34,692 nt of DNA from Actinomycetes bacterium (GTDB taxonomy: Bacteria; Actinomycetota; Thermoleophilia; RBG-16-64-13). Within the stretch, counting starts at the first letter, position 1. Each line of letters begins with the position of its first letter. The stretch lies in assembly GCA_024637035.1 (NCBI GenBank), contig JAGXFW010000003.1:1-34692 (forward strand), given 5' to 3'. The notes under the pieces are model-generated. The model saw only the letters and a list, made by a program, of their open reading frames with translations. It did not search any database and was not told where the DNA came from. The translations under genes were made by a program, and so were the position numbers. Below, one piece after another: positions 1-34,692 of the stretch.

Positions 1-1
1 G

Positions 2-253
2 TTCATCGAGAAGCAGATCAGCACCAACTCCGACATCGTGGCCCTCTCCGCCATGATGACCACCACCATGATGGGCATGAAGAAGGCCATCGTGAAGCTC
101 AAAGAGAAGAACCCGAACGTCATGATCATGGTCGGAGGCGCCCCCGTCACCGGCGAGATCGCCGACATGTTCGGTGCCGACGGCTACTCCGAGAACGCTT
201 CCAACGCCGTCTCCGAAGCCATCAAGATGGTAGGCGCTCTTCGCAACATGTAG
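2..253 (+). CDS. Corrinoid (cobalamin-binding) methyltransferase protein, C-terminal part
   Basis: This is the 3' end of a gene entering from the left edge, and only the last 83 residues are visible. The reading frame begins at base 2 and ends with TAG at 251-253. The text resembles the end of a B12-binding Rossmann domain of MtaC/MtbC/MtmC-type corrinoid proteins: a helix rich in Met and Thr (SAMMTTTM), a Lys-rich helix, then a beta strand MIMVGGAPV followed by GEIADMFGADGYSENA and a last helix. The GGAPV...GADGYS pattern is typical of the region that packs over the lower face of cobalamin. The His-bearing DxHxxG loop would lie upstream, outside the window. In such systems this protein carries the methyl group on cobalt between a substrate methyltransferase and a UroD-type enzyme such as the one at 6638-7714. 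Confidence 0.85.
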   Translation, partial: FIEKQISTNSDIVALSAMMTTTMMGMKKAIVKLKEKNPNVMIMVGGAPVTGEIADMFGADGYSENASNAVSEAIKMVGALRNM

Positions 254-275
254 CACCCGCCTGGTAGAAGGATGA

Positions 276-310
276 CCCCGGCGCGGCGCCTGTCTTGGGG
301 CGCGCCGGGG
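276..310 (+). terminator. Strong GC hairpin after the corrinoid gene
   Basis: The arms CCCCGGCGCG (276-285) and CGCGCCGGGG (301-310) are exact inverted repeats of 10 bp around a 15-nt loop. They lie 22 bases after the corrinoid gene stop and 77 bases before the next start. There is no clear T-tract after it (TATCTATCTC), so it may be a partial terminator, an attenuator or an mRNA-stabilising hairpin. Confidence 0.5.
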
Positions 311-386
311 TATCTATCTCTAGAACGGGCGCCGGTCCCAGTGATGTGGCCGGCGCGCAGCAGGCAACATCGACAAGGGGGATCGT

Positions 387-1220
387 ATGTCGAGCGCAGC
401 GCGTCGCGGAGAAGAGCTCTCCATCGAGGACTACCGTATCACCGAGGAACCCTACTACCGGGCTTCGGCGGATGAGGTCGAGCTCTTCGAGCAGGCGCAC
501 AAGCTGAAGTTCCCGGTCATGCTGAAGGGGCCCACCGGCAGCGGCAAGACCCGCTTCCTCCAGCACATGGCCTACCGCCTCAGACTGCCCCTGGTGACGG
601 TCGCCTGTCACGAAGACCTCACCGCCAGCGATCTTGTGGGCCGCTACCTCTTCATCGGCAACGAGACTCAATGGGTGGACGGGCCGCTGACGTTGGCGGT
701 GAAGCACGGCGGCATCTGCTATCTCGACGAGTTGGTGGAGGCGCGCAAGGACACCACCGTGGTGATCCACCCGCTGGGCGACGATCGTCGCATACTGCCC
801 ATCGAGAAGAAGGGTCACATCGTCGAGGCTCACGATGACTTCATGCTCGTGGTGAGCTTCAACCCCGGATACCAGAGCGTGCTCAAAGACCTGAAGCAGT
901 CGACGCGGCAGCGGTTCCTGGCTCTTGACTTCACGTATCCGGAGCGGGCCGCAGAGGTCGAGATCGTACGCACGGAGACCGGAGCCGATGCGGCCCTCGC
1001 CGACAAATTGGTGGAGCTCGCCTCCATGATCCGCAACCTGCGGGAGCACGGGCTCGAAGAGGGCGTCTCCACACGGCTTCTGGTGTACGCGGCGCGGCTG
1101 ATCCAGGACGGTGTGGCGCCGCGGAGGGCCGCCGCCGTGAGCATGGCGGCGCCTCTCACCGACGACGTCGACATGCTCGAGACCCTGTACGAACTCGTGG
1201 AGGCGGTGTTCGAGGCGTGA
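387..1220 (+). CDS. MoxR/CbbQ-family AAA+ ATPase
   Basis: A 277-residue AAA+ ATPase of the MoxR group, closest in layout to CbbQ/NorQ. Walker A is GPTGSGKT at residues 48-55, Walker B is ICYLDE at 110-115, and a sensor-1 Asn lies in VSFNPGY near 159, followed by the QSTRQRF arginine segment. A C-terminal helical lid contains [13 protein letters not shown]. CbbQ/NorQ proteins form hexamers that work with a VWA partner to remodel or load metals or cofactors into a target enzyme (Rubisco, nitric oxide reductase). The partner here is the next gene, which overlaps by 4 bp (GTGA). The target is unknown; by position it could be the corrinoid protein or methyltransferases of this cluster, which is inference. 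The ATG at 387 is preceded by GGGGGATCGT, a weak but plausible ribosome site. Confidence 0.9.
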
Positions 1221-3796
1221 CCTCGTTGGAGCAGACGATGCTCGACCGGCTGCAGGGCGAAGCGCGCAGCTTCGTCTCTCGGGCTCGGACGCGCCTGGAT
1301 GGACTCGACGAGACCGACCTGGCTCTCTGGGTCGATATGGCTGAGTTCATCAACGGTCAGCGTCTGCGCGACAAGCGCCGCTTCTTCTTGGTGTCCCTCG
1401 ACGGTCTGAGCGCCCTGGAGGAACGGCCCCTCCTGCGCGCCGAGGTGCACGCGACCGCGCGGCGTTTCACCGGGCGGTCGAGTCGCCTGGGCGTGGCGTT
1501 CATGACGTTGTGCCGAGATCTGATGCCGAAGATCAGGGAGGACGACTTCCGCGAGATCGTGGAACGGGCCTCGGCTCTGGACAAGGATGTCGACCTGGCC
1601 TCGACGTTCATGCAGTACTCGCCGGCCGTCCTGGCCCGACGGGACATGGACTACCTTCGCGCGTGGCACTCCGGGGCTCTCGCCCTTTCACAAGTGGGTT
1701 GGTGGGCCGCGAAGGGGTATTTGGAGGCGGCGGGTAAGTCCGCTCAGTGGCTGCACGAAGAAGACCTCCCCGTGTTGGCCGAGACCGGAGCCAAGGTGGC
1801 GACGCGCTCTCGCCATGCTGTCAAGGGCCTCTTCCAGGCGTTGCCGGCCCTTGTCGCCAGCATGACCGTCGCCCAACTCGTGCAGTGGGTGGAGATGGGT
1901 CTCCAGGTGACCCGCCGCGAGGAAGACCTGGTGCTCTACATGTCGTACGGGTCGAAGCGGAGCCACGAAGCGGTGGAGGTCTTGTGTAAGACCACGTCCT
2001 TCGCCGCGTTCCGAAGTCGTATCGCCTTGCTGCTCGAGGCGTTCTTGGGCCGCCCCGCTCAGGTGCGCAGCATGTACGATCTGCTCGACCCGGCCGGTGT
2101 ACCTCCGGACGTGCCGGCGTTCACCGACGGCGAGAGGCTCTACGTGCGCCCCACGCTCGGGTGTGCCGGGGTCGCTCCGCTCGCCCTCTACAAGTTGGTG
2201 GCGTTGCATGCCGCCGCCCACGAGCGGTTCGGCAGCTACGGCGAGAAGGAACTGGAGCTCTTGTTCAGGCGGGGCATCTCCATGCTCACAGGGCGCGACG
2301 ACGGCCCCTCTGATCTCGACAGGTTCCTGTTCGGTGTGGCAGAGGATTTCCGCGTGGACACTGCTCTGCTGCGCACCCTGCCGGGGTTGCGGGCCGACGC
2401 GGAACTCGTGGTATCGCAGACGTACCTGGAGGTGACGGACTCCGGGACGCCCTTGTCCCCGGCTTCGTTGCGCGCTCACGCCGCTGGATTCCACCTTGGC
2501 GTTCGTCTGTTGGACGCGGCTGGTGCGGCTGCCCTTGAGGGCGTCCTGAGCGGATTGGCCAGCCCCGCGGCGAGCCCGGCGGATTCGGCGGCGGCCGCGG
2601 CCGAGCTGAAAGCTCTCTTCGGCGACCGGCTCCTGGAAACACAGGAGGCCGCCGCGACGGACATCCCCCACCCGCCCTACTACGACCACCTCTTCCTGGG
2701 CATGAAGATCGCCTCCCTCAACGCGGACTCCGACGAGTCGGGGAAGCCGGGCGGTCTCTCCCCCGGGGCGCCCGTGGACGTGCCGGGAAGCCTGCACCCC
2801 AGCGAGGTCATCGAAGGCCTCGAGATCACCGTTCGAGACCGGCAACAGGAAGTCGACTTGTTGATCCGGGACGAGGAAGACGATGAAGACGGGGATGAAG
2901 AGGGCGACAAGTTCCTATACCATGAGTGGGACTCCGCGGCAGGGGACTTCCGCAGGGACTGGTGTACGGTCCGTTGCAAGGACATCCCCCTTGGTGATCC
3001 GGCCTTCGTGCAGGACACCATCTCGCGGTATCGGGGGGAAGTGCTCCTCATCCGCCGCCAGTTCGAGCGGTTGCGGCCGGAGCGGGTGCGGCGCTATTTC
3101 AGGCAGCAGGATGGGGACGAGCTCGATCTTGACGCGCTCACCGAGGCGCTTGCCGACAAGGCGGCCGGCGTGCAGATGAGCGACAAGATCTTCATCCGCA
3201 GGGACAAGAAGCAGCGGGACGTGGCCGTGCTGTTCCTGCTCGACATGAGCGACTCCACCGACCAGTTGGTGGAAGGCGGGGAGCGGGTCATCGATGTCGA
3301 GAAGCAGGGGCTCGTGCTCCTCTCGGAGGCGGTCACCCCACTGAACGACCGGTTCGCCGTGATGGGGTTCTCCAGCAGGGGGCGCAAGCACGTGGACATG
3401 TACCGCATCAAGGATTTCGACGACGAGTTCGACGAGACCGTGGAGCGACGCATCGCCGGCATCCAGCCGTTCGACTACACACGTTTGGGGGCAGCCATCC
3501 GCCACGCGACCGACCACTTGTCGAAAGAGAGCGCGGCCATCCGACTGCTCATCTTGCTGAGCGACGGCCGCCCCTACGACATGGGCTACGGCGACATGCG
3601 CTACGCGCTGGAGGACACCAAGATGGCTCTGTCGGAAGCCGTGCGCTCCGACACCAAGGTCTTCTGCATAACGGTCGATCCCGAAGGGCCACGGTACTTG
3701 GAGGACATGTTCGGGGCCAACAGGTACACGGTGATTCAGAATGTGAGTCATCTGCCCACCAAGCTACCCCGCATCTACGGAGCGTTGACCGCGTGA
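1217..3796 (+). CDS. CbbO/NorD-type VWA-domain protein
   Basis: An 859-residue protein starting at GTG 1217, which overlaps the stop of the AAA ATPase gene (GTGA), so the pair is probably translationally coupled. The C-terminal ~200 residues are a von Willebrand factor A domain with an intact MIDAS motif, D676-M-S678-D-S680, then a Thr in FDYTRLG and an Asp in [11 protein letters not shown]. The long N-terminal part is helical with no recognised catalytic motif. A very acidic linker ([13 protein letters not shown]) lies around residue 560. This architecture is that of CbbO/NorD, the adaptors that dock AAA hexamers onto a metalloenzyme through a metal-coordinated acidic residue. Confidence in the family is high. 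The substrate is not known, and no Rubisco or Nor gene is in view. Confidence 0.88.
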
Positions 3797-3836
3797 TGGA
3801 GGCGAACGAGAGGTGTCGCATGACCGAGGGGATCGC

Positions 3837-4484
3837 ATGAGGATCATCCAGATAGCCGGCTTCCTGGGGAGCGGAAAGACCACGCTCCTGCTGCGCATTT
3901 CGCGCTCGCTGGCTGAGGACAAGGGGTTCAAGGTGGCTTTGGTTGTCAACGAGATCGGCGAGATCCCCGTTGACGGCAAGGTCATGGAGGAGTCTGGTAT
4001 GAAGGTGAAGGACATCGGTGGCGGATGCATCTGCTGCGAGGTGGCCAGCACGTTCGCCAAGACCCTGACCCAGCTCTACCGCGACTTCTCGCCCGACATC
4101 GTGTTGGTGGAACCGACAGGTGTGGCCCTACCTCGTCAGGTGAAGCTGGCGGCGGCCATGGGCAGCAGGGGAGCTCCCATAGAGATCGGGCCGGTGGTGG
4201 TGTTGTTCGACGCCACCCGCCCCGACGAACTGCTCGACATGGAGCTGATGGGGCTGCTGGTCACCAGCCAGCTCGCGGACGCCGACATCGTGGCTGTCTC
4301 GAAGGTCGACGTGGTGGACGCCGCCGCGCTGGCGGCCGCGCTGGCGGCGGCGAAGGAAGTCATACCGGGAGCGGAGTTCATCCCGGTGTCGTCGGTCACC
4401 GGAGAGGGTCTCGATCTGCTGATCGAGCGCTTGTCGGCCGATGCCGCGCCTGGATCGGAGCGGGAGGTGGTCGATGCAGACTGA
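3837..4484 (+). CDS. G3E-family GTPase, CobW/COG0523-like, with GCICC metal motif
   Basis: A 215-residue P-loop GTPase. Walker A is GFLGSGKT (8-15), the switch region holds NEIGEIPVDG (38-47), the metal motif GGGCICC lies at 61-67 with Cys64, Cys66 and Cys67, Walker B-like VLVEPTG follows, and base recognition is SKVD in place of NKxD. The CxCC motif is diagnostic of COG0523 metallochaperones, which use GTP hydrolysis to hand a metal or metallocofactor to a client. The protein lacks the usual CobW C-terminal domain, so it is a minimal G domain. I chose ATG 3837 because GAGGGG precedes it and the family usually begins a few residues before the first strand. GTG 3813 (GGAGG at 3798-3802) is an alternative. 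It is the all-cysteine paralogue of the Sec-containing GTPase at 4965-5597. Confidence 0.88.
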   Translation: MRIIQIAGFLGSGKTTLLLRISRSLAEDKGFKVALVVNEIGEIPVDGKVMEESGMKVKDIGGGCICCEVASTFAKTLTQLYRDFSPDIVLVEPTGVALPRQVKLAAAMGSRGAPIEIGPVVVLFDATRPDELLDMELMGLLVTSQLADADIVAVSKVDVVDAAALAAALAAAKEVIPGAEFIPVSSVTGEGLDLLIERLSADAAPGSEREVVDAD

Positions 4485-4965
4485 CGACGCCTGTTATCTG
4501 GATCACGGCGTGAGCGGCTATGGCGTGGCTGTCAAGCTGCACCACGACCGGCCCGCGGAGCCGCAGGAGGTCGGCGACCTGCTGCGCGAGATGATGGACG
4601 CCATCGCCCGCGATTGCGTGGAGCGTGGCGCCAAGTTCATCGGGCACATCAAGTCGCACCTGATGTGCGCTCAGGGCAGCCTGAAGGCCGACACCATAGG
4701 TATCAGCCACCCGGCCGCCCTTCACGGCGAACTCTCCGGCCCATCGAACGACCTGTATGTGGCGATCAACTCCATCGTGCAGGGCATCACCGAGGTCCAG
4801 GTGAAAGAAGCCACCCTTGGCAGCGCGCACCGATTGGCGGAAGAGCGCGGGTTCCGCGTGGTCTTGGAGAAGGAGCACCTCTACTTCGACGAGTACGACT
4901 TCGCCTCCGACGAGGATTATCTCCAGCAACTCGAGGCGCAGTTCGAATCCGGGGCGGAGGAGTAG
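4474..4965 (+). CDS. Unknown protein between two GTPases
   Basis: A 163-residue soluble protein that I do not recognise. The ATG at 4474 has GGGAGG six bases upstream and overlaps the end of the first GTPase gene by 11 bp. Its last base is shared with the GTG of the second GTPase (TAGTG), so the three genes are tightly coupled. Visible features are a HDRPAEPQEVGDLLREMMDAIARD helix, a FIGHIKSHL strand-turn, a central region HPAALHGELSGPSNDLYVAINSIVQGI, and an acidic C-terminus (FDEYDFASDEDYLQQLE). There is one Cys near the start and one in HLMCAQG; His residues (HDH-type spacing is absent) could be metal ligands. Placement between two putative metallochaperone GTPases suggests an accessory or client-binding role, which is inference. 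Confidence 0.75.
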   Translation: MQTDDACYLDHGVSGYGVAVKLHHDRPAEPQEVGDLLREMMDAIARDCVERGAKFIGHIKSHLMCAQGSLKADTIGISHPAALHGELSGPSNDLYVAINSIVQGITEVQVKEATLGSAHRLAEERGFRVVLEKEHLYFDEYDFASDEDYLQQLEAQFESGAEE

Positions 4966-5597
4966 TGAGCACGAACGGCGATTCCGTGGCGACCCAGGTG
5001 ATCTCGGTGATCGGTCTGCTCGACTCGGGCAAGAGCTCCTTGATCCGCGTCCTTCTGGAGGCGGTACGCGAGCGCGGCGGCACCGCGGGCGTGGTCCTGA
5101 ACGACAGGGGGGCGGTCGAGTTGGACACCGAGGAGGTGACGGAGCACCATCCGATCGAGCAGATCGGAGGCGGATGAATCGGCTGCACCGAAGCCGGGAG
5201 CTTCGGTCGGGCCCTCAAGCAGATGACCCGTGTGCATGGAGTGAAGTATGTCTTCGCGGAACCCTCGGGCATCGTGGTACCCTTCGAGCTTCGCAACGCC
5301 ATCGCGATGGCTAGTCGTGACGCCAAGGTGTCCACCGGCCCGGTAGTCGTGCTCCTGAACGCGGCGGACCCTGAGGCGCCCTTCTCCGAACATGTGGCTC
5401 ACATCACGCGGCAACAAGTGCAGCAGGCGGACCTGATCGCCGTGACCAAGGCAGACGCAGCAGCCGACGGTGCCGTGGAGCACCTGGAGGCGGCGGCGCG
5501 CGCTCTTGCACCGGAGATCCCGATATACAGCGTGAGCCTTACTTCGGACCGAGCGATGACGGCCTTGGTCGACGCGATCCTTGGGAACAGGGAGTGA
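4965..5597 (+). CDS. G3E-like GTPase, probable selenoprotein (Sec71, GGGUIGC)
   Basis: The frame is open from GTG 4965 to the stop at 5597 except for one TGA at 5175-5177. The 210-residue product has Walker A GLLDSGKS (17-24), then IEQIGGG, the TGA codon (residue 71), IGC with Cys74, then FAEPSG and TKAD. Aligned with the neighbouring GTPase, GGG-C64-I-C-C67 corresponds to GGG-U71-I-G-C74. The TGA therefore replaces exactly the metal-binding Cys, and homology continues on both sides in the same frame. A perfect 8-bp hairpin starts 9 nt after the TGA. These facts favour Sec insertion over a pseudogene. If translation stopped at the TGA, the product would lose its switch II and base-recognition parts. 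Sec has not been shown experimentally; a nonsense mutation is the alternative. Confidence 0.85.
5187..5207 (+). promoter_or_regulatory. SECIS-like hairpin after the GTPase UGA
   Basis: Arms ACCGAAGC (5187-5194) and GCTTCGGT (5200-5207) pair perfectly over 8 bp around the 5-nt loop CGGGA. The hairpin begins 9 nt after the UGA at 5175-5177, the range in which SelB binds bacterial SECIS elements. It lies inside the coding frame, as bacterial SECIS elements do. Function is inferred from position and geometry. Confidence 0.65.
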
Positions 5598-5718
5598 AAT
5601 GGGTGTGGGTGGAAGTCACGCCAAGTGAAACGGCGCGCACGGAGAGCGCGAGAGGTCCGCAGAGTGTAGAGTTGTTCATGCGACCCGATGCCCGGGGCGC
5701 GCTGAGGGAAGGAAGACA

Positions 5719-6498
5719 GTGACGGCGGTAGCGAGATACGCCAGGCGAGCCGAGGAAGCGACGAGCCGGGATGCGGCTCCGTCCTTGGCTGCCGCGATCG
5801 AGGCGATCGCGACCCAGGCTGGGGTGGATCTGGTGGGCTTCGGTGACGTACGCGAGGCCCTCACGGCGGAATTCCTGCACCTTCCACAAGGCATCTCCCT
5901 CGGTGTGGTGCACCCGGCGGTCACACTTCTTCAGAGTCAGCAGAGACCGATCTCTGAACGCGCCCTGGCGAGGGCTCTCTCGGATCATCGGGACACCAGA
6001 GGTCAGGCCGTTCTGGACGCGGCGCTGAGGAAGATAGCGGAGTTCCTTCGAGCCGAAGGGTACCGCTACTTCTGCTGCCCCCCCGAGGTCGACCCTATGG
6101 AGACACCGTTCGCCGCACTGATGGTGCGCCGGTTCTCTCACAAGGCCGCCGCCACCTGCGCGGGGCTCGGCACGGTGGGCAGGCACGGGCTTCTGAATCA
6201 CCCGGAGTACGGACCGCACGTTGGCTGGGCGACGGTTGTGACCAACGCGCCTTTGCCGGTCAGCAGTCCTGAGTTCGAGAGCCGTTGTGGGGACTGTGGG
6301 CTGTGTGTGTCCGCATGTCCGGCGGGTGCGATCTCGGGGCGCACCTGGCGGAGGGAAGACGGCATGGTGCGCATGGTCGATGTTGACAAGTGCCGCACGC
6401 TTCTTGACGAGAACGAGCGCACCACCGGTCGGAGGACCTGTGGGTGCTGCGCCGTGGCGTGCACGAAAGCGAGGTTGACAGGGTTTTCTGTCCTGTGA
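5719..6498 (+). CDS. QueG-like protein with two 4Fe-4S motifs
   Basis: A 259-residue iron-sulfur protein. The C-terminal part has a ferredoxin-like motif CGDCGLCVSACPAGA, followed by a second Cys set in DKCRTLL and TCGCCAVACTKA, enough for two 4Fe-4S clusters. The middle (CCPPEVDPMETPFAALMVRRFSHKAAATCAGLGTVGRHGLL) resembles epoxyqueuosine-reductase-type proteins (QueG fold), where this region contacts a corrinoid. It lacks the full QueG length (~350), so a queuosine role is unlikely. Related double-cluster proteins are common beside corrinoid methyltransferases, where reductive activation of Co(II) to Co(I) is needed. That makes it a candidate electron donor here (inference). The GTG start at 5719 follows GGAAGGAAG. 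A 121-bp gap with no evident gene separates it from the GTPase. Confidence 0.8.
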   Translation: MTAVARYARRAEEATSRDAAPSLAAAIEAIATQAGVDLVGFGDVREALTAEFLHLPQGISLGVVHPAVTLLQSQQRPISERALARALSDHRDTRGQAVLDAALRKIAEFLRAEGYRYFCCPPEVDPMETPFAALMVRRFSHKAAATCAGLGTVGRHGLLNHPEYGPHVGWATVVTNAPLPVSSPEFESRCGDCGLCVSACPAGAISGRTWRREDGMVRMVDVDKCRTLLDENERTTGRRTCGCCAVACTKARLTGFSVL

Positions 6499-6580
6499 CC
6501 CGAGGCACGCCGGGAATCGCCGCCCAAGGCGGTGTGGCGTGTAGTCGGGCATCACGCGGAGGAAGGGGGTGGTGGCCGGT

Positions 6581-6592
6581 CCTTAGCTAAGG
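6581..6592. promoter_or_regulatory. 12-bp perfect palindrome upstream of the methyltransferase gene
   Basis: CCTTAGCTAAGG is a perfect palindrome 45 bases before the ATG at 6638, in a 139-bp gap that separates the methyltransferase sub-operon from the 4Fe-4S gene. It is a candidate operator. No convincing -35/-10 pair was identified. Confidence 0.3.
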
Positions 6593-6637
6593 TGATCTCA
6601 TTGATCCCGTATACGTTCGAGCAATGGAAGGAGGACG

Positions 6638-7714
6638 ATGGGAAAGCAGGCAGTTCTTGATGCCTACCAGGGGAAGTACACCCCGGTAGTGCCGTGGGTT
6701 CCGTATGTTGGTGTGCACGGTGCGTATCTCATCGGTGAGACAGCGACGACGGTCCTTCAGGATGCGGATCTGCTGGCAAAAGCGGTGGTCAACGCCGCCG
6801 CCAGGTACAAGGCAGACGGTATCCCGTTGGTCTTCGACCTCGCGGTCGAAGCCATGTCTATGGGCATCGAAGCCAAGTGGTTCGATGACAACCCACCGAC
6901 GGTCATCGTTCACCCGCTCATCGACAAAACGTTGGCGGAAGCCAACCTCTCGATCCCCGGCCCGCAAGACGGTCGTTGGCCGGTGATCATCGAGGCTGGC
7001 AAGAAGGCCAAGGCTCAACTCGGTGACGTAGCGCTCATCGGTCTCGTGTGTGGTCCGCTCACTTTGGCTTCGCACCTTCGCGGCGCGAAGATCTTCACCG
7101 ACATGGTGAAGAAGCCTGAGTTGGCCATGGAGATCCTCGAGTTCGCCGCCAAGGTGTGCGCCGAATCCGCGCGCATCTACGCGGAAGAGATCGGCTGCGA
7201 CATCGTTGCGTTGGTGGAGCCGGTCGGCAGCCAGGTGCGTCCGGACACGTACGACAAGTTCGTCATCCCGGCCTGCCAGGAAGCCATCGAGAAGATCCAC
7301 GGCGCCGGCAAGGTCAGCTCTCTGTACATCTGCGGCGACGCTACCAAGATCGTCGAGAACATGATGTACACCGGCTGCCAATGTGTCTGCGTGGACGAGC
7401 AGCTGAACATGAACTACGTACGTGACGGTGCGATGAAGTACGGTCGTGGGTTCGGCGGTAACTTGAAGCTCACGTTGGCTCTCTCGTTGGGGATCATCGA
7501 TCCTCGCGAAGACGCCATCGTCAGCCTCGCCGCCGGTGGGAAGGTGGGATACACCTTCTCCCCTGGCTGAGACATGCCCTACGACGTTCCAGTTGAGAAC
7601 GTGGATAAGGTACTCGAAGCCAAGACCTGGTACGAGACGTACTACGCGCACTATCCCGACGTCCCCTACCCGGCGTTGCAGCCCATGCGCAGCCCGGCCC
7701 AAGTAGGGGGGTGA
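6638..7714 (+). CDS. UroD/MtbA-type methyltransferase, probable selenoprotein (Sec311)
   Basis: ATG 6638 follows GGAGG. The frame is open to TGA 7712-7714 apart from an internal TGA at 7568-7570 (codon 311), giving 358 residues, close to the usual 340-360 of the family. Stopping at 7568 would cut off the last helix and one metal ligand. Family features include the N-terminal TPVVPWVPYVG, LIGLVCGPLTLASHLRG, LVEPVGSQ, SLYICGDATKIV and GGKVGYTFSPG-U-DMPYDVPVENV. In MtaA/MtbA/UroD-like methylcobamide:thiol methyltransferases the catalytic zinc is held by HxC plus a distal Cys, and that distal Cys is in the SPGC(D/A) motif. Here the distal ligand is the TGA codon and the first motif is YIC. The enzyme would move methyl from the corrinoid protein to a thiol or similar acceptor. 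Sec as a zinc ligand is inferred. Confidence 0.85.
7584..7602 (+). promoter_or_regulatory. SECIS-like hairpin after the methyltransferase UGA
   Basis: Arms ACGTTC (7584-7589) and GAACGT (7597-7602) are exact complements around a 7-nt loop CAGTTGA that contains a GU. The hairpin begins 13 nt after the UGA at 7568-7570. The stem is shorter than in the other four cases, so this is the weakest of the five. Confidence 0.45.
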
Positions 7715-7719
7715 TCGGT

Positions 7720-8058
7720 ATGTCAGAGAAGATCCTGGTAGAGGTTCTGACTCTCGACTCCCTTCAGTGACCGGCTTGCGGGTACATGGTCGATGTACTC
7801 ACTACGCTGCCGGATGACGTGAAGGAATTCATCGACTACAAAGAGTGGTCGATCAAGAACCCTGAAGGCATCGGCATGTTCGTCGAGCGCAAGGGACGCG
7901 TTCTCCCGACTCTCTGTGTGAACAAGGAGTTGTCGTACGAGAGCATCATCCCGACGCTGGACGAGCTGTACGAGACCCTTCTTGGGGCTGCGACCTCCGA
8001 CGAGCAGCGTGACACCTTGAAAAAGGCGCACGCCAAAGCTCAGGAGGAGTACGAGTAA
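7720..8058 (+). CDS. Small thioredoxin-like protein, probable selenoprotein (U17-P-A-C20)
   Basis: ATG 7720 lies 6 bases after the methyltransferase stop, behind a G-rich site (AGGGGGG). One TGA at 7768-7770 (codon 17) interrupts a 112-residue frame. The sequence around it, VEVLTLDSLQ-U-PACGYMVDVL, is a thioredoxin-type strand followed by a UxxC redox motif and helix. Downstream come KNPEGIGMFVERKGRVLPTLCVNKEL, with a Pro before the last strand like the cis-Pro loop, and an acidic and basic C-terminal helix. The first start after the TGA (ATG 7786) would drop the whole first strand and the redox motif, so a separate gene starting there is unlikely. A hairpin with the loop GGTCG follows the TGA at 9 nt. 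Likely role: thiol/selenol redox partner or methyl acceptor for the upstream methyltransferase (inference). Confidence 0.85.
7780..7800 (+). promoter_or_regulatory. SECIS-like hairpin after the thioredoxin-like UGA
   Basis: Arms GGGTACAT (7780-7787) and ATGTACTC (7793-7800) make an 8-bp stem with one G-U pair around the loop GGTCG. It starts 9 nt after the UGA at 7768-7770. A GGUC loop is also a feature of the Escherichia coli fdhF SECIS, where the G and U are read by SelB. This is the best-looking of the five. Confidence 0.72.
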
Positions 8059-8075
8059 GAACCGTGCTCGGATGC

Positions 8076-8106
8076 GGGCGGCGGCGGCCATCGGCCGCCG
8101 CCGCCC
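8076..8106 (+). other. 14-bp perfect GC hairpin between genes
   Basis: Arms of 14 bp (8076-8089 and 8093-8106, built of GGC/GCC repeats) pair perfectly around ATC. It lies 18 bases after the thioredoxin-like gene and is followed by CCATTCG, not a T-run. It may slow ribosomes, protect mRNA ends or partly terminate. Confidence 0.55.
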
Positions 8107-8136
8107 CATTCGCATAGGAAGGAGTCCCTCGAACCC

Positions 8137-8709
8137 ATGGCCGTGCGACGCATCTGTATGCATGCGTGTGGGGGGATCACCCGGGTGGGCGCCACCGTCG
8201 CCCGATTGGCGACGTACGTGGTCGCCGAAGAGTTGATCCCCGAGAAGACGCTCATCTCCTGCGCTCCGGCCTTCCTCAGAGGCGTGGAGGAAGACGTCCT
8301 CATGGTCGTGAAGAGCCCGTCGTTCGCGCTGGACGGCTGCGATCACAGCTGCGGCACCAACCTGCTCTACCTCGCCGGCATCACTCCGGCCGTTCGCTTC
8401 CACCTGCCCGAGTACGCCGAAGCCCAGGGTTTCGTCCTTGCCGGCGGGAGTCGAAGGTTCCCGTCCGGTGTTACGAGAGATTTCAGCCGGTTCGTGGCCG
8501 AGCGGGTGGCGGGCATCGCTGGCGGCATGATGAAGAAGGGCAGTTCATACACTTTCGAACGCCCCGAGTTGCTGAAGCAGCCAGACAAGTGGTTCCGCTC
8601 CGCGCCGAACATGGAGGGGAGCATGGAGTTCGTGCAGATCGAGCCGGGTATCTACCGGCCGGTCTCGATGCCCCCGCTTCCCGAGGAGACCGCTGATGGC
8701 GGTCGATAA
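8137..8709 (+). CDS. DGC-domain putative zinc-binding protein, first copy
   Basis: A 190-residue protein with the DGC motif: ALDGCDHSCG, with Asp66, Gly67, Cys68 and Cys72. A further Cys11 sits in HACGGI at the N-terminus and another in LISCAPAF, so a four-ligand Cys site is plausible. The family (putative zinc-binding, DGC domain) is of unknown function and often accompanies metal or selenium-related genes. GGAAGGAG lies 12 bases before the ATG. The C-terminal tail is Pro-rich and has no further Cys. The next gene is a paralogue that overlaps by 14 bp and has the same spacing of motif residues. A role in metal or metalloid binding within this cluster is inferred from position. Confidence 0.8.
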   Translation: MAVRRICMHACGGITRVGATVARLATYVVAEELIPEKTLISCAPAFLRGVEEDVLMVVKSPSFALDGCDHSCGTNLLYLAGITPAVRFHLPEYAEAQGFVLAGGSRRFPSGVTRDFSRFVAERVAGIAGGMMKKGSSYTFERPELLKQPDKWFRSAPNMEGSMEFVQIEPGIYRPVSMPPLPEETADGGR

Positions 8710-9316
8710 GGTCACCATCTTCCCGTGCGGTGGCATCGGCGATCCTGTGTCGTCGGTCACCAGGCTCGCGGGCTACATCTTGGACGAAGACCTGCTGCCG
8801 GGTCGCGTCGAGTTGGTCTCGATCCCGCCCGTCATCACGGGAGTGCCCGAGGAGTTGGAGCGGGTGCAGGCCTATCCGGTGATCGCTCTCGACGGCTGCG
8901 GGCATCGCTGCGGCTCGAATGCGCTCAATCTCGTGGGCATCAAGCCGGCGGCGCGTTTGTTCACTCCCCGCGTGCGCTCTGAGACGAAGAACGCCATCGG
9001 TCGCCGTCGCCCCTTCCCGGAGGTCTCGGGCCAGAAGCTGGCAAAGGACCTCGCGGAACGCGCAGCCGCGATCGCCCGGCACATGCTGGAAGACCCTGAC
9101 TATGAGTTCCAGCGGCAGACGGCGGCGCCGAACCCCGAGGGTCTTCACGACGAGACGCTCGACATCGAAGAGACCCTCGGTTACGAAGAGGTCGAGTCGG
9201 GCTGCTACCAGTGCTCGGGGATGTGTGCGTTCAAGCTGGAGAAGGACCCCGAACTGCGGCGCCAGTTGGAGGAAGAAGTGAAGGAGTACGAGGAGCTGGA
9301 TGGATTCGACAGCTAG
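8696..9316 (+). CDS. DGC-domain putative zinc-binding protein, second copy
   Basis: A 206-residue paralogue of the preceding gene. Cys11 is in FPCGGIGDP, and ALDGCGHRCG holds Asp66, Gly67, Cys68 and Cys72. Unlike the first copy it ends with an extra Cys-rich segment, GCYQCSGMC, followed by an acidic, charged helix (EKDPELRRQLEEEVKEYEELD), so it could bind a second metal. ATG 8696 follows GAGGAG and overlaps the preceding stop, so the two are co-translated and may form a heterodimer. The conserved identical motif spacing points to duplication and divergence. Function is unknown; metal or metalloid binding is the likely activity. Confidence 0.8.
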   Translation: MAVDKVTIFPCGGIGDPVSSVTRLAGYILDEDLLPGRVELVSIPPVITGVPEELERVQAYPVIALDGCGHRCGSNALNLVGIKPAARLFTPRVRSETKNAIGRRRPFPEVSGQKLAKDLAERAAAIARHMLEDPDYEFQRQTAAPNPEGLHDETLDIEETLGYEEVESGCYQCSGMCAFKLEKDPELRRQLEEEVKEYEELDGFDS

Positions 9317-9335
9317 GAAGCTCTGGACGAGGCTC

Positions 9336-9359
9336 GGTGGGTCCGGGAGCGGACCCGCC
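9336..9359 (+). other. 10-bp hairpin after the DGC genes
   Basis: GGTGGGTCCG (9336-9345) pairs with CGGACCCGCC (9350-9359) with one G-U pair around GGAG. It lies 19 bases after the second DGC gene and 53 bases before the next start. No T-tract follows, so it is probably an mRNA element or an inefficient terminator. Confidence 0.45.
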
Positions 9360-9412
9360 GGATGGGCTCACTTGGGAAGTGGCAAGACGACCCGTTGTAG
9401 GAGGTGACACTC

Positions 9413-9673
9413 GTGGGCATGGACCAGGTGGAAGATGGTGGTCGGGATGCACCCGCCGGCGGGGCGACGCGGCTGGTGCTCCGTGGTTGAGTCACCTGCG
9501 GCTCGGCCGTGCGCCGGGCTCTTGAGACATCAGCCGAGGTGGGATTGCTGGACATGAACTGGGAAGAGCATTGGGCTGACGTGGAGTTCCGCGAGCCTTC
9601 CTTCGGAGTCGAGGAGTTGCGGGCACGCCTCATACTCGCGGGCGCCTGGTGCGACGTATGGTCCTCGGAATGA
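9413..9673 (+). CDS. HMA-type metal-binding protein, probable selenoprotein (U26-V-T-C29)
   Basis: GTG 9413 follows GGAGG by 9 bases. One TGA at 9488-9490 (codon 26) interrupts an 86-residue frame ending at TGA 9671-9673. The product follows the heavy-metal-associated (HMA/MerP) fold order: strand ATRLVLRG, metal loop U-VTC, helix GSAVRRALETSA, strands VGLLDMNW and WADVEFRE, helix GVEELRARLILAGA, last strand CDVW. HMA domains bind soft metals with CxxC in this loop, and the TGA replaces the first Cys, giving UxxC. A region before the first strand (residues 4-18) looks disordered. A hairpin starts 9 nt after the TGA. No translation start after the TGA would keep the metal loop. Candidate soft metal, metalloid or organometal carrier. 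The family call rests on fold pattern, not a database match. Confidence 0.78.
9500..9520 (+). promoter_or_regulatory. SECIS-like hairpin after the HMA UGA
   Basis: GGCTCGGC (9500-9507) pairs with GCCGGGCT (9513-9520) as an 8-bp stem with two G-U pairs around the loop CGTGC. It starts 9 nt after the UGA at 9488-9490, the same spacing and size as the GTPase and thioredoxin-like hairpins. Confidence 0.6.
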
Positions 9674-9733
9674 TCCCGGGGATGATCCCCTGGATGCGGC
9701 GAGGCTCACGGAGACCGCAAGAGATGAGGCGCC

Positions 9734-10186
9734 GTGCTTGAGGTGCAGGTGATCTCTGAGGGCGGCCACTGCGTGCCCTGACTGTACGCCATCGAGGCCA
9801 CCAGGGAGGTGGCCGCGGAGTTCGGCGAGGACGTGGTGCAGGTGGAGGTGGTCACCTTGAAGGAGCTGGCCGGGGCCGAGCGGTACCGGGAGCTCCGCCG
9901 CCTGGCGGGTGAGCACCTGCCGGTGCCGTGCGTCCTCCTGGGGGGCAGGCTGGTGTCGCCGGGCATCCCCGAGCAGGACGAGCTGCGCCTCGTGTTCGAA
10001 GAAGCCTTGTCCGCCGGCCAAGCCGCCGGCCGTGACGCGGGGGATGTCTCGGGGGATGTCTCGGGGGATGTCTCGGGGGACCTCGGACGAGATGACGCAG
10101 GGCACGTCTCGCGGGATGTCTCGGGGGACGCCGCCCTTGATGCCGAACGGGACGCAGGAAACCACGCTGGAGGTCCACCATGTTGA
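9734..10186 (+). CDS. Thioredoxin-like protein, probable selenoprotein (C13-V-P-U16) with repeat tail
   Basis: GTG 9734 begins a 150-residue frame with one TGA at 9779-9781 (codon 16). The first strand and active site read VLEVQVISEGGHCVP-U-LYAIEATREV, a CxxU redox motif. The middle VVQVEVVTLKELAG and the later LPVPCVLLGGRLVSPGIP give the second strand, the cis-Pro loop and the last strand pair of a thioredoxin fold. After about residue 95 the protein becomes a low-complexity Gly/Asp/Val/Ser tail coded by 12-nt tandem repeats. GTG 9734 is forced because TGA at 9725-9727 closes the frame upstream. The next start (GTG 9809) would remove the redox motif. Small thioredoxin-like selenoproteins of this kind occur in selenium-dependent organometal gene sets, as I recall; I cannot confirm a family name here. 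Confidence 0.8.
9796..9814 (+). promoter_or_regulatory. SECIS-like hairpin after the CVPU UGA
   Basis: GGCCACC (9796-9802) and GGTGGCC (9808-9814) are a perfect 7-bp stem around the loop AGGGA. It begins 14 nt after the UGA at 9779-9781, five bases further than three of the other hairpins. Confidence 0.55.
10039..10131 (+). repeat. 12-nt tandem repeat inside the thioredoxin-like gene
   Basis: GGGGGATGTCTC is repeated three times without change (10039-10050, 10051-10062, 10063-10074), then in degenerate form to about 10131. Each unit is in frame and codes for a Gly-Asp-Val-Ser-like tetrapeptide, making the low-complexity C-terminal tail. Because units are a multiple of three, copy number can change without shifting the frame. 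Confidence 0.85.
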
Positions 10187-10797
10187 CGCTCGAGGGCTTC
10201 TACGGTCAGAACGTGGAGATCGCCGAAGACCGTCTCTACGACCCAGAGGAAGAGCTCTGGGTGCAGGAGCGCGGCGACGTGGTCCGGGTGGGCGTGAGCA
10301 AGGTGGGGGTGCTCCTCATGGGGGGCATCGAGTCCACCGAGTTCTTCGTGGAGCCGGGCGATCGGCTGTCCGCCGGCGAGGACATCGTGTTCTTCGAGAC
10401 GTTCAAGGCCGTCCGCTATGTGGTCTCGCCCCTGGCCGGGGAGATCACGGCGATCAACGAGACGGTGGTGGACGACCCGGAGCTGTTCGATGACGATCCA
10501 TACGGCGAGGCCTGGTTGTACGAGATGAGACTCGCCCCGGGAGACGTGGCGGCGGGGCGGCTGTGCGACCCCGCCACCTACCTGGCCGCTCTCGAGCGCT
10601 CTGAGCACTGCGCCGAGGGAGCCGAGGTGCTGCTGGAGGCCAAGAAGGGCTCACCCACCTGCCGCTCGGTGTACGGCGGGATCCGCGGCAACGAGCCCGG
10701 CGAGGGGAGCTTGAGCTGGAAGGAGCCGGCACCACCTGATGCCTCCTCCCCCCCGCCCGAAGGCCCGAGCGAAGAAGGATCCCGCGGGATCACCTGA
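10180..10797 (+). CDS. GcvH-like lipoyl-domain protein
   Basis: A 205-residue protein whose first ~130 residues follow the glycine cleavage H protein: WVQERGDVVRVGVSKVGVLLMGGI, FFVEPGDRLSAGEDIVFFETFKAVRYVVSPLAGEITAINE, then DDPELFDDDPYGEAWLYEM. The lipoyl-accepting lysine is Lys76 in ETFKAVRY. The C-terminal 70 residues are unlike H protein: a Cys in HCAEGA and SPTCRSV, then a Pro/Ser/Glu-rich tail. No GcvP, GcvT or lipoate ligase is nearby, so a role in glycine cleavage is doubtful. Stand-alone H-like proteins can serve as lipoyl carriers for other systems. ATG 10180 follows GGAGGTCCACC and overlaps the thioredoxin-like gene by 7 bp, which places it in the same operon. A dithiol carrier serving the upstream selenoproteins is an attractive but untested idea. 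Confidence 0.82.
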   Translation: MLTLEGFYGQNVEIAEDRLYDPEEELWVQERGDVVRVGVSKVGVLLMGGIESTEFFVEPGDRLSAGEDIVFFETFKAVRYVVSPLAGEITAINETVVDDPELFDDDPYGEAWLYEMRLAPGDVAAGRLCDPATYLAALERSEHCAEGAEVLLEAKKGSPTCRSVYGGIRGNEPGEGSLSWKEPAPPDASSPPPEGPSEEGSRGIT

Positions 10798-10804
10798 CCC
10801 GGGG

Positions 10805-10858
10805 TGCGTGCGGGGGCAGGGCTGCGTGCGGGGGCAGGGATGCGTGCGGGGGCAGGGA
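10805..10858. repeat. 18-bp tandem repeat between convergent genes
   Basis: Three consecutive 18-bp units of TGCGTGCGGGGGCAGGG(C/A) occupy 10805-10822, 10823-10840 and 10841-10858, with a fourth beginning TGCGTG. They lie between the H-like gene and the converging rlmN. No gene is apparent; origin by slippage is likely. Confidence 0.85.
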
Positions 10859-10907
10859 TGCGTGGGACCTGGGAAGCACAGGCGCCGCACCGGCGGAGTC
10901 TGCGGAC

Positions 10908-12011
10908 CTACCGGCCCGGGCCGCGGTTGCGGATACCCTTCTTTGCGGCCTGGCTCTTCGTGGCTAGTTGCCCGCATCCGGCGAGGATGGCACGCCCGCG
11001 GCCGGTCCGCAGCGTGGCGTTGAGTCCTCGCTGAACGAGGGTGTCACGGAACGCGGCCGCCACCTCGCCCGGCGGTGGCTCGGATCCTCCACGAACCGGG
11101 TTACAGGGGATCAGGTTCACAGTGACCACTCTGCCGCGCAGGAGTTCGGCCAGAGCGATCGCGTGGCGGGTCGAGTCGTTCACTCCACCGAGCAGAACAT
11201 ATTCCACGAAGAGCTTGCGACGCGTGATGGTGAAGTGGTCGTCGGCGGCGGACAGCACCTCCGAGAGAGGGAAGCGACGGTTCGCCGGTACCAGCTGGGT
11301 GCGGAGCTTCTCATCGACCGCGTGCAGTGAGATGGCGAGGTTCACCTGCGGCTCCTCGTGCGCGAGGCGCCGGATGCCCGAGGGGATACCGATGGTAGAC
11401 ACCGAGAGGGCACGTTGCGCGAAGGCCATGCCTTCAGGGTCCTTGAGGAGCCGTATTGCGGTGAGGACCGCGTCGAGGTTGAGCAGCGGCTCGCCCATCC
11501 CCATGAACACTATGTTCGAGATGGAGCGGTCCTCCGGGGCGAGGAGGGCCTGCAAGTGGTGTACCTGGTCGACGATCTCGGCCGCCGTCAGGTCACGCAC
11601 GTACCCCATGGCTCCTGTCGAACAGAACGTGCACCCCAGAGAGCAGCCCACTTGGCTCGAGAGGCACGCCGTGCTGCGCCGCTCGTAGCGCATGACCACC
11701 GCTTCTATCAGGGCCCCGTCGCCTGCAGCGAGGAGTGTCTTGGTGGTGCCGTCGGCATCCTCCCACTTCCGCTGCTCGACGAGCGTGGAGTGGCCGAATG
11801 GATCGAGTGCCTCGCGCAGATCGCTCGGAAGGTTGGTGGCCTCGGAGAGCGGTGATCCGGGTTTGCGCATGAGGTGCTGGTAGACCTGTGCGTACCGGTA
11901 GCTGGGGTGCCCGGCTTCGGCGATCGCCCGCTCGAGGTCGGGGCGGTAGAGCGCTAGAAGGTCACGGGTCGAAGGTTGGTCCGTTCCAGTCTGAGCCGAC
12001 ATCCGGGTCAC
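10908..12011 (-). CDS. rlmN: 23S rRNA/tRNA adenine-C2 methyltransferase RlmN
   Basis: A 367-residue radical SAM enzyme of the Cfr/RlmN family. The cluster motif CSLGCTFC lies in SQVGCSLGCTFCSTGAMGYVRD; other family features are IVFMGMGEPLLNLDAV, VSTIGIPSGIRRLA, LAISLHAVDEKLR, YVLLGGVNDS, NLIPCNPV and the C-terminal CGQLA, whose Cys is one of the two methyl-transfer cysteines. It methylates A2503 of 23S rRNA and A37 of some tRNAs. The length fits the family. ATG 12011 overlaps the end of the SAM hydroxide adenosyltransferase gene by 4 bp; an alternative ATG three codons later (MSAQT) is equally possible. The protein ends in a basic tail (KSQAAKKGIRNRGPGR). Confidence 0.96.
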   Translation of the reverse strand: MTRMSAQTGTDQPSTRDLLALYRPDLERAIAEAGHPSYRYAQVYQHLMRKPGSPLSEATNLPSDLREALDPFGHSTLVEQRKWEDADGTTKTLLAAGDGALIEAVVMRYERRSTACLSSQVGCSLGCTFCSTGAMGYVRDLTAAEIVDQVHHLQALLAPEDRSISNIVFMGMGEPLLNLDAVLTAIRLLKDPEGMAFAQRALSVSTIGIPSGIRRLAHEEPQVNLAISLHAVDEKLRTQLVPANRRFPLSEVLSAADDHFTITRRKLFVEYVLLGGVNDSTRHAIALAELLRGRVVTVNLIPCNPVRGGSEPPPGEVAAAFRDTLVQRGLNATLRTGRGRAILAGCGQLATKSQAAKKGIRNRGPGR

Positions 12012-12919
12012 GCGCCTTCGGCGTCGACGCCGGGCCGATCGGTCTGATCGGAGGATGCCGCGGCGGCGACGCGCCCTTCAAGTCCATCCGCGAGCGGCAC
12101 CATGCGCACGACCGCGCGGCCGCGAGCTCCGAGGAACTGGGCGGCGCTCGCTCCGTAGAGTGCCAGACAGGCATGGCCCCATGAGTCGCGTAGGACTCCG
12201 AGTTCCCCCGGTTTCAGTTCGCCGAAGGTGTTCACCCGGCGGCAGGTCCACGCTTCGTCCGATTCCCCCTCCACGAGCACGGTCACCCGAGAGGGGATCT
12301 CGTCGAGTGAAGCTGTCAGTTGCAGAGCGAGCGAGACGTTGCCGAAGCGGTCGATCTCGATGATCTCCGCGCGCGTCGCCTCGCCGTCCGTCTCAAGGAT
12401 GGGCTGCTTCGCAGCGACGAGGGCGGCGGGGTCTATCGGCCGGCCGAAGGCCGCCGGGGCCAGGCCTGTGGCGAGCAGAGCGGCAGCCGGGGCGAAGATA
12501 TCGCGACCGTGGAAGGTATGGGAAGTCTCGTCGGCCGACAGTCCGGCCTGAGTGCGCAGACTCGGCGTGTCTATGTGCCATGCGGCTGTCGCGCCGCCCA
12601 GGGCGGCGACGGCGGGCGTAATGAGGCCGTTGTCGGGGCCCACGAGGTAGTCGCCGCGAGCGGCATGCACGACCACCGCGTGCCGGAGGGTCCCCACGCC
12701 GGGATCGACCACGGCGAGGTGCACGGCGGGCGGTCCAAGCGGCGCGACGCGTGAGAGCACCAATCCCCCGCCGCGGATGTCTCCCAGTTCCACCACGTGC
12801 GAGATGTGCAGCATCCTGGTGATCGGAGTGATCGCGGCCACGACGGCTTCGCACGCGGCCACGTAGCCGCCTTTCCAGCCGAAGTCGCTTAGGAACGTGA
12901 TGTAGCTATGGCTGGGCAC
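12008..12919 (-). CDS. SAM hydroxide adenosyltransferase (DUF62/chlorinase-fluorinase family)
   Basis: A 303-residue protein of the SAM hydrolase family (duf-62). Diagnostic segments in order are ITFLSDFGWKGGYVAACEAVV, LAVVDPGVGT, YLVGPDNGL, HTFHGRDIFAPAAALLA and IDRFGNVSL. The Asp-Arg-His-like arrangement of the water-activating family (rather than fluorinase) is suggested by HGRD and the DRFGN motif. It hydrolyses S-adenosylmethionine to adenosine and methionine with water as nucleophile; a physiological role is uncertain. It lies in an operon with rlmN (4-bp overlap) and faces the pyrophosphatase across a 133-bp divergent spacer. The pairing with a SAM-using enzyme is probably incidental. 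Confidence 0.9.
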   Translation of the reverse strand: MPSHSYITFLSDFGWKGGYVAACEAVVAAITPITRMLHISHVVELGDIRGGGLVLSRVAPLGPPAVHLAVVDPGVGTLRHAVVVHAARGDYLVGPDNGLITPAVAALGGATAAWHIDTPSLRTQAGLSADETSHTFHGRDIFAPAAALLATGLAPAAFGRPIDPAALVAAKQPILETDGEATRAEIIEIDRFGNVSLALQLTASLDEIPSRVTVLVEGESDEAWTCRRVNTFGELKPGELGVLRDSWGHACLALYGASAAQFLGARGRAVVRMVPLADGLEGRVAAAASSDQTDRPGVDAEGA

Positions 12920-13052
12920 AGATCGATTCTAGCACTGCTGGTGGCGTTTCCCCGCCGCTGGGGCTACCATTGGCGTCAAGCTTGTACGTGTCGCGCCCTG
13001 CACGGTAGGTTCCGCAGGGCGATTCGTCGCCCTGGGAAGGGGTGATCCGCTC

Positions 13053-13631
13053 ATGGTAGGACGGTCGACGGAAGGTTCGTCTATGGAGGAACGGTCGATG
13101 GAGGAACGGTCGATACTCGTCGTGGTCGAGATCCCGAAAGGGAGCCGCAACAAGTACGAGTGGGACACGGCTCTCCAATGCTTCAAGCTCGATCGCATGC
13201 TGTTCTCCTCGGTGCACTACCCCTCCGACTACGGGTTCGTGCGCGACACCCACGCGGAGGACGGCGATCCGCTCGACGCCATGGTGATCGTGGGTGAGGC
13301 CACCTTCACGGGGTGTGTGATCGAGGCGAAGCCCATCGGTCTGTTCAAGATGTGGGATGAGAAGGGCCTCGACCACAAGGTGCTCTGCGTGCCGGTGAGC
13401 GACCCCCAGTGGAACTGGCTCGACGACATCAACGACGTGCCCGCGCACCTTCTCCTCGAGATCGAGCACTTCTACGCCATCTACAAGGACCTCGAGATGA
13501 AGAAGACCCGGGTCGCCGGCTGGGAGGACGCTGCGGTCGCGTGGCGGGTCATCCGTGAGTCGCGCGCGGCGTTCATCGAACGCAACGCCTCCGAACTCGC
13601 GCCGCCGGCACCTGCGGGGCCCGAGGTGTAG
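13053..13631 (+). CDS. ppa: Inorganic pyrophosphatase (family I)
   Basis: A family I soluble pyrophosphatase. The core runs from VVVEIPKGSRNKYEWD through DRMLFSSVHYPSDYGFVRDT and the metal-binding signature EDGDPLDAMVIV to KPIGLFKMWDEKGLDHKVLCVP and EIEHFYAIYKDLE. It hydrolyses PPi to phosphate and drives biosynthetic reactions. The longest form (ATG 13053) has 192 residues. The ATG codons at 13083 and 13098 fall in a 15-nt tandem repeat and would give shorter N-termini closer to the family norm, so the true start is uncertain. C-terminal residues are Ala/Pro-rich. The gene converges with trkH 24 bp away. Confidence 0.93.
   Translation: MVGRSTEGSSMEERSMEERSILVVVEIPKGSRNKYEWDTALQCFKLDRMLFSSVHYPSDYGFVRDTHAEDGDPLDAMVIVGEATFTGCVIEAKPIGLFKMWDEKGLDHKVLCVPVSDPQWNWLDDINDVPAHLLLEIEHFYAIYKDLEMKKTRVAGWEDAAVAWRVIRESRAAFIERNASELAPPAPAGPEV
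13083..13112 (+). repeat. 15-nt tandem repeat at the pyrophosphatase start
   Basis: ATGGAGGAACGGTCG occurs twice back to back (13083-13097, 13098-13112), and a related ATG-starting unit precedes it at 13053. Each copy holds both GGAGG and an ATG, so a copy both encodes residues and supplies a ribosome site for the next start. Confidence 0.8.
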
Positions 13632-13655
13632 ACCGGCATCGCCGGGCCCTGCCAC

Positions 13656-15101
13656 TCAGCGCCGCCAGAATCCTCGCGTGAACAGCAGCAGGATGGGGAT
13701 GAGTTCCAACCGCCCCATCACCATGAGGCCGATGAGCACCACCTTGCCAAAGGGCGCGATCAGGGCGTAGTTCTGTACGGGGCCCACCAGTTCGAGCCCC
13801 GGCCCGATGTTGTTGAGTGTCGCCACCACGGCCGTGGTTGAGGTGACGATGTCGGAACCGGCGATGGACACCAGCAGCACCCCCACGGCGAACACGAGCA
13901 CGTAGAGGAAGAAGTACCCAAGGACCGCGGTGCGCATCGCGTCGGGCACGACCCGTCCCGCCACCTTCACCGGCAGGACGGCGTTGGGGTGCACTTGGCG
14001 CATGAGGTCGTGCCGCGCGTTCTTCGTGAGCAGAAGGATCCGCACCACCTTGAAGCCTCCGGCCGTCGAACCGGCAGACCCTCCCACGAACATCAGTATC
14101 ACCAGCACGGTCTTGGCGAAGGTGTTCCACTGATCGAAGTCGGCGCTGACGTAGCCGGTGGTCGATTGGACCGACACCACCTGGAACAACGCCTCCCTGA
14201 AGGCGTGGGCCGCGCCCATGTGTGAGCGGGCCAACACGAGACTGAGCGTGACCAGCCCGATACCTCCCGCGAGTATGGCGAGGTAGAGACGGAATTCGGG
14301 ATCGCGCCAGATCTTGAGCCGGTCGCCTTGGGCGAAGGCGAAGTAGAGGGCGAAGTTGCCTCCCGCAACCACCATGAAGAAGGTGATGATCGCCTCGATG
14401 GCCCACGAGTCATACGCGGCGATCGACATCGCCTGTGTTGAGAAGCCACCGGTGGCCATGGTGCCGAAGGTGTGGGTGGCTGCATCGTAGAGTGACATGC
14501 CGGCGGCCAAGAGGGCCAGCACCTCGATGGCGCTGATCCCCACGTAGATGTACCAGAGTCCCCGGGCCGTGTCCTTGATGCGCGGGGTGAGGCGTTCCGA
14601 CACGGGGCCGGGTGCCTCGGCGGAGAACAGGCGGATCGCGCCGCCGCCCAGGGGCGGGAGCAGCGCGATGAACAGCACGATGATGCCCATGCCGCCGTAC
14701 CAGTGGGTGAGCGAGCGCCAGAACATGATTCCGTGTGGCTGGTTGAAGTCCACCAACACGCTGGCCCCGGTGGTGGTGAAGCCCGACATGGTCTCGAAGA
14801 GGGAATCCACCACGCCGAACATGCCGTAGATGAAGAAGGGTAGGGCTCCGAACACCATGGCGGTGAGCCACCCCGCGCCCACGACGATGAACCCCTCGCG
14901 GTAGCCGATGTTCGTGCGGCCGTGCAGTCGCGACCCGAAGAAGAGCGGCAGGCCGATCGCGAACGACACCCCGGCCGCTGTGAGTAGGGCGGCAAGGTCG
15001 TCGCCCCCGTAGATCGCGGCCACGCCGGCCGAGGCAAGGATGCCCACGCCGATGGCGAGCACCACCATAGCGAGCATCTGAGCGACGAAACGGACGTTCA
15101 A
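13656..15101 (-). CDS. trkH: Trk-type potassium uptake membrane subunit TrkH
   Basis: A 481-residue integral membrane protein with repeated M1-P-M2 units. The four pore-loop signatures are visible: SGFTTTGASV, GTMATGGFSTQ, SVQSTTGYVSA and LNNIGPGLELVG, each with the Gly of the K+ selectivity filter. Length matches TrkH/KtrB. It moves potassium across the membrane with the TrkA regulator encoded next to it. trkA overlaps its start by 4 bp, so the two are co-translated with trkA first. The gene ends 24 bp from the convergent pyrophosphatase gene. Confidence 0.96.
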   Translation of the reverse strand: MNVRFVAQMLAMVVLAIGVGILASAGVAAIYGGDDLAALLTAAGVSFAIGLPLFFGSRLHGRTNIGYREGFIVVGAGWLTAMVFGALPFFIYGMFGVVDSLFETMSGFTTTGASVLVDFNQPHGIMFWRSLTHWYGGMGIIVLFIALLPPLGGGAIRLFSAEAPGPVSERLTPRIKDTARGLWYIYVGISAIEVLALLAAGMSLYDAATHTFGTMATGGFSTQAMSIAAYDSWAIEAIITFFMVVAGGNFALYFAFAQGDRLKIWRDPEFRLYLAILAGGIGLVTLSLVLARSHMGAAHAFREALFQVVSVQSTTGYVSADFDQWNTFAKTVLVILMFVGGSAGSTAGGFKVVRILLLTKNARHDLMRQVHPNAVLPVKVAGRVVPDAMRTAVLGYFFLYVLVFAVGVLLVSIAGSDIVTSTTAVVATLNNIGPGLELVGPVQNYALIAPFGKVVLIGLMVMGRLELIPILLLFTRGFWRR

Positions 15102-16444
15102 CGTTTCTCGCCGGAGAAGAGCCGCTCCACCTCCGTCACCGCAGCGGGGAGGGCGAAGACGATGGCCGTATCGCCCGCTCGAGGGATCGACATGCCGTTG
15201 GCGATGTGCACTCCGTCCTTCTGCACCAACGCCCCCATGATCGCGCCGTGGGGGAAGTGGGAGTCTTGCAGGTGCCTATCGACGATACCCGACTCAGGGC
15301 GCACCACGAGTTCCAGCACTTCTCCCGCCGACTTGTCGAGGATCGAGGCACTGAGCACGGCGCCGGAGCGCACGAAACGCAAGATGCGTGAGGCTGTCAT
15401 CCTGCGCGGACTGAGCGCCACGTCGACGCCCACTGTCTCCAAGATGGCGGAGAACGCCGCCCTGTCGACCACTGAGATGGTGCGGCCCGCCCCGAGCCGT
15501 TTGGCGAGGAGGGACGAGAGCATATTGAGTCGCTCGTCGCCGGTAGCGGCGATGAAGAGGCCCACGTCGGCGACCCCCTCCCGCAGGAGCACCGCCTCAT
15601 CGAGGCCTTCGTCGTGCAGCACGAGCGACCGCTTGAGTACCTCTGCCGCTTTGACCGCACGGTCGTAATCCTTCTCGAACACCGTAAGCCGGAAGCCGCG
15701 GGCCTCGAGGGCCGTGGCGATCTGAAGACCGAGTGCGCCGCAGCCGAGCAGGATCGCGGACTTCGAGGGTCGCATCTCCTTGGAGAGCATCGCCGCCGCT
15801 TCCAAGACGCCCTTCCTCTTCCCGGTGAGGAACACCCGGTCGCGCGCCCGAAGCACGGTCTGACCGTTCGGGATCGTCATCTCGCTTGCGCGCAGCACCG
15901 CCGTGAGCAAGACGTTTCTCGGCATACCGATCTTCAGGAGCGGCTTGCCCACCGCCTTGCTGTGCTCATCTACCTCCACCTCGATCATGTGCACTTGGCC
16001 GTCGGCGAAGGACTCCACGTCGAGGGCGCCCGGCAACTCGGCGATCTTCGCAACCTCTTCGGCCAGCGCGGCCTCTGGTTGGATCACGTAGTCGATGCCG
16101 GTGAACTCGGTGGACACCGATGAGTCGGTGTCGAGATAGTCGGGGTTCCGGACCCGGGCGATGGTGAGCGGCACACCCACGTGCTTGGCCGCCATGCAGG
16201 CGACCATGTTCACCTCGTCGGAGTCGGTTGCGGCGATAAGGATGTCGGCCTTGGCGACACGGGCCTGCTGGAGCACCTTCTTGCTGGCGCCGTTGCCCAC
16301 GATGGTGAGCACGTCGAGTGCTTCAGATGCGCGACGGATGCTTTCGGGGTCGCGGTCGATCAGGGCCACTTCGTGGCCCTCCTGGGTGAGCATATGGGCG
16401 ATGTGGAAGCCCACTTCGCCTGCGCCGACTATGACCACGTACAT
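15098..16444 (-). CDS. trkA: Trk potassium uptake regulatory protein TrkA
   Basis: A 448-residue cytosolic regulator with two RCK_N/RCK_C units. The first Rossmann motif is GAGEVGFHIAHML with acidic Asp in ALIDRD for NAD(H) binding; the second is GCGALGLQIATAL with VFEKDYD. RCK_C domains follow each (EVEVDEHSKAVGKPL...; ELVVRPESGIVDRHL...). TrkA binds nucleotides and gates TrkH. Length and repeat fit the family. The spacer 16445-16582 upstream of it (138 bp) contains no recognisable gene and probably holds the promoter. Confidence 0.95.
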   Translation of the reverse strand: MYVVIVGAGEVGFHIAHMLTQEGHEVALIDRDPESIRRASEALDVLTIVGNGASKKVLQQARVAKADILIAATDSDEVNMVACMAAKHVGVPLTIARVRNPDYLDTDSSVSTEFTGIDYVIQPEAALAEEVAKIAELPGALDVESFADGQVHMIEVEVDEHSKAVGKPLLKIGMPRNVLLTAVLRASEMTIPNGQTVLRARDRVFLTGKRKGVLEAAAMLSKEMRPSKSAILLGCGALGLQIATALEARGFRLTVFEKDYDRAVKAAEVLKRSLVLHDEGLDEAVLLREGVADVGLFIAATGDERLNMLSSLLAKRLGAGRTISVVDRAAFSAILETVGVDVALSPRRMTASRILRFVRSGAVLSASILDKSAGEVLELVVRPESGIVDRHLQDSHFPHGAIMGALVQKDGVHIANGMSIPRAGDTAIVFALPAAVTEVERLFSGEKR

Positions 16445-16582
16445 AGCACCGCAGGATACCAGTACGGAAGGGAAGCGCTAAGGGGGCAGACCACGATTCG
16501 GCTGGGAGCCTTACGCCGGCACGTCGCGCCGCCGGCCCGAGTCAGGGCACGATCACCGGCGCCGGTGGGTCCCGGCCGGCGA

Positions 16583-18928
16583 CTACGAGCGCGGAGCCAG
16601 GATGCGAGCCCCTGCCGACGGGTAGGTCTGGGTCTCCATGCCCTCGGCGTAGAGTCGTGCGGCCACGTTGATGGTGGCGTCGGGCGCCGGCTCGAGTGGC
16701 GCCAGCGGCACGGCGATCTCGAGGACGGCGCCGATCGCGAATTCAAGGGGGGTCGGCGACGGCTCGAGATCCTCTCCTACTCCGTGGGCGGTCCCGGTCT
16801 TCGCCGTATCCGCGTTCCCCGGCTCGCCGGATTCGGACGGCAGCGTCGTCAGGGTGGCGTCAGCTGTACCGCCCCCAAAGCGCGCGTGCACCATGTGGGT
16901 GGGGGTCATGCCGAGCACCGTCGCCACGGCGCGGTGGGATTCCGAGGTGCGACCGGGCGTCCACTCATCGGGAGAGCGCACCTCGAGCAGGAACTCCACC
17001 TCCTGGGTCGGTGTGAAGCTGTCGGCCTCAATGAGGAGGTACAGACGTTCTTCGTCCCAGCCGAACCTGAGCGACACCGACGGCGCACCGCCGGCGCGCT
17101 GCATGGTCCCGGTCCCCATCGGCTTCAGCGATATCGCGTGCGACCATTCCTCAGGGCTGGTGTGGGTGCCGTCAAGTGTGGCCGTCACGGCTCCATCGCG
17201 CACCCTCCGCGCGTCGGGGGGGTGGGGCGAGTCGAGGGCGGGCGGCGGCACGAGTCCGGCCAGGCGGTAGGCCTGCCGCAGGTGGCGGCGGAATGCGGAG
17301 TCCCACAAGTGGTCGAGTCCGCTGTCCTGGTGGTCGCTGAACCACCAGAACCAGTCGCTGCCCTCTGCGATAAGGATCTCGCGCCAGGCGGCCTCGAGGT
17401 CGCGGCCGACCCGGGGCGGTTCGGCGGCCGACTGCCCGGCGCCGGCGCTGCCAGGGAGCGCGCGGGCACCTTCCGGCGATGATGCCGCGTCTCCGGCCCG
17501 CGCGCGTTCGTTGGCCACGGCATCGCGTGTCGCATGGAGCAGGTCCCAGGCGGGCCCATGTGCGCGGTCGCCCATCCACGTGCCGAAGTCGCCCCCGATC
17601 CAGGAGCCGCTGTGTAGCCAGTGTAGCGACCGCGTGGGTTCGTGCGCGTCCAGATGTTCCGACACGGTGACGCAGCGGAACGTCGATGTGTCGGAGAGTC
17701 CCTCGTAGAGCCGGGTGAGCATCTCCCGACCGTCGCCCTGGTAGTACTCCCAGGCGTTCTCTCCGTCGAGGGCGATGGTGAGGAGGTGTCCGCCGGGTGT
17801 ATCGGGCAGGGACTCGCGAGCCTCCCGCAGACGGCGCAGGAGGTCGGCGGCCGCGTCGGCCGGACCCCATGGCTGGTACGTGAATCCCACGAGGTCAGAG
17901 AGCACCCGGTCGCGGAAGACGATGGCGAGTCCACGCCCTTCGCGCTCCAGCCGATAGGCGGAGTAGAGAGAGGCGGGATCGCGTGGGTGCCCCGCGTCGT
18001 CGCGATTCACCGGCAGTCCGCGTGAGCGGCCGAGCACCGCCTCGTCGGCGATCGTCCAGCGGATCCCCGCATCCGCCAGCATGGGGATCACGTCCTCCCC
18101 CACGCCCATCTCCGAGCACCACATCCCGGCCGGCCGTCGACCGAAGACCTCTTCGTGGAAGGCGAGACCGCGGTGAACCTGCTCGGCCGCGTCCTCGGGG
18201 TGAGCGAAACGCATGGTGGGCAGCGTCACGTTCGGCTGGGACACCCGGGCGATGTCGGTATTGGCGAGAAGCGGGAGTATCGGGTGGAAGTACGGGGAGG
18301 CTGAGACCTCGATCCTCCCCTCCTCCATCGCGCGGCGGTAGGTGGGGATCGTCTCCCCCATGATCCGGGCCTGTTCCTCGATGATCGTGGTCTTGTCGGC
18401 TTCATCGAAATCACGCCCTCGGGCCACGAGGTCGGCCAGGGGCGGGCGGGCCAAGTCGTCGTGCGAGAACCAGGCGAGGTCGAACCAGATCTGCACGTCG
18501 CGCAGTTCACCGGCGGTGAACTCCTCCACCCGTACCGTGCCCTGCACGGTGTGCCGGTCGCGCTTCTCCGCGAGTTCGAGGTAGCGGGCGTGCGCCCGAG
18601 CGCGAGGATGCGTGCCGCGCTCGCACATGGTCTCGAGCAGGAAGCGGCGCTCCGCCGCTGTGAGCTCCTCCGCCGGCTTCTGCGCGTGGCGCCGGTACGT
18701 ATCGCGGTAGTCCCCGGTGGAGTACTCGAGCACCTGCTCCACCAGCGAGGGGACGAGGTTGAAGGTCTGGTGCACGTGCGGGAAGTCGTCGAGCAGACGC
18801 ACCATGCGGGAGTAGTCCTTCACCGCGTGCATGCGCACCCAGGGCATCTCGAACTCGCCGGTGTCCGAGGCGCGGTAGTAGGGCTGGTGCATGTGCCAGA
18901 CGATGGCGATGTCGAGCGGGGCTTTCAT
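16583..18928 (-). CDS. GH57 family glycoside hydrolase with extra C-terminal domain
   Basis: A ~781-residue GH57 enzyme. The N-terminus DIAIVWHMHQPYYR is the first GH57 motif, WCSEMGVGEDVIPML carries the catalytic nucleophile Glu, and LDGENAWEYYQGDG holds the general acid Asp. DWFWWFSDHQDSGLDHLWDSAFRRHLRQAY is the usual helical module of the amylopullulanase-like group. The last ~200 residues (VTATLDGTHTSPEEWSH... to ARLYAEGMETQTYPSAG) form an added beta-rich domain, perhaps carbohydrate-binding. I chose ATG 18928 because the family motif begins just after it (MKAPLDIAI). A longer form from 19003 would overlap the preceding gene and adds a low-complexity segment. It acts on alpha-1,4- or alpha-1,6-glucans; no signal peptide is seen, so it is probably cytosolic. 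Confidence 0.9.
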   Translation of the reverse strand: MKAPLDIAIVWHMHQPYYRASDTGEFEMPWVRMHAVKDYSRMVRLLDDFPHVHQTFNLVPSLVEQVLEYSTGDYRDTYRRHAQKPAEELTAAERRFLLETMCERGTHPRARAHARYLELAEKRDRHTVQGTVRVEEFTAGELRDVQIWFDLAWFSHDDLARPPLADLVARGRDFDEADKTTIIEEQARIMGETIPTYRRAMEEGRIEVSASPYFHPILPLLANTDIARVSQPNVTLPTMRFAHPEDAAEQVHRGLAFHEEVFGRRPAGMWCSEMGVGEDVIPMLADAGIRWTIADEAVLGRSRGLPVNRDDAGHPRDPASLYSAYRLEREGRGLAIVFRDRVLSDLVGFTYQPWGPADAAADLLRRLREARESLPDTPGGHLLTIALDGENAWEYYQGDGREMLTRLYEGLSDTSTFRCVTVSEHLDAHEPTRSLHWLHSGSWIGGDFGTWMGDRAHGPAWDLLHATRDAVANERARAGDAASSPEGARALPGSAGAGQSAAEPPRVGRDLEAAWREILIAEGSDWFWWFSDHQDSGLDHLWDSAFRRHLRQAYRLAGLVPPPALDSPHPPDARRVRDGAVTATLDGTHTSPEEWSHAISLKPMGTGTMQRAGGAPSVSLRFGWDEERLYLLIEADSFTPTQEVEFLLEVRSPDEWTPGRTSESHRAVATVLGMTPTHMVHARFGGGTADATLTTLPSESGEPGNADTAKTGTAHGVGEDLEPSPTPLEFAIGAVLEIAVPLAPLEPAPDATINVAARLYAEGMETQTYPSAGARILAPRS

Positions 18929-18986
18929 GATCCCTCGTTCACCACAGGATCCATCAGTATACGATCCGTCAGTACGCGACCCGTCT

Positions 18987-21422
18987 TCACCGCGCGGGCC
19001 CATCTGACATGACGTCGAGGCGCAGGCGCACGCGAAGCTCGGCGCCCGGCTCCAGCGGCAACGGCCACGCGGGCACCAGGGCCGTGCTCTGGTAGATGCG
19101 CTCGAACCCGTCTTCGCTCAGGGACACGGTCAGCACTCCGTGGCGCCACAGGGTCGCTGGCGGCTCCCTGCGCACGGACCCGGTCAGTTCCCAGGCGAGA
19201 CGCGCGCGGATTCCCACGGATTCGTCGACCAACTCGACCGACTGGGCGCCGTGGTGGGCACCCTCGTCGGCGAGGAAGGATTCGGAGGGACGTTGTCCGT
19301 CGACCAGCACGTAGCGGTCGTGGGCTCGTCCGGCCAGGAGGGTGAGATTGACCTCGGGGGCGAAGAGAGCCGTGCGGCCCGCCCCGCCGATTGGCGCCAT
19401 CGCTTCGGCGGATGGGTCCGCTCCTTCCGCGGACGGCGGAGCGCTCCCGGGGGCCGCTGGAACATCGACCGGTACGTGTACCCGGTAGTCGACGATGAGC
19501 GAGGCGCCGCCGCGCGCGAGGGCAACCTGCTTCTCCACCTGCACCCGCACGCCGGCCACCATCCCGAGGCGCCGAAGCGTGACCACCGGTGGTTCCGCAC
19601 TGCCGGGGGGTCCCGCTGCGCCGGGTTCGACTGTGCACTCGTACGGCGCGTTCACCAGATCGCCGAGCTCGATGGCGGTGCCTTCGACCAGGTCGCGGAG
19701 CGTAGTCTCCAGGTGATAGAAGTGGTCGAGGAAGGCTGAGCGGGGGTGGTGGTCGACGAAGAGCATCTTCTCGAGCCCCGGCTCCTTCATGCGGACGGTT
19801 TCGTGGATGGTGAGAGTGGGCGGCGGTGCAGGATTCTCCGGCGAATCCGGTCGCGGCGCGAGATCGTGCGCGGACGCCTCGGCGCCCTCACGGGCGGCGG
19901 TCTCTTCCGCGGCCCGGGCCGTTGCGGCCAACTCTTCCAGCGCCGCGTGCTCGGGCTCGCGGCGGCGGCGCAGGGTGTCGAGCAGGGCGAAGGCGCTCGG
20001 CAGGTGGTCAAGGCACACGACTGTGCCGCCTCGGGCCGGGGCCAGCAGCACCGCCGCTTCCTCAGAGCGCAGCAGCACCTCGTCGTGCCCGTCCAGGTCG
20101 AGATCGAGCACCTCGATGGCAGGGCGCATCTCGGCCGGGAGCAGGCGTTCCGCGGAGATGAGGGCGCCGTTCACCGCATGGCGCAGGTGCGGCAGGTAGA
20201 GCCCGCCGAAGACCCCGTGCCAGTAGGCGTCGTTGCACTGAGCGCGGAGGAGATGGTCGTAGGCTTCGAGAACATCGCGTCGGTCACCGCGGCGTTCTAA
20301 GGGGGCCGTGGTGTGCGCGCCCACGGCGGTCTCAGCGTCGTTGGGGTCCGCAAACCCATCCGGCGGCCGCGCCGTCCCGTCCTGCGCCAGGCCGAGCTCG
20401 GCGAGCCGCCGGCGCACCCGGCCGCTCGTGTAGAGCATCCGCTTGTGCAGGAGGTTCGCCTCGTCGTAGCGCACGAGGAAGTTCCGGAAGAAGCCTTCCG
20501 ACCACTCCTGCATCTCCGCGTACGAGGCGGTGGGCAGGTAGATGCGTCCCAGCGGGGGGAACCGCCTGCGGAACTCTCCGAGCGTGGTGAGGGCGAGCCA
20601 ACCGGCCTCGGCCTCGCGCTCCAAGACCGTGAGGAAGCGTTCCATCCAGCCCGAGCCGTACACGTGGGCGTTCGTGCCGGGCCAGCCACCGAACTTCTCG
20701 CCGTCGTCGTCGTAGACGGCCAAGGGTGGGGGAGCATCGGGCGGCAGGAGGCCGGCCGCGCGCCGGCGGGTCCACTCGGTGGCGAGTCCACGGAGGTGGT
20801 CGACCACGGCCTCGGGTTCCCCGAAGGGGATCAGGTAGCGCAGGGGCTTGCTGATGGGGAACAGGTCGAAGCGATGTCCGCCGTCCTCGGTCACGAAGTA
20901 GCCGAGGGCGGCGTCGGTGTCGAGACCGACTGCCTGGAAGTGCGAGTCGTCGAGGGTGGCGTACCGCAGGCCGGCGCAGGCCAGGTGAGCGGCGAGGTGG
21001 GGCTCCCACACGCGTTCGGCGATCCAGGCGCCCTCCGGCGTCACGTCGAGTGTGTCTCGCAGGTGGCAGCTCAGGCGGGTGAGTTGCTCGTGTTTGTCGG
21101 CATCGGGGATACATGCCAGGATCGGCTCGTAGAAGCCGCCGCCCTTCATCTCGAGGCGGCCCGACGCGCAGAGACGGCGCAGCCGCGCCACGTACTCGGG
21201 ATGCTCCCGCCCCAGCCACAACAGCAGCGGCCCGGTGACGTGCAGGGAGAAGGGGATGGCCGGGTGCGCCTCCATGCCGTCGAGGAACGGGAGGTACGCG
21301 CTGAGGTAGTGGCTCTCGAACACCTCGGGGAAGTTGCCCACCGGCTGGTGGTCGTGGAAGCCGAGCGACAGGTAGATCGCGGCGGGCGAGGCCGCGCCCG
21401 CGCCGTGATCAGACATGGCCAC
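18987..21422 (-). CDS. GH57 4-alpha-glucanotransferase / alpha-amylase
   Basis: An 811-residue GH57 enzyme of the 4-alpha-glucanotransferase type. It has LSLGFHDHQPVGNFP near the start, AWIAERVWEPHLAAHL with the nucleophile Glu, and AVYDDDGEKFGGWPG with the acid Asp, which match the signature positions of the Thermococcus litoralis enzyme. These are followed by a helical DUF1925-like part and a long beta-rich DUF1926-like C-terminal domain. A ~30-residue insertion (EETAAREGAEASAHDLAPR) is low-complexity. It disproportionates maltodextrins. An ATG two codons in (MSDHG) is an alternative start. It sits between two other GH57 genes on one transcript. Confidence 0.92.
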   Translation of the reverse strand: MAMSDHGAGAASPAAIYLSLGFHDHQPVGNFPEVFESHYLSAYLPFLDGMEAHPAIPFSLHVTGPLLLWLGREHPEYVARLRRLCASGRLEMKGGGFYEPILACIPDADKHEQLTRLSCHLRDTLDVTPEGAWIAERVWEPHLAAHLACAGLRYATLDDSHFQAVGLDTDAALGYFVTEDGGHRFDLFPISKPLRYLIPFGEPEAVVDHLRGLATEWTRRRAAGLLPPDAPPPLAVYDDDGEKFGGWPGTNAHVYGSGWMERFLTVLEREAEAGWLALTTLGEFRRRFPPLGRIYLPTASYAEMQEWSEGFFRNFLVRYDEANLLHKRMLYTSGRVRRRLAELGLAQDGTARPPDGFADPNDAETAVGAHTTAPLERRGDRRDVLEAYDHLLRAQCNDAYWHGVFGGLYLPHLRHAVNGALISAERLLPAEMRPAIEVLDLDLDGHDEVLLRSEEAAVLLAPARGGTVVCLDHLPSAFALLDTLRRRREPEHAALEELAATARAAEETAAREGAEASAHDLAPRPDSPENPAPPPTLTIHETVRMKEPGLEKMLFVDHHPRSAFLDHFYHLETTLRDLVEGTAIELGDLVNAPYECTVEPGAAGPPGSAEPPVVTLRRLGMVAGVRVQVEKQVALARGGASLIVDYRVHVPVDVPAAPGSAPPSAEGADPSAEAMAPIGGAGRTALFAPEVNLTLLAGRAHDRYVLVDGQRPSESFLADEGAHHGAQSVELVDESVGIRARLAWELTGSVRREPPATLWRHGVLTVSLSEDGFERIYQSTALVPAWPLPLEPGAELRVRLRLDVMSDGPAR

Positions 21423-21461
21423 CAGTCATGGTCGTCGGACGTGGGTCATCGAACACGGTCA

Positions 21462-22670
21462 TCAGACGTGGTCGTCCATGGCGTGGATGAAGTTCTTGTA
21501 GACGTTCTGCTGCTCGAAGAGGATGCGGTCGCCGCCCAGCTCCCACCACTCGTCGGGCGTGAAGTAAGCGGACACATCGGCCTCGGACCCCGTCTTGCCG
21601 GCCCACTGGATCAGGTGCAGGTTGTCGGACTGCAGCAGCCACAGGGCGAGGTCGAGGAGGGCGGGTTTCCCGGTGAGCTTGGCCTTGTTCAGCACCGAGT
21701 GCATCAGGCGGAAGATGGCCTGCTGGGAGGTGTTCCCCAGGAAGAACTCCATCCCGCCAGAGCCGGCCCAGGTGGAGCCGAACTCGGGCAGGGGCAACTC
21801 GTTCATGCTGCCGGAGTATCGGGCGACCGCCTCGCTGGGCAACAACGACTCCACTCCCTGCCGCCTCAACTCCTCCGGTAACCTTTGCATGAATTGGAAG
21901 ATGCCGGTGTCGACGTTGTGGTGTTCGCCGAAGGTCTCGTAGTCCCAGCCGATGAAGACGAAGTCGCCTTCCGCCTCGGCCAGGTGGCGGGCGTAGGTAT
22001 CGGCCTTCAGCGGGTAGCCCGACCAGGTGCGGTTGCTGAAGCGGTAGCCCACGTCGTCGGAGAGTTCGTGGTGGCGGCAGAGGAGGGCCAGGGGGCGGCC
22101 GGCGTGCTGGTAAAGGCGGGTCGGCCTTCTCCACTCCATCACCCATTGTCGGCCGTCCATGACCATCGCGCGGTAGCCATCCTTGACCAGGGCGAAATAG
22201 ATCTCGTTGTTGACCGACATCTCGGTGGTGTCGGTGATGGTGATCTCCTTGTCGAAGAACTCCTCGGCGTAGTCCTTGCCCCGCTTCATCTCGCTCCGGA
22301 ACAGGTCGATGTCGATGGCGAAGGCGAGGCTGTGGTAGGGCTCCACGCCCACGAGCTCGCAGTTCTCGTGCGCCACCAGTTTGCGGAACCGGTTGGCCAG
22401 CCGGCGGTCCCAACGGCGCATCTGGATGAGGAAGCTCACGGAGAAGCCGAGCCCCAACTTGAACCCGTTGTCGAGCATGTCGAGGAACATGTCGGTGGCC
22501 GGGTGGTAGCACCAGCGGGCCACCTTCTCGAAGTAGTGCCGGTCCATGCCGTCGTCGAAGAGGTACTCGGCCATGTCCTTGGGTGAGGTACCCGGCGGGA
22601 TGACGCGGGCCGGCAGGCGCACGCGCCGCGGCTGATGCACGACGCAGTAGGTGACGAGGTTCTTGGCCAC
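21462..22670 (-). CDS. GH57-family alpha-amylase-type protein
   Basis: A 402-residue third GH57 member, the short alpha-amylase-like type that pairs with a glycosyltransferase. Landmarks are YCVVHQPRRVRLPA (family start), YHSLAFAIDIDLF, TDTTEMSVNNEI with a candidate nucleophile Glu, and FIGWDYETFGEHHN with a candidate acid Asp. GTG 22670 is chosen because MAKNLVTYCVVHQPRR begins the family; no other start fits, and the ribosome site is weak. It begins 15 bp after the stop of the glycosyltransferase gene, so the two are probably coupled. Likely role: glycogen or maltodextrin cleavage or branching in the cytosol. Confidence 0.88.
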   Translation of the reverse strand: MAKNLVTYCVVHQPRRVRLPARVIPPGTSPKDMAEYLFDDGMDRHYFEKVARWCYHPATDMFLDMLDNGFKLGLGFSVSFLIQMRRWDRRLANRFRKLVAHENCELVGVEPYHSLAFAIDIDLFRSEMKRGKDYAEEFFDKEITITDTTEMSVNNEIYFALVKDGYRAMVMDGRQWVMEWRRPTRLYQHAGRPLALLCRHHELSDDVGYRFSNRTWSGYPLKADTYARHLAEAEGDFVFIGWDYETFGEHHNVDTGIFQFMQRLPEELRRQGVESLLPSEAVARYSGSMNELPLPEFGSTWAGSGGMEFFLGNTSQQAIFRLMHSVLNKAKLTGKPALLDLALWLLQSDNLHLIQWAGKTGSEADVSAYFTPDEWWELGGDRILFEQQNVYKNFIHAMDDHV

Positions 22671-22684
22671 GTGCGATCTCTCGG

Positions 22685-24241
22685 TCAGTCGTTCGACGCG
22701 TCTTTGGTGGTGCCGGACGGTGGGGAGCCGGTAGGTGTGGCGCCGGTCGGCGTGGAGCCGGCCGACTTCCGCGGCTTCGTCTTCGACGTGCTGCGCGCTC
22801 GGGGCTTGGGCGCCGCGGTCTTGGACGCCGGGGGTTCCGCCGCCGGGGTCTTCTCGGCGGTCGTGGCCGCGCGGCCTCCGTAGGCCGCGCCTACCGCGCC
22901 GGGCGTCGCCGGTGACTCCGTGGGCGGCGTCGAGGTGAGCGCGCCCGACGGGGCGCGCACGTCCTGACGGAGCGCCACGTACTTCAACTTCCCGAGGATG
23001 GTGTCCTCGATGATGGTGCCCCAGCTGAAGCTGCGCGCGGTCGCGCGGGCCTCGGCGCGGATGCGGGCGGCGACGTCGGGGTGGTGGCGCAGATACTCGA
23101 GCGCCACCGTGATCTCCATGGGGTCCTCGGAGTCGAGCACCACCGAGTTGAGGTAGGGTACCGCGTAGTCTTCGCCCGTCGACCCCACGAATGCCAGCCC
23201 GCCCACGGCCATGACCTCGAGGCCCACCAGACCGAAGGGCTCGTGCCCGGAATTGGCCAGCACGGCGTCGGAGCAGGCGTAGAACAGCGAGATCAGCTCG
23301 TCGCTCATAAAGTTCTGCACGTTGTAGATGTCGGCCTTCGGCGCCTCGGCCAGGGCGGCGATGGCGGCCTCGGTCTCGCGCGGAAGGCGGATGTCGGAGA
23401 TGGTCAGCCCCATCATGTGCGCGTTGTGCAAGACCTCCATGGCGTGGGGCTCGATGCCGCCCCTGATCACCATGGCGGTGTCGTTCCCCAGGCGGCGCTC
23501 CTCGGCGAGAGCGGCGACTGCCATGTTCCAGCGTTTGTCCGGACTCCAGCGGCCGATCTTGAAGAGCAGGTTCTCGGCGCGCACGGCCTTGCGCAGGCGC
23601 GCCCTGGCGGCCGGGTCTGGCTCGTGGATGCGGTCGGCGGGGATGCCATTCGGTATCACCACCGGGTTGACGCCCCGACCCCACATCAGATGCTTCATGT
23701 AGCGGGAGACCGTGGTGATCTGGCTGCAGTAGCCAAGGCGCTGCCAGTCGATCTGGTCGAAGCCCATGACGTTGTTGGCGTTCCAGAGGATGACCGCCCG
23801 GTCCCGCAGCCCTGAATGGTGCAGGTGGTCGGAGAGCAGGCAGACCGAGTGGGCGGTGTGCCACTCCTCGGCCATCACGGCGGTGAGCACGCCGCGTTCC
23901 GCCGCCGGGGCTACGAGTTGCTCGGCCACGAAGGCGGGTACGGTGGAGTTCCAGTCGGCGAGTTTGGGTTCTTCGCCGGCGTAGACTCCCTCGCGGTAGT
24001 GCTCCGAGAGCCACTGGCCCCAGCGGTGCAGCACGAGGTTCTCGTGGGGACGTTCCTCGCCGGGCAGGTCGGGGGCGCCCACGAAGATGAGGTGCGTGAC
24101 GAAGCCCTGACGGGCCAACTCGAGCGCCAGCTCCTTCATGCGCACACCGAGGCCACCCGCGGTGGAGTACTCGTCGGGGCCCTCGAAGGACAGGAGGACG
24201 AATTGGAGTGTCTCGGAGGTCAGGTCGGGCAGCTTGGTCAT
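22685..24241 (-). CDS. GT4-family glycosyltransferase (glycogen-synthase-like)
   Basis: A ~518-residue GT-B glycosyltransferase. The N-terminal half has GPDEYSTAGGLGVRMKELALELARQGF, the GT4/GT5-style donor-acceptor start, and WNANNVMGFDQIDW. The C-terminal half has VVIPNGIPADRI, IGRWSPDKRWNMAV and GHEPFGLVGLEVMAVGGLAFVG, whose Glu-rich ExFGxxxxE motif binds the nucleotide sugar. Family placement is firm; glycogen synthase versus another alpha-glucan polymerase is not resolved. The last ~75 residues are an Ala/Pro/Thr/Lys-rich tail unlike the core. ATG 24241 has GAGAGGACCC before it. It heads the four-gene operon. Confidence 0.88.
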   Translation of the reverse strand: MTKLPDLTSETLQFVLLSFEGPDEYSTAGGLGVRMKELALELARQGFVTHLIFVGAPDLPGEERPHENLVLHRWGQWLSEHYREGVYAGEEPKLADWNSTVPAFVAEQLVAPAAERGVLTAVMAEEWHTAHSVCLLSDHLHHSGLRDRAVILWNANNVMGFDQIDWQRLGYCSQITTVSRYMKHLMWGRGVNPVVIPNGIPADRIHEPDPAARARLRKAVRAENLLFKIGRWSPDKRWNMAVAALAEERRLGNDTAMVIRGGIEPHAMEVLHNAHMMGLTISDIRLPRETEAAIAALAEAPKADIYNVQNFMSDELISLFYACSDAVLANSGHEPFGLVGLEVMAVGGLAFVGSTGEDYAVPYLNSVVLDSEDPMEITVALEYLRHHPDVAARIRAEARATARSFSWGTIIEDTILGKLKYVALRQDVRAPSGALTSTPPTESPATPGAVGAAYGGRAATTAEKTPAAEPPASKTAAPKPRARSTSKTKPRKSAGSTPTGATPTGSPPSGTTKDASND

Positions 24242-24367
24242 CCGATCCGGGTCCTCTCTCGGTAGTGGCGGCGTCAGGGGTAAGAATATCCTACCGGGGG
24301 TGGGGCAAACGTCTGGGGTGGCTGCGGCGAGGTTGATGCCCGGACCCCAGCGCCGAACGTCATCAGG

Positions 24368-24390
24368 TATAATCATGTAATATGATTACA
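24368..24390 (+). promoter_or_regulatory. Promoter -10 and overlapping inverted repeats for the Phd/VapC pair
   Basis: TATAAT (24368-24373) is a perfect -10 box. Overlapping it are TAATCAT (24370-24376) with ATGATTA (24382-24388), and TGTAAT (24376-24381) with ATTACA (24385-24390). Position 21 bases before the antitoxin ATG and the symmetry suggest an autorepressor operator bound by the antitoxin-toxin complex. The -35 region is not obvious. Confidence 0.6.
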
Positions 24391-24410
24391 GGATTCGAAG
24401 AGAGGCGAGC

Positions 24411-24689
24411 ATGTCTGAATCGCTTACAGTCACCGAGGTGGTCCGTCACTTCGCCGACTACGTCAATCGCGTCGTCTATCGCCGCGAGTCATTCGTCCTG
24501 GTTCGTGGCAACAAGCCCGTGGCAGAACTCCGGCCCCTGCCCCTCGGAAGACGGCTGGGCGAGCTTCCGGGGTTGTTCGCGTCGCTGCCGCACCTGTCAC
24601 CGGCCGAAGCCGATGGCTTCGCGGCCGATCTCGATGCTGCCCGAGACGATCTCGACGGGGCTGAGGTCCACGATCCGTGGCCGTCCTGA
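24411..24689 (+). CDS. Phd/YefM-family antitoxin
   Basis: A 92-residue antitoxin. LTVTEVVRHFADYVNRVVYRRESFVLVRGNKPVAELRPL is a Phd/YefM-type DNA-binding half with the usual strand 'VLVRGNKPVAEL', and the Asp/Ala-rich C-terminus is the toxin-binding tail. It is expected to neutralise the PIN toxin that overlaps its end by 13 bp, and to repress the promoter at 24368-24390. ATG 24411 is preceded by GAGGCGAGC. Confidence 0.85.
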   Translation: MSESLTVTEVVRHFADYVNRVVYRRESFVLVRGNKPVAELRPLPLGRRLGELPGLFASLPHLSPAEADGFAADLDAARDDLDGAEVHDPWPS

Positions 24690-25090
24690 TCGATGCGAGC
24701 ATCTTGATCGAGGCCGAGCGCGGTAGGCTCGACCTGGGGCGGCACGTGGCGCTCCGGCCGGACGAGGAGTCGTTCCTGTCCGTGATCACCGCGAGTGAGC
24801 TGCTCCACGGAGTCCACCGTGCGATTGAGCCCCATCAGCGCGCGCGACGCGCGGCGTTCGTCGAAGGTATCCTCGAACGCTTCCCCCTGCTGCACGTGGA
24901 TCTGGCCACCGCGCGCGCCCATGCTCGGGTGTGGGCGGAACTCGCGAAAGCGGGCACGCTCATCGGTGCCCACGATCTGTGGCTGGCGGCCACCTGCGTG
25001 GCGCACGGGCTCACCATGGTAACGGCGAATATCCGCGAGTTCGAGCGGGTTCCCGGTCTTCAGGTCGAGAGCTGGAGGGATCTGGGGTGA
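24677..25090 (+). CDS. vapC: PIN-domain ribonuclease toxin, VapC-like
   Basis: A 137-residue PIN-domain RNase. The acidic metal-binding set is present: Asp in VLIDASILIE, Glu in ITASELLHGVHRA, Asp in IGAHDLWLAATC, and the late TANIREFERVPG. GTG 24677 overlaps the antitoxin gene by 13 bp, so the two are coupled. It cleaves RNA, typically tRNA or rRNA, when the antitoxin is degraded. Confidence 0.92.
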   Translation: MAVLIDASILIEAERGRLDLGRHVALRPDEESFLSVITASELLHGVHRAIEPHQRARRAAFVEGILERFPLLHVDLATARAHARVWAELAKAGTLIGAHDLWLAATCVAHGLTMVTANIREFERVPGLQVESWRDLG

Positions 25091-25198
25091 ATCCATCGGC
25101 TGATCCGTCTCAATAGCCGGTCGGCGCTCACCGCCGAGGGTTGTCTCCGCACGTCGCGGATGGGAAAAGCCCTCACCCGGGTCCCGCCGCCCTGGACG

Positions 25199-25525
25199 TT
25201 AGACGGACTGAACAAGTCCCCAGAGCCCGGCTGCGATCCAGAGACCGCCTATCAGGTAGCCCTCCGGCTTCATGCTCCGCCACGAGTCCAGCAGTTCTTC
25301 TTCGGTCCTGGTGGCTGACTGAAGGAGCTGCGGCTGCCCCCGATCCAGCGTCATCGAATCACGGAAGCGCCCGTGCGCGTCCGCATACCAGGGAAAGAAT
25401 TCCAGTGTGGCCCGACATGCTTCATCGAGAAGGAAGCGCGTGAAGGCGATCTGGCCGAGGCCGAGGATGATGAGAGCGATCGAGAGCCAGGGGGGGTATC
25501 TCCCTCAGGAATCGGACCTAATCAC
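25199..25525 (-). pseudogene. Small two-segment membrane protein with an in-frame TGA
   Basis: A convincing coding frame ends with TAA at 25199-25201: WLSIALIILGLGQIAF is a membrane segment, RFRDSMTLDRGQPQLLQ a soluble middle, and IGGLWIAAGLWGLVQSV a second membrane segment. Upstream, the frame meets TGA at 25505-25507, six codons after GTG 25525. No ATG, GTG or TTG lies between the TGA and the membrane segment. A run of seven C codes for the Pro-Pro just before it. It looks like a gene with a nonsense or frameshift defect near the start. Sec is not favoured because no hairpin follows the TGA. Confidence 0.5.
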
Positions 25526-25531
25526 CCAGGC

Positions 25532-25855
25532 TCATCGGCCGATCTCCATCGAGTTCGAACTGGCCGTCAGCCCACCGGCTGTGACACGCTCGACCGGCAC
25601 GGCCGGGCGTGTCCTGGCGAGATCGTGCGCCGATTGCAGGTTGCTCCAGAACTCCGGCGTGGTGTTGAACGCCTGCGAGAGTAGCCAGGCGGTCTCCGGG
25701 GTGACGCCACGCTTGCCACGCACCAACTCGTTGATGCGTTGGACCGGCACGCCGAGGTGTGCCGCGAGCGCGACCTGTGAGATCCCCAGCGGCCCGAGGA
25801 ACTCCTGGCTCAGGATGACGCCGGGGTGCGTGGGGATGCGGTTCTCAGGGATCAT
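25532..25855 (-). CDS. higA: HigA-type antitoxin (XRE family)
   Basis: A 107-residue antitoxin. PTHPGVILSQEFLGPLGISQVALAAHLGVPVQRINELVRGKRGVTPETAWLLSQAF is the characteristic HigA helix-turn-helix, with LSQAFNTTPEFWSNLQSAHDLA after it. It normally follows a HigB toxin gene and represses the shared promoter. Here the adjacent higB is a remnant (25867-25955). The last ~20 residues (VPVERVTAGGLTASSNSM) look unlike the usual end and may have been acquired by rearrangement. Confidence 0.85.
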   Translation of the reverse strand: MIPENRIPTHPGVILSQEFLGPLGISQVALAAHLGVPVQRINELVRGKRGVTPETAWLLSQAFNTTPEFWSNLQSAHDLARTRPAVPVERVTAGGLTASSNSMEIGR

Positions 25856-25866
25856 GGCTAGACTCC

Positions 25867-25955
25867 TTACTGGTGGTAGTCGATCAGCCGGACCTCGTGG
25901 GCGTCATCGCCTTTCCACCGGAAGATGAGCCGCCACTGGTCGTTGACTGACTGAG
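25867..25955 (-). pseudogene. HigB toxin remnant
   Basis: Only the last ~27 residues of a RelE/HigB-type toxin remain: VNDQWRLIFRWKGDDAHEVRLIDYH, ending TAA at 25867-25869. NDQWRL(I/C)FRW...DVxLxDYH is the family's C-terminal signature. A TGA interrupts the frame immediately upstream, so the toxin is not made. It lies 12 bases before the HigA ATG, as in an intact operon. Confidence 0.7.
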
Positions 25956-26073
25956 TTCATCTCCACGGCCGACTCACTATCACCTCCACTCTGGGGCTGT
26001 TCCGTCATCGCGCTTGCTAGGCTCGGTGGACCTTGACTCACACGACAGCAGCTCGAAGGTGTCCACGCTCACG

Positions 26074-26469
26074 TCAGCGCTCGACCGCGGCGAGCAACTC
26101 CGCGACCAGAGCGGCGCACGACGCGGCGACAACGTCGGGATCCTCGGCGCCTGCGGCGGCCCGTGCCGCCATCTGACTGCCGGCACTTGCGACAGAGCCG
26201 AAGAGCTTCGGCAGCCACGCCACCGCTTCTCTGGCCACGTTCCCCGCGAGGTCGTCGGCGGTGAGCGCCCTGAGGGCCGTGGCCGTCGACGTCGTGTCCA
26301 CCGCGATATCGGCATCGGTGGTGTACTCGGCCGTGGCGAGAGTCCACGCCCCGGTGTGGAGGTAGATCGTTTGGGCCCCCACCAGAACGAGCGCCTGCCG
26401 CTGTTCCCCCAACGCTTCGAGTGCATCCAACAACACGCGGCGGGCCGCCACGTACTCAGGCGGATGCAC
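26074..26469 (-). CDS. Shortened nucleotidyltransferase-like protein
   Basis: A 131-residue product from GTG 26469, overlapping the upstream regulator gene by 14 bp. The start ALVLVGAQTIYLHTGAWTLATAEYTTDADIAVDT is the nucleotidyltransferase core, with VGA(Q)TIYLH and a DAD metal pair. After RALTADD it goes directly to a typical C-terminal end (AWLPKLFGSVASAGSQMAARAAAGAEDPDVVAASCAALVAELLAAV). The middle, roughly 100 residues in relatives, appears to be missing, so the enzyme is probably inactive. Possibly a type IV-like toxin half. Confidence in the family is moderate. Confidence 0.6.
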   Translation of the reverse strand: MHPPEYVAARRVLLDALEALGEQRQALVLVGAQTIYLHTGAWTLATAEYTTDADIAVDTTSTATALRALTADDLAGNVAREAVAWLPKLFGSVASAGSQMAARAAAGAEDPDVVAASCAALVAELLAAVER

Positions 26470-27550
26470 GCCAGCCCTCGCTATTAGTCTCCATCCAACG
26501 AAGGAGCTCCTCGCCCTCGGCCGGGTTCCTTCCCGGGCCGGTGAGGAGATCGGCAACCGCCTGGCTCAAGGCAACGTATCGGAGCCCATCCACTTCTCGA
26601 GTGCGCACGTAGACGAACCCGTCCGCCGGCTCGACGAGCAACACGTTGGCCCCGGTGTCGGTCGGCGTGAGCCCGAATCTGTCGGCCAAGCCGTCGGGGT
26701 CGTCGACGAAGCAGATGGCCATGCGGGCCGGAGCGAGTGGAGCGACCGCGCGCGCGGCGAGCGACCCCGTGAGCGCATAGCGGAGGGCTGCAGCGCCCGA
26801 TCTCGGAACGGCCCGTAGCTGCTCCACGAACGACTCCACGCCGCGGGGATCGAGGAAGGCAGAGGCTCGGTTGGACCCCAGGACCGAGTAGTCTTCCGCC
26901 CACCGGCGAAGGAGAGCGGCCCACTCGACCTCCTCCACCGGGCCGCGGGGCTGTCGCCTCACCATGTCCTCCCGCTCCAACATCTGAAGGATGCGCGAGA
27001 CGTAGCCCGGGTCGGTCTCGGCGAGGGCCGCGAGTTGACGAACGCCAAGGGGCGGGGCGAGATCTACGAGGGCCCGCACTACCCGCGTCGCTTTGACCCC
27101 CTTCAGCGAACGGGCGGGGCGCTCACTGCGCCAGGGATCACTGTCCGCCCCCTGGCGTTTGATGAAGACCGCCGGATCGTCGACCATGAGCAACAGGTTG
27201 CCGGTCAGATCGACGTAGCTCGCACCGTCCTGCTCGATCTTCTCGCGGGTGCGTTCCCCCAGGTAGGGGGACGCGACCACACCAGTGCCCGAAGGACCCA
27301 GCCGCTCCCTCAGCCGGGCGAGTACCCTCTCCACGTCCTTGGGGTCGAGCCTCGACCGCGCCTCGACGACCAACGTTGCCGTACGACCATCCGGAGCCAC
27401 GATCTCTGCGGCCACATCCGACTCGAGACCGGCTTTGGAGGGCTTCCGGCGTAGCAACCAGGAGGGAGGCACTTGTGCAGCGAGCGACTCCAAGGCCTCC
27501 TTGATCAAAGTGTTGTCGGAATATGGGCTGTTGCGCGACATGTGCAACAT
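26456..27550 (-). CDS. HTH regulator, AbiEi-like antitoxin candidate
   Basis: A ~364-residue protein. A DUF-like N-terminal domain (GRTATLVVEARSRLDPKDVERVLARLRERL...GASYVDLTGNLLLMVDDPAVFIKRQGAD) resembles a small nuclease-like fold, followed by a winged-helix segment VRQLAALAETDPGYVSRILQMLEREDMVRRQPRG and a C-terminal domain ending in YVRTREVDGLRYVALSQAVADLLTGPGRNPAEGEELLRWM. It precedes the nucleotidyltransferase gene by a 14-bp overlap, an arrangement of type IV-like toxin-antitoxin pairs. The start is ATG 27550 or ATG 27541. GTGTTGTC (27510-27517) and GACAACAC (27561-27568) flank the start region and could be an operator. Confidence 0.65.
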   Translation of the reverse strand: MLHMSRNSPYSDNTLIKEALESLAAQVPPSWLLRRKPSKAGLESDVAAEIVAPDGRTATLVVEARSRLDPKDVERVLARLRERLGPSGTGVVASPYLGERTREKIEQDGASYVDLTGNLLLMVDDPAVFIKRQGADSDPWRSERPARSLKGVKATRVVRALVDLAPPLGVRQLAALAETDPGYVSRILQMLEREDMVRRQPRGPVEEVEWAALLRRWAEDYSVLGSNRASAFLDPRGVESFVEQLRAVPRSGAAALRYALTGSLAARAVAPLAPARMAICFVDDPDGLADRFGLTPTDTGANVLLVEPADGFVYVRTREVDGLRYVALSQAVADLLTGPGRNPAEGEELLRWMETNSEGWRASA

Positions 27551-27705
27551 GGTACTTCAGGACAACACGGGGGGACAAGGCGCGAAGCTTCCGGCATCGT
27601 TGCGTGGCTGATCCTCCGACCGTACCTCATGAGGACGCAGCCGATGAGATACCATCCCACGAGCCCGAGGATCGTTCTCGCATTGGTGATCAGCCCGTCC
27701 ATCAC
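27505..27705 (-). CDS. Small putative membrane protein, possibly truncated
   Basis: The start ATG 27702/27705 follows AGGGG by six bases. The first ~34 residues (MDGLITNARTILGLVGWYLIGCVLMRYGRRISH) make one membrane helix with a basic end. The rest (PPCCPEVPCCTC) overlaps the next gene's start and looks non-conserved. I do not recognise it. It could be a relic. Confidence 0.3.
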   Translation of the reverse strand: MMDGLITNARTILGLVGWYLIGCVLMRYGRRISHATMPEASRLVPPCCPEVPCCTCRATAHIPTTL

Positions 27706-27730
27706 ATCCCCTGCAATTCGCCGGTATTGA

Positions 27731-27888
27731 TTATCTGTAGGGAAGGCCCGAGCTGATCAACCAGCCGCCTTCTACTGTGAGATATTCTCCTGGATCGGCA
27801 ATGAAGGCTCCTACAGCGGCCCAGGACGCTTTCGCGCCGTTCCATCGGGGTCTTCGTTTCGTTGAACTTCCCACGGATCTATGGCCAT
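27731..27888 (-). pseudogene. Degenerate small gene with good ribosome site
   Basis: A strong site (GGAGGAGG) stands before ATG 27888, which reads MAIDPWEVQRNEDPDGTARK and soon meets TAG. A second frame then reads KASWAAVGAFIADPGEYLTV and on to GLPYR, ending TAA at 27731-27733. Together they look like one small membrane protein broken by a frameshift near 27830. No family recognised. Confidence 0.35.
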
Positions 27889-28571
27889 ATTCCGCCTCCT
27901 CCGCGAATCGCAATCGAGATTCCACCATTAGTCGTCGTGAGCTTCCAGGCCTCAGCTGCAATCTCGTGGGACAGGAAGGCTACAGGCGGAACAGCAGCGT
28001 ATACCCGCAGAGCCCGGATCCGGGTCGCATCGTCGATGGCACTGTACTGGCGCCGGACCTTGTGACCGGCTTCATCGACCAACTCCAGGAACTTCTAGGT
28101 CCACCTGCACGTGGTGTCCGGGCACCCTCTTCTCATATCGAATGACGCTCGGCATGGAGCGCCGATGGCAACCCCCAGGGAGCCGGTTGATCCCATTCCT
28201 AACGAGCACGTTGTACGCCCCGTGGGTCGAGATACTGAACCCGTGGTAGCGGCCCAGATACCAAGCGATCCGAGTGGGGCCGAAGTGGTAGGTGAGACGC
28301 AGGTGATCTTCTCCTCGATCGGAGCCGGCGTCCTTAGTGCGTGGTTCTCCGGGCAGGGCCGGCTGTCGATGAGCCCCTCTGACCCATGGCGCTCGTAGGC
28401 GTGCAGCCAGCTGAAGTAGCATTGCCGCGAGATCCCGAAGTGGCGACAGGTCTTGGCCACGTTACCGCTCTCCTTCGCGTACTCAGTGACCTTCATCTTC
28501 CGCTTGATGTCGCGCTGAGCATCGGTCACCTGCAACCTCCGATTGACGACTGGTGTCTTCCATTGTGTCAA
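27879..28571 (-). pseudogene. IS481-type transposase, frameshifted
   Basis: Reading on the minus strand, the N-terminal helix-turn-helix part is MKVTEYAKESGNVAKTCRHFGISRQCYFSWLHAYERHG. The frame then shifts to give LTYHFGPTRIAWYLGRYHGFSIS...YNVLVRNGI...VPGHHVQVD, a typical integrase-core start with the first catalytic Asp. One further shift after VQVD is needed to reach FLELVDEAGHKVRRQYSAIDDATRIRALRVYA with the second Asp. It ends early without the catalytic Glu. At least two frameshifts plus a 3' truncation make it inactive. No clear terminal inverted repeats were found. Confidence 0.8.
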
Positions 28572-28854
28572 TCGAGGTCGGGAATGTCACACTCCAAAAG
28601 CCGCACGAGTCGCCGGGAGACAAGGACCTCGGTTCGGGTGCTGTCGCGATGCAGATCGCCATCGGCAACCTCACGAATCAGCTCAGCTGCTTGGTCGAAC
28701 AAATCCCTGCACCGACCGGTATTTCCCCATTGCTTTCGGCAAGAGGGGGGGGGTATGCTCCGGGAATAGTTGTCTGAGTTGCTCAGTACGGCCGCAGGCC
28801 ATGACGGGCGAGGAGTCAGGACTTGATCCCTCTTCAACCTGGAAGGAGTCCGAT
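28572..28854. other. 283-bp gap with no clear gene
   Basis: No gene could be supported. A run of nine G lies at 28745-28753 and a short inverted repeat CTGAG-TTG-CTCAG follows near 28777-28789, perhaps part of the promoter for the gene at 28855. A minus-strand open frame (ending FDQAAELIREV...RLVRLLECDIPDLD) looks weakly protein-like but has no start or homologue I can name. Confidence 0.4.
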
Positions 28855-29757
28855 GTGCAACGTCCAATGGCGCTCACATCCTCGCTCGTGTATTCGACAC
28901 GTTCGGGGGCTCAATTCAAAGGCCCTGAACGAAGAATCGTTGTGAGTAGGCTTTCGGCTGTCGCAGCGCTGGGCCTGTGCCTCGCCGTCCTCCTTACATC
29001 ACCGTCGACGGCAGTCACCCTTGGATTCATGGCACCAGGATCCTACGACGCTTGTCCGCTCCCTGATCGGTGGTCCGCTCCTTGGTACAACCAGAGCCTC
29101 ATGATTGCCATTATGCAGAGTTCCGCGAACACCACGAGTTACCGATACGAGAATACCGGAGCCTTCGAGGATCGGATGCTAGCCAAAGTCAATACGGTTG
29201 GGTTCTTCTCGTACTCGGGTCACGGGCGCACGTACGGGGTCTATCCGGGTGGAGCTAACCTGCATTGGTATGCTCGTAGTACATCTCAGCTGGCCCACGA
29301 TAGCGCAATGGAGTCCTACGACGTGGTGAACACTTGCTGGGATGAGCTTCGCGACGTTGGTTTAGGTCCGGGGCTCAAGTGGACGGTATTCTATACCTGC
29401 AACTTCCTTACAGATGGCGGTAGCGACTACAACAAAGATAGAATGATGGCTATGTTCAAAGGCCTTCATCTATCTTTAGGATTTGCTGATAGTATGTATA
29501 TAGAGCCTGACTCCGGCCAAGCGTTCGGCAACCGCATATACTGGGGTTGGGAGCTGATTAATGCTTGGCATAGCGCCAACATCATGTACCAAGAGCCGCA
29601 CGATACAACTATATCTAAGGCCGTAGGAGCGCTGATATCAAAACACGATTCATTCAACTCCTGGTCTTCTACGCCTCCTAACTATGTTCCTTACGTCAGC
29701 CCGAGCAAACCGGGAACCGAGAGCCAGTTCTCCACTATGTGGTTCGTTACCATCTAA
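28855..29757 (+). CDS. Secreted caspase-like (clan CD) putative peptidase, DUF6345-like
   Basis: GTG 28855 follows GGAAGGAG by six bases. The first 35 residues are followed by a hydrophobic segment, VSRLSAVAALGLCLAVLLTSPSTA, that looks like a signal peptide or anchor. The mature part has FFSYSGHGRTYG with His123 and WTVFYTCNFLTDGG with Cys182. The S-G-H-G then strand-C arrangement is the His/Cys dyad of clan CD cysteine peptidases (gingipain, caspase). Next come HLSLGFADSMYI, GQAFGNRIYWGW and a C-terminal DTTISKAVGALISKHDSF. I recall such proteins as DUF6345, which has no established function. The base composition is lower in GC than the neighbours, suggesting recent transfer. A shorter start at GTG 28942 is possible but lacks a good ribosome site. 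Confidence 0.7.
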   Translation: MQRPMALTSSLVYSTRSGAQFKGPERRIVVSRLSAVAALGLCLAVLLTSPSTAVTLGFMAPGSYDACPLPDRWSAPWYNQSLMIAIMQSSANTTSYRYENTGAFEDRMLAKVNTVGFFSYSGHGRTYGVYPGGANLHWYARSTSQLAHDSAMESYDVVNTCWDELRDVGLGPGLKWTVFYTCNFLTDGGSDYNKDRMMAMFKGLHLSLGFADSMYIEPDSGQAFGNRIYWGWELINAWHSANIMYQEPHDTTISKAVGALISKHDSFNSWSSTPPNYVPYVSPSKPGTESQFSTMWFVTI

Positions 29758-29788
29758 CCAGCTTACGCAAGTTGGAGGGTAGAGCGAG

Positions 29789-30701
29789 ATGATGAGAAAG
29801 GTAATCTTCAGTGCTTTGGCTGGCGTTGTAGTTCTGGGTTTCGCGAGCGTGGGCGTAGTGCTGAAGGGAGGAGGAGACGTCAGGATTCCCCAACTCCTCA
29901 TGGCCATTCCGGGCGGAGAGTTGCCCGACATGTCGGTTGTTTCGACGGCAGCCGACATGGCATCCATGATGGACACGATCCCTCAAGAAGCGACCGTGTA
30001 CAGATTGGAGGACGCTGATCTCAGCGACCAAGAAGTGGCAGAGACCGCGGGGGCTCTTCGGGGTGATGGAGAAGATGGGAGAAGGCGGTGACGAAGTCTT
30101 CATGCAGACCGGCGACAAGCGGGTTGTGGTGAACCGGCGTACTGGTGAATACTCCTTCCTCGATGGCCCTCACATGTTCCTCGATCCGGTGGATCCGGCG
30201 GCGGAGATCCCCTCCGACTCGGAGTGCCTGGTTCTCGCGGAAAAGGAGTTGGCTCGTGTGGGGCTCGGCGACAGGGATCTGCGGGCTTTGAAAGTGACGG
30301 TGTCGGAATCCGACGGCGGCCCGGTAGCCAAGCTCGTTACCTTCGTTGCCACGATGGATGCGTTCGATGTTGGCGGTGCCAGCCGTATTGCCGTTGGCAT
30401 CGGGCAGGGCGGACAGGTCGTTGGGCTTTTCAATGCAGCTAGACACGCCACCCCTGTGGGACAATACCCCCTTCGCCCCCCCCAGGAGGCCCTGGAAGAG
30501 ATTCTCCAGGGCACGGCCTATCACACGGATGCCCCTGCGGAAACAACCACGCTCATGCTCAACCAATTGCGCCTGATCTACTACGAGCCAGGTGATCTGG
30601 GCCAGGAATTCCTCCAACCTGTGTACCTGTTCAGCGGGTCGGCCACGACTCCAGAAGGCGAACAAGAGGCCAACATCTATGTGCCGGCCTTACGGCAGTA
30701 G
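29789..30701 (+). pseudogene. Anchored extracytoplasmic protein, broken by a +1 frameshift
   Basis: ATG 29789 begins MMRKVIFSALAGVVVLGFASVGVV, an N-terminal membrane anchor or signal. The frame then runs to RLEDADLSDQEVAETAG and is lost. Removing one G from the five-G run at 30049-30053 joins it smoothly as ETAGLFGVMEKMGEGGDEVFMQTGDKRVVVNRRTGEYSFLDG, and the second frame continues to TAG 30699-30701. The second part (VAKLVTFVATMDAFDVGGASRIAVGIGQGGQVVGL, LNQLRLIYYEPGDLGQEFLQPVYLFSG) is beta-rich and unrecognised. It lies 31 bp after the caspase-like gene and was probably co-transcribed. Sequencing error, decay or slippage are all possible. Confidence 0.7.
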
Positions 30702-30978
30702 GGGCCGGACCGCCGTGCCGCGGGGGCGGCGTGATGGGGGCCTACTCTCTTGCTTGCGCCGCCTTTGTTGTGGGATTTAGCCTGCTTCGTGTAGTGGTAG
30801 ACGTACTGGTTCCCGGAATATGTCGCTCCACCCCCCCGCTCCCGCCACTTCCTGACCCGTAGAGGAGATCGCGGATCACATGCGGCAGGTGCTTCAACTG
30901 GTTGGCGATCCTCGCAACCGTCGGCGCCGCCATCTTCGCGGTGTAGGTCGAGCATCCTTCACGATACCGTGCCCGTAT
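30702..30978. other. Gap without a supported gene
   Basis: About 277 bases without a gene I can defend. A minus-strand frame (AKMAAPTVARIANQLKHLPHVIRDLL) is open but has no ribosome site and no match I recognise; it may be a relic. The region leads into the AbiE operator. Confidence 0.4.
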
Positions 30979-31033
30979 CTGCAATACTACTGCGTTAAGT
31001 TGCTATTCATGCATTACCGCAGTAGACTTGCAG
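30979..31033. promoter_or_regulatory. Inverted-repeat operator of the AbiE pair
   Basis: CTGCAATACTACTGCG (30979-30994) and CGCAGTAGACTTGCAG (31018-31033) are inverted repeats matching at 14 of 16 positions, 23 bp apart, ending two bases before ATG 31036. AbiEi antitoxins are known to bind paired inverted repeats upstream of their gene and repress it. The spacer is AT-richer and may hold the promoter. Confidence 0.7.
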
Positions 31034-31035
31034 AC

Positions 31036-31884
31036 ATGGACGACCACCTCCCTGGCGAATACGGGCTCTCAGCGGGCATCACTCTGGCCGGCAGTCTAGC
31101 CGACGCCGGTCGGTATGTCTTCACGTCGGAGGACGCCGTCGAGTTGTGCCCTCCCGACATCCGCCCCGAAGCCGTCCCTCGCTTGCTCAAGTCGCTCGCC
31201 GACGCCGGCTGGATCGTCCGACTACGTCGAGGCCTGTACGCGGGGACGGGAAGGCTCCCAGGGGGAATGGACGTGCCACCCTTCGCCATCGCGACCTCTA
31301 TGGTGAAGCCGTCGGCCATCGCCCATCTATCCGCTCTTGCCCACCATGGCCTCACCGACCAGATCCCCCGAGTGGTCTCTGCCATCACCTCGCGGAAGAT
31401 CGTGATGCCCAGCATGAGAGGCACCCGCACAGGAGCGGACGGTCCGCACCTTTGGCACGTGGCTGGACTCGACGTCCGCTATGTCGTCGTCGTCCCCAAG
31501 CACTTCGAGCTGGGGATAGAGATGATCTGGCTGGATGAACGCTTCCGCATACCTATCACCGATCGGGAGCGGACTGTTCTCGATCTCTTCGCCATGCCCC
31601 GACTGTTCGGTGGTCTTGGGGAAGGACTAAGGGTTCTGGAAGGAACCCAGGGCGAGATAGATGTTCCACGGTTGGTCGGATATGCCCTCCGGTACGGTTC
31701 GATCTCAGTCGCCAAGCGCCTGGGGTGGAGCCTGGAGGCCACCGGCGCCAGAGCGGCGTCACTTGCCCCCATCCTTGATCTGGAGGCGCGCAGCTACAGC
31801 CCACTTGACCCGGGCCGGGCGCGGCGGGGACGGTATGACCGCCGCTGGATGATCATCGACAACCGCGGCGAAGACCGGGTATGA
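31036..31884 (+). CDS. abiEi: AbiEi-type type IV antitoxin
   Basis: A 282-residue antitoxin. The winged-helix DNA-binding half includes VFTSEDAVELCPPDIRPEAVPRLLKSLADAGWIVRLRRGLYAGT. The C-terminal domain contains ATSMVKPSAIAHLSALAHHGLTDQIP and WLDERFRIPITDRERTVLDLFAMPRLFGGLGEGLRVL, the usual AbiEi landmarks. It does not contact its toxin directly but opposes its effect, and represses the operon. ATG 31036 is just past the operator, and an alternative ATG 31009 lies inside it. The toxin gene overlaps its end by 4 bp (ATGA). Confidence 0.92.
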   Translation: MDDHLPGEYGLSAGITLAGSLADAGRYVFTSEDAVELCPPDIRPEAVPRLLKSLADAGWIVRLRRGLYAGTGRLPGGMDVPPFAIATSMVKPSAIAHLSALAHHGLTDQIPRVVSAITSRKIVMPSMRGTRTGADGPHLWHVAGLDVRYVVVVPKHFELGIEMIWLDERFRIPITDRERTVLDLFAMPRLFGGLGEGLRVLEGTQGEIDVPRLVGYALRYGSISVAKRLGWSLEATGARAASLAPILDLEARSYSPLDPGRARRGRYDRRWMIIDNRGEDRV

Positions 31885-32756
31885 CCAAGGGGCTTTCTCC
31901 GCTTCGGGACCGCTTGCGGAGGGCCGCCCAGGCCTTGGGTCTGCCCATCGACGTGGTCGAGTTCGACTATGGACTCAGTTACGTCCTCGCTGCCATCTAT
32001 GCTCACCAAGACCTGCATGAGTCCTTCGTCTTCAAAGGCGGGACCGCCCTGGCGAAGGCCCACGTTGCCGGCTACCGATTCTCGCGCGACCTGGACTTCA
32101 CTGCCGTCGGAGGACCACGGGGTGATGAGCTCGAGCGGACCATGGAGATCGTCGCCCACGATGCCGAGGAGATGCTGAGCGAGCACGGGCCCTTCGTCGT
32201 CACGTCGACCCGACGAACCGAGCGGGGCGCTCATCCCTCTGATCAAGAGGCGTTCGTCGTTCTCGTGCGATTCCCCTGGCATCGATCGGTCCTGCGGGGC
32301 GTCAAGGTCGAGGTCACCGTCGACGAGCCGCTGGCCCTGTCCGCTCAGACCCTTCCGCTGCTACACCCCTACGGTGAGGCCCTTGCTACCGACCTACGCG
32401 TGTACCGCTTGGAGGAGATCGTCGCGGAGAAGTTGCGCACCCCTCTACAGGCGCAGAAGCGCGTCGAGGGAGGGTCCTGGGCCCGCAACTGCGCCCGTGA
32501 TTATTACGACCTCTGGTTTCTCCTTCGGCTGGAAGAGGGCTTCGTCGATCTGCGGGCGGTCCGCGGTATCTTGCCTCAGAAGTGCGCTGTCCGAGATGTC
32601 GTCTTCACCGGCGTGGACGACTTCTTCCCTCCGCTCATCGTCAGCGAGGCAAAGCGCCAGTGGGAGACCAGCCTAGCCGACCTCGTCACGCCGCTGCCGA
32701 GCTTCGATGATGCGATAGAGGGAGTCCGGGAGGCCGTGAGCGCTCTCCTTGGGTGA
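31881..32756 (+). CDS. abiEii: AbiEii-type nucleotidyltransferase toxin
   Basis: A 291-residue nucleotidyltransferase toxin. The signature FVFKGGTALAKAHVAGYRFSRDLDFT carries the GG(T)xL loop and the DxD metal pair. Downstream landmarks are VKVEVTVDEPLA, RLEEIVAEKLRTPL and CARDYYDLWFLL. Toxins of this family transfer nucleotides to tRNA or other targets and cause abortive infection or growth arrest. It appears intact and full length. It is translationally coupled to the antitoxin. After its stop the sequence runs straight into an Rhs fragment on the other strand. Confidence 0.93.
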   Translation: MTKGLSPLRDRLRRAAQALGLPIDVVEFDYGLSYVLAAIYAHQDLHESFVFKGGTALAKAHVAGYRFSRDLDFTAVGGPRGDELERTMEIVAHDAEEMLSEHGPFVVTSTRRTERGAHPSDQEAFVVLVRFPWHRSVLRGVKVEVTVDEPLALSAQTLPLLHPYGEALATDLRVYRLEEIVAEKLRTPLQAQKRVEGGSWARNCARDYYDLWFLLRLEEGFVDLRAVRGILPQKCAVRDVVFTGVDDFFPPLIVSEAKRQWETSLADLVTPLPSFDDAIEGVREAVSALLG

Positions 32757-32766
32757 CGACCGACCG

Positions 32767-33240
32767 CGGTCGTGACGGAGAGAGACGGGGGCACGTAGCG
32801 GAGGATCTGTCGGGTGGCGATGGCGCTTGCGATCTGCGCAGTGACGAGGCTCGTGCTCTTGCTCCACACGCCGGTACCCACGTTCCCCGTGCCTTGCGGG
32901 TTCCCCCAGGCGCCGTAGCGGTAGGCGGCGAAGGGGGCGCCGGCGGCGTCGAGGAGGGAGAGGACGTCACCTCGGTCCGTGGTCAGGATGCCGAAGTAAA
33001 GAGGGGTGGCGCTCTCCTTCGGGCTCCGGTAGACGCCGCCGTAGGGGCGGCCCTGTTCATCGTAGAGGTAGGTGACCTGCCAAGAGGGCGGGTTGGTGCC
33101 GCCGCTCTGTGGCCTTCAGGCTCTGCAGCTGGAGTCCCTGGTAGGAGAAGTCGGTGTCGGTGGTCTGCCCGGAGACGGTGACGGCGGACTTCGTGCGCTG
33201 GCCCCGCTCGTCGTAGGTGTAGGTGTCGGAGGGGGGCGCA
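32767..33240 (-). pseudogene. Rhs/YD-repeat protein fragment
   Basis: The minus strand reads DTYTYDERGQRTKSAVTVSG, QTTDTDFSYQGLQLQSLKAT, then a frameshift, then WQVTYLYDEQGRPYGGVYR, YFGILTTDRGDVLSLLDAAG and PFAAYRYGAWGNPQGTG, the classical YD-repeat and Rhs core end. It then changes to unrelated sequence after QILRY. Both ends are missing and there is one frameshift near 33110, so this is a relic of an Rhs toxin-delivery protein. Its toxin tip and immunity gene were not recognised. Confidence 0.8.
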
Positions 33241-33287
33241 CTTGGGCCCGTACTCCAACGGTTTGCTCCTTACCACCGCTGGCGCTG

Positions 33288-33575
33288 CTACCCGGACACA
33301 GTCGGCCACTTCTCCGGCTGAAGTGCCCAATAGATGGACCCCACGATGATCAGGAGACCGATGACGACAAATACCACCCCCATCATCGTGAGGCCGAAGA
33401 CGTTCAGTTCACCCCACGGCTCGTGATCGACACGCCACGTCCGCCCCCACGTCTGCGTGTAGCTCATGAAGTACTGGGCAAGCGTTCGGCGAAACCGGAT
33501 CAGGGCGACGCCGGCCAGGAGGACGAGGATCCCCAGTGACACCAGCCACAGCGGATTGAATCGAGTCTCACTCAT
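33288..33575 (-). CDS. Small two-helix membrane protein
   Basis: A 95-residue protein from ATG 33575. LWLVSLGILVLLAGVALIRF and VFGLTMMGVVFVVIGLLIIVGSIYW are two membrane helices separated by a hydrophilic loop (RTLAQYFMSYTQTWGRTWRVDHE). It overlaps the upstream gene by 8 bp, implying co-translation. No family recognised; it might be an immunity or anchor protein, which is a guess. Confidence 0.6.
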   Translation of the reverse strand: MSETRFNPLWLVSLGILVLLAGVALIRFRRTLAQYFMSYTQTWGRTWRVDHEPWGELNVFGLTMMGVVFVVIGLLIIVGSIYWALQPEKWPTVSG

Positions 33576-34188
33576 CGACCGGGCCCCCGCTGTGCGCTGC
33601 CGGGTAGGTCTCGTACACGGAGAGCGAGCCGAAGGCGGGAAATGGGCCGGTAGACCCGGCCGGACCCATGGCGAACGAGGGCAGATGCAACCCCGGCTCC
33701 CAAGCACCAGCGAAGCCCCATCCTTGGATCCCGGCCTGTAGCTCCACGTAGGTAGTGTTCGGGAGCACCTCACCGAAGCCGTTCATTGCCGAGGCCCCGT
33801 AACCGGGCGGCCAACTGACTATTACTGAGCCCACATAGTACACCTCACTCACAAGCTCATCGCCTCGGTAGTTCTTCACGACCCCGCCAGTGTAGCCGTA
33901 GACAACCGCGGCATTGACGTTCTTGTCGATGAAGTACTTAGCCGGTCGACCTTCGTTCAAATTGGGTTCTCCCGAATAATTGACGTGGCAGTTGTAAGGG
34001 GTCGGGCCGGTAGCCTGTGCGCTCTTCGCGCCGGAAGATCGCGTGGCTATCGTGCTACTACGCTCCGTCTCCCCCGGATTGAGCCTCCGCCACTGTACCC
34101 GTGCCTTCGAAGCCCTCTGCGCCTTCTTGATCCTTGCCCGGGAGATATCCGCCGCCTGCCGCTCCTGCGACGTTGCGAACTCGTCCAT
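33568..34188 (-). CDS. Unknown protein beside the Rhs fragment
   Basis: A 206-residue protein of unknown function. The basic, coiled N-terminus (RIKKAQRASKARVQWRRLNPGE) is followed by a beta-rich part: YFIDKNVNAAVVYGYTGGVVKNYRGDELVSEVYYVGSVIVSWPPGYGASAM and a C-terminal WGFAGAWEPGLHLPSFAMGP. There is no obvious signal peptide. It overlaps the membrane protein gene downstream by 8 bp. The start is uncertain because IS21-type terminal repeats lie just upstream, and the N-terminus may have been cut. A link to Rhs is only positional. Confidence 0.55.
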   Translation of the reverse strand: MDEFATSQERQAADISRARIKKAQRASKARVQWRRLNPGETERSSTIATRSSGAKSAQATGPTPYNCHVNYSGEPNLNEGRPAKYFIDKNVNAAVVYGYTGGVVKNYRGDELVSEVYYVGSVIVSWPPGYGASAMNGFGEVLPNTTYVELQAGIQGWGFAGAWEPGLHLPSFAMGPAGSTGPFPAFGSLSVYETYPAAHSGGPVDE

Positions 34189-34219
34189 CCGATACCCCGT
34201 CTGTGTTCGTCAACCCAAA

Positions 34220-34256
34220 AGTTGACCACCCCGATCATCGAATAGTTGACCACCCC
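34220..34256. repeat. Direct repeats at the IS21-type end
   Basis: AGTTGACCACCCC occurs at 34220-34232 and again at 34244-34256, 24 bp apart, just outside the istB-like stop codon. Multiple short direct repeats near the termini are typical of IS21-family ends, where the transposase binds. The element boundary is probably within 34190-34220, but no target duplication is visible. Confidence 0.6.
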
Positions 34257-34259
34257 TGA

Positions 34260-34692
34260 TCACTTGCTCGCCGGCTGACTCCGACGTCTCTTGCTCTCCC
34301 TGAACCGGTAGGACTCCCCCTCGAAGACCAGGATGTGGCTGTGATGAGTCAGCCGGTCGAGGAGGGCGGCGGTCAAGACCGGATCCCCGAAGACTTCGCT
34401 CCAACGGGAGAACTCGAGGTTCGATGTGACGATGACCGATCCCGACTCGTAGCGCTCCGCGAAGAACTGGAAGAGAAGAGGGCCGCCGGGTCCGAGTTCG
34501 AGATACCCGAGTTCGTCCACGATGACCAGATCCACCTTCTTCCAGGTCTTCAGGTAACGAGGCAGCCGATGCTCGTCTTGGGCGAGGAGGAGCTCCTGGG
34601 CCAAGGTGACGGCACTTGTGAAGCGCACCCGCGCACCGGCGTAGATGGTGGCCATCCCCACGGCCTCGGCCAGGTGTGTCTTGCCGGTGCCA
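34260..34692 (-). CDS. istB: IS21-family IstB-like ATP-binding helper, cut at window edge
   Basis: The gene continues past 34692, so its start and part of Walker A are missing. Reading inward, GTGKTHLAEAVGMATIYAGARVRFTSAVTLAQELLLAQ is the Walker A end and following helix, and LVIVDELGYLELGPGGPLLFQFFAERYESGSVIVTSNLEFSRWSEVFGDPVLTAALLDRL covers Walker B and sensor 1. The end HSHILVFEGESYRFRESKRRRS is the family's C-terminus. It is the AAA+ partner of an IS21 transposase (istA, outside the window). No frameshift is seen, so the element may be active. Confidence 0.93.
   Translation of the reverse strand, partial: GTGKTHLAEAVGMATIYAGARVRFTSAVTLAQELLLAQDEHRLPRYLKTWKKVDLVIVDELGYLELGPGGPLLFQFFAERYESGSVIVTSNLEFSRWSEVFGDPVLTAALLDRLTHHSHILVFEGESYRFRESKRRRSQPASK

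Follow-up and report, generated by a model that had tools for sequence, protein, structure and literature searches.

Five clustered selenoprotein genes, one for a methyltransferase-like protein, in a predicted corrinoid methyl-transfer cluster

Five neighbouring genes of an uncultured anaerobic actinobacterium each contain one in-frame TGA, which raises two questions: are these genes interrupted, or do they encode selenoproteins; and, if the latter, what might the proteins do together? An earlier note on this DNA had placed the TGAs at 5175, 7568, 7768, 9488 and 9779, and all five are present there. By the window we mean the whole stretch of DNA that was analysed, 34,692 nucleotides, to which all coordinates refer.

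Results

The selenoprotein genes form one end of a larger corrinoid methyl-transfer cluster, a context that the earlier note did not see. The cluster extends well past 4965-10186: it spans positions 2-10797 of the window and an adjoining contig (C19) of the same genome, where the upstream cluster genes of relatives are also found. The order is CobO, GntR, a corrinoid activase of the RACo/AcsV type, MtrH, a His-Cys-Cys MtaA-like methyltransferase and a corrinoid protein on C19, followed by the selenocysteine (Sec) genes. The corrinoid protein is split across the contigs, C19 holding residues 3-89 and the window residues 139-221 of a full-length homologue. Three genes without an in-frame TGA lie among the five Sec genes, one for an Fe-S protein and two for DGC proteins; a gene for a GcvH-like lipoyl protein also belongs to this end of the cluster. 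The genes in the window are as follows.

2-253, + strand: MtbC-like corrinoid (B12-binding) protein, C-terminal part, cut at the contig start (PF02310, NF041607)
387-1220, + strand: CbbQ/NorQ-type AAA ATPase (AAA_5, CbbQ_C), present in three of six clusters
1217-3796, + strand: VWA-domain partner of the AAA ATPase (PF00092)
3813-4484, + strand: CobW-like GTPase whose GGGCICC metal motif is intact; Cys-containing paralogue of the CobW Sec gene (cobW, PF02492)
4441-4965, + strand: conserved hypothetical protein, no family match, kept in the three clusters with the module
4965-5597, + strand: CobW-like selenoprotein, Sec TGA 5175-5177; in GGGUIGC, Sec stands in place of the first Cys of metal motif CxCC
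5719-6498, + strand: two-[4Fe-4S] protein resembling the C-terminal half of QueG/reductive dehalogenase (TIGR00276, TIGR02486, Fer4)
6638-7714, + strand: URO-D/MtaA-like corrinoid methyltransferase selenoprotein, Sec TGA 7568-7570, residue 311 (PF01208, TIGR01463, 4ay7 alignment)
7720-8058, + strand: thioredoxin-fold selenoprotein, Sec TGA 7768-7770, motif UPAC (weak NF047660 match; AlphaFold and Foldseek)
8137-8709, + strand: DGC-domain protein, putative zinc binding (PF08859)
8696-9316, + strand: second DGC-domain protein (PF08859)
9404-9673, + strand: HMA-fold selenoprotein, Sec TGA 9488-9490, motif GUVTCG (AlphaFold and Foldseek; TGA in six of six genomes)
9734-10186, + strand: HUIPC-type thioredoxin-like selenoprotein, motif HCVPU, Sec TGA 9779-9781 (NF047660, 83 bits; TGA in six of six genomes)
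10180-10797, + strand: GcvH-like lipoyl protein with ETFKAV lipoylation motif, last cluster gene (NF045810, 117.7 bits; PF01597)

Every one of the five frames is closed under translation table 11, as it would be if the TGAs were nonsense mutations, sequencing errors or signs of a decaying operon. The same cluster, with conserved gene order, is however carried by six of 18 genomes of the order, representing five genera. The TGA is identical in all six for the URO-D, HMA and both thioredoxin-like genes, and in all three genomes that have the CobW gene. These genomes were assembled separately and their cluster proteins share 52-97% identity, which excludes the sequencing errors that the earlier note had named as a possible refutation. 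Substitutions 3' of the TGAs fall mostly at third codon positions, implying that translation goes on beyond the TGA; these parts evolve like coding sequence rather than like the remains of genes. All five TGAs also sit at functional Cys sites, with reading frame and homology continuing on either side of each, just as had been proposed. The conserved TGA rules out mutation, error or decay, to which we assign almost no probability.

UGA is reassigned in some bacteria, and a host that reads it as, for example, Trp or Gly must also be considered. Here, though, TGA is the ordinary stop codon of several neighbouring genes, including four of the five Sec genes themselves, and the homologues have Cys, not Trp or Gly, at the TGA sites. 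Moreover, the search for Sec machinery that had been suggested found all of it: the genome encodes selA, selB, tRNA-Sec(UCA) and selD. The host selD itself carries Sec (GSGUACK), and this site is one of at least eight Sec sites in the genome. That TGA still ends genes here rules reassignment out, and we give it next to no probability.

A hairpin 9-14 nt past each TGA had been predicted as well. We recovered stems at 9 nt (CobW, the UPAC thioredoxin and HMA), 13 nt (URO-D) and 14 nt (the second thioredoxin-like gene), listed here as candidate bacterial SECIS elements.

5187-5207, + strand: candidate hairpin of CobW, loop CGGGA
7584-7602, + strand: candidate hairpin of URO-D, loop C(A/G)GTTGA, stem identical in six genomes
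7780-7800, + strand: candidate hairpin of the UPAC thioredoxin, loop GGTCG
9500-9520, + strand: candidate hairpin of HMA, loop (C/G)GTGC, one two-sided pair change
9796-9814, + strand: candidate hairpin of the HCVPU thioredoxin-like gene, loop (A/C)GGGA or CGTGA, one two-sided pair change

A bacterial SECIS element is expected directly 3' of the UGA, with a G close to the beginning of its apical loop; all five genes have a hairpin in this place with a G in the loop. For each gene the hairpin keeps a constant distance from its TGA, 193 of 198 stem pairs are standard, and synonymous change is reduced next to the TGAs. Folding energy is weak as stand-alone proof in such GC-rich DNA: the set mean gives P of about 0.02, with two of the five (URO-D and the UPAC thioredoxin) unremarkable. 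Position, G-containing loops, pairing and suppressed synonymous change are stronger evidence than energy. Taken together, the sequence comparisons indicate that these are almost certainly real selenoprotein genes, with SelB and tRNA-Sec decoding the TGAs.

The most unexpected member is the URO-D/MtaA-like protein. It scores 166.3 bits against PF01208 (gathering cut-off 23.9), which places it in the URO-D superfamily, and 125.4 bits against TIGR01463, below the curated cut-off of 235.4 for the MtaA/CmuA family. In this protein, Tyr230-Cys232-Sec311 takes the place of the His-Cys-Cys zinc site of MtaA; in an alignment with MtaA (PDB 4ay7), Sec311 corresponds to a zinc-ligand Cys and Cys232 to the other Cys ligand. 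The first methyltransferase of the cluster has the His-Cys-Cys site, whereas the selenoprotein does not. Because the His ligand is absent, it may be no zinc methyltransferase at all. A natural URO-D–thioredoxin fusion in Subdoligranulum, a gut Clostridium, has Cys at both Sec sites and is sister to the Sec clade (support 100/99). No Sec-containing URO-D/MtaA-type methyltransferase is entered in the 2026 review PMC13188914 or appears among the NCBIfam matches, and we found no earlier description of Sec at the conserved zinc-binding Cys of a methyltransferase. It seems to be a new selenoprotein family; for the three smaller families, relatives are known.

For the CobW-like protein, both the paralogue in the window and E. 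coli YjiA have Cys at the Sec site. The best NCBIfam match of the selenoprotein is NF041053, a CobW-related selenoprotein family listed in PMC13188914 with Sec in a UxxC motif, at 132.6 bits against a curated cut-off of 180; the motif here is UIGC, as against CICC in the paralogue. The UPAC thioredoxin is confidently modelled by AlphaFold (pLDDT 90.7) and its Foldseek matches are thioredoxins; a search of genome contigs matched only a genome of the same genus. Thioredoxin paralogues without the TGA in one relative (G009) were dropped as Cys homologues because their residue at this position is Tyr rather than Cys. The HMA-fold protein (pLDDT 86.9; Foldseek matches to MerP, PacS and ATP7-type domains) carries UxxC at the HMA metal site. 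In the last thioredoxin-like protein Sec occupies the second position of CxxC. NF047660 matches this whole domain (83.2 bits, E 1e-23, cut-off 105) with Sec and Cys swapped, HCVPU here versus HUIPC there. The alternation of Cys and TGA that the earlier note asked for among homologues is therefore seen for URO-D, thioredoxin and CobW; for the HMA-like and second thioredoxin-like proteins the Cys counterparts are at fold or family level. No direct Cys orthologues of these two were found, plasmid searches with both gave nothing, and a search of viral contigs found nothing. Three of the five Sec residues stand in for metal-ligand Cys. In the NCBIfam scan, NF041115, a family of UxxU metal-binding (seleno)proteins, gave 14.4 bits against its curated cut-off of 95.

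Discussion

What might such a set of proteins do? From gene content and order, we consider it likely that the five Sec genes belong to a corrinoid-dependent methyl-transfer cluster. The cluster would move methyl groups between a soft substrate, bound through Se, S or a metal (for example a methyl-selenide or methyl-thiol), and the corrinoid protein. MtrH would hand the methyl to H4folate, from which it would enter the Wood-Ljungdahl pathway, and an acetyl-CoA synthase gene is found in the genome; the activase would restore Co(I) from Co(II). The URO-D selenoprotein would be a second methyltransferase, its His-Cys-Cys zinc site turned into Tyr-Cys-Sec, with Sec311 acting either as ligand of a soft metal or substrate or as redox partner of Cys232. 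The neighbouring UPAC thioredoxin, whose Subdoligranulum counterpart is fused to the URO-D protein, would most likely hold the Sec311 site reduced. The HMA-fold (UxxC), CobW (UxGC) and DGC proteins may deliver or hold metal; dithiol reducing power may come from the HCVPU thioredoxin together with the GcvH-like lipoyl protein. A soft Se/S or metal substrate coupled to thioredoxin strikes us as a little short of an even bet.

Two other functions deserve attention. The cluster could mainly scavenge methylated selenium, like SdmABC, the His-Cys-Cys enzyme demethylating methyl-selenides and the Sec proteins handling selenide for SelD. ClMlp2, which has such a His-Cys-Cys site, transfers a methyl group from methylcobalamin to selenide (Kountz & Balskus, PMC10418091); an sdm-like methyltransferase operon of Methanococcus is strongly induced on selenium depletion (PMC11097638); and the eight or more Sec sites of this genome also speak for it. 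Yet with five Sec residues the pathway would depend on the very thing it provides, the cluster is missing from most of the order, and neither a selenium transporter within it nor any transporter or dedicated Se-metabolism gene beside it was seen; we put this at roughly one chance in four. Alternatively, the cluster might demethylate or detoxify a soft metal(loid), such as methylated mercury, arsenic or tellurium, with Sec as a high-affinity ligand, as proposed for the SAO operon. The MerP-like HMA fold, the CobW and DGC metal-binding proteins and the three Sec residues at metal-ligand positions fit this idea. The presence of MtrH, however, points to use of the methyl group, and no mercury or arsenic detoxification or SAO family was found among the cluster proteins scanned, making this reading rather unlikely.

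We moderately favour, as the best explanation of the whole, a relative of the mlp/Sdm corrinoid systems for Se/S-methyl transfer that has been upgraded with Sec, for which substrate and redox role are what we infer. More speculatively, and with well under an even chance, it could represent a new corrinoid methyltransferase branch, with the zinc site remodelled into a redox-switched aromatic-Cys-Sec site (aromatic-Cys-Cys in gut Clostridia). A dedicated or fused thioredoxin would reduce it, coupling methyl transfer at cobalamin to thiol/selenol redox, and the other selenoproteins would supply metal and electrons.

The apparent new family of Sec-containing URO-D/MtaA-type methyltransferases would tie selenocysteine directly to corrinoid methyl transfer. 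Since one cluster holds both a His-Cys-Cys and a Tyr-Cys-Sec methyltransferase, it also offers a test case for Sec replacing Cys at metal-ligand sites, and the natural all-Cys fusion of gut bacteria adds to that comparison. All five genes would be truncated by annotation that allows TGA no other meaning than stop, and similar clusters are probably being overlooked for this reason.

How does the cluster compare with known systems? The earlier note had called so dense an island of different folds unusual. Density alone is less unusual than that because, according to PMC13188914, dense selenoprotein operons were already known, SAO (selenocysteine-assisted organometallic) with six and Tso with three. 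SAO as described there is likewise dense and made up of unrelated selenoproteins, one of them thioredoxin-like, with a presumed role in metal chemistry. Membership of SAO was rejected: the cluster proteins scanned against NCBIfam match none of its families (SaoL, SaoC, SaoT, SaoB, SaoP, SaoX; NF0407xx). MtaA (4ay7) shares the fold family of the Sec methyltransferase, with His and Cys where we find Tyr and Sec. The closest kin are the type 1 mlp clusters (PMC10418091) and SdmABC of Methanococcus. The type 1 mlp combination (MtaA-like methyltransferases, a corrinoid protein and a Ram/RACE activase) is present here, and the Acetoanaerobium mlp cluster also adjoins a CobW-like gene. In type 1 mlp, however, His-Cys-Cys is almost invariable, whereas here one methyltransferase is a Tyr-Cys-Sec selenoprotein, and this cluster adds MtrH, four further selenoproteins, and DGC and GcvH-like genes.

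Results

The five in-frame TGAs that the earlier note had read as selenocysteine (Sec) codons were confirmed at 5175, 7568, 7768, 9488 and 9779. Read through, the first product matches CobW-type GTPases (PF02492, 2.8e-22) and the second URO-D (PF01208, 1.2e-48) and MtaA/CmuA (3e-36); the third has a thioredoxin-like match, the fourth a weak HMA match, and the fifth, the HCVPU protein, matches the HUIPC thioredoxin-like family (NF047660, 1e-23). The HCVPU protein has a (GDVS)n tail, encoded by tandem GGGGATGTCTC repeats (window 10040-10160), that varies among relatives. The expected Sec machinery is present in the window's genome (3.57 Mb, 100% complete): selA and selB are adjacent on contig C26, which also carries tRNA-Sec(UCA), and selD is on C7. 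SelD is a selenoprotein too (motif GSGUACK, C7:14250-15176). A tandem pair of further selenoprotein genes lies on contig C18 (locus L043, 8773-10500); the first encodes an AhpD-like domain with CAPU and has more in-frame TGAs behind (GGGUTGU), and the second, an HUIPC-type thioredoxin with SUVLC, has a TGA-bearing counterpart in five of five relatives.

The cluster is present in 6 of 18 genomes of the order, spread over five genera; Actinomycetota bacterium OS_PC_MetaG.mb.176 (JAHJSA01) belongs to the same genus as the window's genome. The TGA falls at the identical residue of the URO-D, thioredoxin, HMA and HCVPU genes in all six, and is kept in the CobW gene in all three genomes with that gene. 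Substitutions 3' of the TGA are biased to third codon positions, implying that the frames are translated beyond it. General reassignment of UGA is excluded, because TGA also serves as the usual stop for most genes nearby, and four of the five Sec genes themselves end with it. In one relative, G017, a short duplicate of the thioredoxin selenoprotein's N-terminus, TGA included, lies directly behind the full gene (locus L039, 9656-9739).

A candidate SECIS hairpin follows each TGA, as claimed, with a G within the apical loop, which starts 20 nt (CobW, thioredoxin, HMA), 22 nt (URO-D) or 24 nt (HCVPU) from the T of the TGA. Standard pairs occupy 193 of 198 pair cells, with three two-sided changes. 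The URO-D and thioredoxin hairpin energies alone are unremarkable against the GC-rich background. Synonymous change, compared in 14-codon windows with one genome per genus, is about half as frequent in the first 14 codons behind the TGA as elsewhere in all five genes (0.18-0.31 versus 0.38-0.55). Almost no other window is equally conserved in CobW, HMA and HCVPU; those as conserved as the post-TGA window number 3 of 63 in thioredoxin and 44 of 304 in URO-D.

The proposed alternation of Cys and TGA held for three genes. The CobW Sec is the first Cys of CxCC in YjiA and in the window's own CobW paralogue. Sec311 of the URO-D protein aligns with the zinc-ligand Cys in the C-terminal PGC motif of MtaA (4ay7) and Cys232 with its other zinc Cys, while the His ligand is replaced by Tyr230. 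A Subdoligranulum variabile record (OY725850.1, 25.8 kb) encodes a natural 459-aa protein in which a URO-D of this subfamily (36% identity) is fused to the thioredoxin; it carries Cys in each of the two Sec positions (PGCDMPY; DSATCAAC), and Phe replaces the His. Radical-SAM-like and CobW-like genes lie behind the fusion (locus L077, 1610-3540); the association with CobW is thus seen again in a different phylum. For the HMA and HCVPU proteins, plasmid searches with both found no direct Cys orthologue. The structure model of the HMA-like protein (pLDDT 86.9) is an HMA domain whose metal site reads UxxC, with PacS, MerP and ATP7-type proteins as its best Foldseek matches; that of the UPAC protein is a thioredoxin fold (pLDDT 90.7).

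A tree of 18 URO-D proteins groups the Subdoligranulum fusion with all six Sec proteins in a single clade (support 100/99), in which Tyr or Phe takes the place of the His, whereas nearly all remaining proteins have His-Cys-Cys, among them the URO-Ds of a typical mlp cluster in Acetoanaerobium noterae. Besides four URO-D genes, that complete mlp-type cluster (NZ_CP154629.1; locus L080, 4031-14520) contains a CobW-like gene and an ABC transporter; the 2.6 Mb record is labelled a plasmid and resembles a chromosome.

The Sec genes sit inside a corrinoid methyltransferase cluster, whose order on a 4.6 Mb contig of the relative G009 is:

Part 1: CobO, GntR/FCD regulator, RACo/AcsV-type activase, MtrH, MtaA-like methyltransferase (His-Cys-Cys), corrinoid protein
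Part 2: AAA (CbbQ), VWA, CobW, hypothetical, CobW-Sec
Part 3: Fe-S protein (like the C-terminal half of QueG/RDH), URO-D-Sec, Trx-Sec, DGC, DGC, HMA-Sec, HCVPU-Sec, GcvH-like

The AAA-to-CobW-Sec module is missing from relatives G016, G017 and G007, which keep the remaining order within reach of their contigs. The window's genome carries the first half on contig C19, which breaks off within the corrinoid gene (C19:1-261) at residue 89, and the window (C24) starts at residue 139; about 50 codons are unassembled between them, and reversed C19 followed by C24 appears to be a single locus. Elsewhere in the window, judged only by reading translations, are a Phd/PIN-type toxin-antitoxin pair (24411-25090) and an AbiEi/AbiEii-like pair (30880-32756).

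Discussion

The zinc site of URO-D-type S/Se-methyltransferases consists of His-Cys-Cys, and methyl transfer from methylcobalamin to selenide is known for ClMlp2 (PMC10418091); Methanococcus SdmABC-like genes respond to selenium starvation (PMC11097638). In the window's Sec methyltransferase the His is gone and a Sec has appeared; together with the thioredoxin as neighbour or fusion partner, this suggests that the site is softer or redox-active and that thioredoxin would keep it reduced. Because three of the five Sec residues occupy metal-ligand positions and two lie in thioredoxin motifs, the other four selenoproteins likely serve metal supply and dithiol reduction. The genome has a gene for the acetyl-CoA synthase beta subunit, so the methyl group could feed the Wood-Ljungdahl pathway.

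In the part of the literature covered, PMC13188914 and the deep-Sep paper included, no URO-D/MtaA methyltransferase containing Sec was described. For three of the five families NCBIfam has relatives (NF041053, NF047660, NF041115), with scores here all under the cut-off; compared with one of these, Sec and Cys are swapped in the cluster protein. Selenoprotein operons as such are known, SAO with six and Tso with three (PMC13188914).
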